NCBI RefSeq assembly: GCF_900199405.1
Contig: NZ_LT963430.1
Span: 1,054,001 to 1,118,000, forward strand
DNA length: 64,000 nt
Direction: 5' to 3'
DNA from: Beduinella massiliensis
GTDB taxonomy: Bacteria > Bacillota > Clostridia > Christensenellales > Aristaeellaceae
Shown: one piece after another, positions 1 to 64,000 of the stretch
Layout: each line of letters starts with the position of its first letter
Position numbering within the stretch: the stretch's first letter is position 1
The notes under the pieces: model-generated
What the model was told of the DNA's origin: nothing
What the model saw: the letters and a program-made list of their open reading frames with translations, nothing else
Database searches by the model: none
Made by a program: the position numbers and the translations under genes

Positions 1-30
1 CCGGAAAAGATGACGGAATTTTTTGCCTGA
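1..30 (+). CDS. Possible 3' end of an upstream gene
   Basis: Frame 1 is open from the first base and ends in TGA at 28-30, giving only nine codons (ending MTEFFA). A short gap then leads to the next well-supported start at 106. It could be the tail of a gene outside the window, but nine codons cannot prove coding. Confidence 0.25.
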   Translation, partial: PEKMTEFFA

Positions 31-105
31 GCAGGGGAATGGATGAAAATCGCCTCTTCCTGCGTTACCATTAAAAAGAGAAAACCCGATAGGGGAGGGG
101 ATACG

Positions 106-1110
106 ATGGAACCTGTACGCACATTGGCTGCTTATCTGCTGACGGCGGCGATGGCGGTGACCGGCCTGCCGGCAGCCTCTGCCGAGCCCAACCTTGGGGA
201 AGGGGACGCGATCCCGACGGCGGCCGCCATGACCGCAACGCCGGAGGCGGCGCCACAGACGGCGGCGACGCCCGTCCCGGGGACGACGCTCGTCCCGGAG
301 ACGACGTTCGTCCCGGGGGCGACGCGCGCCTCGGAGACGACGCCCGTTCCGGAGGCGACGCTGCTGCCCGGCGGCATGACGCGCTCGCTTCGGCGCGGCG
401 ACGAGGGCGAGGACGTGCAGCGCCTGCAGGAGCGGCTCAGAGAGCTGGGCTATCTGGAGGACAAGGCGGACGGCAAGTTCGGCATCAACACGCTGCGCGC
501 GGTAAAGAAGTTTCAGCGCAAGCACGACCTCAAGGACGACGGCATCGCGGGCAAGGACACGCTGACCTGGGTGTTCTCGCAGGCGGCGATTGTCGTGCCG
601 ACCTCGACGCCGAGCCCGACGCCGAAGCCTACGGCGACGCCCAAACCCACGGCGACGCCGAAGCCTACGGCGACGCCGACACCGAGCCCGACGCCGGAGC
701 CGACGCCGAGCCCCACGCCGATGCCTACGGCGGTTCCGGAGTTAAAGCTCTTGACGCTGGATATGGACGCGAAGGTGTCGCTCAGCGGCGGCGCGATCGA
801 GGTGACGCCCGCGCGCGACGCGGACGGCAACTGGTACCTACCGGCGGAGGAGCTCGCCCGTCAGGCCGGGTGGCAGGTTGAGAAGACGCCGGAGGGCATG
901 TCCTTCACCGTGCCGGGCGACCCGCCCCGCGAAACGGCTATCTCCTACTCGCTGGACGGCGGTTCGCCGGTGATGGTGCTCGTGGAGGGCAAGCTGTACG
1001 TGCCCTCGCAGGAGGCGGAGCCCATCGTGGACGGCGGCACGCTGTTCGTGCCCGCGCTCTTCCTGCAGGAGGCGTTCGGCCTGACGGTCGAAACGCAGGA
1101 CGGAAATTAA
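106..1110 (+). CDS. Secreted peptidoglycan-binding protein with Pro/Thr linker
   Basis: 334 aa. The ATG at 106 is preferred over the in-frame ATG at 43 because a strong AGGGGAGGGG ribosome site lies at 91-100 and a clear signal peptide starts there (hydrophobic core about residues 8-20, cleavage near ASA-EP). Order: signal peptide, a Thr/Pro-rich stretch, a peptidoglycan-binding type 1 domain at about residues 90-155 (RGDEGEDVQRLQERL, then KFGINTLRAVKKFQ), a TPxP-repeat linker at about 160-208, and a C-terminal domain resembling the copper amine oxidase N-terminal (stalk) module. No hydrolase domain is visible, so it is probably a wall-associated binding or structural protein. A terminator follows at once, so it is probably transcribed alone. 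Confidence 0.8.
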   Translation: MEPVRTLAAYLLTAAMAVTGLPAASAEPNLGEGDAIPTAAAMTATPEAAPQTAATPVPGTTLVPETTFVPGATRASETTPVPEATLLPGGMTRSLRRGDEGEDVQRLQERLRELGYLEDKADGKFGINTLRAVKKFQRKHDLKDDGIAGKDTLTWVFSQAAIVVPTSTPSPTPKPTATPKPTATPKPTATPTPSPTPEPTPSPTPMPTAVPELKLLTLDMDAKVSLSGGAIEVTPARDADGNWYLPAEELARQAGWQVEKTPEGMSFTVPGDPPRETAISYSLDGGSPVMVLVEGKLYVPSQEAEPIVDGGTLFVPALFLQEAFGLTVETQDGN

Positions 1111-1123
1111 ACCGCGACATGTG

Positions 1124-1155
1124 AAAGGGGCCGCGCCTTGCGGCCTCTTTTCCTT
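1124..1155 (+). terminator. Rho-independent terminator after the peptidoglycan-binding gene
   Basis: An 11-bp stem with a GC-rich upper half (GGCCGC/GCGGCC) and a 5-nt loop spans 1124-1150 and runs into a T-rich tract. It separates the first gene from the amino-acid transporter operon. Confidence 0.7.
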
Positions 1156-1214
1156 TGCGCAAAACGCACAGCTTTTCCGGGGAATCTTGGATGTTTTTAG
1201 GCCCGAAATCCCCC

Positions 1215-1243
1215 TTGACAGGAGCGGAGGACAGCGGTATACT
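1215..1243 (+). promoter_or_regulatory. Sigma-A promoter of the amino-acid ABC operon
   Basis: TTGACA at 1215-1220 and TATACT at 1238-1243 are separated by exactly 17 bp. This is a near-consensus housekeeping promoter 45 bp upstream of the binding-protein start codon. Confidence 0.85.
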
Positions 1244-1287
1244 AATAACACTTTACTACGCTAAATTAATAAAGGGGATTGAACGCA

Positions 1288-2082
1288 ATGAAAAAGTGGA
1301 TTGCCCTGCTGATGAGCCTGACGATGATCGTCGCCTGCACCGCCGCGCTGGCGGAGGACGCCTCGCTGCAAAAGGTGCTGGACAAGGGCGAGTTCGTGCT
1401 GGGGCTGGACGACGCCTTCCCCCCGATGGGCTACCGCGACGAGAACGGCGAGATCGTGGGCTTCGACATCGACGTGGCGGCGGAGGTTTCAAAGCGCCTG
1501 GGCGTTGAGCTCAAGGTGCAGCCGGTCGATTGGAGCACGAAGGAAGTGGAGCTTTCCTCCGGCGCGATCGACTGCATCTGGAACGGGCTTACGATGACGG
1601 AGGAGCGCATCGCGCAGATGGACTTTTCGGAGCCGTACCTGAACAACACGCAGGTGATCGTCGTGAAGGCGGATTCGCCGGTTAAGACGCTTGCGGACCT
1701 CGCGGGCAAGACGCTGGCCGTACAGGCGGGCTCCTCCGGCGTGGACGCGCTGAGCGCGAACCAGAGCTTCGCGGATACGCTGGGCGACGTGCTGGAGTTT
1801 GACGACTTCATGATGGCGATGATGGATTTGGACGGCGGCGGGTGCGACTGCGTGCTCATCGACGTGATCGTGGCGGGCTACTACATGGGCCAGAAGGAAG
1901 GCGCTTATCGCCTGCTCGACGAGACGCTGGCGGCGGAGCAGTTCGCCATCGGCATGCGCAAGGGCGACGCCGCGCTGGTGGCGGCGGTCAACGGCGCGCT
2001 GGAGGAGATGGCGGCGGACGGTTCGCTGGCCGCGATTTCCACCGAATGGTTCGGCGAGGACATCACGCTGGTCGGAAAGTAA
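1288..2082 (+). CDS. Amino-acid ABC transporter substrate-binding protein
   Basis: 264 aa, family 3 solute-binding protein. ATG 1288 is chosen (AAAGGGG at 1271-1277); the in-frame TTG at 1279 lies too close to the RBS. The N-terminus is a signal sequence with a lipobox-like IVAC around residues 16-19, so a lipid-anchored receptor is likely, although an ALA-ED signal peptidase I site lies just behind it. Family motifs are visible: GFDIDVAAEV near the mature N-terminus, the ligand segment WNGLTMTEERIAQMDFSEPY, and LAVQAGSSG. It is the first gene of a complete binding protein, permease and ATPase set for a polar amino acid; the exact substrate cannot be read. Confidence 0.9.
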   Translation: MKKWIALLMSLTMIVACTAALAEDASLQKVLDKGEFVLGLDDAFPPMGYRDENGEIVGFDIDVAAEVSKRLGVELKVQPVDWSTKEVELSSGAIDCIWNGLTMTEERIAQMDFSEPYLNNTQVIVVKADSPVKTLADLAGKTLAVQAGSSGVDALSANQSFADTLGDVLEFDDFMMAMMDLDGGGCDCVLIDVIVAGYYMGQKEGAYRLLDETLAAEQFAIGMRKGDAALVAAVNGALEEMAADGSLAAISTEWFGEDITLVGK

Positions 2083-2099
2083 GGCGCGTTTTCAGGGGA

Positions 2100-2118
2100 T
2101 GGGGGCTGCGAGCCCCCA
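2100..2118 (+). terminator. Intercistronic hairpin between binding protein and permease
   Basis: An 8-bp perfect stem (TGGGGGCT/AGCCCCCA) with a 3-nt loop sits just after the binding-protein stop codon. No T-tract follows, so it is more likely a partial terminator or a 3' mRNA stabiliser that keeps receptor transcript above permease transcript. Confidence 0.5.
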
Positions 2119-2151
2119 TTTCCCGCGTCCGGACGAAAGGGGTTTCTTCAC

Positions 2152-2814
2152 TTGGTCTATTTCACCGACCCGCAGAAGCTGCAAAAGCTGCTCGCCGTGC
2201 TGACGGACGGCATGGGCACGACGCTTTCCATCTTCTTTTGGACGCTGCTCTTCTCCCTGCCGCTGGGGCTGCTCGTGGCGCTGGGGCGCATGTCCAGGCG
2301 GCGCGTGCTCTCCGGACCGGTGGCGTTTTACATCCTCGTGATGCGCGGAACGCCTCTGATGCTGCAAATCATCACCGTGCACTTCATCCTGCCGGGGCTG
2401 CTGGGCGTCAACATCGACCGGTTCGTCTCCACCATCGTCGCGTTCTCGCTCAACTACGCGGCCTACTTCGCGGAGATTTACCGCGGGGGCATTCAGTCCA
2501 TCCCGCAGGGGCAGTACGAGGCGGGCAAGGTGCTGGGCTTCACCCGCGCGCAGACGTTCCTGCGCATCATCCTGCCGCAGGCGGTCAAGCGTATTTTGCA
2601 GCCGGTCAGCAACGAGGTCATCACCTTGGTGAAGGACACGTCGCTGGCGACGGTCATCGCGGTGGGCGAGCTGTTCCGCGCGGCGAAGAACGAGGCGTCG
2701 CGCACGGCGTCCATCGAGCCGCTCTTCGTGGCGGGCGCCTTTTACCTGCTGATGAACTTTCTGGTCACCTGCTTCTTTCAGTGGACGGAAAAGAAGCTCG
2801 ACTATTACCGTTAA
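2152..2814 (+). CDS. Amino-acid ABC transporter permease
   Basis: 220 aa, His/Glu/Gln/Arg-type inner-membrane permease. It starts at TTG 2152, with GAAAGGGG at 2135-2142 nine bases upstream and no better ATG. Hydrophobic segments alternate through the protein and the cytoplasmic EAA loop that docks on the ATPase is recognisable (QYEAGKVLGFTRAQTFLRIILPQA, quoted in part: EAGKVLGFTRAQTF). It lies between its binding protein and its ATPase in the same operon. Confidence 0.9.
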   Translation: MVYFTDPQKLQKLLAVLTDGMGTTLSIFFWTLLFSLPLGLLVALGRMSRRRVLSGPVAFYILVMRGTPLMLQIITVHFILPGLLGVNIDRFVSTIVAFSLNYAAYFAEIYRGGIQSIPQGQYEAGKVLGFTRAQTFLRIILPQAVKRILQPVSNEVITLVKDTSLATVIAVGELFRAAKNEASRTASIEPLFVAGAFYLLMNFLVTCFFQWTEKKLDYYR

Positions 2815-2827
2815 AGGGGGCTTGCAC

Positions 2828-3577
<750 letters not shown>

Positions 3578-3728
3578 CGAAAGGGGACGCGCGGCAAAAG
3601 AATGTACTCCCCGCCCGGGGTTTGTGGTATACTAAAGCAGCCGCAGTGAACGCCGGCGCCGTTTGCTGGCGTCGCCTGCGGGGCTTGCTTAAAGCGGGCG
3701 AAATCTGTTTTGCAAGAGGGAGAACGTC

Positions 3729-3980
3729 ATGCTGGAATTTCGATACGACACGCAGCTCCTGATCGAAGGAAAGGGGCTCAGCGAAGAGGCGATCGGCGCC
3801 TATTTCGACGAGAACTTTCGGGGGGACTGCCTGCTCGCCGTGGGCGACGAGGAGCTCATCAAGGTTCATTATCACACGAACGAGCCGTGGAAGGTGCTGG
3901 AGTACTGCGCCTCGCTGGGCGAGATTTACGACATCGTCGTCGAGGACATGGAGCGCCAGTCCAGAGGACTGCAGGGATGA
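3729..3980 (+). CDS. Stand-alone FakA/YloV-type middle domain, 83 aa
   Basis: The whole protein resembles the segment that in fatty-acid kinase FakA (DAK2-fusion YloV) follows the DhaL kinase domain. The FRYDTQLLIEGKGLSEE start, then GDEELIKVHYHTNEPWKVLE and the IVVEDMERQ end match its pattern. No kinase domain is present before it and no DegV-like C-terminal domain after it, and stops bound the frame. The start ATG has AAGAGGGAG upstream; a TATACT element at 3628-3633 and a terminator at 3986-4016 suggest it is its own transcript. Function is unknown; such small proteins are usually named after dihydroxyacetone kinase without evidence of activity. Confidence 0.75.
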   Translation: MLEFRYDTQLLIEGKGLSEEAIGAYFDENFRGDCLLAVGDEELIKVHYHTNEPWKVLEYCASLGEIYDIVVEDMERQSRGLQG

Positions 3981-3985
3981 AACCG

Positions 3986-4016
3986 GGCGGCGGGGCAAGG
4001 TCCTGCCGCCTTTTTG
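3986..4016 (+). terminator. Terminator after the FakA-like gene
   Basis: A GC-rich hairpin (GGCGGC pairing with GCCGCC around an AAGG-containing loop) ends in TTTTTG. Confidence 0.75.
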
Positions 4017-4040
4017 TATGCGCCGGAGGCAGGGACGTGG

Positions 4041-4046
4041 TATAAT
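4041..4046 (+). promoter_or_regulatory. -10 element upstream of the flavodoxin-like gene
   Basis: A perfect TATAAT at 4041-4046 lies between the preceding terminator and the next start. No good -35 is found at 16-18 bp, so this is a partial promoter call. Confidence 0.4.
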
Positions 4047-4131
4047 GAAAAGAAGAAGGGCCGCCGGGCGCGCATGCCTGCGGTCGGGCGCACATAACAT
4101 CCTCAGAAGACCAGGCAGGAGGTTGAAAAAG

Positions 4132-4758
4132 ATGAAGGTATTGCTCATCAACGGCAGCCCCAATGAAAAGGGCTGCACCTATACGGCGCTGTGCGAGGTG
4201 GCGGGCGAGCTGAACCGGGCGGGCGTGGACACGCAGATCTTCCACGTCGGCAAACAGCCGGTTCGCGGCTGTATCGGCTGCGGCGGCTGCGCGCGGGCGG
4301 GCGGGGGACGCTGCGTGTTCGGCGACGACCGCGTAAACGAGGCGCTCGCCCTCGCAGAGGAGGCGGACGGCTTCGTCTTCGGGTCGCCCGTGCATTACGC
4401 GGCGGCCTCCGGCATGGCGACGTCGTTCCTCGACCGCTTCTTTTACGCGGGCAGGGGCTTTGCGCGCAAGCCCGGCGCGGCGGTCGTGAGCTGCCGCAGG
4501 GGCGGCGCGAGCGCGGCGTTTGACCAGCTGAACAAGTACTTCACCATCTCGCAGATGCCCATCGTCTCCTCGCAGTACTGGAACATGGTACACGGCAACA
4601 CGCCGGAGGAGGTGAAGCAGGACCTGGAGGGGCTTCAGACCCTGCGCACCCTGGGGCGCAACATGGCCTGGCTTCTGCGGTGCATCGAGGCGGGCCGCGC
4701 CGCGGGCGTGCCCGAGCCGGAGCAGGAACCGAAGCTGCGCACGAACTTCATCAGATGA
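4132..4758 (+). CDS. NADPH-dependent FMN reductase-like / iron-sulfur flavoprotein-like
   Basis: 208 aa flavodoxin-fold oxidoreductase. ATG 4132 has GCAGGAGG at 4115-4122. The FMN phosphate loop is INGSPNEKGCTY at residues 6-17. A cysteine cluster, RGCIGCGGC, follows near residue 45. The FGSPVHYAAASG segment before a DRFFYAG motif is typical of the family. The Cys cluster resembles that of iron-sulfur flavoproteins but the spacing is compact; it could bind a cluster or be a redox thiol. The gene is monocistronic, with a -10 upstream and a terminator downstream. Confidence 0.8.
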   Translation: MKVLLINGSPNEKGCTYTALCEVAGELNRAGVDTQIFHVGKQPVRGCIGCGGCARAGGGRCVFGDDRVNEALALAEEADGFVFGSPVHYAAASGMATSFLDRFFYAGRGFARKPGAAVVSCRRGGASAAFDQLNKYFTISQMPIVSSQYWNMVHGNTPEEVKQDLEGLQTLRTLGRNMAWLLRCIEAGRAAGVPEPEQEPKLRTNFIR

Positions 4759-4764
4759 CAGCCT

Positions 4765-4803
4765 GCCGCGCCGGGATGCGTCCTGGCGCGGCCTGTTTTG
4801 TTT
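4765..4803 (+). terminator. Terminator after the flavodoxin-like gene
   Basis: A 12-bp GC-rich stem (GCCGCGCC/GGCGCGGC core, one G-T pair) with loop TGCG is followed by CTGTTTTGTTT. Confidence 0.8.
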
Positions 4804-4923
4804 CGGGAGACCGCGCGTGCAGCGGGCCGCGTGAAGCCGCGCGGCGCGGATATCCGCCGCAGGCCCCGCTCGCGGCTTCTATTTGGCCCTTCCCCGGCAT
4901 AGGCTGGCCCGAGGTGAATTGCC

Positions 4924-5997
4924 ATGCAAAAGGGCGGTACGGCGCTGGCGCTGCTGGGGGCGATCGTCGGGGCGGGGTTTGCGTCCGGACGCGAGGTGCT
5001 GCGCTTTTTTACGCGCTACGGCGCCATGGGCTGGGCGGGCGCTGCCGTCGCCTGCGCGTTTATGGGCGTCTGCGCGTATTTCGTGATGCGCGCGGCGGGC
5101 CGCTGCCGGGCGGATTCGTTTTCGGGGCTCTGCCGGGCTTATGGCGGGCCGCTGGCGGGACGCGCGGCGGGCTTTCTGTACGGCGTGCTGATGGCGCTGA
5201 CCGGCGGGGCGATGACCGCCGCATTTGCGGAGCTGACGGCGCTCGTCCTGCCGGTGCGCGGCGCGTACCCCCTCGGCTTTGCCGCCGCCGTGCTGCTGGG
5301 CGTCCTGTGTTCGCACCGCGACCTGAAGCTGCTGGAGCTGATGGGCCGCCTGCTGCTGCCGCTCTTCCTCACGATGCTGATCTTGCTGCTTCCCCTGCCC
5401 GCGCAGGAGGAGGCCCTGCGCCTTCGCAGCGGACACGCCGCCGCGCCCGCGCTGGGCCTGCTTTACGGCGCGCTCAACATGGGGATGACGGCGGGCATAT
5501 TGTGCGAGGCGGGAAAGCGCCTGAGCCCTGCCGCGTGCAGGCGGGAGGCCGCGCTGCTGACGGCGCTGCTGGCGCTTTTGACGGGGCTCGCCAACGCCGT
5601 GCTCCTGCGCCATGGCGCTTCGGTCGAGCGAAGCGCGCTGCCCTTCGTCGCCCTTTCGATGCGGCTGGGCAGGGTGGGCTACGCGCTGTGCGCCGCGGTG
5701 CTGGGGCTGGCGGTGCTTTCCACGCTGACGGCGGCCATGCGCGCGCTGCGGGGCAGCCTGCGCCTGCCCGCGCGCGCATGCGACGCTGTGTGCGCCGCCT
5801 GCTGCGTGCTGTGCGGGGCGCTGGGCTTCGATCGGCTGATCGGCCGGGGGTATCCGCTGCTCGGAGGGGCCTGCGCGGTGTTCCTGTGCGCGCTGCTGGT
5901 GCGCGCGGCGACTGACCGGGACGAGAAAGCAGGGCTCCGGGCGGACGGGGACGGCGCTGGAAAAGGAAAGCGGGCCTTTTCAATTAAGGCGCGATAG
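4924..5997 (+). CDS. YkvI-like integral membrane protein
   Basis: 357 aa, about ten hydrophobic segments. The N-terminal signature (GAIVGAGFASGREVLRFFTRYG, quoted in part as GAGFASGREV) is that of the YkvI family, distant relatives of sodium-coupled amino-acid transporters. Substrate is unknown. ATG 4924 has GAGGTG upstream. Its last codons overlap the promoter of the next gene, alr. The C-terminal tail after the last membrane segment is charged and low-complexity. Confidence 0.75.
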   Translation: MQKGGTALALLGAIVGAGFASGREVLRFFTRYGAMGWAGAAVACAFMGVCAYFVMRAAGRCRADSFSGLCRAYGGPLAGRAAGFLYGVLMALTGGAMTAAFAELTALVLPVRGAYPLGFAAAVLLGVLCSHRDLKLLELMGRLLLPLFLTMLILLLPLPAQEEALRLRSGHAAAPALGLLYGALNMGMTAGILCEAGKRLSPAACRREAALLTALLALLTGLANAVLLRHGASVERSALPFVALSMRLGRVGYALCAAVLGLAVLSTLTAAMRALRGSLRLPARACDAVCAACCVLCGALGFDRLIGRGYPLLGGACAVFLCALLVRAATDRDEKAGLRADGDGAGKGKRAFSIKAR

Positions 5998-6005
5998 GGT
6001 ATAAT
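5977..6005 (+). promoter_or_regulatory. Promoter of alr, inside the end of the upstream gene
   Basis: TTTTCA at 5977-5982, a 17-bp spacer, and TATAAT at 6000-6005. The elements overlap the stop codon of the YkvI-like gene, so alr can be expressed independently of it. Confidence 0.65.
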
Positions 6006-6042
6006 AAAGGGCAACCCATACAGGACAGAGGCGTAAGCGAAG

Positions 6043-7149
6043 ATGTACAGAACGAACTATGTGGAAATAGATCTGGGCGCGATCCGTCATAACGCAGGCG
6101 TGATGCGCGCCAGGCTTTCGGGCGGTACGCGCCTGCTGGCGGTCGTAAAGGCGGACGCCTATGGACACGGCGCGCTGGCGGTTTCCCGCGCGGCGCTGGA
6201 AGCGGGCGCTTCCATGCTGGCCGTGGCGATTCCGGAGGAGGGAGAACAGCTTCGCTCCGCGGGCATCGCGGCGCCCATCCTGGTGCTGGGCGGCATCGAG
6301 CCGGAGGCGGCGGAGGCGGTGGTTCGCAATCGCTTGACGCAGACGGTCTTTGACGCCGGAACGATCGACGCGCTGTCCCAGGCGGCCTGCCGGCTGGGCG
6401 TTCCCGCACAGGTGCACGTGAAGCTCGATACGGGCATGTCGCGCATCGGCGTAAGGAGCGCGGCGGACGCGGCGCGCCTGGCCCTTGCGGCGGACGCAGC
6501 CCCGGGCGTGCAGCTCACGGGGGCGTTTACCCATTTCGCTACGGCGGACGAGCCGGACGCTACGGACACGCTTTCGCAGATCGCCCGCTTTGAGGAGATG
6601 ACCGCGGCCATCGCGGCGGTGCACCCGGATCCCATCGTGCGCCACGCATGCAACAGCGCGGGCATCTTCCGCTACCCGCAGGCGCACTACGACATGGTGC
6701 GCGGGGGCATCACGCTCTACGGCTGCGTTCCCTCGCCGGACATCGCGGGCGTCAGGCAGGCGATGCGCTGGGTGACGCGCGCGGTGTACGTGAAGGACCT
6801 GCCCGCGGGCGCGCGCATCAGCTACGGCGGCACGTTCACGGCGGAGCGGCCCATGCGCGTGATGACCGTGCCTGTCGGCTATGCGGACGGCTATCGCCGG
6901 GCGTTTTCCGGCAAGGCGCAGGTGCTCGTGCGCGGCCGGCGCGCGCAGGTCGTGGGGCGCGTGTGCATGGATCAAATCATGGTGGACGTGACGGACATCC
7001 CCGGCTGCGCGGCGGGCGACGAGGTGGTGCTGATGGGCGCGCAGGGTGAAGCGTGCATCACCGCGGACGAGCTGGCCGCATGGGCCGATACGATCAGCTA
7101 TGAAATCCTGCTCGCGCCGTCAGGACGCGTGCCGCGCGTGTACAGATGA
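6043..7149 (+). CDS. alr: Alanine racemase
   Basis: 368 aa, normal family length. It interconverts L- and D-alanine for peptidoglycan and is PLP-dependent. The PLP lysine sits in AVVKADAYGHG (near residue 35), the substrate-side tyrosine in ISYGGTF, and the family segments HVKLDTGMSRIG and GRVCMDQIMVDVTD are present. It has its own promoter and overlaps the next gene by 4 bp (ATGA), so the cyclo-ligase is co-transcribed and probably translationally coupled. Confidence 0.95.
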   Translation: MYRTNYVEIDLGAIRHNAGVMRARLSGGTRLLAVVKADAYGHGALAVSRAALEAGASMLAVAIPEEGEQLRSAGIAAPILVLGGIEPEAAEAVVRNRLTQTVFDAGTIDALSQAACRLGVPAQVHVKLDTGMSRIGVRSAADAARLALAADAAPGVQLTGAFTHFATADEPDATDTLSQIARFEEMTAAIAAVHPDPIVRHACNSAGIFRYPQAHYDMVRGGITLYGCVPSPDIAGVRQAMRWVTRAVYVKDLPAGARISYGGTFTAERPMRVMTVPVGYADGYRRAFSGKAQVLVRGRRAQVVGRVCMDQIMVDVTDIPGCAAGDEVVLMGAQGEACITADELAAWADTISYEILLAPSGRVPRVYR

Positions 7150-7721
7150 TGGACAAGCAGTCGATCCGCCGCGCTGTCAAGGCCCGGCGCGAAACGATGA
7201 CAGCGCAGGAGCGGGAGCGGGCCTCGCGCGAGGTCTGCCGCCTCCTTTGCGCGTGGGACGTCTACAGGCGGGCGGGGACCGTGCTCGCCTACGCGGCGGT
7301 GCGCGGAGAACTGGACCTCGCGGAGCTGATCGGGGACGCGCTTTCGTCGGGCAAGACGCTGCTGCTTCCCCGCTGCGAAGCGGGCGGCGTGATGACGGCG
7401 CGCCGCGTCACGTCGCTTAGCGGGCTTCTCCAAAGCGGTTACGGCATCCCCGAGCCGGGGGAGGACGCGTCCGTCTTCGCGCCGGGGGCGATTGATCTCG
7501 CGCTGGTGCCGGGCGTCGCGTTCAGCCCGGCGGGCGACCGCGTGGGTCAGGGCGGCGGGTATTACGACCGCTATCTGCCGGCGCTTCGCGGCGCTGCGGC
7601 GGGCATTGGCTATGATTTTCAGTTGATGGATGCGCTTCCGGCGCTCGCGCATGACGCGCCGATGGCATATGTGGTACATCCCGGCGGAATCGTTCGATGC
7701 CGGCGGGACAATGAAAGATAA
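7146..7721 (+). CDS. 5-formyltetrahydrofolate cyclo-ligase
   Basis: 191 aa. ATP-dependent conversion of 5-formyl-THF to 5,10-methenyl-THF, salvaging folate. Motifs are DLALVPGVAFSPAGDRVGQG and GGGYYDRYL (substrate/Mg site). ATG 7146 overlaps the alr stop; an adjacent ATG at 7149 is an equally possible start. It lies between alr and a membrane protein in a tight head-to-tail array. Confidence 0.9.
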   Translation: MMDKQSIRRAVKARRETMTAQERERASREVCRLLCAWDVYRRAGTVLAYAAVRGELDLAELIGDALSSGKTLLLPRCEAGGVMTARRVTSLSGLLQSGYGIPEPGEDASVFAPGAIDLALVPGVAFSPAGDRVGQGGGYYDRYLPALRGAAAGIGYDFQLMDALPALAHDAPMAYVVHPGGIVRCRRDNER

Positions 7722-7735
7722 CGGAGGAACCAAAG

Positions 7736-8530
7736 GTGAACGAAAAAGAGACGAAGGTTCGGGGGCGCATCGGAGGCAAAAACCTCCTGTCGATGGCGGG
7801 ACGCGTGGCGGGGTCGATCGTGCTCGTCGCGGTGCTGGGGCTGCTGCTGCAGGTGCTCTCGATGATCGGCAACTTCTACCTGCGCATGCTGATCTCCTGC
7901 GCCGTCATCGTGGGCTGCTTCCTGATGCAGTTTTCGAGCGGCGGCGGGCAGGGCGAGCGCGACGTGACCTTCGGGGCGATGCTCGGCAAGCGCACGCTGG
8001 AGGGCTATCAGCCGACGAAGGAAGAAAAAACAAAGTGCTTTACCCCGCTCAAGGGCCTGGCGGCGGCGGCGCTGGGCGCGGCGCCCTTCGTTTTGTGCGC
8101 GCTGGTCGTCGCGGCGGCCGCGGAGCCCTACACGTATACGCTGCAGGACCTGCCCTCCTGGGCGAGCGCCTACGCCTACCGTGCGGACATCTACGCGCCG
8201 CTCAGCTACTATGGACAGAGCGCGGGAGCGGGCCTCGCAGATTACCTGCGCATTCTGGTCAGGGCCTGCAACATGCTCTACCTGCTGCCGCTGGGTGACG
8301 CGGTCACGTATTACGGCTACCTGATCGACCGGCTGGGCCCGGCGCTGCTGCTGGTCTTCCCGCTGGGCTATGTGCTGGGCTACCTGCGCGGCCCGGCGCT
8401 GCACAAAAAGCGCATTGCCTACAACGAGCAGGCGAAGAAGGCACAGCTCAAGAAGATCAAGCGCAACAAGAAGCGCGAGCAGGCCGCGCGCCGGGCGAAG
8501 GAACGCAAGGGCCCGGAACAATTAATCTGA
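7736..8530 (+). CDS. Membrane protein of unknown function
   Basis: 264 aa. It starts at GTG 7736, with GGAGG at 7723-7727. Four hydrophobic segments are visible near residues 21-40, 43-62, 103-125 and 205-222, with a loop between the third and fourth. The C-terminus is a Lys/Arg-rich tail after residue 225 that looks cytoplasmic. I recognise no family. It begins 14 bp after the cyclo-ligase stop, so it is probably part of the alr operon, and it ends just before the rsmD promoter. Confidence 0.7.
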   Translation: MNEKETKVRGRIGGKNLLSMAGRVAGSIVLVAVLGLLLQVLSMIGNFYLRMLISCAVIVGCFLMQFSSGGGQGERDVTFGAMLGKRTLEGYQPTKEEKTKCFTPLKGLAAAALGAAPFVLCALVVAAAAEPYTYTLQDLPSWASAYAYRADIYAPLSYYGQSAGAGLADYLRILVRACNMLYLLPLGDAVTYYGYLIDRLGPALLLVFPLGYVLGYLRGPALHKKRIAYNEQAKKAQLKKIKRNKKREQAARRAKERKGPEQLI

Positions 8531-8534
8531 CGCG

Positions 8535-8563
8535 TTGTTAAAACTCGGAAATCCTGATATAAT
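8535..8563 (+). promoter_or_regulatory. Promoter of the rsmD-coaD operon
   Basis: TTGTTA at 8535-8540 and TATAAT at 8558-8563 with a 17-bp spacer, directly behind the upstream membrane-protein stop codon. Confidence 0.75.
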
Positions 8564-8627
8564 AAAGAAAGAGGATTGTGCTCCTCAATCGAGCCCGATC
8601 TTTTCGGGAACTGCACAGGAGGAAGCT

Positions 8628-9188
8628 TTGCGGATCATCAGCGGCAGCGCCCGCGGGCGCACGATTTGCGCGCCGCAGGGCATGGATACGCGCCCCACGC
8701 AGGATTACGTGCGCGAATCGCTCTTTAACATCCTGCGCGCGCGGGTGCCGGAGGCCCGTGTGCTCGATCTCTTCGCGGGGTCGGGCGCGCTGGGGCTGGA
8801 GGCGGTCAGCCGGGGTGCGCAGGGCGCGGTATTCGTAGACAGCGGCCGCGCCGCGGTACAGTGCGTCAAAAAAAACGTCGCCGCGCTCCGCATGGAGACG
8901 CAGTGCGAGGTGCTTTCCTGCGACTGGCGCGCGGCGATTGCGCGCCTTTCGGATCGGGCGTTCGACCTGGTGTTCATGGACCCGCCCTACCGCATGGAAA
9001 ACACGGGCGAGATGTGCGCCGCGCTGCTTGCGGCGGGGGCGCTTGCGGAGGACGGCCTGATCGTGGTGGAGCACCGGCGCGGCCTTCCGCCGGCGCTTGC
9101 GGACGGACTTGAGGCGGCGGACACGCGCCGCTACGGCGACACGGAGGTCACCTTCGTGCGAAGGCGGCAGGAGGAAGAAACGCCATGA
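8628..9188 (+). CDS. rsmD: 16S rRNA (guanine(966)-N2)-methyltransferase
   Basis: 186 aa, typical RsmD length. TTG 8628 is chosen because AGGAGG lies at 8617-8622 and the family start RIISGSARGR follows it; the longer in-frame ORF from 8535 begins inside the promoter. Motifs are VLDLFAGSGALGLEA (SAM loop) and the catalytic FMDPPY near residue 118. It overlaps coaD by 4 bp (ATGA). The rsmD-coaD pairing is common in Bacillota. Confidence 0.93.
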   Translation: MRIISGSARGRTICAPQGMDTRPTQDYVRESLFNILRARVPEARVLDLFAGSGALGLEAVSRGAQGAVFVDSGRAAVQCVKKNVAALRMETQCEVLSCDWRAAIARLSDRAFDLVFMDPPYRMENTGEMCAALLAAGALAEDGLIVVEHRRGLPPALADGLEAADTRRYGDTEVTFVRRRQEEETP

Positions 9189-9688
9189 GCATCGCGCTTT
9201 ACCCCGGCAGCTTTGATCCGCTGACGGTCGGTCATCTGGATATCATCGAGCGCGCGGCACGGCTGTACGACACCGTCGTGGTGGCGGTGCTGCACAACCC
9301 GAGCAAGCAGGGCGCGTTCCCGGTGGAAAAACGGCTGGAATTTATCGAGCGCGCGTGCGCGCACATTCCGGGCGTGCGCGTGGAGCAGTTTTACGGTCTG
9401 CTGGTGGATTACGCGCGGCAGGTGGGCGCGTCGGTCATCATCCGGGGGCTTCGCGCGGTCAGCGACTTCGAGTACGAGTTTCAGATGGCGCAGATGAATG
9501 GGCAGCTCTGCCCCGGCGTGGAGACGCTCTTCATGATGACGAAGCCGGAGCACGCGTACATCAGCTCGAGCGGTGTGCGCGAGATAGCGACGTTTGGCGG
9601 CGATGTAAGCGCGTTTTTGCCGCCATGCATCCTTAAGGACGTGCAAGCAGCGCTTGCCGCAAAGAGGAGGGAATCCGATGGACGCTGA
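9185..9688 (+). CDS. coaD: Phosphopantetheine adenylyltransferase
   Basis: 167 aa. Fourth step of coenzyme A synthesis: transfers AMP from ATP to 4'-phosphopantetheine. The nucleotidyltransferase start YPGSFDPLTVGHLDIIERA contains the T/HxGH motif, and ISSSGVREIA carries the second ATP-binding motif. RGLRAVSDFEYE is the pantetheine-side segment. It is coupled to rsmD upstream, and its 3' end overlaps the next start by 11 bp. Confidence 0.95.
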   Translation: MSIALYPGSFDPLTVGHLDIIERAARLYDTVVVAVLHNPSKQGAFPVEKRLEFIERACAHIPGVRVEQFYGLLVDYARQVGASVIIRGLRAVSDFEYEFQMAQMNGQLCPGVETLFMMTKPEHAYISSSGVREIATFGGDVSAFLPPCILKDVQAALAAKRRESDGR

Positions 9689-10340
9689 ACTCAAGATTTA
9701 TGACGCGATCGACGAACTGGAGCAGGAGATATCCAGCAGCAAGAAGGGCCTTTTGTCCAACCTTTTCCTGGTGGACAAGGACTACCTGCTCGACCTGTGC
9801 GCAAAGATTCGGTCGGACGTGCCGGACGACATCAAGAACTGTCAGAACCTGCTGCGCGAGGAACAGCGCATCCTCACCGAGGCCAACCGCAAGGCGAACA
9901 ACATCATCACCGAGGCGGAAAACAAGGCGCACGCCCGCGTGGCCGACGCGGACGCGCTGGCCCAGCAGAAGTCGGACGACGCCGACCGCTACGACGAGCG
10001 CGTGCGCGCCGAGGCCGACGCCTATGCGCAGCAGGCGCATGCCGACGCCGACGCCTACGCCGCCAAGACGCGCGCGGATTCCGAGCAGGAGGCCAGCGCC
10101 CGCATCGCGGAGGCCGAGCAGCACGCGCGCGAGCTCGTGGAGAACACGGAGATCATGCGCCAGGCCAACCAGCGCGCGCGGGAGACGGTGGAGCGCGCGG
10201 ACGCGCAGGCGCGCGACATGTTCCTCAACACCCTGGACGAGGCGGAGAAGATGCTCAAGGACCTGGACGACTGCTTTGCCCATCACTCGAGCGACCTGTA
10301 CAACTACCGCGTGAAGCTGAGCCAGTATCGCGGAAACTGA
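9678..10340 (+). CDS. Coiled-coil protein of unknown function
   Basis: 220 aa. ATG 9678 has GAGGAGG at 9664-9670, inside the end of coaD. There is no signal peptide or membrane segment. Residues about 60-190 form a long Ala/Glu/Asp/Arg-rich coiled coil with imperfect repeats of the ADADAYAxxxxADA type, similar in composition to DivIVA-like proteins or ATP synthase stator subunits, though neither identity can be shown. Clostridia often have a coiled-coil ORF behind coaD. Confidence 0.7.
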   Translation: MDAELKIYDAIDELEQEISSSKKGLLSNLFLVDKDYLLDLCAKIRSDVPDDIKNCQNLLREEQRILTEANRKANNIITEAENKAHARVADADALAQQKSDDADRYDERVRAEADAYAQQAHADADAYAAKTRADSEQEASARIAEAEQHARELVENTEIMRQANQRARETVERADAQARDMFLNTLDEAEKMLKDLDDCFAHHSSDLYNYRVKLSQYRGN

Positions 10341-10407
10341 AGCGGGTGTTTCGCCCTTGACGTCATGCCGGATACGGAAAAATCAGGGCACCGCCGCAAA
10401 AGAGCAT

Positions 10408-10460
10408 AAAAAAGACGAGGGTAGGCGCCCGGAAGGGTTCCTGAACCTCGTCTTTTGTTT
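10408..10460. terminator. Bidirectional terminator
   Basis: An 11-bp stem (AAAAGACGAGG at 10410-10420, CCTCGTCTTTT at 10446-10456) around a 25-nt loop, with T-rich ends on both strands. It lies between the convergent coiled-coil gene and the minus-strand methyltransferase. Confidence 0.75.
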
Positions 10461-10550
10461 GCTGACTGTTTCCTCCTGAAAAGCGGAGAAGCGCGTGCAG
10501 CAGGGCCTTCTGCCCGCGATATGCCGTGTCTGCGGCGGAGCCCCCTGCGG

Positions 10551-11282
10551 TCATTTCCTGCGCGCGCAGACGATCAGCATCATCGGACGGCGCATTTCGT
10601 CCTTCATGCCGGGGAGATCCAGCATTTGCTCCGGCGGCTTGGGCTCCACGACCCGCGTGACTTCAAAGCCGTTCGTGAGCAGCCCGTCCAGATAGGTCGT
10701 CAGCGTCTTGTGGTACTTGCGCACGTGCTCGCCCAGAAAGACGGCGTCGCGCGCGCCCTCGTAAAAGTAATCGTCCACCGGGAAGTGCTGGATGTTTCCC
10801 GCCTCGTCGTAAGCCCAGTCCTGCGGGCCCTGCGCGGTGAAGATGGGGTGCTCGCAGGAAAAGACGAAGCTCGCGCCCGGCGCAAGGCAGGCGTTCACCC
10901 TTCGCGCTACCTGATGAAAGTCCGCCACGTAGTGCAGCGCGAGCGAGCTGAGCGCCACGTCAAAGCTTTCCGGGGGAAAGTCGATCTCCTCGATGGGCAT
11001 GCGCACGTATTCGACCGCCGGAAAAGGCGTCTTCTCCCGCGCGACGGCGAGCATTTTTTCGGAAATGTCCACGCCCACGCAGCGCCTGGCGCCGTGCTCC
11101 ATCGCGTAGATGCAGTGCCAGCCGTAGCCGCAGCCCAGATCGAGCACGCGCTTGTCCGCAAAGTCAGGCAGCAGGGGGCGCAGGGTCTCCCATTCGCCTG
11201 CGCCCGCAAGCCCCTGCCGGGAGCGGCCCATCTGGCTATACTTTTCAAAGAATTCCGGGTCGTCGTATCGGTTCTGGTACAT
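10551..11282 (-). CDS. Class I SAM-dependent methyltransferase
   Basis: 243 aa. The start ATG (11282) has GGAGG upstream on the minus strand. The SAM-binding loop is VLDLGCGYGWHC, followed by the acidic VGVDISEKML and the LALHYVADF region. An N-terminal segment MYQNRYDDPEFFEKYSQM resembles small-molecule methyltransferases of the UbiE/SmtA type. The acceptor is unknown. It starts about 30 bp after the UvrA-like stop, so the two genes form an operon. Confidence 0.85.
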   Translation of the reverse strand: MYQNRYDDPEFFEKYSQMGRSRQGLAGAGEWETLRPLLPDFADKRVLDLGCGYGWHCIYAMEHGARRCVGVDISEKMLAVAREKTPFPAVEYVRMPIEEIDFPPESFDVALSSLALHYVADFHQVARRVNACLAPGASFVFSCEHPIFTAQGPQDWAYDEAGNIQHFPVDDYFYEGARDAVFLGEHVRKYHKTLTTYLDGLLTNGFEVTRVVEPKPPEQMLDLPGMKDEMRRPMMLIVCARRK

Positions 11283-11311
11283 GTCGTTTCCTCCGTTCAT
11301 TTGGCGGCGCA

Positions 11312-13771
11312 TCAGCCCGCCAGGTAGCTCTTCAGATAGCGCCCGGTAAAGGAACGCGGGCAGGAGCAGATTTCTTCCGGCGTGCCGCAGGCGATCACCT
11401 CGCCGCCCGCGTCGCCTCCGTCCGGCCCCAGGTCGATCACATAGTCGGAGGCGGCGATGACCTGCAGGTTGTGCTCCACCACGACGAGGGTATTCCCCGC
11501 GTCTGCAAGGCGGCGCAGCAGCCGCAGAAAGTTTTCGACGTCCAGCGGATGCAGCCCCGTCGTGGGCTCGTCGATCAGGTAAAGGCTCTGCTTTCCGGCG
11601 CCCGAAAGCAGGTCTCGCGCCAGCTTCAGGCGCTGCGCCTCGCCGCCGGAGAGCGTGGGCAGCGCCTGACCGAGCGTGAGGTAGCCGAGCCCTACGTCCG
11701 CCAGGAGCGCCAGGGTCTTTTGCATGGCCGGGACGTCCGAAAAGGCCGCCGCCGCTTCCTCTACGGAGAGGTTCAGCGCGTCGTCGATGCTGCGCCCGTC
11801 TAGCCTGACGGAGAGCACGGATTCCTGAAACCGGCGGCCGTGGCATTCCGGACAGGGAACTTCCGCGTCCTCGAAGAAGAGCAGGTTGCTCGTGACCGTC
11901 CCCATGCCCTCGCACCGTTCGCAGCGCCCGCCCTTCGCGTTGAACGAGAACGAGCCCGCGTGAAGGCCCAGCGCCCGCGCCTCCGGCAGGGCGGCGAAAC
12001 GCCTGCGCAGCGCGTCGTAGAGCCCGGTGAACGTCGCGACGTTGGAGCGGCGCATGCGCGGAGCCTGCGCCTGGTCGATTGTGACGACGCGCGAAAAGGC
12101 CGAAAGGCCCTCTACCTGCGCGCGTTCGTCCTCGCCTCGCCCCAGCACGCCGAAGACGAGCGAGGACTTGCCCGAGCCGGAGACGCCCGTGACGCTCGTG
12201 AGGCAGCCGGTGGGGATGCGGACGTCCACGCGCTTCAGGTTGTGAAGGCCCGCGCCGCGGATGCGGATTTCTCCCGTTCCGGCGCTTCGCTCGGCCGATG
12301 GGATCGGGGCGGGGGCGGCGAGATAGCGCCCGGTGACAGACGCGCTCTGGCCCTTCAGCGCTTCGGGCGTGCCCTGACCGACGATGCGCCCGCCAAAGCG
12401 GCCGCTGCCGGGGCCGATGTCGATCACCCAGTCCGCCGCGCGGACGACGTCCGGGTCGTGCTCGATGACGAGCAGGGTGTTTTCCTGATCGCGCAGGCTC
12501 CGCAGAATTTGAAGCAGGCCGTCCGTGTCGCGCGGATGCAGGCCGACGGTGGGCTCGTCGAGCACGTAGATCAGGCCGGTCATGGTGCTGTCCAGCGTCG
12601 CGGCCAGGCGGATGCGCTGGGCTTCGCCGCCGGAGAGCGTCAGCGTTTGGCGGTCGGACGTGAGATAGCCCAGCCCCAGGCGGACGATGCGCGCGATCTT
12701 CGTCTGCAGATCCGGCAGGTACGGCGCGACCAACGCGCGCTGCGCGGGCGTGAGCGAGGCCTCCAGACGGCGCAGCCAATCCGCGAGGTCGCACAGCTGC
12801 ATCGCGGAAAGCTCCGCAAGCCGGCGGCCCGCGACCGTCACGCTGCGGGGCAGCGGGGCGAGCCGTTCGCCGTCGCATTCGGGGCAGGGGGCCTGCTGAA
12901 AGTAGGCGCCCGCCGTGCCGCCGTCGCCACCCTGTTCGCTCAGCCTTCGCGTCAGCGTGGTGAACGCGCCCGGGAACTTGCCCTCCGCCGCGGTCTTAGG
13001 CGGCTTTTCCCCCGGGAAGAAAGCGCGGAAGGGTTCGCTGTCGCTGCCGTAAAGCAGCAGCGCGCGCTGCGCGGGCGTGAAGGTTTCGACCGGCCTGTTC
13101 CGGGGGACGGGAAGGCCGCGGCACTGCAGGGCGTGGTAGTAGGCTTCCCGCTCGAAGTCGCCGTAGCGCTGACGCCAGAAGTCGATCGCCCCCTCTTCCA
13201 GCGAGCGCTCCGCGTGCAGCACGAGCGCTTCGTCGATGCGCAGCGTCTTGCCCAGCCCCTGGCAGGCGGGGCAGGCCCCTCTGCGCGTGTTGAAGGAGAA
13301 GTCGGTGCGGGTGAGCTTGTCCATCCGTCCGCCGCAGACGGAGCAGTACATGAAGTCCTGAAAGTCCTCGCCATGACCCAGCGTCTCTTCCCGGCAGGCG
13401 TCGGCGTCGATTTCGGCCCCGCATAGGGGGCAGGCGCGCCGGTGCAGCTTTTCAAAGAGCATGCGCAGCTCGGTGTAGATGCCCGTCACCGTGCCCACGG
13501 AGGAACGGGGATTTTGGGCATAGGCGCCCTGCGCGATGCAGAGGGCGGGCGACGCGCCGCTGACGCTGTCCACGTCCGGCCTGCGGATGCCCTGCATGCC
13601 CATGGCCTCCAGATACTGGCGCTGGCATTCGTTGAAGAGCAGGTCGATGGCGAGCGTCGACTTCCCGGAGCCCGAAAGCCCCGTGAGCGCGATGAACTTG
13701 CCGCGCGGCAGGGTCAGGTCGATGTTTTTCAAGTTGCCCTCGCGCGCACCGCGAATGACGATGTCCTTCAT
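11312..13771 (-). CDS. UvrA-like excinuclease ATPase, short form
   Basis: 819 aa, against about 940-950 for standard UvrA. ATG 13771 has AAGGAGG upstream; the longer frame to 13816 lacks one. Two ABC ATPase halves are present: Walker A GLSGSGKST (near residue 30) and GVSGSGKSSL, each with LSGGEAQR and a Walker B ending in DEPT. Zinc-type Cys pairs occur (CPLCG, CSVCGG, CPACQG, CPECDG, CERCEG, CPECHG). The missing length and divergent first domain match the UvrA2/drug-resistance-type paralogues rather than the repair protein; no uvrB or uvrC is nearby. A DNA-damage or drug-protection role is inference. Confidence 0.85.
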   Translation of the reverse strand: MKDIVIRGAREGNLKNIDLTLPRGKFIALTGLSGSGKSTLAIDLLFNECQRQYLEAMGMQGIRRPDVDSVSGASPALCIAQGAYAQNPRSSVGTVTGIYTELRMLFEKLHRRACPLCGAEIDADACREETLGHGEDFQDFMYCSVCGGRMDKLTRTDFSFNTRRGACPACQGLGKTLRIDEALVLHAERSLEEGAIDFWRQRYGDFEREAYYHALQCRGLPVPRNRPVETFTPAQRALLLYGSDSEPFRAFFPGEKPPKTAAEGKFPGAFTTLTRRLSEQGGDGGTAGAYFQQAPCPECDGERLAPLPRSVTVAGRRLAELSAMQLCDLADWLRRLEASLTPAQRALVAPYLPDLQTKIARIVRLGLGYLTSDRQTLTLSGGEAQRIRLAATLDSTMTGLIYVLDEPTVGLHPRDTDGLLQILRSLRDQENTLLVIEHDPDVVRAADWVIDIGPGSGRFGGRIVGQGTPEALKGQSASVTGRYLAAPAPIPSAERSAGTGEIRIRGAGLHNLKRVDVRIPTGCLTSVTGVSGSGKSSLVFGVLGRGEDERAQVEGLSAFSRVVTIDQAQAPRMRRSNVATFTGLYDALRRRFAALPEARALGLHAGSFSFNAKGGRCERCEGMGTVTSNLLFFEDAEVPCPECHGRRFQESVLSVRLDGRSIDDALNLSVEEAAAAFSDVPAMQKTLALLADVGLGYLTLGQALPTLSGGEAQRLKLARDLLSGAGKQSLYLIDEPTTGLHPLDVENFLRLLRRLADAGNTLVVVEHNLQVIAASDYVIDLGPDGGDAGGEVIACGTPEEICSCPRSFTGRYLKSYLAG

Positions 13772-13880
13772 ACGGCCTCCTTGTCCATGATAATCGGGGG
13801 AATCTGTACCATTCAACGCGGCGCGCGCTTTCTCCTGCCGCGAAACAGATTTATTTATCTAGATCGATGACGTCCCTTTC

Positions 13881-13909
13881 TTGCATTCCGATAACATAGA
13901 TGCTAAAAT
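13881..13909 (+). promoter_or_regulatory. Promoter of the binding-protein/histidine-kinase operon
   Basis: TTGCAT at 13881-13886, a 17-bp spacer, and an extended -10 TGC-TAAAAT ending at 13909, 51 bp before the ATG. Confidence 0.7.
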
Positions 13910-13960
13910 AAACGGAGCTTTGTGCGGGCGCACGTTTCCGCAAGAGAGGATGAGGCGAGA

Positions 13961-15241
13961 ATGAAAGCTCCGAAGGCGCGCGCGCTGTGCGCGCTCCTGC
14001 TGTGCATGGCGGCCGTCCTCTGCGGCTGCGCGCGAGAGAAGAACAGCCTCGTCCGCTACCGGGAGGACGAGCGGCCAAAGGCGAGGATCACCTTTTTCGG
14101 CAACAAGTACGAGCCGGAGAACGTCGCCGTCGTCGAAGAAATCCTGAGCGGATTCATGCGGGAGAACCCGGACGTGCAGGTGACCTATGAAAGCCTCAAG
14201 GGAAACGGCTATTTTGAGGCGCTGAGCAAGCGGATGGCCTCCGGGCGAGGCGACGACGTGATGATGGTCAACCACGACGCGGTGCTCCTGCTCTCGGAGG
14301 CGGGGCAGCTCGCGGACCTGTCGGGGCTTGAATCGATCGATCGCTTTTCGGACAGCGTCCTCGGTCAGATGCGCGGGGAGGACGGAGCGATTTACTGGGT
14401 GCCGACGACGGTTTCCGCGTTCGGCCTTTACTGCAATCTGGACCTTTTGAAGGCGCAGCAGCTGGAGGTTCCGCGGACGCTTGCAGAATGGCTCGACGCC
14501 TGCGAGCGGTTCCGCCGGGCGGGCATCCTGCCCTTGATCATCAACGACGACATCTCGCTCAAGACCCTGGCGATCGGCCTGGGATTTTGGGACGTCTACG
14601 CGGCGGGGCGGCAGGCGGAGGCGTTTGGGCGGATCAACAGCGGGGAGGAGCGCCTGAGCAGCTATCTGCGGCCGGGCTTCGCCCTTGCGTCGCAGCTCAT
14701 TGAAAAGGGATACGTGGACGCGCAGAAGGCGCTCGTGACCCAAAAGACGTCGGACGATCTCGCGGAATTCGCAAAGGGCGAGTCGCCCTTCATGCTGACC
14801 GGCGGCTGGGCGGCGGGACGCGTGAAGAGCATGAATCCCCCGTTTGAATTCACGGTGATCCCCTATCCGGCGCTGACGGATGGCGTCGTGCTGGTCGTCA
14901 ACGCGGATACGCGCCTGAGCGTGAACGCGCACAGCCCGAACCGGGAGGCCGCGCTTCGCTTTGTCGAATACTTCACCCGCAGCGAGAACATCACGAAGTT
15001 CGCGGAAAACCAGTCGTCGCTCAGCCCGCTGAAGAGCGGAAGCCCCGCCGCGCTGAAGGAGATTCAGCCGCTGCTGGAGGCGTACTGGGCAGGCCGCACG
15101 GTGATCGGCTCGGACAGCCTGCTGGACATTCCGATCTGGAACCTCACGGCCGAGGCGTCGCAAAGGCTCCTTTCCGGTGAAACGGTGGAGGAGATCATGG
15201 ACTTTCTGGATGCGTATCAGGCGGAAGAGGGGGCGCGGTGA
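13961..15241 (+). CDS. Extracellular solute-binding lipoprotein (family 1)
   Basis: 426 aa. ATG 13961 is chosen over the upstream GTG at 13922 because the signal peptide begins there. The lipobox is LCGC, giving a lipid-anchored protein outside the membrane. The body matches family 1 (sugar-type) binding proteins: an ITFFGNKYEPEN start, SLKGNGYFEALSKRMASG, and a C-terminal ALRFVEYFTRSENITKFAEN region. There are no permease genes around it. Its TGA overlaps the ATG of the histidine kinase (TGATG), implying translational coupling and a receptor-like role. Confidence 0.85.
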   Translation: MKAPKARALCALLLCMAAVLCGCAREKNSLVRYREDERPKARITFFGNKYEPENVAVVEEILSGFMRENPDVQVTYESLKGNGYFEALSKRMASGRGDDVMMVNHDAVLLLSEAGQLADLSGLESIDRFSDSVLGQMRGEDGAIYWVPTTVSAFGLYCNLDLLKAQQLEVPRTLAEWLDACERFRRAGILPLIINDDISLKTLAIGLGFWDVYAAGRQAEAFGRINSGEERLSSYLRPGFALASQLIEKGYVDAQKALVTQKTSDDLAEFAKGESPFMLTGGWAAGRVKSMNPPFEFTVIPYPALTDGVVLVVNADTRLSVNAHSPNREAALRFVEYFTRSENITKFAENQSSLSPLKSGSPAALKEIQPLLEAYWAGRTVIGSDSLLDIPIWNLTAEASQRLLSGETVEEIMDFLDAYQAEEGAR

Positions 15242-18200
15242 TGGGGCCGAGAGGTAGAAAGATGCTGTTGGCGGCGCTGATGGTCGCCGCGCTGCTTTCG
15301 CTCGTCACCTATGCGTTCGTGGCGAGCGTGCAGGAACAGCTTTGGAACCAGTCCATCGAGACGATCAAGGAGAGCACCCGTCAGGGCCGTGACGCGCTCA
15401 AGATTCAGCTTCAGGCGGACTTTCAGTCGCTGGGCACGATTTCGCGCTACCTGCGCTCCGTGTCCTCTGATGAGGAGGAAATCATCACCCAATCCCTGCG
15501 CGCCTACGGCGAGACGGGCGGGAACGCGTCGCTGTACATGGCGGACGGCACCTGCCTGCCGGCGGAGCCCGGGCCGGACGAGGCGGCCCGTGAAATGCTC
15601 CTGAAGGCGGGCAGGCAGTCCGGCATTCTGAACCCGCACATCAGCAGCGTCACCGGGGTAAACGTGTTTCAGATTTTTCAGCGCGTCCGCCTTGGGGACG
15701 GCAAGGGAGGATTCCTCCTGCGCGAATACGAGGTAAAGGACGTGGCCGACACGTTCTCCCTCTCCTTTTACGACGCGGCGGGCTTTTCCTACATCGTCGA
15801 TCAGCACGGCGAGGTGCTGATGCGCTCCGCGCACCCGAACAGCAATAAGACGGTGCAGAACCTGTTCGACATGCTCCCTGCGCGGGAGAACGACGGGCAG
15901 CTTCTTTCGCAGTTCCGAGAATCCCTGGCGGCGGGCGAGACGGGCTGGGCAGTTTTTACCTACAACGGCGAGCCCACGGTCTTCTGCTATGCGCCCATCG
16001 GCCTGAATTCGGACTGGTACGTGATTTCCATCATTCCCAGGGATGTCGTGCTGGCGCAGACGCGCAACATTCTCCTGCGCACGCTGCTGCTGATGCTTTG
16101 CGTCATCGCGGGCATTGGGCTGCTGGCGGGTATTTACCTGTACAGCAGCAGCCTTTCCCAGCGCAAGATCGCCAGCAGGACCAGCTATATCGGCCACCTG
16201 TACAACTCGATCCCCGAGGGCATCGCGCTGCTGACCCCCGAAGCGCCGTATCGGTTTTTGCAGCTCAACGCCGAGGGCCTCCGCCTGCTGGGCTATCCGC
16301 CGGAGGCCGCGAACGACGCCGTCAGAGGGCGCGCCCTCTCGGAGGTGCTGCACCCGGACGACGTGCGGATGACGGAGGACGCCTTTGCCGACGCCGCGAA
16401 AAGGGCGCGCAAGGCCACGTTTACCAATCGGATGCTCCGCCCGGATGGGAGCTGCTTCTGGTCCGCCGTCATCGTGGAGAGCGTCCGCGACGAGGACGGC
16501 AACCCGGCGATGATCGCCACGTTCCACGACGTGACCAAGGAAAAGCTGGCGGAGGAGGAGGAAAAGCGCGGGCGGCTGCTGGAGCGCCGCTTTCTCATCA
16601 GCGCCATCTCCAGCGCGTACCCGCTGATCATGAGCGTCAACCTGACGCGCGACACGGTCAGCGTCCTGTACGACGACGGTTCCCTTTCCCTCCATCTGCC
16701 GGAGGACAAGCGGTATTCACAGGTCTACGAAGAGCTGCTTTCTCGCCTGCACGCGGACTACCGGGAGGAATTCTGCGGCCGCTTTGCGCCGGATACGTTA
16801 AAGGCGGCGCTCGGCGGCGGGCGCAGCGAGGTCTTTCTGGAGGCGCGCGCGCTGCTGGGCGACGGACAGTACCACTGGATCCTGCAGCAGGCCGTGCACG
16901 TGGAGGATCCGTTCACGGAGGAGCGGCTCGCCATCCTGCTGCTGCGCGACATCGAAGAGCGAAAGCGCGACGAGGAGCAAAACCGCCGCCTGCTGCAAAG
17001 CGCGCTGGACAGCGCGAATGCGGCCAACGCGGCGAAGAGCGAATTTCTCAGCAACATGTCCCACGACATCCGCACGCCCATGAACGCCATCGTCGGCATG
17101 ACGTCGATCGCCAAGGAGCACATCGGGGAGCCGGAACGCCTGCTGGACTGCCTGCGCAAGATCGAACTATCCAGCAGCCATCTGCTCAGGCTCATCAACG
17201 ACGTGCTGGATATGTCCAAGATCGAAAGCGGCAAGCTGGCGCTCCGTTCGGAGCCGTTCGACATCGCGGAGCTCTTCTGTGAATGCATGGAGCTGATGTA
17301 CCCGCAGGCGCGGGAGGCAGGCGTCGACCTCAGGGCGTCTATGCACGGCCTGCTGGATGAAGGCGTCGAGGGCGACCCGCTGCGCGTGCGCCAGGTCTAT
17401 CTCAACGTCCTCAGCAACGCCGTCAAGTACACCCCGAAGGGCGGCAGCGTTCGCGTGGAGGTGACGCAGCTCCCCGCGCAAAAGGCGGGATACGGCAGCT
17501 ATCGCTTTTCCTGCCGGGATACGGGCCTGGGCATGGACGAGGAGCTGCTCAGGCGTCTTTTCCTGCCCTTTGAGCGCGGGCAGGATCAGGCATCCCGCAA
17601 AATCATGGGAACCGGGCTGGGCATGGCGATCACCAAGAACATCGTGGACGGCATGGCGGGCAGCATCGACGTGAAGAGCGCGCCCGGCGCGGGTTCGGTG
17701 TTCACGGTAACGCTGGATTTTCCGCTTCAGCAGGAGCGGGAAAAGGCGCTGCCCGAAGCGTGGCATCTGGCCCGCGCGCTGGCCGTCAGCGGGGAAAAGG
17801 AGGAGCTTGCCGACGTCGTGCAGGTGTTATCGTCGCTGGGCATGCGGCCGGACAGCGCCGGCAGCGCCGGGGAGGCGGAGGCGATGGCGCTTCGCGCGCG
17901 GCGCGCGGGCAATGGCTACCGGCTTGCGCTCGTGGACCGGCGGCCCCCGGGCGCGGGGGGAGCCGCACGCCGGGGCAGGGAAGCGTCGGGGGCGGGCGCG
18001 CCGCCGGGGATCTTCTTTTTGGGGGGCGTTGAGGCCGGGGGAGGGACGCAGGGGGTTACCCCGGTTGTGCCCGCTCCCTTGTACCGGGGCAGGCTGGGGC
18101 GCGTGCTGCGCGCGGGCGGGGGGTCCAGGGGGCGGGGAGTGAGTGTGGGCGGGGGGGAGGGGGCGGGACGGCGCGGGCGGGGGGGGGGAGGGGGGGGGGA

Positions 18201-18348
18201 GGGCGCTGCGTGCGGGGCGGGGGGGGAAGGGCTACCGGCTTGGGCGGGGGGCCGGGCGGCCCCGGGAGGGGGGGGGGGCCGCACGCCGGGTCAGGGAAGC
18301 GTCGGGAGCGGACGCGCCGCAGGTGATCTTCTTTTCGGAGGACGTTGA
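15241..18348 (+). CDS. Hybrid sensor histidine kinase, frame broken near its end
   Basis: The kinase part reads well to about residue 890. Order: membrane segment at 9-28, an extracytoplasmic Cache-like domain to about 275, a second membrane segment at about 283-305, PAS at about 320-440, a second PAS-like region at about 455-580, HisKA with the phospho-accepting His608 in SNMSHDIRTPMNAI, and HATPase (N box NVLSNAVKYTP, then DTGLGMD and GTGLGMAI). A first receiver-like domain begins with LALVDRRPPGAGG. The frame then runs into a G-rich degenerate copy and its end at 18348 is not meaningful. Removing 316 bp fuses it in frame to the receiver domain ending at 18865 (1,102 aa). It is coupled to the lipoprotein upstream. 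Confidence 0.75.
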   Translation: MGPRGRKMLLAALMVAALLSLVTYAFVASVQEQLWNQSIETIKESTRQGRDALKIQLQADFQSLGTISRYLRSVSSDEEEIITQSLRAYGETGGNASLYMADGTCLPAEPGPDEAAREMLLKAGRQSGILNPHISSVTGVNVFQIFQRVRLGDGKGGFLLREYEVKDVADTFSLSFYDAAGFSYIVDQHGEVLMRSAHPNSNKTVQNLFDMLPARENDGQLLSQFRESLAAGETGWAVFTYNGEPTVFCYAPIGLNSDWYVISIIPRDVVLAQTRNILLRTLLLMLCVIAGIGLLAGIYLYSSSLSQRKIASRTSYIGHLYNSIPEGIALLTPEAPYRFLQLNAEGLRLLGYPPEAANDAVRGRALSEVLHPDDVRMTEDAFADAAKRARKATFTNRMLRPDGSCFWSAVIVESVRDEDGNPAMIATFHDVTKEKLAEEEEKRGRLLERRFLISAISSAYPLIMSVNLTRDTVSVLYDDGSLSLHLPEDKRYSQVYEELLSRLHADYREEFCGRFAPDTLKAALGGGRSEVFLEARALLGDGQYHWILQQAVHVEDPFTEERLAILLLRDIEERKRDEEQNRRLLQSALDSANAANAAKSEFLSNMSHDIRTPMNAIVGMTSIAKEHIGEPERLLDCLRKIELSSSHLLRLINDVLDMSKIESGKLALRSEPFDIAELFCECMELMYPQAREAGVDLRASMHGLLDEGVEGDPLRVRQVYLNVLSNAVKYTPKGGSVRVEVTQLPAQKAGYGSYRFSCRDTGLGMDEELLRRLFLPFERGQDQASRKIMGTGLGMAITKNIVDGMAGSIDVKSAPGAGSVFTVTLDFPLQQEREKALPEAWHLARALAVSGEKEELADVVQVLSSLGMRPDSAGSAGEAEAMALRARRAGNGYRLALVDRRPPGAGGAARRGREASGAGAPPGIFFLGGVEAGGGTQGVTPVVPAPLYRGRLGRVLRAGGGSRGRGVSVGGGEGAGRRGRGGGGGGEGAACGAGGEGLPAWAGGRAAPGGGGGRTPGQGSVGSGRAAGDLLFGGR

Positions 18349-18436
18349 GGCCGGGGAAGGAACGCAGGGGCTTACCCCGTTCGTGCCCGCTCCCTTGTAC
18401 CGGGGCAGGCTGTGCCGCGTGCTGCGCGCGCTGAAA
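17805..18436 (+). repeat. 316-bp imperfect tandem duplication, G-biased
   Basis: Bases from about 17805 to 18120 recur at a constant offset of +316 (about 18121-18436) without insertions. Examples are GGCTACC at 17914 and 18230, and GTACCGG at 18081 and 18397. Where the copies differ, nearly every difference is another base in one copy against G in the other, worst around 18110-18300. The 316-bp offset shifts the reading frame by one. This looks like a sequencing or assembly artefact, not a biological repeat. Confidence 0.85.
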
Positions 18437-18865
18437 GCGGGGGATGACCCCGCCCAGGCGGCGGAAGGCGGGAATGCGAAGCTTTTGGACAAGCGGATTC
18501 TGCTGGTGGAGGACAACGAGCTGAACCGGGAGATCGCGCTGGAGATGATCGGCGTGCTGGGCGTCAGCATCGACTGCGCGCACGACGGCGTGGAGGCGGT
18601 CGAGCGGGTGGCGTCCTCCCCGGTGGGGACGTACGACCTGATCCTGATGGACATTCAAATGCCCCGGATGGACGGCTACGAGGCGGTCCGCCGCATCCGG
18701 GCGCTGGACCGGCCGGACGCCGCGGACATTCCGATCATCGCCATGACCGCGAACGCCTTTGCCGAGGACGTGCAGGCCGCGCTGCGCGCAGGGATGAACG
18801 GACACATGTCGAAGCCCATCGACCCGGACGCGCTGAGCGGCATGCTGCGCAAATGGCTCTCCTGA
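18143..18865 (+). CDS. Receiver-domain end of the hybrid histidine kinase
   Basis: This frame is open from a GTG at 18143, but that start is inside the degenerate G-rich copy and is not credible. The real part starts near 18230 with the second copy of a pseudo-receiver segment. A complete response-regulator receiver domain follows from about 18487: RILLVEDNELNREIA, phosphoacceptor Asp in LILMDIQMPRMDG, IIAMTANAF and the conserved Lys in HMSKPID. It belongs to the kinase gene that starts at 15241; the split is due to the 316-bp duplication. Confidence 0.8.
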   Translation: MWAGGRGRDGAGGGGEGGGRALRAGRGGKGYRLGRGAGRPREGGGAARRVREASGADAPQVIFFSEDVEAGEGTQGLTPFVPAPLYRGRLCRVLRALKAGDDPAQAAEGGNAKLLDKRILLVEDNELNREIALEMIGVLGVSIDCAHDGVEAVERVASSPVGTYDLILMDIQMPRMDGYEAVRRIRALDRPDAADIPIIAMTANAFAEDVQAALRAGMNGHMSKPIDPDALSGMLRKWLS

Positions 18866-18970
18866 AAGGAGCGCGTTCCTGTAAAGCCTGCTCCGGCAGG
18901 AAATGCCGGGGCTACGGCGAATGTATTGTGCGGCCATCTTTTCAGGCTGATAAAAGAGGAGGACTTATTC

Positions 18971-20956
18971 ATGCAACAAGGGACGCATTTGCCCGCCTAC
19001 CCGTTGGTGACGAGCGACCCATACGTCTCCATCTGGAGCTGCACGGACCAGCCCGCGCGGGAGGACACCCGGCACTGGGCGGGTCAGCGCAAGCGCCTGG
19101 TGCTGAGCGCCAGCGTGGACGGCGCGAGCTACGCCCTGATCGGGCGCACGGACGCGGAGGAAGCGCGGGTCGAGGCCATCGAGGTCACCCCCACGCGGAC
19201 GCGCTACGCCTTTGAGGCCGGCGGCGCCGGCATTCGCGCGGAGTTTTGCGCGCCGCTGCTGCTGGACGATCCGGATCTGATGAGCACGCCGGTCACGTTC
19301 GTCACGCTCGCCGCCGAGAGCAGGGACGGCGGAGCGCACGAGGTTTCCGTGCGCTTTGAGCTGCACGACGAAATCTGCCGCGAGGGCGAAGCGCCCGAGC
19401 CCATGGTCGGCAAGGACTATCGGAGCGACGATTTGCACGTGGCCTATATGGGCAAGAAGCGCCAGAACGTCCTGTGTCACTCGGGCGACCACATCACGAT
19501 CGACTGGGGCTACGCCTACCTCGCCGCCGACGAGGGCACGGCCTTTGCGCGCATCGGCGGCCACTGGGCCCTCACCTTCACGCGCACGATGCGGGTGGAG
19601 GGGGCAGAGCAGACAGCGCGGCTGCTGCTCGGCTACGACGACGTGGACGCCATCCGCTACTTCGACTTCACCGCCAAGGCATACTACGCGCGAAGCGGCA
19701 GGACGATCCTTCAGGCGCTGCACGCGTGCTGGCAGGATTGGGATGCGATCGGCGCGCGCTGCGGCGCGCTAGACGCGCAGCTGCTGGCGGACGCGCGCCG
19801 CGTCGGCGGCGAGGCATACGCCACGCTCGTCGCGGCCGCTTACCGCCAGAGCATCGCCGCGCACAAGCTGATCGCGGACCGCGAGGGCAACCTCGTGCTC
19901 CTTTCCAAGGAGAACGATTCCAACGGCTGCATCGGGACGGTGGACATCAGCTATCCCTCGTGCCCGCTCTTTCTGCTGTACGCGCCGGAGCTCGTGCGCG
20001 CGCTGTGCAGGCCGATCCTGCGCTTTGCCACCCTGCCCGCGTGGAAGGACGACTTTGCGCCGCACGACGTCGGGCGTTATCCGTATGCGACGGGCCAGGT
20101 GTACGGCCTGCGGCAGGATGCGTTCGGCATGGGGCTCACCGACCCGATCCAAAACGGCGACGTCTACCCGCCGCTGTACCTGGACGACGGCGAAGAGAAC
20201 CTGTACGACCTGCGCTATCAGATGCCGGTCGAGGAATGCGGCAACATGATCCTCATGCTGGCGGCGGCGATGCGCGCGGACGGGGACAGCGCGCTGGTGC
20301 GTGCGTACCTGCCCACGTTGGAAAAATGGGTGAGCTACCTGGAACGCTACGGCGCGGACCCGGGCGAGCAGCTTTGCACGGACGACTTCGCCGGACATCT
20401 GGCGCACAACGTGAACCTCGCGATCAAGGCGGTGTGCGGGCTGGCGGCCTATGGGTACATGATGGAGCGCCTGGGCGACGGCGAAAAGGCCGAAAGGTAC
20501 CGGCGGGCGAGCCGTGAGATGGCGCAGAGCGTGCTCGCGCGCGCCCGCACGCCGGAGGGAACCGCCCTCACGCTCGACGGCAGGGGCTGGAGCCTCAAGT
20601 ACAACGCCGTGTGGGACGTGCTGTTCGGCTTCGGCCTGTTCGGCGCGGACTTCTACAGGGCGGAGACCGCCCGCTACTTAAAGGAGCAGAACGAGTACGG
20701 CGTGCCCCTGGATTCGCGCGCGGACTACACCAAGTCCGACTGGATTCTCTGGGCGGCGGCGATGGCGGATGACGAGCGGGCGGTCGAGACGTTCAGCACA
20801 CCGATTGCGCATTATCTCGCCACGACGTCCACGCGCGTCCCCTTCAGCGACTGGTACGACACGAAGACGGGGCGCTTCTGCGCCTTCATCGCCCGCGCCG
20901 TGCAGGGGGGCCTCTTCATGCCCCTGCTGAAGGAACGCTGGTCTAAGCAGAAGTAA
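18971..20956 (+). CDS. Glutaminase-A-like protein (DUF4965/DUF1793 type)
   Basis: 661 aa. ATG 18971 has GAGGAGGA at 18955-18962. The start (LPAYPLVTSDPYVSIWS), the middle GKKRQNVLCHSGD and AAYRQSIAAHKL, then KENDSNGCIGTVDISYPSCP and RYPYATGQVYG follow the fungal glutaminase GtaA family, whose C-terminal part is an (alpha/alpha)6 barrel of glycosidase type. Unlike the secreted fungal enzymes it has no signal peptide, so it should be cytoplasmic. The true substrate in bacteria is uncertain (glutamine or a glycan). It stands alone between the kinase gene and a terminator. Confidence 0.8.
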   Translation: MQQGTHLPAYPLVTSDPYVSIWSCTDQPAREDTRHWAGQRKRLVLSASVDGASYALIGRTDAEEARVEAIEVTPTRTRYAFEAGGAGIRAEFCAPLLLDDPDLMSTPVTFVTLAAESRDGGAHEVSVRFELHDEICREGEAPEPMVGKDYRSDDLHVAYMGKKRQNVLCHSGDHITIDWGYAYLAADEGTAFARIGGHWALTFTRTMRVEGAEQTARLLLGYDDVDAIRYFDFTAKAYYARSGRTILQALHACWQDWDAIGARCGALDAQLLADARRVGGEAYATLVAAAYRQSIAAHKLIADREGNLVLLSKENDSNGCIGTVDISYPSCPLFLLYAPELVRALCRPILRFATLPAWKDDFAPHDVGRYPYATGQVYGLRQDAFGMGLTDPIQNGDVYPPLYLDDGEENLYDLRYQMPVEECGNMILMLAAAMRADGDSALVRAYLPTLEKWVSYLERYGADPGEQLCTDDFAGHLAHNVNLAIKAVCGLAAYGYMMERLGDGEKAERYRRASREMAQSVLARARTPEGTALTLDGRGWSLKYNAVWDVLFGFGLFGADFYRAETARYLKEQNEYGVPLDSRADYTKSDWILWAAAMADDERAVETFSTPIAHYLATTSTRVPFSDWYDTKTGRFCAFIARAVQGGLFMPLLKERWSKQK

Positions 20957-20967
20957 ATTTCTCCCGC

Positions 20968-21000
20968 GCGGAAAAAGCGCATGCTTTTTCCGCCTCTTTC
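20968..21000 (+). terminator. Terminator after the glutaminase-like gene
   Basis: A perfect 11-bp stem (GCGGAAAAAGC at 20968-20978, GCTTTTTCCGC at 20983-20993) with loop GCAT, followed by a pyrimidine-rich tail. Confidence 0.7.
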
Positions 21001-21052
21001 CCCGATGGGGTTTTCGGGCGGCGATGGACGAAACACGGACGGAGGATGACGG

Positions 21053-21796
21053 ATGAAGAGATGGACGGCGCTTTTGATGATGCTCGCACTGCTGATCCCC
21101 GCGTTTGCGCGGGCGGAGACGACGCTGTACTACAATTCCAAGGGCGGCAAGCGCTATCACGCGGACCCGCAGTGCGAAACCGTGGAGGATAGGTACCTGC
21201 CCATGCGTTCATTTGGCGCGTCCAAGCTGAATGCGGCGCCCTATAACCAGCTCGAGCCGTGCCGGTGCGTCCTGGAAGGCGCGGCGCCCACGCTGTACTA
21301 CAACGCGGAGGGCGGCAAGAACTATCACACGACTGCGAACTGCGGGAACGTGGACAAGGCTTACCTGCCGCTCTCGTCCTTTCCGGCGATCGACATAGGG
21401 CAGAAGAAGTACGCGTCGCTTACGCCCTGCGCGCGCTGCGCGGGGAAAAAGAACGTGACCCTGTACTACAACGCCAACGGCGGACGGTGCTTTCATACCG
21501 CGGCGGCGTGCTCGGCTGTGGACGAGCGGTACCTGCCGTTGACGAAGTTTTCCCTGAGCGACCTGAAGAAGAAGCCCTACAGCGGCCTTACGGCCTGTGA
21601 GCTTTGCCGCAGGCGGGACGAGGACGCCTCGCTGCCGACGGTGTATTACAACCCGAAGGGCGGCAGGCGCTATCACGAGGACCCGGCCTGCCCGACCGTG
21701 GACAAGGCCTACCTGCCGCTGCGGACGCTGCCGGGCGCGCTGCGCCGGGAAGCGCCGTTCAATAAGCTGGAGCGCTGCGACAGCTGCTGCAAATGA
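21053..21796 (+). CDS. Secreted protein with four Cys/His repeats
   Basis: 247 aa. ATG 21053 follows ACGGAGGATGACGG. The signal peptide ends at ARA-ET (residue 21). The mature protein is almost entirely four repeats of about 50-57 residues (starting near 24, 80, 137 and 198). Each has LYYN or VYYN, GG, an aromatic-His pair (YH or FH), a Cys six residues later, a V(D/E)xxYLP motif, and a terminal Cys pair (CRC, CARC, CELC, CDSC). One His and three Cys per repeat could bind a metal or form disulfides. I do not recognise a named family; similar YHxxxxC...CxxC modules occur in other secreted Clostridia proteins. Confidence 0.75.
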   Translation: MKRWTALLMMLALLIPAFARAETTLYYNSKGGKRYHADPQCETVEDRYLPMRSFGASKLNAAPYNQLEPCRCVLEGAAPTLYYNAEGGKNYHTTANCGNVDKAYLPLSSFPAIDIGQKKYASLTPCARCAGKKNVTLYYNANGGRCFHTAAACSAVDERYLPLTKFSLSDLKKKPYSGLTACELCRRRDEDASLPTVYYNPKGGRRYHEDPACPTVDKAYLPLRTLPGALRREAPFNKLERCDSCCK

Positions 21797-21890
21797 CGTT
21801 CCCCAAGGCATGTTTCATATCGGCTGATCGCAAAAGAAAAGAAAGGGAAGCCTGCGCGCGCTTGGGGGCCGCGCGGGAGAGGAAAAGCAG

Positions 21891-22889
21891 ATGATTCAGG
21901 CCACGGCGCTGACGAAGACCTACCGCATCGCGCGGCCGGCGGAAGGAAGATTTTCCGCGATCCGGTCGCTTTTTCACACCGAATACGAGGAAAAGCGCGC
22001 TGTGGACGCGATCGACTTTTCCATCGAGGACGGCGAGATCGTCGGCTACATCGGCCAGAACGGCGCGGGCAAGTCGACGACCATCAAGATGCTTTCGGGC
22101 ATTCTCGTGCCGACGTCGGGCGAGGTTCGGGTGAACGGGCTGATACCGCACGTCGACCGCGAGGCACACTTGAAGAACATCGGGGTCGTGTTTGGCCAGA
22201 AGACGTCGCTTTGGTGGGACGTGCCGGTCATCGACAGCCTGCGCATCTTGAAGGAGATGTACCAGGTGGACGACCAGCGCTTTAAAAAGAACCTGGACAC
22301 ATTTGTAGACCTGCTCGACCTCGCTTCCTTCCTCAACCAGCCGGTGCGCCAGCTCAGCCTGGGGCAGCGCATGCGGGCCGACCTCGCCGCCGCGCTGATG
22401 CACAACCCGCAGACGCTCTTTCTGGATGAGCCGACGATCGGCGTGGACGTCGTCGCCAAGGAGCGCCTGCGCGAGTTCATCCTGAAGATCAACAGGGAGA
22501 GCGGCGTCACCACGCTGCTGACCACGCACGACATGGTGGACATGGAAAAGCTGGTCAACCGGGTCATCGTCATCAGCAGCGGCCGAATCATCTACGATGG
22601 GGACATAGACGGCCTGCGCAGGCGGTACGGGCAGGAGAGAACCGTAAAAATTCAGTTTGCGGGGGAGCGACCCAGCCTGACGCTGCCGGGCACCCGCGTC
22701 GAGCCCCTCGGGCCCTCGCAGCTCGCCGTCACGTTCAACCAGCAGGACCTTTCCGTGGGCGAGATCATCGCGCGGGTAAACGAAAGCGCGGCGACGATCC
22801 GCGACCTCACGATCGTGGAGGCGGACATCGAGCAGATCGTGCGCGACATCTACGCCGAGGGAGCGGGGAAAAGCGGTGAGAGCGCATGA
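21891..22889 (+). CDS. ABC-2 type exporter ATP-binding protein
   Basis: 332 aa. ATG 21891 has GAGAGGAAAAG upstream. Walker A is GQNGAGKSTT, signature LSLGQRMRADLAAAL, Walker B FLDEPTIGVD, and the switch His lies in TTHDMVDME. The C-terminal extension after residue 235 is typical of the drug-export subfamily that works with PF06182-type permeases. It overlaps the first permease by 4 bp. The cargo is unknown. Confidence 0.9.
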   Translation: MIQATALTKTYRIARPAEGRFSAIRSLFHTEYEEKRAVDAIDFSIEDGEIVGYIGQNGAGKSTTIKMLSGILVPTSGEVRVNGLIPHVDREAHLKNIGVVFGQKTSLWWDVPVIDSLRILKEMYQVDDQRFKKNLDTFVDLLDLASFLNQPVRQLSLGQRMRADLAAALMHNPQTLFLDEPTIGVDVVAKERLREFILKINRESGVTTLLTTHDMVDMEKLVNRVIVISSGRIIYDGDIDGLRRRYGQERTVKIQFAGERPSLTLPGTRVEPLGPSQLAVTFNQQDLSVGEIIARVNESAATIRDLTIVEADIEQIVRDIYAEGAGKSGESA

Positions 22890-23692
22890 GATGCTTCGCC
22901 GCATTCCTCAAAAAAGAGGCGCGCGCAGGGGCTCTTTATCGGACGGACTTCCTGCTCAAGCTTTGCTACGGACTGATCGCCATGTACGGCATCCGCTGCC
23001 TGTGGGCCGCGCTGTACGCCCAGAACCCGGCGATCGTCGGCCGCGACCTTCCCTCGATGGTCACCTATGCGATGATGGCCGTGGCGCTCGACATGGTCTT
23101 CTACCCCTCCGCCATGGAAAGCGCCCCGCACCTTTATATCGCCCAGCAGATCAGGACGGGCAGGATCGATACCGACCTGCTGCGCCCCGTGCACTTTCAA
23201 AGCCAGATTCTCCTCCGCGACGCCAGCGCCACCCTCTTCGGCATGCTCGGCCTCGTGCTGCCGGGCTGGGGGATCGCGGTCGTGTTTTTCGGCATGCAGC
23301 TTCCGGTCAGCGCCTTTCACGCGCTTGCGTTCCTTTTAAGCTGCGTTCTCAGCTATCTCATCCTGTTTTCGCTCAACTTTCTGCTCGGAATGATCTGCTT
23401 TCTCACGACGGACATCCGAAACATCACGATGGCCTACGGCGGGCTGCTCGGCCTGCTGTCGGGCAAGCTGATCCCCATCTGGCTCTACCCAACCTGGATG
23501 CAGGCGGTCTGCGAAGCGCTTCCCTTCCGCTGCATCTTTGAAACGCCGCTCAACATCTACACCGGCGCCTGCGGCCGGCAAGCGGCGCTGGGGAGCGTGC
23601 TGCTGCAGGCATTTTGGGTCGCGCTGCTGCTGGCGCTCGGCCGCGCGGCGTGGAGCCGGGTTTACAGGCGCCTGAGCGTGCAGGGAGGTTGA
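22886..23692 (+). CDS. ABC-2 family exporter permease 1
   Basis: 268 aa, six hydrophobic segments. The ATG at 22886 overlaps the ATPase stop (ATGA). An N-terminal FLKKEARAGALYRTDFLLKL segment and a central IAQQIRTGRIDTDLLRPVHF segment match the ABC2 membrane family (PF06182) that occurs as two tandem permease genes next to an ATPase. It is followed 3 bp later by the second permease. Confidence 0.85.
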   Translation: MRCFAAFLKKEARAGALYRTDFLLKLCYGLIAMYGIRCLWAALYAQNPAIVGRDLPSMVTYAMMAVALDMVFYPSAMESAPHLYIAQQIRTGRIDTDLLRPVHFQSQILLRDASATLFGMLGLVLPGWGIAVVFFGMQLPVSAFHALAFLLSCVLSYLILFSLNFLLGMICFLTTDIRNITMAYGGLLGLLSGKLIPIWLYPTWMQAVCEALPFRCIFETPLNIYTGACGRQAALGSVLLQAFWVALLLALGRAAWSRVYRRLSVQGG

Positions 23693-23695
23693 GCC

Positions 23696-24499
23696 ATGAA
23701 GAGCAAGCGGTTCAATTTGAGAATTTATCTTTCGCTGATTCGCATGACCCTGCGCAGCATGATGCAGTACCGCGCCGACTTCTGGATGAGCCTGGTGGGC
23801 GTGGTCATCCTCAACAGCGCGAACCTCGTGCAGCTTGGCGTCCTTTCCTGGCGCTTTGAAACCATCGGCAACTGGGGCGTGGGAGATCTGATGGTGCTCT
23901 ACGGCCTGTGTATGATCTGCTGGAGCCTCTACTCGATCTTCTTCAAGAACCTGAGCAATTTGCAGACGGAGATCGTCACCGGCGCGTTTGACAAGTATCT
24001 GCTTCGGCCCGTGAGCCCCTTTGTGCAGCTCGTCGGCGGGGAAATCCGTTATACGGGCCTGTGCGATACGATCATGGGCGCGCTGCTCGTGGCGAGCGGG
24101 CTTGCGGCGCTGGGGCTGCGCTGGACGCCGCTCGACTTCCTGTGGCTCTTTGTCTTCATCGTCTCCGGCGGCGTCATCATCGTGTGCATCCAGTTCATCG
24201 TCGCCTGCGTCGCGTTCTGGTCGACGAAGGCGAGCGCGCTTCGCTCCATCGTGACGCACATTTACCTGCTCATTCAAAAGTACCCGATTACGATCTTCGG
24301 GACGGCCTTCCGCGTGCTGGTCACCGCCGTCCTGCCCGTCGCGTTCCTGAACTTCTATCCCGCGGCCATGCTGCTCAGAAAGCCCGACGCGCCCCAGTGG
24401 CTGTGCATGCTCTCGCCGGCCGTGGCGCTGCTGCTCGTGTTCCTGTCGGGCCGCATGTGGAAACGGGGCCTTCGCCGCTACAACAGCAGCGGGAGCTGA
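23696..24499 (+). CDS. ABC-2 family exporter permease 2
   Basis: 267 aa, six hydrophobic segments, with GGGAGG upstream of ATG 23696. It is a paralogue of the preceding permease: MRYxADF-like MMQYRADFWMSL near residue 22 and IVTGAFDKYLLRPVSPF aligns with the equivalent loop of permease 1. The two are expected to form a heterodimer driven by the ATPase encoded at 21891. Confidence 0.85.
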   Translation: MKSKRFNLRIYLSLIRMTLRSMMQYRADFWMSLVGVVILNSANLVQLGVLSWRFETIGNWGVGDLMVLYGLCMICWSLYSIFFKNLSNLQTEIVTGAFDKYLLRPVSPFVQLVGGEIRYTGLCDTIMGALLVASGLAALGLRWTPLDFLWLFVFIVSGGVIIVCIQFIVACVAFWSTKASALRSIVTHIYLLIQKYPITIFGTAFRVLVTAVLPVAFLNFYPAAMLLRKPDAPQWLCMLSPAVALLLVFLSGRMWKRGLRRYNSSGS

Positions 24500-24517
24500 A
24501 AAGGTCAACGCAAATAA

Positions 24518-24560
24518 AGAGGCCCGCCTGCGAGCGCATTCGCAGGCGGGCCTGTCGTAT
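24518..24560. terminator. Bidirectional terminator between exporter and ATP synthase operons
   Basis: A perfect 14-bp stem (24520-24533 with 24540-24553), loop GCGCAT. On the minus strand it is followed by CTCTTTATTTG, fitting the end of the atp operon; on the plus strand the tail is weaker. Confidence 0.8.
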
Positions 24561-24585
24561 TTGGGGAGAAGGGGCGGCTCTGCCG

Positions 24586-25005
24586 TCAGTCGTTCAGCTG
24601 TTCCGCGTGGTGCTTGACGCGCAGGCGGTTGATCGAACGGGCGAGCTGCGCCTGCGTCTCCAGGTATTCGCGGCGGCTCATCTTTTGAAGCATGGCTTCG
24701 CGCGCGACGTCCGCGACCCGCTGGGCCCGGTTTTTGTCGATGTCCTCGGGGCGCTCCGCGGTCTCCACCAGCACCAGCACCCGGCCGTCCTCGATCTTGA
24801 TGAGGCCGGAGGACACGGCAGCGAGGCGTGGGCGCTCGCCGGGCAGCGTGTAGCTCAGCTCGCCGGGCGTGATGGCGGCGATCATGTTGCAGTGGTTCGC
24901 CTGAACGCCGCGCTTGCCGTCAGGCGTGGGCACGACCAGCGAAACGCAGGGGCCCGCGTAAAACGAGCAGGCGGCGGCGAGAATGTCTACGTGAAAGCTC
25001 TCCAT
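24586..25005 (-). CDS. atpC: F-type ATP synthase subunit epsilon
   Basis: 139 aa, usual length. It is a rotor subunit of the F1 central stalk that can inhibit ATP hydrolysis. The N-terminal beta sandwich (FHVDILAAACSFYAGPCVSL, then GELSYTLPGERPRLAA) and a C-terminal helical pair are recognisable, although the start of the domain is divergent. ATG 25005 lies one base after the atpD stop, with GGAG inside the end of atpD. Last gene of the operon. Confidence 0.88.
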   Translation of the reverse strand: MESFHVDILAAACSFYAGPCVSLVVPTPDGKRGVQANHCNMIAAITPGELSYTLPGERPRLAAVSSGLIKIEDGRVLVLVETAERPEDIDKNRAQRVADVAREAMLQKMSRREYLETQAQLARSINRLRVKHHAEQLND

Positions 25006-25006
25006 C

Positions 25007-27288
<2,282 letters not shown>

Positions 27289-27289
27289 T

Positions 27290-29062
27290 TTAATTCCTCC
27301 CGAAGCGGGCGGCGTTCTTGTCGAGGAAGTCGCCCGCGATGCTGAGGATCTGCTGCTTTCTCTCGTCCGTCAGCGTCCTGTCCTCCTCCAGCCCCGTGCA
27401 CAGGCTGGGGTGCTCCTGCTCGAAGTGCTCCAGCATCGCGTCCCTGAAGGCGGCGATGCGGGCGTCGGGCACGTTCAGGAACAGGCGCTCCATGGCGCAG
27501 ACCAGCACGATGACCTGCGCATGCTGGCTCAGCGGATGGTACTGCTTCTGGCGCAGCATGCGCATCAGCCCCTGGCCGTAGCGCAGCTGTTCCCGGGTGT
27601 TCTCGTCCAGGTCGCTGGAAAACTGGGTGAAGACCTCCATCTCCCGGTATTGCGCGAGGTCCAGACGCAGCGCGCCCGTCGCCCGCTTCATGGCCTTTGT
27701 CTGCGCCGCGCCGCCCACGCGCGATACGGAAAGGCCCACGTTGACCGCCGGACGCTGGCCCGCGAAGAACAGGTCGCTTTCCAGGAAGATCTGGCCGTCC
27801 GTGATGGAGATGATGTTCGTGGGGATGTAGGCCGACACGTCGCCTGCCTGCGTCTCCACGATCGGCAGCGCGGTCATGCTGCCGCCGCCCAGCGCGTCGC
27901 TCAGGTGGGCCGAGCGCTCCAGCAGGCGGGAATGCAGGTAGAAGACGTCGCCGGGATAAGCCTCGCGGCCGGGGGCGCGCTCGAGCAGCAGGCTCATCGC
28001 GCGGTAGGCGATGGCGTGCTTGGACAGATCGTCGTAGACGATCAGCACGTCGCGGCCCTCGTGCATGAAGTATTCCGCCATCGCGCAGCCCGCATAGGGC
28101 GCGATGTACTGCATAGTGTCTTCCTCGCCCGCCGTGGCGCTGACGACGATGCAGTAATCGAGCGCGCCGCGCTTGCGTAGGTTTTCCACGAGCTGGGCGA
28201 CGGAGCTGGCTTTCTGGCCGATGGCGACGTAGATGCACAGGACGTTCTTGCCCTTTTGGTTGAGGATGGCGTCCAGCGCGATGGCCGTCTTGCCCGTCTG
28301 CCGGTCGCCGATGATGAGCTCGCGCTGACCGCGGCCGATGGGGAACATCGCGTCGATGGCGAGCAGGCCCGTTTCCAGCGGCGTATCGACGCTCTTTCTT
28401 TCGATGATGCCCGGCGCGGGTTCCTCGATGGGGCGGTAGCCGCTGGGCTTTACTTCCGGCCCGCCGTCGATGGGGCGGCCCAGCGCGTCCACCACGCGGC
28501 CGAGAAAGCCTTCGCCGACGGGGACGCCCGCGGTCTTGCCCGTTCGGGCGACGCGGCTGCCGGCCTCGATCTCCTCGTCGTCGCCGAACAGGATGCAGCC
28601 GGTTTCGTGCCGGCGCAGGTCTTGCACCATGCCCTTCACGCCGCACTCGAAGAGCAGAATTTCGCCGTAGGCGGCGTGCTCCAGCCCTTCCACCACGGCG
28701 ATGCCGTCGCCCACGGAGAGCACCGTGCCGATTTCGCTGCTGGTGGCGAGCAGCTTGAACTCCTGAATGCCGGATTTGAGCAGCGGGATGATGCTGCCGT
28801 CTTGCAGGCCGTGAAGCGCGCGCTGCTCCACGCTTTCCCTGAATTGCTGAAGGCGTCCTTCGGCGCTCCAGTCGTAGACCTCGCCGCCGGCGCTGAGGCG
28901 GAAGCCGCTTCGCAGGGAGGGGTCGATCTCGATCGAGAGGGCGACCTCCGCGCCGTACTTCTGCGAAAGAAACCGGCGCATCCGCTCTTCCTGCGCGGCG
29001 TCGGGCGGGGTGACGCACAGGAGCCGCGCGGTGAGCCGTTCAACCGGGGTTTTGTCCGTCAT
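27290..29062 (-). CDS. atpA: F-type ATP synthase subunit alpha with N-terminal delta-like domain
   Basis: 590 aa, about 85 longer than usual. Residues about 10-78 look like the C-terminal domain of subunit delta/[23 protein letters not shown], then [20 protein letters not shown] and [13 protein letters not shown], matching the delta pattern of (I/V)DpsLxGG...(D/G)xSxxGrL. From about 95 a normal alpha subunit follows: [14 protein letters not shown]-loop GDRQTGKT at 252-259 and the alpha Arg region. The ATG at 29062 has GGAGG and overlaps the atpF stop, so the extension is translated as one protein. No separate atpH exists between atpF and atpA. Confidence 0.9.
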
Positions 29063-29556
29063 AACTGCTCATCCTCCTGTGCCGCTTCCAAGAAGCGGTC
29101 GTACAGCGCCCGCTCGCTTTCGAGATCGAGCTCCTTTTGGGAGAGCTTTTCCGCCGCGGAGACGACCAGCTCGGCGATGTCCTTCTGGGCGCCCTTCAGG
29201 ATGGCCGCCCGCTCCTGCTGAGCGGCCGCGCGGGCGTCGGAAAGCAGCCTGTCGGCCTGCTCCTTCGCGCGGAGCAGGCTTTCCTGCCTGCTTGCGTCGA
29301 GCTGCTGGTTTGCGGCCGCGGCGCGCTGCTTGATTTCTTCGTCCGCCGTCTCAAGCCGTTTTTCGTATTCGCTGAGGACCGCCTGGGCGGCGGCCTCCTT
29401 TTCCGCGCTCTGGCGGTCTAGCTCCGCGTAGTGATCCTGCCGCTTTTGCATGAAGGCGAGCACGGGCTTATAGAGCAGCAGGTAGAGCCCGGAGGCGAGA
29501 AGGACGAAGTTGAACAGATGCAGCAGAATCTGCTGAAAATTGATGTTAAGGGGCAT
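29059..29556 (-). CDS. atpF: F-type ATP synthase subunit b
   Basis: 165 aa. Peripheral stator. One N-terminal membrane segment ([18 protein letters not shown]) is followed by a long charged helix rich in Ala, Glu, Lys and Gln. ATG 29556 ([10 protein letters not shown]) has AAGGTGA upstream; the longer frame to 29607 lacks an RBS. It overlaps atpA by 4 bp. Confidence 0.92.
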
Positions 29557-29640
29557 AGGTTCACCTTGTACAATGGGCGTCCGAAAGCGCCCATTCCCTT
29601 TCTCCACAATCGGGAATCGTGTCGGCCGGGCAGACTGCGC

Positions 29641-29680
29641 GCGGGCGCTCTATCGGGCTTCGATCGCCCGATGCGCCCGC
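29641..29680 (-). promoter_or_regulatory. Intercistronic hairpin between atpE and atpF
   Basis: A two-step stem: GCGGGCG (29641-29647) with CGCCCGC (29674-29680) outside, ATCGGGC (29652-29658) with GCCCGAT (29666-29672) inside. The 157-bp gap 29557-29713 holds no gene. Such a structure could stabilise the atpE message and help supply the many copies of subunit c. Confidence 0.5.
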
Positions 29681-29713
29681 CGGTATTCGGGGCGCGCGGC
29701 GGACCGGCCGCGC

Positions 29714-30064
29714 TTACAGAACGAAGATGATGAGGATGGCGACGATCAGGGCGTAGATGATCGCCGTTTCCACGAAGACGAGTCCCAGCATCAGGTTCGT
29801 GCGGATGCTGCCCTCGGCTTCGGGCTGGCGGGAGATCGCGTCCACCGACTTGCCGATCGATATGCCCATGGCGATGGCGCCCGCGCCCGCCGCAAGGCCG
29901 ATGGCGATCGCGGCGCTGAGCGCCTTGGCGGAGGAGAGCATATCCTGCGCGCCGGCGGGAAGAACGTCCTCGGCCAGGGCCGGGCACACGAGCATCGTCA
30001 GAAGAAGGGCTACCGTCAGGCAGAGCATGATCCTGCAAAGGGGCTTTTGAATGGACTTTTTCAT
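29714..30064 (-). CDS. atpE: F-type ATP synthase subunit c, with N-terminal signal-like extension
   Basis: 116 aa, longer than the usual 70-90. ATG 30064 has GGAGG upstream. Residues 1-31 form a typical signal sequence (KKSIQKPLCR, a hydrophobic core, then PALAED). The two-helix hairpin follows: AAGAGAIAMGISIGK in helix 1, the polar loop SRQPEAEG, and helix 2 with the ion-carrying Glu in FVETAIIYALI. The Glu-Thr and the Tyr five residues on resemble Na+-binding c subunits, but the usual helix 1 Gln is replaced by Met, so ion choice is open. Confidence 0.92.
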   Translation of the reverse strand: MKKSIQKPLCRIMLCLTVALLLTMLVCPALAEDVLPAGAQDMLSSAKALSAAIAIGLAAGAGAIAMGISIGKSVDAISRQPEAEGSIRTNLMLGLVFVETAIIYALIVAILIIFVL

Positions 30065-30080
30065 CGTATCATTCCTCCGT

Positions 30081-30944
30081 TTATGATTGTGCCGCCGCAG
30101 GCGCGGGCTTGGCTGCGCTTCCGGCTTTGTTGGCCTTGGGGACGTGAGGCTCGGTGACCTCGCCATAGAAGAGAGACGTCAGCATCGTCAGCACGTAGGT
30201 CTGAATGAGCGCGTGCAGAAGGGTGAAGAGCACGGCCACCACCACGGGCAGCACGAAGCTGAGCGAGATGGAGTAGTACACGAGCTCCGACACGAGCAGT
30301 CCGCTGAGCAGCGCGCCGAAAAGGCGGAAGCTCATGGAGATGGGCAGCGAGAAGTCCTTGAGCGTCTGCCCGACGCCGCGCAGGCCGTTGCTGATCAGTC
30401 CGCCGGTCAGGATCACGGCGTAGGACAAAAAACCGAGCGCGATCGCGGCGTTGATGTCGGACAGGGGGGCGGGCAGCGAGATCGAGCGTCCGGCCGTGGT
30501 GACGGCCTGGATGCCGAACAGCTCAAACAGCGTGCCGAAGAAGATGTATACGCCCGCCCCGAAGATGTACGCGCCGAGGAAGCGGTAGCGATGCGGGCTG
30601 TTGCCCTTGGCGAGGCGATGAAAGAACGACACCAGCTCTTCCAGGACGACCTGCAGCCTGCCCGGTACGTAGCGAAAGCGTGGAATCGCGAAGAGACGCA
30701 GCAGCGCCGCCACGCCCAGCAACAGGCCCGTCAGCACGAAATCGGAGATGACCGCGGGGTTGACCTCCAGAACGCCGAAGAGGCCGATGCGGTTCTCCTC
30801 GTGCAGCACTGCGTCCCGCATGACCGTCTTGATGGATTCAGTCTGTCCGCCCCCGGAGCCGGTGAGCAGGCTGGATGCAAGCAGGGCCGTCAGCAGAAGG
30901 GCGACCGCCACGCAGAAACGGACTTTTCCCTTTTTTTGCTTCAT
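30081..30944 (-). CDS. atpB: F-type ATP synthase subunit a
   Basis: 287 aa. Stationary half-channel of F0. ATG 30944 is preferred over TTG 30965 because AGAGG lies between them. The essential Arg is in SMSFRLFGALLSG, with the family FELFGIQ and LTGGLISNG segments. The first 30 residues are signal-like (VALLLTALLASSLLTG). First gene of the atp operon; no atpI precedes it. Confidence 0.92.
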   Translation of the reverse strand: MKQKKGKVRFCVAVALLLTALLASSLLTGSGGGQTESIKTVMRDAVLHEENRIGLFGVLEVNPAVISDFVLTGLLLGVAALLRLFAIPRFRYVPGRLQVVLEELVSFFHRLAKGNSPHRYRFLGAYIFGAGVYIFFGTLFELFGIQAVTTAGRSISLPAPLSDINAAIALGFLSYAVILTGGLISNGLRGVGQTLKDFSLPISMSFRLFGALLSGLLVSELVYYSISLSFVLPVVVAVLFTLLHALIQTYVLTMLTSLFYGEVTEPHVPKANKAGSAAKPAPAAAQS

Positions 30945-30979
30945 ACGATACCTCTTTTCCAACACTTCAAATCAAACGC

Positions 30980-31008
30980 ATTATAGCACCATGGTGGACG
31001 TTTTGCAA
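30980..31008 (-). promoter_or_regulatory. Promoter of the ATP synthase operon
   Basis: On the minus strand TTGCAA (31008-31003), a 17-bp spacer, and an extended -10 TGC-TATAAT (ending at 30980), 36 bp before the atpB ATG. Confidence 0.8.
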
Positions 31009-31101
31009 GAAATCCGCCGTTATGCGACGAAATATATGGCATAGAGCGCTTTGAAAGAACCAAAGACGAAGGAAATGAAAAAACCGGCGGCGTTTTTGGA
31101 T

Positions 31102-31153
31102 AAAAAAAGCAATCCGGCCCCGGCCTGCCGGAGCAGGCGCGGAACCGGATCGC
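31102..31153 (-). terminator. Terminator of the Mrp-like operon
   Basis: On the minus strand a long GC-rich hairpin (outer GCGATCCGG with CCGGATTGC) ends in seven T residues (the A run at 31102-31108 on the plus strand). It separates the antiporter operon from the atp promoter. Confidence 0.8.
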
Positions 31154-31183
31154 TGGGCGGAAGGCGCACGCGGGCGCCTTGCC

Positions 31184-33253
31184 TTAAAGCGTCATCAGGT
31201 AGGTGAACGTCAGGTACATGCCGATGCAAAGCAGCAGCAGGCCGAAGGAGACGCTGCGGGTGATGAGCCGCCCGCCGCTTTGCACCTCTTCCAACCCGGC
31301 CGCCAGGGCGACGGTGAAGTCCGTCCTGATCGGGCGGCGATGGTAGACCGTGCGGTTGAGCACCCAGACAAAGCCGTTGAGGAGGGAGCCCAGGGCGTAG
31401 GTGAGATGCGTGCCGACGGGTACGGGCTTGTGCTTCTTCGTCTTGCCCAGGAACGTATGGCGCAGGGCGATGATGACGGAGTCGGTGAGCTCGTCCAGCG
31501 CGCGGGTCAGGGCGACCAGCACGGGGTTCGGCAGCACCTTGGTCAGCAGAGGCCGGTACACGGCTTCCTCCAGGTCGAGCTTCGCGGGCCAGCGGTTGAC
31601 GTAGGCGCGCGAGCGTTTTTCCTTTTGCATCAGGAAGGCGCGGATGAGCGCGTACAGGACAGCGCCGATGACGATGGACTTGAGCGCGCCCATGAGGTTT
31701 TCGGAGGAGAAGTAGGCGACCGCGTGCTCCGGCGATACGCCGCCCAGGAATCCCTGCGCGAGGACCGCGATGCGGGTCATGAACACGTCCGGCAGCATGC
31801 CCAGCAGCGGCAGCAGCACGGCGGAGCCGCACAGCGCGAACGCGGACAGCCGGTTCATGTACTTGCCGTTCAGCGCGTCGAACTGGGCCTGGCTCGTGTC
31901 GTTCTTCTCCCAGAAGAGGGCGACGTACAGCTTGGTCATGTACGCGAGCGTCATACCGCCGGTGACGACGAAGAGGATTTCCACGAAGCGGTACAGGCCC
32001 GCGGCCGCCCCAGCCTCGCCGAGCAGAGCGACGTACTCGAGGATGCTCTCGTGCAGCAGGGACTTGCTGATGTAGCCGTTGAAGAGCGGGACGCCCGCGA
32101 TCCCCAGCGCGCCCAGCAGGAACGCCGCGTGCAGCAGGGGCTTGCCGCGCCCGAAGCCGCGGATGTCGTTCAGCTCCAGCTTGTGCAGGTTCATGAAGAC
32201 CACGCCTGCGCACAGGAAGAGCGTCAGCTTGATGAGCGAGTGATTCACCATGTGCAGCACCGTACCCTGCACGGCAAGGGCGTTATGCGGGCCCAACAAC
32301 CCCTGCATGCCCACGCCCACGAGGATAAACCCGATCTGCGACATCGAGGAGCAGGCCAGCGTGCGCTTGAGGTTTACGGAGAACAGCGCCAGCAGCGCGC
32401 CCAGGAACATGGTGACGCAGCCAAAGAAGAGGACGGCGTCGCCCCAGGGGGCGTCGTGCAGGAAGAGGTTGCAGCTCACCGCGAGGATGCCGAACAGGCC
32501 CGTCTTCGTCAGGATGCCGGAAAGCAGGGCGCTGGCCGGGGCCGGGGCCACGGCGTGCGCCTTGGGCAGCCAGATGTGCAGCGGGAACATGCCGGCCTTG
32601 GCCGCGAAGCCGAAGAACGTGAGCGCGCCCGCGAGGTAGAGCGGGGAGCGGTCCTGCATCGCAGCGGCCTCAGCGCGCATGCCGTCAAAGGCGAGCGTGC
32701 CGAGCTTGCTGTAGAGCAGGAACAGGCCCATCAGCGTCACCAGGCCGCCGATGACCGCGATGTACAGGTACGTCTCCGCCGCGCGCAGGGACTCCGCGCG
32801 CTCGTCGTGCGCGACCCAGGCATAGGAGGTGAGCGACATCACCTCGAAGAACACGAAGGTGGTGAACAGGTCGTCGGAGAGGAACACGCCCATCGTCGCG
32901 CCCAGCGTGAGCAAGGTGAACAGATAGTAGCGGTTGCGGTTATGGTAGTGCTTGAAGTACTCCGGCGAGAACAGCGTCGTCATCATCCACATGAAGGCGG
33001 CGATGGCGCCGTAAAGCGCGCGGAATCCGTCCAGGCGGAAGGTGAGGCCCATCGCGCAGAAGCCCTCCCAACGAAAAGCGTAGGAAGCCCCGCGCAGGAC
33101 GCTGAGCAGAAGCAGCGCCGCCGCGGCGAACTCCGCCACCGTGAAGGCGCAGCAGAGCACGTCGCGCAGGTGCTTGTCGCGCCGTCCCGCGAGGTAGGAG
33201 GCCAAGGCGCCCGCCATCGGGAAGAAGACGAGCACGGGTAAAAGCAGGTTCAT
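31184..33253 (-). CDS. NuoL-type proton/cation antiporter subunit
   Basis: 689 aa, the longest of four antiporter-type subunits. ATG 33253 with AAGGAGGAGG upstream. It has about 14 core membrane segments of the proton-pumping transporter family (EVMSLTSYAWVAHDERAES, FGFAAKAGMFPLHIWLPKAH, SGILTKTGLFG, MVNHSLIKLTLFLCAG). A long C-terminal extension after about residue 490 includes a charged stretch and a final membrane segment, which could be a NuoL-like lateral helix. Last gene of the operon. Confidence 0.88.
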   Translation of the reverse strand: MNLLLPVLVFFPMAGALASYLAGRRDKHLRDVLCCAFTVAEFAAAALLLLSVLRGASYAFRWEGFCAMGLTFRLDGFRALYGAIAAFMWMMTTLFSPEYFKHYHNRNRYYLFTLLTLGATMGVFLSDDLFTTFVFFEVMSLTSYAWVAHDERAESLRAAETYLYIAVIGGLVTLMGLFLLYSKLGTLAFDGMRAEAAAMQDRSPLYLAGALTFFGFAAKAGMFPLHIWLPKAHAVAPAPASALLSGILTKTGLFGILAVSCNLFLHDAPWGDAVLFFGCVTMFLGALLALFSVNLKRTLACSSMSQIGFILVGVGMQGLLGPHNALAVQGTVLHMVNHSLIKLTLFLCAGVVFMNLHKLELNDIRGFGRGKPLLHAAFLLGALGIAGVPLFNGYISKSLLHESILEYVALLGEAGAAAGLYRFVEILFVVTGGMTLAYMTKLYVALFWEKNDTSQAQFDALNGKYMNRLSAFALCGSAVLLPLLGMLPDVFMTRIAVLAQGFLGGVSPEHAVAYFSSENLMGALKSIVIGAVLYALIRAFLMQKEKRSRAYVNRWPAKLDLEEAVYRPLLTKVLPNPVLVALTRALDELTDSVIIALRHTFLGKTKKHKPVPVGTHLTYALGSLLNGFVWVLNRTVYHRRPIRTDFTVALAAGLEEVQSGGRLITRSVSFGLLLLCIGMYLTFTYLMTL

Positions 33254-33268
33254 GATCGATCCTCCTCC

Positions 33269-34741
33269 TTACAGCAGGCCGCCGGCGACGGCCTCAAAGT
33301 AGTGGACGAGCGGCGTAGAGAACAGGCCCAGCAGCACGATGGCCGCGCACAGCACGAGCAGCGGTCCCTTCATGAGCCAGCTGGGGTCGCGGCGCTCCCC
33401 GGCGAGGGCCATGCTGCCCTCCGCGAGCGGGGAAAAGGCCGCGGTTACGACCACGTAGAGCAGGTAAACCGCCGTCAGCACCGCGGAGACGATCAGCGCA
33501 GCCGCGCCGATGTAGCCGGGCGTGAGGCCGCTGGTCACAGAGGCCGTCAGCAGGTTCCACTTGCTGATGAAGCCGACCATCGGCGGCACGCCCACCAGCG
33601 CCAGCGCCGCGAGGGTGTACACGCCCATGGTGAAGGGCATGACTTTGTAATAGCCGCGCAGGTCCTGTACGTATTCCTTGCCGGTCTTCACCAGCACCGC
33701 GCCTGCGCAGTAGAAGAGGGTGATCTTCATCAGGCCGTGGAAGCAAAGGTGCGTGAGGCTGCCGACGAGGCCTGCTGGGGTCATCAGCGCCGCGCCCAGC
33801 AGGATGTAGCTGAGGTTGCTGACCGTGGAGAAGGCGAGGCGGCGCTTGAAGTGCTGCTCGCGCACGGCCATGGCGGAGCCGTAGACGATGGTGAACGCGG
33901 CCAGCAGGATCGCGACCGCCTGCGCCCAGGTGCCGAAGAGCAGCTCCGTGCCGAAGCTGTAGTAGATCAGGCGGATGCAGGCGAACGCGCCGGTATTGAC
34001 GACCGCGACCGCGTGCAGCAGCGCCGTGACCGGCGTGGGCGCGACGGAGGCGAGGGGGAGCCAGGCGTGCATCGGGAACATGGCGGCCTTGGTGCCGAAA
34101 CCGATGAAGGCGAGCAGGAACACCAGGCGCAGCAGCTGCTCGCGGCCCGCGATGGCCTCCGCTGTCAGCACGCCGCCGTACTGGAAGGCCGTGCTCGTGC
34201 CGAACGTCATGATGAACACCAGGCCGATGAAGGCGAGCGCCGCGCCGCTGATGGAATAGACCAGATAGCGCCGGCCTGCGAGCGCGGACTTGGCGTCCAT
34301 CTTGTGCGTGACCAGCGGCAGGGTGATGAGTGTCAGGCACTCGTAGAACACGTAGAGGGAAAAGAGGTTCGCCGCCATGGTGATGCACAGCGTCACCCCG
34401 TAGGTCATGGTGTAGAAGGCGAAAAAGGACGTCTCGTGCTCCTCATGGGCCATGTACTCGAACGCGTAAAGCGTCGCCAGCGGCCAGAGAAAGGCGATCA
34501 GGCCCATGAACACGCTGCCCGCGCCGTCAAGACGCAGGGCGAGGGAGAGCTCGTCGGTCATGTGAAAGAGCGTGAGCGTTCCCTCCGGGCGGCGAAGGAG
34601 CAGTCCAAGCGCCATCAGCGAGGTGAGGGTGGTCACGACCTGCACGTAGATGGAGCGGCGCTTTCGATCCTCCAGGTGAAGCAGGGGAAGAACCGCGCCG
34701 CCGATCAGCGGCAGCAAAAAGGTGCAAAGCATCAATGTCAT
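33269..34741 (-). CDS. NuoM/MrpD-type antiporter subunit
   Basis: 490 aa. ATG 34741 with GAGAGG upstream. Core features are FYECLTLITLPLVTHKMDAKSA (the conserved Glu on helix 5), FGTKAAMFPMHAWLPLAS (the helix 7 Lys), and VALVGVPPMVGFISKWNL. It is a close paralogue of the next two upstream genes, indicating local duplication of the antiporter subunit. Confidence 0.88.
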   Translation of the reverse strand: MTLMLCTFLLPLIGGAVLPLLHLEDRKRRSIYVQVVTTLTSLMALGLLLRRPEGTLTLFHMTDELSLALRLDGAGSVFMGLIAFLWPLATLYAFEYMAHEEHETSFFAFYTMTYGVTLCITMAANLFSLYVFYECLTLITLPLVTHKMDAKSALAGRRYLVYSISGAALAFIGLVFIMTFGTSTAFQYGGVLTAEAIAGREQLLRLVFLLAFIGFGTKAAMFPMHAWLPLASVAPTPVTALLHAVAVVNTGAFACIRLIYYSFGTELLFGTWAQAVAILLAAFTIVYGSAMAVREQHFKRRLAFSTVSNLSYILLGAALMTPAGLVGSLTHLCFHGLMKITLFYCAGAVLVKTGKEYVQDLRGYYKVMPFTMGVYTLAALALVGVPPMVGFISKWNLLTASVTSGLTPGYIGAAALIVSAVLTAVYLLYVVVTAAFSPLAEGSMALAGERRDPSWLMKGPLLVLCAAIVLLGLFSTPLVHYFEAVAGGLL

Positions 34742-34763
34742 ACGTTTACTTCCTCTCTTTCGC

Positions 34764-36242
34764 TTACAGGACGCTGCCCGCGATGGACAGGAAGAAGGAG
34801 ATGAACGTGCCCGGGAACATGCCGATCAGTACGGCGAGCGCCGTGAGCGCGATCATCGGAACCGTCATGAGCGCGGTCGGCTCAGCCTTGGGAAGCGCCG
34901 CCAGGTCAGCCTTGTCGCCCGGAAAGAATCCGCGGGTCGAGATGGGCAGCAGATAGCCCGCGGTGAGCAGGGCGCTGACCAGCAGCACGACCGGGCCGAG
35001 CCAGGCGTACACGCCCGCGCCCATCGAGAGAGAACCGTTCGCCAGGTACCACTTGCTTACGAAGCCGCCCGTCGGCGGGATGCCGATGAGCGCGACGGAG
35101 ACCAGCGTGAAGCACCAGATGACGATGGGCATCTGCTTGCCGATGCCGGTCAGCTCGTCCGCGCTCGTCTTGCCGGTCTTTTCGATGATCGCGCCCGCGC
35201 CCATGAACAGCGTGTTCTTGATCAGCGAATGGCACACCACGTGCAGCAGCGCGCCTACGAAGCCCAGCGGGGTGAGCGTGAAGAGGCCGAAGAGCACGTA
35301 GGAAACCTGGCTGACCGTGGAGTAGGCCAGCCGCTTTTTGAGCAGGCTCTCCTTGAAGGCGAGCATCGAGCCCAGAAAGACGGTGACGAGGGCGAGACCC
35401 ATCGACAGGCCCTGCACCCAGGTGCCGCGCAGGAAATCCGGGCCCACCAGGAAGAAGACGACGCGCAGGATGCCCAGCACGCCCGCCTTGGTGATGACGC
35501 CCGAGAGCACGGCGCTCGCGGGGGAGGGGGCGACCGGGTGCGCGGTCGGAAGCCACGCGTGCATCGGGAACATGCCCGCCTTGACGCCAAATCCCAGGAT
35601 CATGAGCATCACGACGAGCAGCAGCAGCGGCTCGTGGCCGGCGACCCTCGCCATGTCCAGCGCCCCGCCGGGGGTAAAGGTGAGGCCGGTGCAGTAAAAC
35701 TGCAAAAAGAAGATGCCCAGCAGCGCCAGCGAGGCGCCGAACACGGAGTAGATGAGGTACTTAATGCCCGCTGCGATAGCTTCCTTGGTCTGCGTGTGCA
35801 GCACCAGCGGAAGGGAAAGCAGGGTCATCGCCTCGTAGAACATGTACAGCGTCACGATCGTGCCCGAAAGCGAAAGCCCCATCAGCGCCGCGAGCGTGAG
35901 CAGGTAAAAGGCGTAGAACCGGCGCTCGTTTTGCTCGTGCGCCATGTATTCAAACGAGTAGAAGCCGACCATCGCCCACACGAACGCGATCAGCGCCGTG
36001 AACAGCTTGGCGATGCCGTCCGCCTTCAGGAGGACGGGGATGGTGTCGGTCAGGTAAAACAGCGTCAACTGCGTCTCGCCCCGGAATAAGGCCGGCAGCG
36101 TGCACAGCATCGTCGCAGCGAGCGCCGCGCCCGTAAAGAGGTTTCGCGCGCGCCGGGTATCGAGCGCCTTGAAAAAGCACACGATGAGCCCTGCGGCGAG
36201 CGGAACCGCCACGGGAAGCAGCAGCGTAAGATCGCCTTGCAT
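34764..36242 (-). CDS. NuoM/MrpD-type antiporter subunit
   Basis: 492 aa. ATG 36242 (MQGDLTLLLP) has AAGGAG; the frame is open much further upstream but that part is antisense shadow of the next gene. It contains FYEAMTLLSLPLVLHTQ, FGVKAGMFPMHAWLPTAHPV, SGVITKAGVLG, LLHVVCHSLIKNTLFMGAGA and IGIPPTGGFVSKWYL, the typical ion-channel motifs. It is about as similar to the 33269 gene as to the 36272 gene by eye. Confidence 0.88.
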   Translation of the reverse strand: MQGDLTLLLPVAVPLAAGLIVCFFKALDTRRARNLFTGAALAATMLCTLPALFRGETQLTLFYLTDTIPVLLKADGIAKLFTALIAFVWAMVGFYSFEYMAHEQNERRFYAFYLLTLAALMGLSLSGTIVTLYMFYEAMTLLSLPLVLHTQTKEAIAAGIKYLIYSVFGASLALLGIFFLQFYCTGLTFTPGGALDMARVAGHEPLLLLVVMLMILGFGVKAGMFPMHAWLPTAHPVAPSPASAVLSGVITKAGVLGILRVVFFLVGPDFLRGTWVQGLSMGLALVTVFLGSMLAFKESLLKKRLAYSTVSQVSYVLFGLFTLTPLGFVGALLHVVCHSLIKNTLFMGAGAIIEKTGKTSADELTGIGKQMPIVIWCFTLVSVALIGIPPTGGFVSKWYLANGSLSMGAGVYAWLGPVVLLVSALLTAGYLLPISTRGFFPGDKADLAALPKAEPTALMTVPMIALTALAVLIGMFPGTFISFFLSIAGSVL

Positions 36243-36271
36243 GGGATAACACTCCTTCTTCAGCGGCCCTA

Positions 36272-37768
36272 TCAGCCGAAATGGGCAAGCCCCTGGGTGA
36301 TCGCGTTCAGCACCGGCTGCGAGCAAACGCCCAGCGCGATGTTCACGCCGATGGAGACGACCATCGCGAAGGCGAACGAGGTGCGGGGCCTGAAGTCCTT
36401 GGCCTCCGGGTATTCGCGGATCGCCGGGCGGTAGATCGTAATGACGGTGCGCAGGAAGTACAGGGTGTTGAGCGCCGTGCTGATGGCCAGCACGAGCAGC
36501 ACCAGAATCATGCGCATGCCGCCCGCCTGCATCGCCGCGGAGGCGAAGCAAAGCTTGGACATGAAGCCGCCGAAGAACGGGATGCCGACCATGGAGAACG
36601 CGCCTACGACAAAGGCGACGCCCGCGATGGGGTTGCGATACGCGCTGCCGCGCAGGTCGCGGAACATGCGGCGTTCGCCGGAAACCTCGCACAGGCCGCC
36701 GGCGGAGAGGAAGAGCATGGATTTCGCGGCGGCGTGCGCAAAGATGTGGAAGATGGCGGCGACGATGCCCGCCTCGGACCCCAGGCCGATGCCCATGAAG
36801 ATGTAGCCGATCTGCGCGACGGAGGAGTAGGAGATCATGCGGCGGATGTCCTTTTCCTTGATCGCGGAAACCGAGCCCATCACCACGCCGACCAGCGCGA
36901 AGACGAGCAGGATGTTGTCGATCCCCGACTCGCGGATGACGTCCAGCCCGATGACGCGGTACATGACCTTGATGAGCAGGAAGATGTAGCCCTTGCTCAC
37001 GAGACTGGAGAGCATCGCGCTGGAGGCGGGCGTGGTGTAGCCGTAGGCGTCCGGCAGCCAGGTGTGGAACGGGAACAGCGCGCTCTTGATCGCAAGGCCC
37101 AGGCACATCAGGGCGATCACGACGGTGAGCGGCTGGTGGTAAAGGCCCGTCTCGGAGAGGATCACCACCTGCTCGTGGATGTTTTCCATGAGCAGATGCC
37201 CCGTCAGGTCGTAAAGCAGCGTCAGCCCCAGCAGGAAGAGGCCGCTGCCCAGCAGGTTCATGACCATGTAGCGCGTGGCGGCGACGAGCGTGCGCCCCTT
37301 GGTGCGGGCGGTGATCAGCGAGCACGCGGCGATGGTCATGATTTCGACGAAGACGTAGGCGGTGAAAAGGTCGTTGGTGTAGATCTGGGCGAGCAGCGCG
37401 GTGAGCAGCAGCTCGCACATGATGAAGTACAGGTTCTGCTTGGATTCCTCCACGTGCTCCTCGACCTTGGAAAGGCCGCCGAGCAGGGAGATGAGCATGA
37501 TGAGCGCAAAGACGAAGGCCGTCACAGCCTCCAGAAGGCCCGCGCGGATTTCATTGCCCCACGGCGCGGGAAAGTGGCCCATCATGAACGTGTAGCTTCC
37601 GCCGTTCACGTACATGAAGCCGATCAGCAGGCCGGAGAGGCCGAGGACGACGCTCGTGACGGCGATGGCCGTGCGGCGCGCCGCCTTTGCGGGCATGATC
37701 GAGGTAAAGGAGGCCGAAGCCAGCGCGATCAGGATGCTGAAGAAGGGGATGTTCTGCCAAAACGCCAC
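36272..37768 (-). CDS. MrpD/NuoN-type antiporter subunit
   Basis: 498 aa. It starts at GTG 37768, with AAGGAGGAA upstream. Motifs are FVEIMTIAACSLITARTKG, LAIKSALFPFHTWLPDAYG, SSLVSKGYIFLL, IFAHAAAKSMLFLSAGGL and MVGIPFFGGFMSKL. It follows the MrpC-like gene directly, as mrpD does in standard Mrp operons. Confidence 0.88.
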   Translation of the reverse strand: MAFWQNIPFFSILIALASASFTSIMPAKAARRTAIAVTSVVLGLSGLLIGFMYVNGGSYTFMMGHFPAPWGNEIRAGLLEAVTAFVFALIMLISLLGGLSKVEEHVEESKQNLYFIMCELLLTALLAQIYTNDLFTAYVFVEIMTIAACSLITARTKGRTLVAATRYMVMNLLGSGLFLLGLTLLYDLTGHLLMENIHEQVVILSETGLYHQPLTVVIALMCLGLAIKSALFPFHTWLPDAYGYTTPASSAMLSSLVSKGYIFLLIKVMYRVIGLDVIRESGIDNILLVFALVGVVMGSVSAIKEKDIRRMISYSSVAQIGYIFMGIGLGSEAGIVAAIFHIFAHAAAKSMLFLSAGGLCEVSGERRMFRDLRGSAYRNPIAGVAFVVGAFSMVGIPFFGGFMSKLCFASAAMQAGGMRMILVLLVLAISTALNTLYFLRTVITIYRPAIREYPEAKDFRPRTSFAFAMVVSIGVNIALGVCSQPVLNAITQGLAHFG

Positions 37769-37769
37769 G

Positions 37770-38144
37770 TTACGGTTCCTCCTTTCGCATCATGCTGGTA
37801 ATTTCGTCGATGTCCAGCGAGTGATAGCGGCGGTACAGGCGCACGGTGAGCGCGAGCATGAGCGCGCTGACGGAGACGGAAACGACGATGCCGGTCAGCA
37901 CCAGGCCGCTGGGGATGGGGTTGATGTACGCCTCGACGGACTGCACGCCGTCCACCATGATGGGCGCGCCGCGGCCCGCGATGAAGCCCTTGGCGGCCAG
38001 GAACAGGTAGATGGCGCTGTCCATCATGGAAAAGCCGATGATCTTCTTGATCATGTTGCGCTGCAGCAGCAGCGTCGTGATGCCGATGCCGAACAGGATG
38101 ATGGCCGCGGCCTCTTCGTAGTTGGTCAGAAGGTTTTGAAGCAT
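37770..38144 (-). CDS. mrpC: MrpC/MnhC-type (NuoK-like) antiporter subunit
   Basis: 124 aa, three membrane helices. ATG 38144 (MLQNLLTNYEEA) with AAGGGGG, sharing one base with the preceding stop. The helix 1-2 region IILFGIGITTLLLQRNMIKKIIG and the IPSGLVLTGIVVSVSVSAL segment are classical for the family. The C-terminal tail is cytoplasmic and charged. Confidence 0.88.
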   Translation of the reverse strand: MLQNLLTNYEEAAAIILFGIGITTLLLQRNMIKKIIGFSMMDSAIYLFLAAKGFIAGRGAPIMVDGVQSVEAYINPIPSGLVLTGIVVSVSVSALMLALTVRLYRRYHSLDIDEITSMMRKEEP

Positions 38145-39169
38145 CACATATCCCCCTTCCGGAAGAGCGTGTAGAACGCATACATGGTGCAGCATACGAC
38201 CATGCCCACCGCGATGTTCAGAGGCAGAATCAGGCCGGAGGAGAGGATGGCGCCGGGCGTGCCCAGCGGGATGCCGCTTTCAAGGTGATTGGCGCCGGTG
38301 AAGAAGGAGTAGCTCTTGGCCAGCGCGTAGAATGCCAGCGCGCAGAAAGAGACGGTCTTAAAGGTTTTGAACGTGAAGAAGCGCTCCGTCTTCTCAAATC
38401 CAAATGCATTCAGGTACAGGATCAGGCCGGCGCCCATGACGGCGCCGCCGGAGAAGCCGCCGCCCGGCGACAAATGGCCGTTTAAGATGATGTAAATGCC
38501 GAAGAGCAGGATCAGAGGCACGAGGATCGTCGCTGCCTTTTGCAGGATGATGTCGTTCTTGGGCTCGTAGACGCGGTCGTCGATTTCGGCGTCCTGCTTT
38601 TCCTGCGACATGCTGCCGTCGCGCTTCTTTTCCTGCGTCACGCGCAGAAGGATCAGCACGCTGCAGGCGGCGATGAAGAGCACGTGGCTCTCGCCCAGGG
38701 TATCGAAGGCGCGGTAGTCGAGGATCATGCCCGTCACGATGTTGACGGCGCCCGTTTCCTGAATGCCGCGCTCGATGTAGCGCCCGGAAACTTCATTGTT
38801 GATGGGGTTGTGCTCGTCGCCGAAGTGCGGCAGGTCGGCGACCGTGCCCAGCAGCACGTAGATGATGGAAAGGCAGATGACGACGGAGAGCAGCGCGTAC
38901 AGCGTGTTCACCAGCTTGCGGCCCCGCGTGCGGGTCCAGCCGTGCATCTGCTCCAGCATCGCCCGTTCCTTTTCACGCGCGGCGTCCTGGCGCGCGTCGT
39001 AGGCGTTTTCCATCTCGGCGATGGATTCGCTGGAGAGCAGCGAGTTGTCCGGCGCGGCCTCGGTCAGATCCTGCTCCATTTCGCTTTCAAGGCGCGAACC
39101 GCCCCGGCGAACCCAGCGCATGAAGCGGGCGAACGGCGTGTTTTCGTAATCATTTCTCAGCTTCGCCAC
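38144..39169 (-). CDS. Fused MbhE-like and MrpB-type antiporter subunit
   Basis: 341 aa. It starts at GTG 39169 with GGAAGGGGG upstream. Residues 1-75 are hydrophilic. A first membrane part (VNTLYALLSVVICLSIIYVL, then ERGIQETGAVNIVTGMILDYR and DTLGESHVLFIAA) resembles the E subunit of membrane-bound hydrogenase/MrpA end; after a charged linker (about 165-195) a normal MnhB domain follows (GHLSPGGGFSGGAVMGAGLIL). In standard Mrp these regions belong to MrpA and MrpB. Confidence 0.82.
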   Translation of the reverse strand: MAKLRNDYENTPFARFMRWVRRGGSRLESEMEQDLTEAAPDNSLLSSESIAEMENAYDARQDAAREKERAMLEQMHGWTRTRGRKLVNTLYALLSVVICLSIIYVLLGTVADLPHFGDEHNPINNEVSGRYIERGIQETGAVNIVTGMILDYRAFDTLGESHVLFIAACSVLILLRVTQEKKRDGSMSQEKQDAEIDDRVYEPKNDIILQKAATILVPLILLFGIYIILNGHLSPGGGFSGGAVMGAGLILYLNAFGFEKTERFFTFKTFKTVSFCALAFYALAKSYSFFTGANHLESGIPLGTPGAILSSGLILPLNIAVGMVVCCTMYAFYTLFRKGDM

Positions 39170-39434
39170 GATGCTCGCCCCCTTCCGCTTCCTTTTCGGT
39201 GTCGATGGCGTGAATTTTCTTGAGCGTGACGAACATCAGCAGGCTGGTGACGCCCGCGCCGACCGCCGCCTCGGTGATGGCCAGGTCCGGGGATTGCAGC
39301 AGGATCCAGATGATGGACATCGCCAGGCTCTGTGACATGAAGATGATAAGCGAGGTGAGCAGGTTCTTCGTCAGGCTCACCGAAACGGCGCACACGATGA
39401 TGAACACGAGAAGAAGGATGTTTAGAAATTCCAT
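39150..39434 (-). CDS. MbhD-like (DUF4040) antiporter subunit
   Basis: 94 aa, three membrane helices. ATG 39434 shares one base with the mrpG stop. The SPDLAITEAAVGAGVTSLLM segment is the hallmark of the MbhD/MrpA C-terminal region. Its last 20 bases overlap the start of the fused MbhE/MrpB gene. The C-terminal tail is charged. Confidence 0.85.
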   Translation of the reverse strand: MEFLNILLLVFIIVCAVSVSLTKNLLTSLIIFMSQSLAMSIIWILLQSPDLAITEAAVGAGVTSLLMFVTLKKIHAIDTEKEAEGGEHRGEAEK

Positions 39435-39754
39435 TACCTGTGCACCTCCATTTCCTTTTCGAGCTTTTCGTTGGTGGTGACCTCCAGGCGGCAGACCAGG
39501 TGGCTGGACACGGGGCTCGTGATCCACAGCATCAGGATGACGAGCACGAGCTTGAGCGACGTGAAGGTCGCGCCCTCGGCCACGATGAGGGAGAGCAGCA
39601 CGAAGAGAATGCCCATCGTGTCGTTCATGGCGGCGGCGTGCATGCGGTTGAGCACGTATTGAAAGCGGAACACGCCGAAGACGCCCACGCACAGCACCAG
39701 CAGCCCGCAGGTCATCAGGGCGGCGGAAACGGAAAAGCGCAGCACCTCAAGCAT
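39434..39754 (-). CDS. mrpG: MrpG/MnhG-type antiporter subunit
   Basis: 106 aa. VGVFGVFRFQYVLNRMHAAA and the MGILFVLLSLIVAEGA helix identify the family; a short charged tail follows. ATG 39754 overlaps the end of mrpF by 8 bp. Confidence 0.9.
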   Translation of the reverse strand: MLEVLRFSVSAALMTCGLLVLCVGVFGVFRFQYVLNRMHAAAMNDTMGILFVLLSLIVAEGATFTSLKLVLVILMLWITSPVSSHLVCRLEVTTNEKLEKEMEVHR

Positions 39755-40061
39755 CGCCCTTCGCCTCCTTTGCCTCTTTCTGCTTCTTTTCGAGGTAGAC
39801 GCCCATGTAGACCTTGGTGAGCAGCACGACGGCCAGGAAGCCCAGCATCGTGTAAATCAGCGCGACGTCCACCAGATATCCCTCGCCCATCGCCAGGGCC
39901 AGCACGCAGATGATGATCGTGACGATGGTGCAGATCATGTTGACCGCGACGATGCGGTCCGCGATGCGCGGCCCGCGTATGGACCGGATCAGGCACAGGA
40001 ACAGCAGGATGCCCAGCACCACGAAGGCGGCGTTATACAGAATCTGATAACAGCTTTCCAT
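39747..40061 (-). CDS. mrpF: MrpF/MnhF-type antiporter subunit
   Basis: 104 aa, three helices. Family signature RSIRGPRIADRIVAVNMI and the DVALIYTMLGFLAVVLLTKV helix. ATG 40061 overlaps the mrpE stop (ATGA). A Lys-rich tail ends the protein. Confidence 0.92.
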   Translation of the reverse strand: MESCYQILYNAAFVVLGILLFLCLIRSIRGPRIADRIVAVNMICTIVTIIICVLALAMGEGYLVDVALIYTMLGFLAVVLLTKVYMGVYLEKKQKEAKEAKGDA

Positions 40062-40525
40062 CAGCGCTTCCCCTCCAATTCAAGCAGGCGGCGCTCGAAG
40101 TCCGAGTCTTCAAGCCCTTCTCCCAGCGACTTGTCCAGGCAGTGCACGAGGAACCTGTCCCCTTCGACCTGCACGGTGATCGTGCCCGGGGTCAGGGTGA
40201 TGGAATCCGCCAGAGCCGCGCGCGAGGTGTCGGACTGAAGCTTCGTCCTGAAGCCCACGAGCTCCGGCTCCACCTCGTACTTGGGGGTGAGGATGAAGTG
40301 CATGACGTGGATGTTCGCCTTGAAAATCTCAACGAGAAGCGTCCACGCGTAGGAAAGCACACGCGGCATGCGCCTCAGCGCGCGCCACTCCTGCCGGGGG
40401 CCGTAGCCCATGAACTTCCACGTGAACAGGTACAGCGCGGCGCAAAGAAAAAGCCCCAGAAGGGCAATTTCGGTGGTCCACTGTCCGTTGAAGATCACCC
40501 ACATCATAAAGAACACAACGAACAT
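40061..40525 (-). CDS. mrpE: MrpE/MnhE-type antiporter subunit
   Basis: 154 aa. An N-terminal membrane part is followed by a cytoplasmic domain with SITLTPGTITVQVEGD, the MnhE hallmark. ATG 40525 has AAGGGAGG upstream. First gene of the ten-gene operon, behind its promoter. Confidence 0.9.
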   Translation of the reverse strand: MFVVFFMMWVIFNGQWTTEIALLGLFLCAALYLFTWKFMGYGPRQEWRALRRMPRVLSYAWTLLVEIFKANIHVMHFILTPKYEVEPELVGFRTKLQSDTSRAALADSITLTPGTITVQVEGDRFLVHCLDKSLGEGLEDSDFERRLLELEGKR

Positions 40526-40556
40526 TGATGATGCCTCCCTTATGATTGTTCGACCT

Positions 40557-40586
40557 ATTGTACTGCCGCGGGTAAGGCCGCGTCAA
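40557..40586 (-). promoter_or_regulatory. Promoter of the Mrp-like operon
   Basis: On the minus strand TTGACG (40586-40581), an 18-bp spacer, and TACAAT (40562-40557), about 32 bp before the mrpE ATG. Confidence 0.65.
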
Positions 40587-40703
40587 GCGCATAAAGAAAA
40601 ATAAAACGACAAAGATGCCGGGGCCCCTTCATGCCGTTTGAACAGTTTCAGGAAAGCGCCTATTTTAGATAGGAAGAACTTCCCGGAATTTCTGGCTGAA
40701 AAC

Positions 40704-40739
40704 GGGCCCCGCGGCAGGTTTATCCTCTCCGCGGGACCC
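40704..40739 (-). terminator. Terminator of the fumarase operon
   Basis: An 11-bp stem with one mismatch (40704-40714 with 40729-40739), followed on the minus strand by GTTTTC. The rest of 40587-40758 holds no gene I can support. Confidence 0.6.
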
Positions 40740-40758
40740 TTATGTGATGATAAAAAGC

Positions 40759-41310
40759 TTACGGCGCGGCGTATTTGGCGGGGCCCGCCTGATACAGATC
40801 GGTTCCTTCGCTGTCGATGGCGACGATGAGCGGCAGGTTTTCAACGCTGAGCGCGCGGACGGCCTCCGTGCCCAGATCCTCAAAGGCGAGCACGCGCGCT
40901 TCCTTTACGCACTGCGCGATGAGCGCGCCCGCCCCGCCCGTCGCGGCGAAGTACACCGCTCCGTTTCGTTTGATGGCTTCCACGACCTGGGGCCTGCGAA
41001 AGCCCTTACCGATCATCGCCGCCAGCCCCAGGTCGAGCAGGCGGGGGGCGTAGGCGTCCATGCGCCCGCTTGTGGTGGGCCCGCACGAACCGATGACGTC
41101 GCCGGGCTTGGGCGGGCAGGGGCCCGCATAGTAGATCGCTTGATCCGCCAGATCGACGGGCAGGGGCTTTCCCTCGTCCAAAAGGGCGATGAGGCGCTTG
41201 TGCGCGGCGTCGCGTCCGGTAAGGATCGTCCCCGAAAGCAGCACGCTGTCGCCCGCCCGCAGGGCTTTCAGGGCCTTCCGGTCGAAAGGCGCGGTGATGG
41301 AAATGGGCAT
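40759..41310 (-). CDS. Fumarate hydratase, beta (C-terminal) subunit, class I
   Basis: 183 aa. The swivelling domain of the two-subunit iron-sulfur fumarase/tartrate dehydratase family. Motifs are DSVLLSGTILTGRDAAHKR, IYYAGPCPPKPG, GSCGPTTSGRMD and MIGKGFRR. ATG 41310 has AAAGGAAG. It follows the alpha subunit after 40 bp. The exact hydroxy-acid substrate (malate or tartrate) cannot be told, but fumarase is more usual. Confidence 0.9.
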   Translation of the reverse strand: MPISITAPFDRKALKALRAGDSVLLSGTILTGRDAAHKRLIALLDEGKPLPVDLADQAIYYAGPCPPKPGDVIGSCGPTTSGRMDAYAPRLLDLGLAAMIGKGFRRPQVVEAIKRNGAVYFAATGGAGALIAQCVKEARVLAFEDLGTEAVRALSVENLPLIVAIDSEGTDLYQAGPAKYAAP

Positions 41311-41350
41311 GAAAAGACTTCCTTTCTGCGTGAGGATGAGGACGGCGCGT

Positions 41351-42190
41351 TTAAAGCGTAGCTTCCTTGTGACGCGCCGCGTGGCATTGCATGTTGACCG
41401 CGACCGGCAGCCCCGCGATGTGCGTGGGCGTCTGGGCGACGTGCACGGCCAGCGCCGTCACGTCGCCGCCCAGCCCCTGCGGACCGATGCCCAGCCGGTT
41501 GATGCGCGCGAGCAGCTCCCGCTCCATTTCCGCGAGGTTCGGATCTAGGCTCGGCGCGCCGACACTTCGCGTGAGCTGGCGCTTCGCCAGCAGCATGCAG
41601 CTTTCCGCCGTGCCGCCGATGCCCACGCCCACCACCACCGGCGGACAGGGGTTCGCGCCCGCGAGGCGCACCGTCTCCACGACGAAGTCCAGGACGCCTT
41701 CCCGTCCCTGCGAGGGGGTCAGCATGCCCAGACGGCTCATGTTTTCGCTGCCGAATCCCTTGGGCGCGACGGTGATGTGCACCTGTTCCCCCGGGAGAAT
41801 GCGCACGTGCAGCACGGCGGGCGTGTTGTCGCCGGTGTTCACGCGCTCGAGCGGGGTCAGCACGGAATTGCGAAAGCAGCCGTCCCGGTAGGCGCGCCGA
41901 ACGCCCGCGTTCACCGCCTCCGTCAGGTCGCCGCCGGTCAGGTGCACGTCCTGACCGACGTCCAGAAAGACGACGGCCATGCCCGTGTCCTGACAGATGG
42001 GCATCTGCCTTTCGCAGGCCAGACGGTCGTTTTCGATGAGCTGGCGCAGGATGTCCCGCCCAAAAGGCGAGCGCTCGCGGCGCAGCCCATCCTCTAGCAG
42101 GGCGAGTACGTCGTCTCCGATTTCGCAGCAGGCGCTGCGGCACAGGGCGTACAGGGTATCCTCGATTTGCTGAACGTGTATTTCTCGCAT
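41351..42190 (-). CDS. Fumarate hydratase, alpha (N-terminal) subunit, class I
   Basis: 279 aa. It carries the 4Fe-4S cluster: Cys in MPICQDTGMAVVF, Cys in GANPCPPVVVGVGIGG and Cys in VNMQCHAARH. ATG 42190 is preferred over the longer frame (42265), which runs into the promoter; GGAGGG precedes it. Oxygen-sensitive, fitting an anaerobe. Confidence 0.92.
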   Translation of the reverse strand: MREIHVQQIEDTLYALCRSACCEIGDDVLALLEDGLRRERSPFGRDILRQLIENDRLACERQMPICQDTGMAVVFLDVGQDVHLTGGDLTEAVNAGVRRAYRDGCFRNSVLTPLERVNTGDNTPAVLHVRILPGEQVHITVAPKGFGSENMSRLGMLTPSQGREGVLDFVVETVRLAGANPCPPVVVGVGIGGTAESCMLLAKRQLTRSVGAPSLDPNLAEMERELLARINRLGIGPQGLGGDVTALAVHVAQTPTHIAGLPVAVNMQCHAARHKEATL

Positions 42191-42221
42191 TCGTATCCCT
42201 CCGGCATTTGTGTCTGCCCCC

Positions 42222-42250
42222 ATCATACCGCACGCGCGCGCGCGAATCAA
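42222..42250 (-). promoter_or_regulatory. Promoter of the fumarase operon with CG-repeat spacer
   Basis: On the minus strand TTGATT (42250-42245), a spacer of exactly 17 bp made mostly of alternating C and G, and TATGAT (42227-42222), 32 bp from the alpha-subunit ATG. Confidence 0.7.
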
Positions 42251-42327
42251 CCGATAACGCGTCATTTTAGAACCGTATAAACGACTTTTTATGCGTAACC
42301 CCCTCGCATTTTAGCGCAGAGAGCGTG

Positions 42328-42333
42328 TATAAT
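42328..42333 (+). promoter_or_regulatory. -10 element upstream of the patatin-like gene
   Basis: TATAAT at 42328-42333 preceded by TG; no clear -35. It is divergent from the fumarase promoter. Confidence 0.45.
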
Positions 42334-42384
42334 AACAGGGAATGCATTTTGCGGCTTTGCGCAAAAGAGAGGAAGGTATTGAAA

Positions 42385-43245
42385 ATGAAGACGGGGCTTG
42401 TGCTCGAAGGCGGCGGCATGCGTGGCGTGTACACCAGCGGCGTGCTCGACGCGATGATGGACGCGGGCCTGCGCGTGGATTACGTCGTCGGCGTTTCAGC
42501 GGGGGCGAACAACGGGGTGTCGTTCGTATCCGGGCAGCGCGGGCGTTCGGTCCGTATCAACCTGAATTACATCGACGACAAGCGCTACCTGAGCTTTCAG
42601 AATTTTATCCGGGAACGCTCGCTTTTCGGCATGAAGTTTCTGTTCGAGGAAATCGCCAATAGGCTGGATCCGTTCGATTACGAGGCGTTCCTGCGCTCGC
42701 CCACGGAGTTTGTCGCGGGCGTCACGGACGTGAAGACCGGGCGCCCCGCCTATTTCAACAAGTCGTACATCAACCACGATTCCACGGTGCTCCGCGCGTC
42801 GTCTTCCATCCCCATGTTCTCGCCCGTGGTGCATTATCTCGGCGGTGCGTATCTGGACGGGGGCACGACCGACCCGATTCCCTTTGAAAAGGCGCTCGCG
42901 GATGGGTGTGAGCGGGTCGTCGTGGTGCTCACGCGCGACCGAGGCTACGAAAAGAAGCCCGAGCCCATGCGCGCGGCGTATCAGAAGCTGCTGCGCTCCA
43001 TGCCGGAGATGATCGGCGCGCTCGACCGGCGCAGCGAGGTCTACAACGGCCAGCGGGCGCGGCTGTTCGAGCTGGAGAGGGCGGGCACGGCACTGGTCGT
43101 GGCGCCGGGGCAGCCGCTGGCCATCGACCGGTTTGAAAAGGACAAGGGAAAGCTGCGGGCCGCCTACGAGGAAGGCATGGTGGACGCAAGGCTGCTGATG
43201 CAGCAAAAGCTGGACGTGCTCAGGGCGTGGGGGATGCTGTCATGA
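42385..43245 (+). CDS. Patatin-like phospholipase
   Basis: 286 aa. ATG 42385 has GAGAGGAAGG at 42368-42377. The oxyanion motif GGGMRG, nucleophile Ser in GVSAG and catalytic Asp in LDGGTTDP make a complete Ser-Asp dyad. There is no signal peptide, so it is cytoplasmic, of the RssA/YjjU type. Likely a lipid acyl hydrolase; substrate unknown. Confidence 0.88.
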   Translation: MKTGLVLEGGGMRGVYTSGVLDAMMDAGLRVDYVVGVSAGANNGVSFVSGQRGRSVRINLNYIDDKRYLSFQNFIRERSLFGMKFLFEEIANRLDPFDYEAFLRSPTEFVAGVTDVKTGRPAYFNKSYINHDSTVLRASSSIPMFSPVVHYLGGAYLDGGTTDPIPFEKALADGCERVVVVLTRDRGYEKKPEPMRAAYQKLLRSMPEMIGALDRRSEVYNGQRARLFELERAGTALVVAPGQPLAIDRFEKDKGKLRAAYEEGMVDARLLMQQKLDVLRAWGMLS

Positions 43246-43326
43246 GTCCGGAACGCGCCCGTACAATAGATTGTCGCGCCGCCAAGGGCGCGTGCCCTGC
43301 AAAAGGGGTTTGAGGAGGATGCCGGT

Positions 43327-44526
43327 TTGGAGCTGAACTCAAAGAACATCAAAAAGATCCTGTTGCTCTCGTCGTTTGCGATCGTGCTGTTCTGGGGCGT
43401 GCAGAATCTGCCCGCCGTCGTGCGCGCGGGGCAGTACCTGATGAACCTGGCCTCGCCCTTCCTGATCGGGCTTGCGGTCGCGTTCGTCCTCAGCGTGCCC
43501 ATCGAGCTGATCGAGCGCTTTTTAAAGCGCGTTCGCATCAAGGGGCGGCCGCTGGTGAGGCCCGGCGCGCGCTGGGTGCGCCCCGTGAGCCTGATCGCTT
43601 CCATCGCCCTGATCGTGGCCCTGATCGTCTTCGTGCTGCTGATGGTCATTCCGCAGCTCATCAACGCGGTGGGCCTGCTCGCGGACAGCATCATGACCTA
43701 CCTGCCCAAGACGCAGGAATGGTTTGAACAGCTGAACGTCTACCTCGCGGGCTACCCGGAGTACCAGGAGATCGTAAACAGCGTGCTTCCCAGCTGGAAC
43801 AACATCGTCAACACGCTCGTCGCCTGGCTGAAGGGCATCGCGGGGGTGGCGCTTTCCTCGTCGGTGGGCGCGGCGACGACGATTTTCAACGGCGTGTTCA
43901 GCGCGTTCCTCACGGCGGTGTTCGCGATTTACGTCTCGGTGCAGAAGGAAAAGCTCGGCCGCCAGTGCAAGCAGATGCTCTACGCCTTTTTGCCGGAGCG
44001 CCGCGTGGATCAGATCATCTCCGTGGCCTCGCTCACGCACGACACGTTCTTCAGCTTCGTCACCGTGCAGTGCACGGAAGCGACCATTCTGGGCGGCCTG
44101 TGCTTCGTCGGCATGACGATCTTCCGCTTCCCATACGCGCTGCCGATTTCGGTCATGCTGTGGATTACCGCGCTGATTCCGATCTTCGGCGCGCTGCTGT
44201 CCACGGTCGTGGGCGCGTTCCTGATCCTGGTGGTCAACCCCATGCAGGCGGTCTGGTTCGTGCTCTTTATCCTCGTGCTCCAGCAGATCGAGGGCAACCT
44301 GATTTATCCGCGCGTGGTTTCGGCCTCGGCGGTCGGCCTGCCCGCGATCTGGGTGCTGCTCGCCGTGACGCTCGGCGGCAGCCTGATGGGCATTCTGGGC
44401 ATGCTGATCGCGGTGCCCACGACCTCCGTCATTTACACGCTGGTGCAGCGCGCAATGCGCGCGCGCCTGCGCGAGAAGCGAATCGACCCTGTAAAATTGA
44501 AGTGTCCGCGTGCGGACGCGAAGTGA
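43327..44526 (+). CDS. AI-2E family transporter
   Basis: 399 aa. It starts at TTG 43327 with GAGGAGG at 43312-43318. Seven to eight hydrophobic segments, with the family signature regions PFLIGLAVAFVLSVPIE near the start and ALIPIFGALLSTVVGAFLIL and LQQIEGNLIYPRVVSASVG-like sequence (LQQIEGNLIYPRVV) near the end. The family includes the AI-2 exporter TqsA but also Na+/H+ antiporters. Only 10 bp separates it from mtnN. Confidence 0.88.
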   Translation: MELNSKNIKKILLLSSFAIVLFWGVQNLPAVVRAGQYLMNLASPFLIGLAVAFVLSVPIELIERFLKRVRIKGRPLVRPGARWVRPVSLIASIALIVALIVFVLLMVIPQLINAVGLLADSIMTYLPKTQEWFEQLNVYLAGYPEYQEIVNSVLPSWNNIVNTLVAWLKGIAGVALSSSVGAATTIFNGVFSAFLTAVFAIYVSVQKEKLGRQCKQMLYAFLPERRVDQIISVASLTHDTFFSFVTVQCTEATILGGLCFVGMTIFRFPYALPISVMLWITALIPIFGALLSTVVGAFLILVVNPMQAVWFVLFILVLQQIEGNLIYPRVVSASAVGLPAIWVLLAVTLGGSLMGILGMLIAVPTTSVIYTLVQRAMRARLREKRIDPVKLKCPRADAK

Positions 44527-44536
44527 GGTTTGACAA

Positions 44537-45244
44537 ATGATTAAGCTGGGCATCATCGGCGCGATGGAGCTGGAAATCGATACATTGCGGGAGGCGCTTT
44601 CGGACGTCCGCGCGGTGCGGCGCGCCGCCATGACGTTTTATGAGGGGAAGCTGCGGGGCCTGCCCGCGGTGGTGGTGCAGTGCGGCATCGGCAAGGTCAA
44701 CGCGGGGCTGTGCGTGCAGGTTCTCTGCGATCTTTTTGGCGTGACCCACGTGATCAACACGGGCGTGGCCGGTTCGCTCGACGCGGAGCTTGACATCGGC
44801 GATCTCGTGATTTCCACCGACGCGCTCTATCACGACGTGGACGTGACGGCGCTGGGGTATCCGATCGGCGTCATGCCCGGGATGGGCACGCTTTCATTCG
44901 AGGCGGACGAAGGGATGATCGCCTGCGCGCGGGCGGCCTGCCTGCGCGCGGCGGCGGACGTGCGGGTGAAGACGGGGCGCGTCGTCAGCGGCGACCAGTT
45001 CATCGCGGACAAGGAGCGCAAGGCGTTCATTGCGCAGGCGTTTGAGGGCCTGTGCACGGAGATGGAGGGCGCGGCCATCGCGCACGCGGCGAGGGTCAAC
45101 GGCCTGCCCTTCGTCGTCATCCGCGCGATTTCGGACAAGGCGGACGACAGCGCGCAGATGGATTATCCCACGTTTGAACGCGCGGCGGCCAAGCGGAGCG
45201 CCGCCCTGGTCGAGGAAATGGCGGCGGACATGGCAAAGGCCTGA
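44537..45244 (+). CDS. mtnN: 5'-methylthioadenosine/S-adenosylhomocysteine nucleosidase
   Basis: 235 aa. Hydrolyses SAH and MTA to recycle SAM by-products; the SAH product feeds AI-2 synthesis by LuxS (not in this window). Motifs are GIIGAMELEI, GIGKVNAG, NTGVAGSL, GDQFIA, the ribose-binding Glu pair in EMEGAAIAH and the catalytic Asp in AISDKAD. ATG 44537 with GAGG upstream. Confidence 0.95.
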   Translation: MIKLGIIGAMELEIDTLREALSDVRAVRRAAMTFYEGKLRGLPAVVVQCGIGKVNAGLCVQVLCDLFGVTHVINTGVAGSLDAELDIGDLVISTDALYHDVDVTALGYPIGVMPGMGTLSFEADEGMIACARAACLRAAADVRVKTGRVVSGDQFIADKERKAFIAQAFEGLCTEMEGAAIAHAARVNGLPFVVIRAISDKADDSAQMDYPTFERAAAKRSAALVEEMAADMAKA

Positions 45245-45271
45245 CGCGGCCCACGGCATCGCCCGCAAAGA

Positions 45272-45320
45272 ACAGCGCCCCCGTCAGCGGCGCAGCATGT
45301 GCCGTTGACGGGGGCGCTGT
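45272..45320. terminator. Bidirectional terminator between mtnN and the lipase
   Basis: A perfect 15-bp stem (45272-45286 with 45306-45320) around a 19-nt loop, between two convergent genes. The T-tract is short on both sides. Confidence 0.65.
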
Positions 45321-45323
45321 ACG

Positions 45324-46274
45324 TCATGAAATGGACGCCTGGGGGACGAGCTTGCTTTCGAGCCAGGCGGCCACGTCCGCATACACAGTTTCGCGGTCGC
45401 GCTCGTTGAGGATTTCGTGGCGGTCTCCGGGGTACAGGCGCAGCGTCACGTCCTGCATGCCCAGCTCCCTGTAGGCGCCGCAGAGCTTTTCGATGCCCTT
45501 GCCCATGTCGCCCAAAGGATCCTGTCCGCCGGAGGCGAGCAGCACAGGCAGCGTGCGAGGCATGCCCGCCAGGCGGCTCCGGTCGCTGAGGTTCAGCATG
45601 CCGCCGAACATGTCGTGGTAGGCGCTGACGGTGAACGTGAAGGAGCAGAGGGGATCCGCGCAGTAGCGGTCCACCACCTGCGGGTCGCTGCTGATGAAGT
45701 CGTTCTTGGTGCGCGCGGGCTTAAAGGGCTTGTTGAGGCCGCCGAGGGCCAGGCTGTCTACGAAGGGGCTGCGGTAGCGCGGCCCCTTCGTCTTCATCAG
45801 GAAGCCGGAGACGGCGCGCCCCGCGAGCGCGGCAATGCGCGGCTGGTTGCCCGTCCCCATTACGACGGCGCCGCTCAATCCCTCCGCGTGGCGTTGGATG
45901 TAGTTGCGGATCACGAACGAGCCCATGGAGTGCCCCAGCACGAAGACGGGCACGCCCGGATGTTCTGACGCGACGCGCTCGCGATGGCGGTGCACGTCCT
46001 CGATCAGGCAGTTAAAGCCGTTTTTGTCCGCGAAATAGCCGAGATCCGCCTCGCTGGCGACGCTCTTGCCATGGCCGAGGTGGTCGTGGCCGCTGACGAG
46101 AAAGCCCCTCATGCAGAGATAACGGGCGAAATCGTCGTAGCGGTCGATGTATTCGACCATGCCGTGCGCGATCAGGAGGATGGCGCGGACGGGGCCTTCC
46201 GGACGCCAGGTGATGGCGTGCAGGGTGCTGACGCCATCCGTGGAGGACAGCGCCCATTCGGTCTTTTGTACCAT
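45324..46274 (-). CDS. Alpha/beta hydrolase, monoacylglycerol lipase/lysophospholipase type
   Basis: 316 aa. ATG 46274 (MVQKTEW) has AAGGGAG upstream. Serine in GHSMGSF, the AHGMVEYIDRYDDFARYL and GHDHLGHGKSV segments, catalytic Asp in GGQDPLG and His in DRHEIL form a full triad of the PldB/MgtA-like family. No signal peptide. It begins 37 bp after the end of murG and could be co-transcribed with it. Confidence 0.88.
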   Translation of the reverse strand: MVQKTEWALSSTDGVSTLHAITWRPEGPVRAILLIAHGMVEYIDRYDDFARYLCMRGFLVSGHDHLGHGKSVASEADLGYFADKNGFNCLIEDVHRHRERVASEHPGVPVFVLGHSMGSFVIRNYIQRHAEGLSGAVVMGTGNQPRIAALAGRAVSGFLMKTKGPRYRSPFVDSLALGGLNKPFKPARTKNDFISSDPQVVDRYCADPLCSFTFTVSAYHDMFGGMLNLSDRSRLAGMPRTLPVLLASGGQDPLGDMGKGIEKLCGAYRELGMQDVTLRLYPGDRHEILNERDRETVYADVAAWLESKLVPQASIS

Positions 46275-46311
46275 GAATACCGGCTCCCTTCTTTTGAAAA
46301 TGCAGAGGCGA

Positions 46312-47391
46312 TCAGCCCTCCGTGGAGGGGCGTGCGAAGCGTTCGATTTGGGCAAGCACCTGCGCCGTACCGTCGGCGTCGGGCAGCGCGCGCATCGCTT
46401 TCGTGAGCGCGGCGCGATCCGCCCACAGCGCGGAGAGCTCGCGCACGAGGCTTTCGGCGTTCAGATCTTCCTGCGCGATGACGTGTGCCAGACCGCGCGC
46501 CGCGAGGGAATGGGCGTTGAGAATCTGGTCGCCGCGGCTGGCGGTGGCCGGATAGGGGACGAGCAGCGCGGGCTTGCCCAGCGCGAGAATCTCCGAAAGC
46601 GAGTTGGAACCGGCGCGCGAGAGCACCATGTCCGCGCAGGCAAACGCGTCGGGCAGCTCGCCTTGCAGGTATTCAAACTGGCGGTAGCCCGCCCTGCCCT
46701 CGAGCTCCGGGGCGAGATTGCCCTTGCCGCATACGTGCAGCACCTGATAATGCGCAAGCAGCTTTGGAAGGGCCTCGCGGAGCACCTTGTTGACGCTCTG
46801 CGCGCCCAGGCTGCCGCCGACCATCATCAGCACGGGGCGGGAGGCGCTGAAGCCGCACAGCGAGAGCCCGCGTTCGCGTCTGCCCTCGAAGAGCTGGCGG
46901 CGCAGCGGCGTGCCGGTGCAGACGCCCTTTTCGCCCATGGCCTTTGCCGCTTCCGGAAAGGTGGTGAGCACCGCGCTGGCAAACGGCGCGGAGAGCTTGT
47001 TGGCAAGCCCGGGCGTGATGTCGCTCTCGTGGATGAGCACGGGGATGCGGTGCAGCGCCGCACCGTAGACGACGGGCACGCTCACGAAACCGCCTTTGGC
47101 GAACACGATGTTCGGGCGCAGCCTGCCCAGGAGGCTCTGGGCCTGAAAAGCACCGGCGACGACGCGGAACGGATCGGTGAGGTTTTTCACGTCGAAGTAG
47201 CGGCGCAGTTTGCCGCTCTTTACCGCGTGATAGGTAACGCCCGCAAGGGGTTCTACGAGCGAGCGCTCGATGCCTTCCTTTGTGCCGATGTAGTGAACAT
47301 CCCATCCGTCCTTTTGCAGGAAGGGGATGAGCGCGAGGTTGGGCGTCACGTGACCGGCCGTGCCGCCGCCGGTAAGCACGATGCGTTTCAA
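46312..47391 (-). CDS. murG: UDP-GlcNAc:lipid I N-acetylglucosaminyltransferase
   Basis: 359 aa. Makes lipid II at the inner face of the membrane. It starts at TTG 47391 (LKRIVLTGGGTAGHVTPN) with AAGGAGGG; the longer frame to 47550 lacks an RBS and runs over the promoter. GGGTAGH (lipid-binding loop), ESDITPGLANKL, GGSLGAQSVN and the UDP-sugar site SRAGSNSLSEIL are present. It is away from the usual mur/fts cluster. Confidence 0.93.
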   Translation of the reverse strand: MKRIVLTGGGTAGHVTPNLALIPFLQKDGWDVHYIGTKEGIERSLVEPLAGVTYHAVKSGKLRRYFDVKNLTDPFRVVAGAFQAQSLLGRLRPNIVFAKGGFVSVPVVYGAALHRIPVLIHESDITPGLANKLSAPFASAVLTTFPEAAKAMGEKGVCTGTPLRRQLFEGRRERGLSLCGFSASRPVLMMVGGSLGAQSVNKVLREALPKLLAHYQVLHVCGKGNLAPELEGRAGYRQFEYLQGELPDAFACADMVLSRAGSNSLSEILALGKPALLVPYPATASRGDQILNAHSLAARGLAHVIAQEDLNAESLVRELSALWADRAALTKAMRALPDADGTAQVLAQIERFARPSTEG

Positions 47392-47494
47392 AGAAGAAGC
47401 CCTCCTTGTCGGGTGATGGATGGCGCGTTTGCGTTCCGCCGAGGCGGGGCGACGAATGCGCGGAGCCTTGATGGCGCGGGCCGGCTCTCCTTCT

Positions 47495-47500
47495 ATTATA
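47495..47500 (-). promoter_or_regulatory. Extended -10 promoter of murG
   Basis: On the minus strand TGG-TATAAT (47500-47495), extended -10 type, with no good -35. The region 47392-47732 between murG and the PRPP synthetase holds the two divergent promoters and no gene. Confidence 0.55.
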
Positions 47501-47660
47501 CCATGATGGCCTCGAAAGTTTGAACGGAATTTGTAAAAAACCGCAGGCATAAAAAAGGGCTTCGTATAGCCATCCTAAAACCGCCGCTGCAAAAAGAGCA
47601 AGATTTCATTAATGTACAGTTTTGCGGCAAATACCCATTTAAAAAAAATGTCGAATGCTG

Positions 47661-47666
47661 TATAAT
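47661..47666 (+). promoter_or_regulatory. -10 element of the PRPP synthetase gene
   Basis: TATAAT at 47661-47666 preceded by TG; a poor -35-like TTTAAA lies 17 bp upstream. Confidence 0.5.
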
Positions 47667-47732
47667 AAACGGGGTTACGGTTCTAAAAGCATTGCGCTGG
47701 CCTTCCAGCGCCGAAGAGGATGGTATACTAGC

Positions 47733-48944
47733 ATGACAGAATCGCTTCGCGATGTCGCTACCGAGAGATTTCCCACCCGCCCGATCGCGCCGCTCGGCAT
47801 CATCGCCATGCGCGGCACAGAAGAGATGGGCGCCGTCGTGAACGACTACCTGATGCGTTGGCAGCAGGCCGACGACGAGAGCGAACTGCTTCACAGCTTC
47901 CCCGGATACGAAAACAGCGGATTCTTAATCGAGGCGAACTGCCCGCGCTTTGGCACCGGCGAGGGCAAGGGCATGCTCAAGAGCAGCGTGCGCGGCTATG
48001 ACCTGTACATCCTGATGGACATGGGCGCCTACAACTGCACCTACAAGATGTACGGGCGCGAAGTGCCGATGACGCCCGACGAGCACTTTGCCGACCTCAA
48101 GCGCATCATCGCGGCGGCGGGCGGCAAGGCCAAGCGCATCAACGTCATCATGCCCATGCTGTACGAAGGACGCCAGCACCGGCGCTCCTCGCGCGAGTCG
48201 ATGGACTGCGCGCTGATGCTGCAGGAGCTGACGCACATGGGCGTGGAAAACATCATCACCTTTGACGCGCACGATCCCCGCGTGCAAAACGCGATTCCGC
48301 TCTCCGGCTTTGAGAGCGTGATGCCCACCTACCAGATGCTCAAGGCGCTGCTGCGCAGCGAAAAGGACCTGCAGCTGGACAAGGATCACATGATCGTCAT
48401 CTCCCCGGACGAGGGCGCGATCCAGCGAAACATTTACTATTCCTCCGCGCTGGGGCTGAACCTGGGCATGTTCTACAAGCGGCGCGACTATACGCGCGTG
48501 GTGGACGGGCGCAACCCGATCATCGCGCACGAGTACCTGGGCGAGTCGGTCGAGGGCAAGGACGTCTTCGTGGCCGACGACATCATCTCCAGCGGCGAGT
48601 CGATCCTCGACCTCGCGCACGAGCTCAAAGCCCGCAGGGCAAGGCGCATTTACGCCGCGGGCACCTTTGCGCTGTTCACCAACGGCATCGACGCGTTCAA
48701 CCGTGCCTATGAAGAGGGAATCATCACCAAGATCATGGCGACGAACCTGACCTACCGCACGCCGGAGCTGCTGAAGGCGCCCTGGTTCGTGGAGGCGGAC
48801 ATGTCCAAGTACATCGCCTACATCATCGCGACCCTCAACCACGACCGCACGCTTTCCGGTCTGCTCAACCCCTGGAACCGCATCAAGGCACTGCTGGAGC
48901 GCTACCACAATGAGCAGGCGCAAAACGGCCTGCGTCTGGTTTAA
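47733..48944 (+). CDS. prs: Ribose-phosphate pyrophosphokinase, long form
   Basis: 403 aa, about 85 longer than classical PRPP synthetase (315). ATG 47733 is preferred over the longer frame, whose start lies at the -10; the RBS (AGAGGA) is somewhat far. Family features are INVIMPMLYEGRQHRRSSRES, IITFDAHDPRVQNAI, DEGAIQRN and the PRPP-binding ADDIISSGESILDLA. The phosphate-ATP loop near the N-terminus is replaced by an unusual insert. This belongs to a divergent subgroup typical of Clostridia. It makes PRPP for nucleotides, His and Trp. Confidence 0.85.
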   Translation: MTESLRDVATERFPTRPIAPLGIIAMRGTEEMGAVVNDYLMRWQQADDESELLHSFPGYENSGFLIEANCPRFGTGEGKGMLKSSVRGYDLYILMDMGAYNCTYKMYGREVPMTPDEHFADLKRIIAAAGGKAKRINVIMPMLYEGRQHRRSSRESMDCALMLQELTHMGVENIITFDAHDPRVQNAIPLSGFESVMPTYQMLKALLRSEKDLQLDKDHMIVISPDEGAIQRNIYYSSALGLNLGMFYKRRDYTRVVDGRNPIIAHEYLGESVEGKDVFVADDIISSGESILDLAHELKARRARRIYAAGTFALFTNGIDAFNRAYEEGIITKIMATNLTYRTPELLKAPWFVEADMSKYIAYIIATLNHDRTLSGLLNPWNRIKALLERYHNEQAQNGLRLV

Positions 48945-48956
48945 CACCGCGAAACG

Positions 48957-48988
48957 AACCGTCCACCGCGCAGCGGCGGGCGGTTTTT
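48957..48988 (+). terminator. Terminator of the PRPP synthetase gene
   Basis: A 12-bp stem with one mismatch (AACCGTCC-type left arm, GGGCGGTT right arm) ending in TTTTT. Confidence 0.75.
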
Positions 48989-48994
48989 GCGCTT

Positions 48995-50155
48995 CTACGC
49001 TTCTTCGTTTGGCAGCCCCGGCAGGCGCAGCAGCGCGCGAAAAAAGAGGGCGAGCGCAAGCGCGCACAGCCCCGCGCAGCAAAGAAAGGACGCGGGCAGC
49101 GACACAAAGCGGCTGAGCGCAAAGGAAATCAGGCTGCCCAGCGCCCGGGCCACGGCGTAGGTGGCGACGTAGAGCAGCATCTGGCCGGAGGCAGCGCTGT
49201 CGCGGGGCACGGAGAGGCTCACGTATTGCGCCATGGCGAACGCGCAGACGATGATGCCGCACGCGCAAAGGGCCTGCGAGGCGATGGCCGCGCCGCGGGA
49301 GGGGATGAGGCCCATCACGAGAAAGCGCAGGCTAAGCCCTGCGGCGGAGGCGATCAGCAGACGGGGCGCCCCGAAGCGGCGGAGCAGTCTGTCCGCGAAG
49401 AGCAGGAAGGGAACCTCCGCGAGCGTGCCCACGAGCGTGCCCAGCCCCACGTCCGCCCGCGAGCCGCCGAGCGTCTGTGTCATGAGCAGGCCGTACAGCG
49501 TATAAAACACCCCCTGCGCCGCCTGAAGGCAGAGCGCGAAGGCGAGCAGCGTCCGCAGCTCCTTCTTTTTGAGAAGGGAAAGAAAGCGCGGGCGCTTTTT
49601 GTGCTCCCCCGTGGGCACGGAGGGCAGCAGCAGGCTGCAGAGCCCACCCAGCGCGTAGGCGGCGCACACGATGGGGACGAAGCGCTCGATGCTTCCATCC
49701 AGCAGCGCGCCCAGCGCATAGCTGCAAAGCGCGTAGGAGAGCGTGCCCGCCATGCGCAGACGGCCGAAGGGCAGTCCTTCCCGATGCAGGTAGCTGAGCG
49801 TCACCGTTTCGCCCATGGGCGCGATGCAGGTGGAAAAGAAGGAGAACAGGCAGGTGTACAGCAGCAGCGTCCAGAAACCTTCCGCCCGCAGAAAGAGCAG
49901 GCTGCACGCGGCGCAGCAGGCGAACAGCAGCCGGTGCACGGCGTTGCGGCTGGGGGCGCGGTCGGCTGCGTAGCCGGTGAGCGGCAGGGCGGCGAGCGCC
50001 ACCAGCGGGCCGGACGCCATGAGCAGGCTCACCTGGCCCACGTCCATGCCGCGCGCGGCGTAGTAGAGCGTCACAAAGCCGTTCCACGCGCTTGAGGCGG
50101 CGTACTCCGCTGCATAATACGCGCCGATCTTCCATTTATAGGCGTTTTGCGCCAT
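48995..50155 (-). CDS. Major facilitator superfamily transporter
   Basis: 386 aa, about 12 membrane segments. ATG 50155 (MAQNAYKWKIGAYY) has GGGAGG upstream; the longer frame to 50389 has no RBS. The GMDVGQVSLLMASGPLVAL region and the SRNAVHRLLF loop are of the MFS_1-like/nucleoside-proton-symporter-like family. Substrate unknown. Confidence 0.82.
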   Translation of the reverse strand: MAQNAYKWKIGAYYAAEYAASSAWNGFVTLYYAARGMDVGQVSLLMASGPLVALAALPLTGYAADRAPSRNAVHRLLFACCAACSLLFLRAEGFWTLLLYTCLFSFFSTCIAPMGETVTLSYLHREGLPFGRLRMAGTLSYALCSYALGALLDGSIERFVPIVCAAYALGGLCSLLLPSVPTGEHKKRPRFLSLLKKKELRTLLAFALCLQAAQGVFYTLYGLLMTQTLGGSRADVGLGTLVGTLAEVPFLLFADRLLRRFGAPRLLIASAAGLSLRFLVMGLIPSRGAAIASQALCACGIIVCAFAMAQYVSLSVPRDSAASGQMLLYVATYAVARALGSLISFALSRFVSLPASFLCCAGLCALALALFFRALLRLPGLPNEEA

Positions 50156-50249
50156 CGTCCCCGCCTCCCTTGCCTCGCTTTCTTCAGTCTGCCAATCTGG
50201 ATGGAGTTTCATGCAAAGGAAAAAAGCGCGTTTTCTCTGTGTGTTCCCC

Positions 50250-50278
50250 TTGAATATCCCGCGCCGTGCTGATATAAT
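50250..50278 (+). promoter_or_regulatory. Promoter of nrdDG
   Basis: TTGAAT at 50250-50255, a 17-bp spacer and TATAAT at 50273-50278. Confidence 0.75.
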
Positions 50279-50303
50279 GGGGAGCGTTGCGAAACGGCGG
50301 AAT

Positions 50304-50350
50304 ATACAAGATGTTGTGCTGCTTTTGCTTGAGAATACAAATTGTGCTAT
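50304..50350 (+). promoter_or_regulatory. Putative pair of NrdR boxes
   Basis: Two 16-bp sites beginning ATACAA, at 50304-50319 and 50335-50350, are spaced 31 bp start to start (three helical turns), just downstream of the -10. Box 1 matches the known NrdR palindrome at about 12 of 16 positions, box 2 more weakly (about 9). Confidence 0.5.
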
Positions 50351-50388
50351 CGGGCACTGGGGGATAGACCATAAGGAGGATGCGGGCA

Positions 50389-52701
50389 ATGACGGATACC
50401 ATCAAGAAGCGCGACGGGCGGCAGGTTCCTTTTGAAGCGGAGAAGATCGAGGATGCGATCCTGAAGGCGTTTGCGGCGACGGGGAGCGCGAAAGGGCGCG
50501 ATACGGCGCAGGAATTGACGCGCCAGGTCGTCGCGGAGCTCGACCGCGACGAGGACATCGACGTGCCGACCGTAGAGGACGTACAGGACATGGTCGAAAA
50601 GAAGCTGATCGAAAACGGCTACGTGCGAACGGCCAAGGCGTACATCCTCTACCGCGCGGAGCGCAGCCGCGCGCGCGAAATGAACACGCGCCTGATGAAG
50701 ATCTTCGAGGACATCACGTTTAAGGACGCCTCGGAGTCGGACATCAAGCGCGAAAACGCGAACGTCAACGGCGACACCGCGATGGGTACGATGCTCAAGT
50801 ACGGCTCCGAAGGCGCGAAGATGTTCTACGACATGTACGTGCTCAACCCCGAGCACGCGAAGGCGCACCGCGAGGGCGACATCCACATCCACGATCTGGA
50901 CTTTCTGACGCTGACGACCACCTGCACGCAGATCGACATCGTCGAGCTGTTCAAGGGCGGCTTCTCCACCGGACACGGCGTCCTGCGCGAGCCGCAGGAC
51001 ATTCAGAGCTATTCCGCGCTCGCCTGCATCGCGATCCAGTCCAATCAGAACGACCAGCACGGCGGCCAGTCGATCGTCAACTTCGATTACGGCATGGCGC
51101 CGGGCGTCCACAAGACGTTCGTCAAGACCTACCGCGCGCGCCTGTCCGGCGCGCTGGAGCTGCTCGCGGACGACGCGAACGGGGACGACACCGCGCGCGC
51201 GATGCTGAAGGCGCTCAAGGAGCAGGGGCTTGAGCCCACCCTGGAGCGCACGGAGGCGTACGACACGGCGGAGCACGCGCTGCTGCTGCAGAAGACCGAC
51301 GAGGCGACCGCCCGCCGCATCGCGGACTTCGCGCAGCACCGCGCATGGGAGGATACCGACCGCCGCACCTTCCAGGCGATGGAGGCGTTCATCCATAACC
51401 TGAACACCATGCATTCCCGCGCGGGCGCGCAGACGCCCTTCTCCTCCATCAACTACGGCATGGATACGTCCCCAGAGGCGCGCATGGCCATCCGAAATCT
51501 GCTGACCGCGACGGAAAACGGCCTGGGCGGCGGCGAGACGCCGATCTTCCCGATCCAGATCTTCCGCGTGAAGGAGGGCGTCAACTACAACCCTGGCGAG
51601 CCCAACTACGACCTGTACCGCCAGGCGATCAAGACGAGCGCCAAGCGGCTGTTCCCGAATTTTTCGTTTGTGGACGCGCCCTTCAACCTCAAATATTACA
51701 AGCCCGGCCATCCGGAGACGGAAATCGCCTACATGGGCTGCCGCACGCGCGTGATCGGCAACGTCTACGACCCGACGCGTGAGGTGTGCAACCGCCGCGG
51801 CAACCTGTCGTTCACATCGATCAACCTGCCGCGCCTGGCGATCGAGACGCACGGGGACGTCGAGCGCTTCTTCAAGCTGCTGGACGAGCGCATCGACCTG
51901 GTGATCGGCCAGCTCAACGAGCGCTTTGAGATTCAGGCGCGCAAGCGCGTGAAGAACTTTCCTTTCCTGATGGGCGAACACGTCTGGATGGACAGCGAAA
52001 AGCTCGGCTGGGACGACGAGGTGCGCGAGGTTTTGAAGCACGGCACCCTTTCTATCGGCTTTATTGGTCTGGCGGAGACGCTCAAGGCGCTGCTGGGCAA
52101 GCACCACGGCGAGAGCATGGCGGCGCAGAACCTGGGCCTTGAAATCATCGGCCACATGCGCAGGCGCATGGACGACGAGAGCCAGAAGACCCACATGAAT
52201 TACACCCTGATCGCCACCCCCGCGGAGGGGCTTTCCGGCCGCTTCGTCAAGATGGACCGCGAGCGCTACGGCTCCATCCCCGGCGTCACGGACCGCGAAT
52301 ACTACACCAACAGCTTCCACATTCCGGTTTACTACCCGATCAGCGCCTTTGACAAGATCCGCCTGGAAGCGCCCTATCACGAGCTCACCAACGCGGGCCA
52401 TATCAGCTACGTCGAGATGGACGGCGACCCCACGCAGAACCTGGACGCCTTCGAGGCGGTCGTGCGCTGTATGCACGACGCGGGCATCGGCTACGGCTCG
52501 ATCAACCACCCGATAGACCGCGATCCGGTCTGCGGCTTTAACGGCATCATCGGCGATACCTGCCCCTGCTGCGGCCGCGCGGAGGAAGAGGTGCACTTTG
52601 AACGCATCCGCCGCATCACGGGTTACCTGGTGGGCACGCTGGAGCGCTTCAACAACGGCAAGCGCGCCGAGGAACGCGACCGCGTAAAGCACGGCATTTG
52701 A
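50389..52701 (+). CDS. nrdD: Anaerobic ribonucleoside-triphosphate reductase
   Basis: 770 aa. Class III glycyl-radical enzyme making dNTPs without oxygen. ATG 50389 is correct because AAGGAGG at 50373-50379 directly touches the upstream ATG. An N-terminal ATP cone (KKRDGRQVPFEAEKIEDAI) is followed by the reductase barrel (HIHDLDFLTLTTTCTQIDI), a zinc-site CPCCG near the end, and the glycyl-radical segment RITGYLVG. nrdG follows. Confidence 0.96.
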   Translation: MTDTIKKRDGRQVPFEAEKIEDAILKAFAATGSAKGRDTAQELTRQVVAELDRDEDIDVPTVEDVQDMVEKKLIENGYVRTAKAYILYRAERSRAREMNTRLMKIFEDITFKDASESDIKRENANVNGDTAMGTMLKYGSEGAKMFYDMYVLNPEHAKAHREGDIHIHDLDFLTLTTTCTQIDIVELFKGGFSTGHGVLREPQDIQSYSALACIAIQSNQNDQHGGQSIVNFDYGMAPGVHKTFVKTYRARLSGALELLADDANGDDTARAMLKALKEQGLEPTLERTEAYDTAEHALLLQKTDEATARRIADFAQHRAWEDTDRRTFQAMEAFIHNLNTMHSRAGAQTPFSSINYGMDTSPEARMAIRNLLTATENGLGGGETPIFPIQIFRVKEGVNYNPGEPNYDLYRQAIKTSAKRLFPNFSFVDAPFNLKYYKPGHPETEIAYMGCRTRVIGNVYDPTREVCNRRGNLSFTSINLPRLAIETHGDVERFFKLLDERIDLVIGQLNERFEIQARKRVKNFPFLMGEHVWMDSEKLGWDDEVREVLKHGTLSIGFIGLAETLKALLGKHHGESMAAQNLGLEIIGHMRRRMDDESQKTHMNYTLIATPAEGLSGRFVKMDRERYGSIPGVTDREYYTNSFHIPVYYPISAFDKIRLEAPYHELTNAGHISYVEMDGDPTQNLDAFEAVVRCMHDAGIGYGSINHPIDRDPVCGFNGIIGDTCPCCGRAEEEVHFERIRRITGYLVGTLERFNNGKRAEERDRVKHGI

Positions 52702-52774
52702 GGATTCGCAGGGGGCGGGGGCGCAGGCCTTCGCCCCTCGCGTTTGGCTGGACGGATTAGAGGGGGAATGCTGC

Positions 52775-53281
52775 ATGGAGATTCGCATCGCGGGTACCAC
52801 GTCCGATTCGATCGTGGACGGGCCGGGCATCCGCCTGACCGTGTTCACCCAGGGCTGCCCGCACGGCTGCGCCGGGTGCCACAATCCGGAGACGCACGAC
52901 CCGGCGGGCGGGCGCGTCGTGGATACGGAAAAGATCATAGCCGGGCTGCGCGAAAACCCGCTGGAATCGGGGCTCACCCTTTCGGGCGGCGAGCCCTTTT
53001 TGCAGGCGGCCGCCTGCCATGAAATCGCGCGCGCCGCGCACGCGCTGGGCAAGAACGTGTGGACGTATACGGGGTACGTCTTTGAAAAGCTGCTCGCGGA
53101 GGGCGACCCGGACCGGATGGCGCTGCTTTCGGAGACGGACGTGCTCGTGGACGGGCCGTTCATCCTCCGGGAGCGTTCGCTGGAGCTGCGCTTTTGCGGC
53201 AGCCGCAACCAGCGGCTGATCGACGTAAGGAAGAGCCTGACGACGGGCGAGGCGGTTCGCTGGGAGCCGCCGGCGTGGTAA
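52775..53281 (+). CDS. nrdG: Anaerobic ribonucleotide reductase activating protein
   Basis: 168 aa, radical SAM enzyme that installs the glycyl radical in NrdD. The cluster motif is TQGCPHGCAGCHN (CxxxCxxC), with IVDGPGIRLTVFTQ before it and LSGGEPFLQ after it. ATG 52775 with GAGGGGG. It lies 73 bp behind nrdD, in the same operon. Confidence 0.95.
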   Translation: MEIRIAGTTSDSIVDGPGIRLTVFTQGCPHGCAGCHNPETHDPAGGRVVDTEKIIAGLRENPLESGLTLSGGEPFLQAAACHEIARAAHALGKNVWTYTGYVFEKLLAEGDPDRMALLSETDVLVDGPFILRERSLELRFCGSRNQRLIDVRKSLTTGEAVRWEPPAW

Positions 53282-53343
53282 AGAAAAAAGAACGGGGAAT
53301 CTCAGATCATCGACAAAGCACCGTTATGCGGGAAGGGATGCAT

Positions 53344-53603
53344 GAAGGGGAGACTTCCCCTTCCTATGGAATCGTATCGACCGGCTTTGCCTGCTGCGCC
53401 CTGCCCCCTTCGGACGCAGGGTACGGGTCTGCGGAGCGCTTCGCGCTGTCCTCGGCCCTACTCGCTTCGCTCGCTGCACGCAAATGCGCAGCATTTGCGG
53501 AGAAAAACCTCCCGTGGCATTCGTGCGAAATGGTCATTCATTTTGCACGAGGCCATCAGCTTTGCCGATGGCCGGGGACGGAGAAAATGCTCCGTCTTTT
53601 TTT
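53344..53603 (+). ncRNA. Hairpin-rich gene-free stretch, possible structured RNA
   Basis: Successive hairpins: GAAGGGG/CCCCTTC (53344-53363), CCCTGC/GCAGGG (53399-53420), AGCGC/GCGCT (53435-53447), GCAAATGC/GCATTTGC (53480-53498), a 12-bp stem TCGTGCGAAATG/CATTTTGCACGA (53521-53550), GGCCATC/GATGGCC (53551-53573) and a terminator. Open frames across it have no RBS and unlikely protein content. It could be an RNA or a palindromic intergenic element. Confidence 0.35.
53577..53603 (+). terminator. Terminator at the end of the hairpin-rich stretch
   Basis: GACGGA (53577-53582) pairs with TCCGTC (53591-53596), followed by seven T residues. It would end nrdDG or an RNA starting downstream of it. 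Confidence 0.65.
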
Positions 53604-53774
53604 GCGCGTTTTTTGCGGCAGCGCCGAGGCTTGCGGAAATGAGGGGAAACGCTGGGCGCAGCGGGGGCACAGCGTCCTCAGCCGCTTTCCCGCAGCTTTA
53701 TGAAATATATCTGACGCGCTAAAAGATTTTGCTTAAAAAAAGACAAATAGAAGGAGGATTCTCCCCGGAATCGG

Positions 53775-53803
53775 TTGACAGGGCTTTTTTACACCCTTAT
53801 AAT
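53775..53803 (+). promoter_or_regulatory. Perfect consensus promoter of the pyruvate:ferredoxin oxidoreductase gene
   Basis: TTGACA at 53775-53780, exactly 17 bp, TATAAT at 53798-53803. Such full-consensus sites are rare and imply strong constitutive expression. Confidence 0.92.
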
Positions 53804-53814
53804 ATAACCGATGA

Positions 53815-57444
<3,630 letters not shown>

Positions 57445-57462
57445 TCGACACGCGCGCTGAAA

Positions 57463-57505
57463 CGAAAAAGGCACAGAACCGAGCGTTCTGTGCCTTTTTC
57501 GTTTT
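57463..57505 (+). terminator. Strong terminator of nifJ
   Basis: A perfect 17-bp stem (57463-57479 with 57485-57501), loop CGAGC, with a T-rich arm and GTTTT after it. Confidence 0.9.
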
Positions 57506-57632
57506 GGACGGACGGCCTGCTCAGAAAGGATAAAAATGGGATACAATGGGGTGCCCAAGCGCAAAATGAGCCCAAAATGTGCAACTTTTACGATGAATTT
57601 TGCTTTTTATCAACTTATGTGGACGAATTGCA

Positions 57633-57661
57633 TTGATTTTTTGATGACTTTTCGTTAGAAT
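57633..57661 (+). promoter_or_regulatory. Promoter of the peptide ABC operon
   Basis: TTGATT at 57633-57638, a 17-bp spacer, TAGAAT at 57656-57661. Transcription would start near 57668, about 310 nt before the first start codon. Confidence 0.65.
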
Positions 57662-57667
57662 GTAGAA

Positions 57668-57979
57668 AAGCATTTGAATCAGAACTGAGAACCGCCTCAA
57701 GCGGGACTGGCCCGCTCCCGGGATTCAAACGGAAGTTCGCGCAGAAAAACATCAGGACATAAAAAATATACGTTTTTTGCCATCCATAAAGAAAGCACCG
57801 CCGGAAGCAACAGGCGCAATGGATACGCCCAATGGTTCCGACGGAGCGAGAGGCTCAAATCGTATCCCATTCAAGGCAGCAGCGCAAGGCGCGCCGAAAA
57901 GGATAAAAAGAAGCCCGAACGACCGCGTGCGCGGGCGTTCGGCCAGCTTTTATATTTCAGACAGAAGGTGGGATGGGTT
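57668..57979 (+). promoter_or_regulatory. Long structured leader of the peptide ABC operon
   Basis: It starts with a closing stem TTTGAATC/GATTCAAA (57673-57680 with 57722-57729) that encloses AGCGGG/CCCGCT (57700-57705 with 57711-57716). Near its end a GC-rich hairpin with outer stem CCGAACG/CGTTCGG (57915-57921 with 57936-57942) is followed by CCAGCTTTTATATTT, resembling an attenuator. I do not recognise a known riboswitch class. The small open frame within it has no RBS. Confidence 0.45.
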
Positions 57980-58894
57980 ATGCTCCGATACGCCTTACGG
58001 CGCCTCATTACCTCGCTGGTGACGTTGTTCCTCGTCATCACGCTCACATTTTTCCTGATGCAGACGGTGCCTGGCGGTCCGTTTCTGGGTGAAAACGTCA
58101 ACCCGGAGATCACGGCCCGCCTGCTCGCCAAGTACGGCTACGACCAGCCGCTGCTGACGCAGTACGTCCATTACCTGCGGGATCTTTTCGTTGGGGACAT
58201 GGGCTTTTCCATGGTGGTGAAGTCGGGCGAGTCGGTCACCTCTGTCATCGCCAGCCACTTCCCGCTCTCCTGCCGGATCGGGCTGATCGCCCTGCTCATC
58301 GCGGTGCTGCTGGGCATTCCGCTGGGTGTGCTGGCGTCGATGAAGCACGGCTCCGTCTTCGACCGCATCTTCATCTTCACCTCGTCCCTGTTCGTGTCGG
58401 TGCCCAGCTTCATCATGACGATCGCGCTGATGCTGATCTTCGGCGTCTGGCTCAAGCTGCTGCCTCTGGCGTATCTGGAGGGGTGGAAGTCCTACATCAT
58501 GCCCGTCTTCGGCATGGCGATCTACCCGATGTTCAACCTCGGCCGCCTGACGCGCACGACCATGCTGGACGTCATCGGGCAGGATTACATCAAGACTGCG
58601 CGCGCCAAGGGCCTGTCGACGTTCAAGATCATGTTCAAGCACGCGCTGCGCAACGCCATCATCCCCGTGGTCACCGCGCTGGGGCCGATCATCGCGGGCA
58701 TCCTGACCGGTTCGTTCGTGGTGGAGAAGGTGTTCGCGATCAACGGCATCGGCAAGTACTTCATCTCCTCGATCACCGCGCGCGATTATCCGCTCATCAT
58801 GGGCACCACGATCTTTTTCGCGGCGCTGCTGATCGCCTGCAACTACGTGGTGGACCTGCTTTACGGTGTCATCGATCCCCGCATCAAGATGTAA
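57980..58894 (+). CDS. Peptide/nickel-type ABC transporter permease 1 (OppB-like)
   Basis: 304 aa, six membrane segments. ATG 57980 with AAGGTGGG at 57964-57971. N-terminal MLRYALRRLITSLVTLFLV and the permease loop RTTMLDVIGQDYIKTARAKGL are typical of the OppB/DppB family. First gene of a five-gene operon. Confidence 0.92.
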   Translation: MLRYALRRLITSLVTLFLVITLTFFLMQTVPGGPFLGENVNPEITARLLAKYGYDQPLLTQYVHYLRDLFVGDMGFSMVVKSGESVTSVIASHFPLSCRIGLIALLIAVLLGIPLGVLASMKHGSVFDRIFIFTSSLFVSVPSFIMTIALMLIFGVWLKLLPLAYLEGWKSYIMPVFGMAIYPMFNLGRLTRTTMLDVIGQDYIKTARAKGLSTFKIMFKHALRNAIIPVVTALGPIIAGILTGSFVVEKVFAINGIGKYFISSITARDYPLIMGTTIFFAALLIACNYVVDLLYGVIDPRIKM

Positions 58895-58925
58895 GCGCCC
58901 GCGCAAGAGAGGAGATGCAAGCGAT

Positions 58926-59924
58926 ATGCAACTAAACCCGGAAATGATGAAGAAGTACAACATCTCCGCAGAGGAGATTCAGCCCGCGACCGCGGAGGAG
59001 AAGGAATCCATCGACCAGATGCGCCCGTCCGTCTCCTACTGGAAGGACGCGATGCGCCGCTTCGCGCGCAACAAGCTGGCGATGTTCATGCTGTTTTTGC
59101 TGATCGTCATCGTGCTGCTCGCCGTGTTCGGCCCCATTGTCTCGCCCTATACCTACAAAGCGCAGTCTCGCGACGTGCGCCAGGGCCCTTCCTTTTCCCA
59201 TCCCCTCGGCACGGATAAGCTGGGGCGCGACATCTTCGTGCGCGTCATGTACGGCACGCGCATCTCCTTGCTCGTCGGCGTGGTGACGATGCTGCTGGTC
59301 TGCCTGATCGGCATCACTTACGGCGGCATCGCGGCCTACGTGGGCGGCTGGTGCGACAACTTGATGATGCGCTTCGTCGACCTGATGATGACGATTCCTT
59401 CCATGCTCATCATCATCCTGCTTTCCGTCGTGATGCGCGACCCCCTCAAGGCCATGCTGGGCAGCGGCAAATTCGTCGCGCTGGCTTCGCTGGGTTCGGG
59501 GCTTATCTCGATCTTCATCGTATTGGCCCTCTTTAATTGGCTGGGCATGGCGCGTTCGGTTCGCGGCGCGCTGTTGATGAACCGTACGCAGGAATACGTG
59601 CTCGCGGCCGAGGCCATGGGCGCGAGGTCCAGGTGGGTCATCGCCAAGCATCTGCTGCCCAATTCCATCGGCGTCATCATCATCAGCGCCACGGGCGTGG
59701 TGCCCAGCGCGATCATGACCGAATCCTTCCTGAGCTTCATCGGTCTGGGCGTCTCCGCGCCGGTTCCCTCGCTGGGTTCCATGGCGAACGATGCGCTCAA
59801 CGGCATCATCAGCTATCCCATGAACATGGTATATCCCGCCGTGCTCATCAGCCTCATCATCCTGTGCTTTAACGTGCTGGGCGACGCCCTGCGCGACGCG
59901 CTGGACCCGCGGATGCGCAAGTGA
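58926..59924 (+). CDS. Peptide/nickel-type ABC transporter permease 2 (OppC-like)
   Basis: 332 aa. ATG 58926 with GAGAGGAG upstream. A hydrophilic N-terminus (about 55 residues) precedes six membrane segments; HPLGTDKLGRDIFVRVMYGTR and the EYVLAAEAMGARSRWVIAKH loop are the OppC hallmarks. Confidence 0.92.
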   Translation: MQLNPEMMKKYNISAEEIQPATAEEKESIDQMRPSVSYWKDAMRRFARNKLAMFMLFLLIVIVLLAVFGPIVSPYTYKAQSRDVRQGPSFSHPLGTDKLGRDIFVRVMYGTRISLLVGVVTMLLVCLIGITYGGIAAYVGGWCDNLMMRFVDLMMTIPSMLIIILLSVVMRDPLKAMLGSGKFVALASLGSGLISIFIVLALFNWLGMARSVRGALLMNRTQEYVLAAEAMGARSRWVIAKHLLPNSIGVIIISATGVVPSAIMTESFLSFIGLGVSAPVPSLGSMANDALNGIISYPMNMVYPAVLISLIILCFNVLGDALRDALDPRMRK

Positions 59925-59960
59925 TCACCGGAAAACGCCATAGAACAGGAGGATGCAGAT

Positions 59961-60968
59961 ATGCGAGATTCCGAATATCTCCTTCAGGTGGAGGACATGA
60001 GCGTGGAGTTCCATACGCCCTCGGGCATCGTGCACGCGGTCAGCCATGTATCTTTTACGCTTCGCGAGGGAGAAATCCTCGGCATTGTGGGCGAGTCCGG
60101 CTCCGGCAAGTCGGTAACGGCGAACGCCATCATGCGCCTTTTGCCCGATACCGCGCGCGTGACGGGCACCATCCGGCTCAAGGGCCGCGACATCATGAAG
60201 ATCAGAACCAAGGAGTTCAACAAAATTCGGGGCAAGGACATCGCCATGATCTTTCAGGATCCTATGACCTCCCTGAATCCGCTGTACACGGTGGGCAACC
60301 AGCTGGAAGAGACGCTGACGCTGCACATGGGGCTCAAGGGGGAGGACGCGCGCAGACGCGCGATCGAGCTGCTCGACATGGTCAGCATTCCGCAGCCCGC
60401 TACCCGCGTCAAGCAGTATCCGCACGAATTTTCCGGCGGCATGCGCCAACGCGTGATGATTGCCATGGCGCTCGCCTGCAACCCCTCGATCCTGATTGCG
60501 GACGAGCCGACCACGGCGCTGGACGTGACCATACAGGCGCAGATTCTGGAGCTCATGCGCGACCTGCAAAAAGAGGTCAAGACGGCCATCATCATGATTA
60601 CGCACGACCTCGGCATCGTCTCGGACCTTTGCGACCGCGTCAACGTGATGTACGGCAGTCAGGTGATGGAGTCCGCGCCCGTGGACGACCTGTTTTACGA
60701 GACGGCGCACCCTTACACGCAAGGGCTGCTGCGCTGTCTGCCGGAGGCCGCGCAGAACATGGGCATGAAGCGGCTTGAGCCCATCACAGGCTCGCCAGTG
60801 GATCTGATGATGCTGCCCGCGGGCTGCGCTTTCGCGTCGCGCTGTGACAAGTGCATGAAGCTTTGCCTGACGCGGCGGCCGGAGCTGTTCGACGTGGGCG
60901 CGGGGCACGTCTCCCGCTGCTGGCTGTCGGCGCTGGCGAAGACGGAAGAGAGGAGGGAGGCCCTGTGA
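59961..60968 (+). CDS. Peptide/nickel-type ABC transporter ATPase 1 (OppD-like)
   Basis: 335 aa. ATG 59961 with AGGAGG. Walker A GESGSGKSVTA, signature FSGGMRQRVMIAMAL, Walker B ILIADEPTTALDVT. The C-terminal Cys-rich part (FASRCDKCMKLCLTRRPEL) is the 4-Cys oligopeptide domain that may hold a cluster. It overlaps the next gene by 4 bp. Confidence 0.94.
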   Translation: MRDSEYLLQVEDMSVEFHTPSGIVHAVSHVSFTLREGEILGIVGESGSGKSVTANAIMRLLPDTARVTGTIRLKGRDIMKIRTKEFNKIRGKDIAMIFQDPMTSLNPLYTVGNQLEETLTLHMGLKGEDARRRAIELLDMVSIPQPATRVKQYPHEFSGGMRQRVMIAMALACNPSILIADEPTTALDVTIQAQILELMRDLQKEVKTAIIMITHDLGIVSDLCDRVNVMYGSQVMESAPVDDLFYETAHPYTQGLLRCLPEAAQNMGMKRLEPITGSPVDLMMLPAGCAFASRCDKCMKLCLTRRPELFDVGAGHVSRCWLSALAKTEERREAL

Positions 60969-61933
60969 GCGATGCCATCCTCGAGCTTCAGGACTTGAAG
61001 ACGTACTTTGAAGTCAAGGAGGGCGGCAGGACGCAGTTCGTCAAGGCGGTGGACGGCGTCAGCCTGCACGTCCTCAAGGGGGAAACCGTGGGTCTGGTGG
61101 GCGAGTCGGGCTGCGGCAAGTCCACCATTGGACGCACGATCATGCGCTTTCATGACCCGAGCGGCGGTAAAATTTTCTTTGACAGCGACGACATCACGAC
61201 CTGCGACATGGCGCCTTACCGCAGCCGCATGCAGATGGTGTTTCAGGATCCCTATTCCTCGCTCGACCCGCGCATGAGCGTGGGGGACATCGTGGGGGAG
61301 CCGCTGGACATTCAGTTCCCCAAGATGAACCGAAAGGAGCGCTCCGAGCGCATTCACGAGCAGATTCGCCTCGTCGGGCTCAACAGCGAGCAGCTCACCC
61401 GATTCCCGCATGAGTTTTCGGGCGGCCAGCGCCAGCGCATCTCCATCGCCCGCGCGATGGTCATCAAGCCGGAGTTCATGGTGCTCGACGAGCCCGTCTC
61501 CGCGCTGGACATCTCCATCCAGGCGCAGATCATCAACATGCTGATGGACCTGCAGCAGCAGCTCGGCATGGCGTATCTGTTCATCGCACACGATCTTTCC
61601 GTAGTGCGCCACATCTCCCAGCACGTGGTGGTCATGTACCTGGGCCACGTGATGGAGATCAACAGGTCGGAGGACCTGTACGCGCACCCGCTGCATCCCT
61701 ATACCCGCGCGCTGCTCAGCGCGATTCCCGTGCCCGATCCCAAGGTGAGCCGCGCGAGAAAGCGCGAGATCTTGCAGGGCGACGTGCCGAGTCCCATCAA
61801 CCCGCCCGCGGGCTGCGTGTTTTCCACCCGCTGCCGCTACGCGACCGAGCAATGCCGCATGGAGGCGCCCAGGGTGCAGGACGTGGGAGACGGCCACAAG
61901 GTCGCTTGTCACCGTTTCGCGCAGATCGACTGA
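60965..61933 (+). CDS. Peptide/nickel-type ABC transporter ATPase 2 (OppF-like)
   Basis: 322 aa. It starts at GTG 60965 ([15 protein letters not shown]), with GAGGAGGG upstream, overlapping the stop of the first ATPase. Walker [12 protein letters not shown], signature [14 protein letters not shown], Walker [15 protein letters not shown], and a C-terminal Cys segment [13 protein letters not shown]. Confidence 0.94.
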
Positions 61934-61958
61934 TTTTATGCGGCGTTGCCGCGTAAAA
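61934..61958 (+). terminator. Intercistronic hairpin before the binding-protein gene
   Basis: An 11-bp stem (TTTTATGCGGC at 61934-61944, GCCGCGTAAAA at 61948-61958, one G-T pair) with loop GTT starts one base after the ATPase stop. No T-tract follows; it could protect the downstream, highly needed binding-protein mRNA. Confidence 0.45.
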
Positions 61959-61984
61959 TAAAAACAATTACAGGAGGAAATCGT

Positions 61985-63586
61985 ATGCGTAGACTACTCA
62001 GCCTCGTCGTGGCAGCCATGCTCCTGTTTTCGCTGATGCCCGCGGCCGCGCTCGCGGAGGGCGAAAACGTGCTGACCCTCGCCATGGAAACCCAACCCAA
62101 CCTGGACCTCCACTGGAATGCCGGCTCTACCGGCGCGCTGCTGCAAAACCAGATGTACGAGGGGCTCTACCGCGTGACGGAGACCGGCTTTGAGCTGGCG
62201 GGCGCCACGAGTGTGGACAAGTCCGAAGACGGCCTCACCTGGACCTACCACCTGCGCGAGGACGCGGTCTGGTCCGACGGCAAGCCGGTCACCGCGGCTG
62301 ACTACGTGTACAGCATGCAGCGCCTGGTGAACCCGGAGGTTTCCAGCATCTACATGTTCGACTACGGCCAGTTCCTCAAAAACGGCACTAAAATCGCCAA
62401 CAAGGAGATGGACGTTTCCGAGCTGGGCGTGAAGGCCGTGGACGACTACACGCTGGAGATTCAACTCGAGGACGTCTGCACGTTCTTTGACGCGATCCTC
62501 TGCTACACCACCTTCTTCCCGCTCCGCGCGGACATGGTGGTGGAGGACGGCACCGGCTACTGGGCGTGGGACGTTTCGCGCTCCATCACCAATGGACCGA
62601 TGATCATGACCGCCTGCGATGAGGATCAGGAGATCGTGCTCGAAAAGAACCCCACCTACTATGGCAAGGACGGCGTGAAGCTGGACAAGCTGGTCGTCAA
62701 GCTGATCGACGACAGCAACACCACCCTGCAGCTCCTGGAGAGCGGCGAGGTGGACATGATCATGACCTATCCTTCCGAGGAAACCGAGCGCCTGATGACC
62801 GACGGCTACTATCACTCCGTCCCGGCGCTGTCCACCAACTTCCTGCTGGTCAACACCCAGAAGGATGGCCTGAGCGATCCGCGCGTGCGCAAGGCGCTCT
62901 CGCTGGTCATCGACCGCGACTTCCTCGCGAACGTCCTGCTGCTGGGCACCAAGACGCCTGCGGTCTCTTACGTGGGTTCGGGCTTCCCGGGCAGCACGGA
63001 TGAGGCGGACTTCCGCTCCGAGGGCGGCGACCTGTTTGCCACGGACGTGGAGCAGGCCAAGGCGCTGCTGGCGGAGGCCGGCTATCCGGACGGCGCGGGC
63101 TTCCCGGTTATCGAATGCAGCTACGCCAACAACAGCGCGGACTACACCACGATCTTCGAGTATCTGCAGGCGACCTGGGAAGAGGAACTGGGCCTGACGG
63201 TCACCCTGTCGCCCATCGAGAAGGCGACGATGACCACCCTGCGCGACAATGGTGACTTCGACATCACCCCGCAGGCGTGGGGCGCCGACTACATGGACGC
63301 GAGCAACATGCTCTCGATCTTCGTGACGGGCAACTTCATCAACGCGGGCCGCTACAGTTCCGAGGCGTTTGACACCGCGTACACGAAGTCTTTGACGACC
63401 ATCGACCGCGCGGAGCGCATGCAGCTGCTGCACGACGCGGAAAAGACGCTGGTACTCGACGACTGCGGCATCATTCCGCTGTATCACGCCAACAGCGTGA
63501 CGCTGTTCAGCGACAGCGTCTGCACCAACGTACGCTTCAACGCGAACGGTAAGGTGATCCTGACCGACGTGGTCGTGACGAAGTAA
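61985..63586 (+). CDS. Peptide/nickel-type ABC transporter substrate-binding protein
   Basis: 533 aa, family 5. ATG 61985 has AGGAGG. Features are YEGLYRVTETGFELA, LTWTYHLREDAVWSDGKPVTAADYVYSMQR and the LLVNTQKDGLSDPRVRKALSLVIDR segment. The signal sequence ends in AALAEGEN with no lipobox Cys, unlike most Gram-positive binding proteins, so it may be released or held otherwise. Last gene of the operon. Confidence 0.92.
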   Translation: MRRLLSLVVAAMLLFSLMPAAALAEGENVLTLAMETQPNLDLHWNAGSTGALLQNQMYEGLYRVTETGFELAGATSVDKSEDGLTWTYHLREDAVWSDGKPVTAADYVYSMQRLVNPEVSSIYMFDYGQFLKNGTKIANKEMDVSELGVKAVDDYTLEIQLEDVCTFFDAILCYTTFFPLRADMVVEDGTGYWAWDVSRSITNGPMIMTACDEDQEIVLEKNPTYYGKDGVKLDKLVVKLIDDSNTTLQLLESGEVDMIMTYPSEETERLMTDGYYHSVPALSTNFLLVNTQKDGLSDPRVRKALSLVIDRDFLANVLLLGTKTPAVSYVGSGFPGSTDEADFRSEGGDLFATDVEQAKALLAEAGYPDGAGFPVIECSYANNSADYTTIFEYLQATWEEELGLTVTLSPIEKATMTTLRDNGDFDITPQAWGADYMDASNMLSIFVTGNFINAGRYSSEAFDTAYTKSLTTIDRAERMQLLHDAEKTLVLDDCGIIPLYHANSVTLFSDSVCTNVRFNANGKVILTDVVVTK

Positions 63587-63597
63587 GTCCTTTTCTC

Positions 63598-63636
63598 GAA
63601 TCTCCGCATCCGAAAGGGTGCGGAGATTTTTATATC
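63598..63636 (+). terminator. Terminator of the peptide ABC operon
   Basis: A stem (CTCCGCATCC with GGGTGCGGAG, one G-T pair) with loop GAAA is followed by TTTTTATAT. Confidence 0.88.
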
Positions 63637-63778
63637 GGGCGGCAGCGGGCAGGGGTGATTGTCAAATATCGAACAGGAATTGCACAGCAATGCGGAAAAC
63701 GGAGGGATTATGCGCCGGGTATATCGCATGATTAGGCGAAAAATGTGCATTTGTGGAGAATAACCGATTGGAGATGCG

Positions 63779-63807
63779 TTGAATCCAAACGAACTTCGTG
63801 ATATAAT
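63779..63807 (+). promoter_or_regulatory. Promoter of the last gene
   Basis: TTGAAT at 63779-63784, a 17-bp spacer and TATAAT at 63802-63807. Confidence 0.8.
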
Positions 63808-63814
63808 GAACAGG

Positions 63815-63992
63815 ACATAAAACGCTCCGAGCCTGCGAAACCCCTGCGGCTTCACAGGCCATTGGGTGCGGGGAGCGATCCCCCTGCCTGCCTTTGCGAA
63901 GGAGCCTGAAAAATCGCGACCCCGCGTTAGCGTGCGGAGTGGGTTTTTCGGGCGTTTTTTGTTGACCAGATACGGTAAGGAGGAACAAGGTT
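63815..63992 (+). promoter_or_regulatory. Structured leader of the last gene
   Basis: About 180 nt. CGCTCC (63823-63828) pairs with GGAGCG (63872-63877), enclosing GCCTG/CAGGC (63831-63835, 63855-63859). A small CCTT/AAGG hairpin follows, then a terminator-like structure at about 63909-63957 ending in GGGTTTTT, with a second T run after it, 37 nt before the ATG. It could be a riboswitch or attenuator; no known class is recognised. Confidence 0.45.
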
Positions 63993-64000
63993 ATGTCTGA
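63993..64000 (+). CDS. Start of a gene cut by the window edge
   Basis: ATG-TCT-GA after a strong AAGGAGG at 63977-63983, behind the promoter at 63779. Only two codons are visible (Met-Ser). Confidence 0.6.

Follow-up and report, generated by a model that had tools for sequence, protein, structure and literature searches.

The window, a stretch of 64,000 nucleotides from Beduinella massiliensis (contig NZ_LT963430.1), carries on its minus strand an operon of ten genes between positions 31184 and 40525 (Table 1). The ten products were assigned to the Pfam families MNHE, MrpF_PhaF, PhaG_MnhG_YufB, MbhD, MbhE plus MnhB, Oxidored_q2 and, four times, Proton_antipo_M; the E-values lay between 2e-10 and 6e-55. 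This bears out the original prediction of an Mrp/Mbh-like operon that reads mrpE, mrpF, mrpG, an mbhD-like gene, a fused mbhE/mrpB, mrpC and four genes for large antiporter subunits (hereafter D1 to D4), with the lengths given in Table 1. By Pfam, the subunit set is complete for an Mrp complex, and no catalytic gene lies within the operon, as had also been predicted. The MbhE-MrpB fusion has an N-terminal extension of approximately 90 residues, and D4 ends in a long helical C-terminal tail. Because the mrpC products of many relatives have 121–125 aa, the sequence suggests that the true start of mrpC lies near 38147. D2 starts at the ATG at 36242, for which the open reading frame listing gives only a longer frame of 884 aa. 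Neighboring genes overlap or are separated by at most 29 nt, and the ten genes are likely to form one transcription unit; the promoter-like and terminator-like sites that flank them belong to classes that barely exceed shuffled sequence (3 versus 1.7 and 12 versus 8.4, respectively).

Table 1. Genes and putative signals of the antiporter operon (positions in the window).
Feature	Position	Strand	Evidence
mrpE, 154 aa	40061..40525	-	PF01899 MNHE, 9.2e-33
mrpF, 104 aa	39747..40061	-	PF04066, 7.2e-13; aligned to 6z16_F
mrpG, 106 aa	39434..39754	-	PF03334, 5.9e-21
mbhD-like, 94 aa, portion of MrpA C-terminal domain	39150..39434	-	PF13244, 4.4e-19; aligns to 6u8y_D and 6cfw_D
fused mbhE + mrpB, 341 aa	38144..39169	-	PF20501, 2.3e-10; PF04039, 3.8e-25
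mrpC, 141 aa as listed	37770..38195	-	PF00420, 6.3e-20; top PDB match 6u8y_G
large subunit 1 (D1), 498 aa, MrpD/MbhH/NuoN slot (predicted)	36272..37768	-	PF00361, 5.9e-55; top PDB match 6u8y_H; tree
large subunit 2 (D2), 492 aa, duplicated middle subunit, copy 1 (predicted)	34764..36242	-	PF00361, 1.3e-54; tree
large subunit 3 (D3), 490 aa, duplicated middle subunit, copy 2 (predicted)	33269..34741	-	PF00361, 1.4e-48; tree
large subunit 4 (D4), 689 aa, MrpA-N/NuoL slot (predicted)	31184..33253	-	PF00361, 2.2e-54; model; tree
promoter-like site, upstream of mrpE	40557..40586	-	TTGACG-18-TACAAT, 10/12; consensus match only
terminator-like hairpin and T-run, after D4 gene	31113..31132	-	consensus match only

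Mrp antiporters (CPA3) are recognized by homologs of MrpA-N, MrpA-C and MrpB to MrpG that are encoded together, and all of these are present here, with MbhD plus MbhE corresponding to MrpA-C. Canonical Mrp groups 1 and 2 have six or seven genes, two of them for large subunits, whereas four of the ten genes here encode large subunits; it falls into group 3, in which all subunits occur in irregular order or with extra copies (PMC5703873). Group 3 clusters with a duplicated mrpD have been described in Synechocystis, Aphanothece (mrpCD1D2EFGAB) and Microbacterium (mrpFGBCDDAE) (PMC5703873). Like the present operon, they are stand-alone Mrp clusters with extra MrpD-like subunits, but in the excerpts of that paper they are written with no more than three large subunits and another gene order. 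In the nitrite oxidizer Ca. Nitrospira alkalitolerans, two further NuoM/NuoL-like genes follow mrpD (PMC7784846); by this description, the locus, also a stand-alone Mrp (mrpA to mrpG plus two), may contain four large genes. Because additional MrpD-like genes have thus been reported in Mrp clusters, the operon belongs to an already known kind. A plasmid cluster of Peptoclostridium acidaminophilum (NZ_CP007453) has the same gene order and a split MrpA, and its three large subunits group with D1, the middle subunits and D4; unlike in the window, MbhE and MrpB are separate genes. The literature searched contained no explicit description of four large subunits in a stand-alone Mrp. An enlarged complex I was reportedly treated by Chadwick in 2018.

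Among the complexes of known structure, the Pyrococcus furiosus MBS and MBH (6u8y, 6cfw) provide the top PDB sequence matches of D1 (6u8y_H, MbsH, 5.7e-47), D4, MrpC, MrpF, MbhD and MbhE-MrpB, but contain two or one antiporter subunits and a catalytic arm that the operon lacks. The Mrp complexes of A. flavithermus and B. pseudofirmus (6z16, 7qru) consist of homologous subunits, but have two large subunits and carry the MbhD and MbhE parts inside MrpA. Complex I resembles the operon in having several antiporter-like subunits in a row, but differs in its NuoM-type TM12 Glu and its quinone and NADH modules.

The phylogeny of the four large subunits, proposed with the original prediction, places them in Mrp-type slots. 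In the first large tree, D1, D2, D3 and D4 each formed their own clade across 16 loci, with the placement of D4 open and MnhD outside the D1 group; in the second, D4 grouped with NuoL and MnhA (support 99) and D1 with NuoN/MnhD. Both were quick trees with SH-aLRT support only and long branches. In the more careful middle-subunit tree, D2 and D3 are sisters (support 100/99) inside the middle-subunit clade. These groupings point to D1 as the MrpD/NuoN-slot subunit, D4 as the MrpA/NuoL-slot subunit, and D2 and D3 as middle duplicates, and on this evidence the operon is a three-subunit Mbh-like Mrp extended by one large subunit. The likeness to complex I noted earlier holds in number only, since the trees identify the subunits as Mrp-type, with the middle one duplicated, and not as NuoL, NuoM and NuoN; a complex I remnant is ruled out by the trees and by a Lys in place of the Glu in TM12. 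A single origin of four-subunit sets was also rejected. When D3 was constrained to group with the third-slot subunits of loci L120 and L133, the likelihood fell by 173.8 log units (p-AU 4.6e-105, a nominal value because the constrained group was named after viewing an earlier tree); the four-subunit sets have at least two origins.

The original prediction had left two options, an enlarged stand-alone antiporter or a membrane arm with its catalytic counterpart encoded elsewhere. The latter, read as part of a redox enzyme of the complex I, MBH/MBS or Ehr type, is suggested by the subunits common to the operon and MBH/MBS, and by small-subunit relatives that stand next to NuoH/NuoD-like genes at loci L137 and L114. 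Against it, the genome search that had been proposed for catalytic genes found no homologs of NuoB, NuoD or NuoH (PF01058, PF00346 and PF00146) in the B. massiliensis genome; in the profile search for PF00146 and PF01058, neither of which was matched, controls were positive in 11/14. The four large subunits are the only PF00361 (Proton_antipo_M) proteins found in that genome. PF00146 was sought in B. massiliensis, and PF01058 and PF00346 in 40 carrier genomes; the latter two are absent from 39 of these, among them B. massiliensis and the complete Hungatella hathewayi chromosome. The sole exception has a self-contained Ech-like hydrogenase set with its own antiporter subunit. Therefore, a catalytic arm elsewhere is rejected for the NuoB, NuoD and NuoH types and a redox enzyme is highly improbable as a whole, whereas the stand-alone antiporter is supported. 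The operon thus lacks the NuoB-, NuoD- and NuoH-like subunits of MBH, MBS, Ech and Ehr as well as the NuoB/D/H core and TM12 Glu of complex I, and agrees, for these subunit types, with an Mrp complex free of redox modules.

Residues that carry protons and cations in related complexes are retained in part. Glu-TM5, Lys-TM7 and Lys-TM12 are kept in 64/64 four-type proteins, and in the alignment none of the four large subunits has the Glu-TM12 of complex I; Lys-TM12 was found in 83 of the 84 window and relatives' proteins checked, the remaining one ending before that position. D3, alone of the four, carries a His on TM8 where NuoL has His254 (16/16). The cation path was mapped from alignments to PDB chains of MbhD, MrpC and MrpF, with residue roles taken from the available parts of PMC7419157. 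Five of eight positions (MrpA E706, D792 and E796; MrpF D29; MrpC T75) are kept, each in at least 94 four-type loci, and are shared with the A. flavithermus and B. pseudofirmus Mrp. Glu55 of the MbhD-like protein corresponds to MbhD Glu69 and MrpA Glu706 (Glu in 96/96 four-type loci). Asp156 and Glu160 of MbhE-MrpB are taken to correspond to MrpA Asp792 and Glu796, as judged by the Asp-Thr-Leu-Gly-Glu spacing (both in 98/98), and D35 of the operon's own MrpF is the equivalent of MrpF Asp29 (kept in 94/95). Unlike the two structurally known Mrp complexes, the operon lacks MrpF Asp35 and the MrpC His pair (H37, H40); the former position is Asn41 in the window protein and Asn in 95/95 four-type loci. 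These differences count against an Mrp-type antiporter. MrpF Asp35 is reported to be invariant and important in A. flavithermus Mrp, but conservative Glu and Asn changes at this position to be not so detrimental in B. subtilis itself (both in the excerpts of PMC7419157). MBH and MBS likewise lack one or both MrpC His.

The co-occurrence across relatives proposed as a further check is extensive. All ten genes recur at 25/30 relatives' loci, the others being cut by contig ends (four) or having D4 in several frames (one). At least 80 loci were found in species genomes, and the same ten genes are present at 61 of 80. The remaining 19 comprise 16 cut by contig ends, two in which one large subunit is spread over two frames, and one with a fifth large subunit, where the eleventh gene is a second D4 (L176, with two full-length D4 proteins). 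With such recurrence at both sets of loci, the pattern is not due to chance. Carriers include the gut commensals Hungatella, Eisenbergiella and Schaedlerella, and many gut bacteria have this enlarged set of four large subunits in place of the usual two.

The alternation of D2 and D3 as middle subunits in two three-channel complexes (D1-D2-D4 and D1-D3-D4) would be another reading of the duplication. Locus L106, where D2 is kept and D3 lost, is in its favor, as is the fact that stand-alone clusters with three large subunits are the commonest kind in the phylum (24/40 loci; these were chosen roughly by score after 141 of 398 genomes of the phylum gave a match, and so do not yield an unbiased frequency). 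However, both D2 and D3 lie between D1 and D4 at the loci seen whole, among relatives and in species genomes alike, and their distinct signatures (the D3-only TM8 His) fit fixed adjacent positions better, which makes alternation improbable.

Instead, the operon probably encodes a single, stand-alone cation/proton antiporter of the Mrp type (CPA3), with a split, Mbh-like layout and a four-channel proton module. MrpE, MrpF, MrpG, MbhD, MbhE-MrpB and MrpC would form the cation module; judging from the slots and homologous structures, D1 would lie against MrpC and D4 at the opposite end; D2 and D3, as copies of one middle subunit, would add a fourth channel to a three-channel proton module. In each cycle, every large subunit may move one proton, coupled along the Lys/Glu axis to a single cation site; with one proton per large subunit, the exchange ratio would approach four H+ per cation, compared with about two. 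More specifically, and only tentatively, at somewhat under even chances, four all-Lys-TM12 channels (five in one relative) might work in series on one cation site and exchange approximately four or five H+ per Na+. The complex would be a reversible converter between proton gradients and, most likely, sodium gradients, in host anaerobes that nearly all encode Rnf. It could hold a steep Na+ gradient by a weak proton-motive force, or export several protons per entering Na+.

How energy travels through the row of antiporter-like subunits in complex I and its relatives is an open question. The Glu in TM12 of the extra NuoM has been suggested to permit anti-phase working (in the excerpts of PMC7419157), and an engineered all-lysine complex I is described as retaining pumping at a lower ratio (in the excerpts of PMC9271201). 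Nature supplies forms of one machine with two, three, four and five such subunits and no redox arm, and the H+/Na+ ratio over this series would reveal whether each subunit adds one proton. If the reading above is true, a charge-symmetric chain exceeding that of complex I has arisen more than once through added subunits and is widespread in gut Clostridia, and the operon would encode a predicted, overlooked energy-converting complex of gut commensals.

The predicted structure of D4 (pLDDT 81.0) has MrpA, NuoL and MrpD as its nearest folds, with MrpA (7qru_A) as the top Foldseek match. The length of helix HL is reported to track the number of antiporter subunits (in the excerpts of PMC7684303). 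Past a common reference position, the tail has 122 residues in the window D4 and 62 in NuoL. D4-class tail medians are 142 (n=90), 134 (n=18) and 102 (n=3) for four-, three- and five-subunit loci, and two-subunit loci have tails of 54 and 228 residues; the length does not rise with the number of large subunits, although a lateral helix reaching across all four would lead one to expect this. Past residue 560, 9/13 ten-residue blocks of the model have pLDDT below 60, with several helices and no single long one. Tail lengths and model together lean, only tentatively, against a simple lateral-helix ruler.

With regard to the transported ion, the same complex might move mainly K+ or another cation, or serve Na+-driven proton export for acid resistance, and we regard this as unlikely, though less so than alternating middle subunits. 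Mrp members that move K+ or Ca2+ are known (in the excerpts of PMC5703873), but the majority of the cation-path positions agree with Mrp/MBH. The main ATP synthase c subunit of B. massiliensis has the two-carboxylate Na+ pattern (described in the excerpts of PMC3692424), so that the sodium gradient may be primary in this species; however, the F-type c subunits of two Hungatella carriers and G467 are without the pattern, and a sodium economy is therefore not general. RnfC scored above the cut-off in 38/40 carriers; it is also found in 24/30 family members without the operon, so Rnf does not track the operon and is not discriminating as a specific partner. An F-type ATP synthase adjoins the operon in the genus Beduinella (L035 and L036) and at 0/152 other loci, where the flank often extends 3 kb or less beyond D4. 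Since this neighborhood is confined to the genus among these loci and the two gene sets are separated by one terminator-like and one promoter-like site, nothing indicates that the ATP synthase belongs to the system generally. At L106, NuoF- and NuoG-like genes adjoin the Mrp-like cluster on the opposite strand.

The original prediction of ten genes in the order mrpE, F, G, mbhD, fused mbhE-mrpB, mrpC and four large antiporter-like subunits was borne out, since every gene was matched in place by Pfam and NCBIfam models, although the NCBIfam scores were under those models' own cut-offs. The large subunits, designated D1 to D4 in transcription order, have 498, 492, 490 and 689 codons, and they are the only PF00361 (Proton_antipo_M) proteins found in the 4.18-Mb genome. 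Throughout the operon, genes overlap or are separated by at most 29 nt. This tight spacing, together with a promoter-like site 5' of mrpE and a terminator-like hairpin 3' of D4, suggests that the ten genes likely form one transcription unit. The fused MbhE-MrpB protein carries an N-terminal extension of ~90 residues here and in relatives; its Lys285 is kept in 98/98 loci with the D1-D4 layout (four-type loci) and is mostly Gly in other clusters.

Features of the window around the antiporter operon
Feature	Position	Strand	Remarks
Full F-type ATP synthase operon	24586-30965	minus	a, c, b, alpha, gamma, beta, epsilon; immediately 3' of Mrp operon
c subunit of this ATP synthase	29714-29920		
Ten-gene Mrp operon	31184-40525	minus	mrpE, mrpF, mrpG, mbhD, fused mbhE-mrpB, mrpC, D1, D2, D3, D4
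Fused mbhE-mrpB	38144-39169		
Two-gene fumarase	40759-42265	minus	PF05681 and PF05683; upstream of Mrp operon

The operon had been read either as an enlarged stand-alone antiporter or as the membrane arm of an enzyme whose catalytic arm lies elsewhere. Searches for such an arm revealed no NuoB-, NuoD- or NuoH-type gene in the genome, in agreement with the predicted lack of a catalytic partner; controls for PF01058 (NuoB type) and PF00146 (NuoH/EchB type, searched in this genome) were positive in 11 of 14 genomes. PF01058 and PF00346 (NuoD type) are also missing from 39 of 40 genomes carrying the operon, and carriers include Hungatella hathewayi DSM 13479, whose chromosome is titled complete (locus L157). 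The exception is Eisenbergiella porci (L181), where PF01058, PF00346 and PF00146 genes have their own adjoining PF00361 protein and form an Ech-like set complete in itself. In L106, a three-subunit relative with D2 only that has apparently lost D3, NuoF/NuoG-like genes adjoin the cluster on the opposite strand.

In a tree of 85 proteins, D1, D2, D3 and D4 from 16 loci formed one group each (SH-aLRT 99-100). D1 and D4 were sister to the first and third large subunits of Peptoclostridium acidaminophilum, respectively (99 each), and D2 and D3 grouped with its second (100); database annotation names these Peptoclostridium genes proton-conducting transporter subunits. A wider tree grouped D1 with NuoN, NuoM and MnhD, with NuoM and NuoN on long branches of unsure position, and D4 with NuoL and MnhA (99 each), a placement of D4 that the 85-protein tree leaves open. 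A careful tree of the middle subunits (those between the first and last slots) recovered a D2 clade and a D3 clade (each 100/99) as sisters (100/99), nested within the middle-subunit clade, indicating that the operon is, on this phylogeny, derived from a three-subunit stand-alone cluster through duplication of the middle gene. In L120 and L133, which also have four large subunits, the middle pair instead combines two older kinds. Grouping of the L120/L133 third-slot proteins with D3, a group named after an earlier tree, was rejected (p-AU 4.6e-105), so four-subunit sets have at least two origins. Among side loci, the complex I-like operon of S. meliloti pSymA (L071) has, in addition to NuoM and NuoN, two subunits annotated as MrpD-like, the first of which groups with the middle subunits.

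Regarding the proton path, alignment columns were examined that we take to be E. coli NuoM E144, K234 and E407, with letters confirmed in the alignment. Glu on TM5 and Lys on TM7 and TM12 are kept in all 64 D1-D4 proteins of the 16 loci, and TM8 Lys in 48/48 D1, D2 and D4 proteins. At the TM8 column, D3 has Asn in 10 and Lys in 6, and all 16 D3 proteins carry His where NuoL has His254. The comparison was extended to 84 proteins from this operon and from related clusters, the five of L108 among them. All 84 retain Glu on TM5, 83 retain Lys on TM12 (the other protein is cut) and 80 retain Lys on TM7; in the remaining four, which are last subunits of another class, this residue is Asn. Neither set contains a subunit of these clusters with Glu on TM12, the residue found in NuoM and HyfB. 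A predicted D4 model (18 sequences, mean pLDDT 81.0) best matched structures of MrpA, NuoL and MrpD; its C-terminal tail is helical, mostly at low confidence, and clusters with more large subunits do not have correspondingly longer tails.

Roles of the cation-path residues follow passages of PMC7419157. Acids taken as MrpA E706 are kept in 96/96 four-type loci, and those taken as D792 and E796, mapped from motif spacing (other positions by alignment), in 98/98; the MrpF D29 equivalent is kept in 94/95 and MrpC T75 in 98/98. The MrpF D35 position is Asn in 95/95 four-type loci and in 28/40 other loci. According to the same passages, changing D35 to Glu or Asn is less detrimental in B. subtilis itself, and Leu inactivates. 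In MrpC, an aromatic residue (Tyr or Phe) replaces His40, and an acid stands at the MBH Asp37 position in 98/98. The kept acids and T75, with the published tolerance at D35, suggest that most of an MBH/Mrp-type cation path is preserved, its entry residue being altered.

The MbhE-MrpB protein was matched in 33 of 100 relatives. Thirty of these, counting the present genome, belong to its family and match strongly; G068 is from another family of the order, and G035 and G079 have smaller Mrp clusters of other kinds. All ten genes are present in 25 of the 30 four-type loci L035-L064; L038, L045, L052 and L061 end at contig ends, and D4 of L054 is spread over several frames. A scan of 84,980 species, one genome each, gave at least 80 loci; most of their titles name Lachnospiraceae or unclassified Clostridia, and guts and rumens are common sources. 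Among the 80 listed, 61 have all ten genes and 16 end at contig ends. In L186 and L198, one large subunit is split over two frames. L176 (15625-19846) carries an eleventh gene that encodes another full-length D4 in tandem with the first (723 and 687 aa), giving five large subunits after mrpC. Across the phylum, the MbhE-MrpB profile matched 141 of 398 sampled genomes. Among 40 of the best loci, the number of large subunits is exactly three in 24. Four follow mrpC in L104 (cut), L105, L120 and L133; in L117, one pair precedes mrpE and another follows mrpC. L108 and L109, stand-alone Mrp clusters as well, have five arranged in several groups, one of the five lying upstream of mrpE. NuoH/NuoD-like genes occur near L137 and L114, and the other loci read have one or two large subunits or are cut.

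The operon fits the loose Mrp group 3 and departs from the canonical two-large-subunit layout. Extra MrpD-like genes in Mrp clusters are already described for cyanobacteria and Microbacterium (PMC5703873). Judged from the description in PMC7784846 (mrpA-G together with two NuoM/NuoL-like genes), the Ca. Nitrospira alkalitolerans locus may have four large genes as well. In the open-licence literature, no explicit account was found of a stand-alone cluster with four large subunits or of its spread through gut Clostridia.

The product should work like an Mrp antiporter. For Mrp with two large subunits, published models favour about 2 protons per Na+, a model-based figure (PMC9568556, PMC7419157). 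Gene content, conservation, ancestry and the lack of NuoB-, NuoD- and NuoH-type genes are shown by the analysis; we infer assembly into one complex, and likewise its stoichiometry, ion and direction. If one proton moves per large subunit per cycle, four subunits would move about 4 H+ per cation. Arithmetically, the sodium potential sustained at a given proton-motive force could then be up to four times as large, or each Na+ that enters could drive out as many as four H+ where the opposing gradient is small. The genome has RnfC, and the c subunit of its main ATP synthase (L251:7097-7354) has Glu at 32 and Val-Ala-Glu-Thr-Thr-Gly-Ile-Tyr at 63-70 (positions counted by hand), which, except for Thr in place of Ser66, is the Fusobacterium two-carboxylate Na+ pattern (PMC3692424). 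Both features make a sodium economy likely in this organism. The F-type c subunits examined from two Hungatella carriers lack the pattern.

In the adjacent ATP synthase operon, a separate gene for delta was not observed. Its alpha protein, of 590 aa, bears the C-terminal half of delta/OSCP at its N-terminus (PF00213 positions 104-171, 2.5e-9). At another site, the genome encodes a second ATP synthase of ordinary composition that includes its own delta. Unlike the main c subunit, the adjoining one has Met at 32 and Phe at 63 (counted by hand), and is therefore probably not of the Na+ type. The fumarase pair was seen next to the Mrp operon only in the genus.
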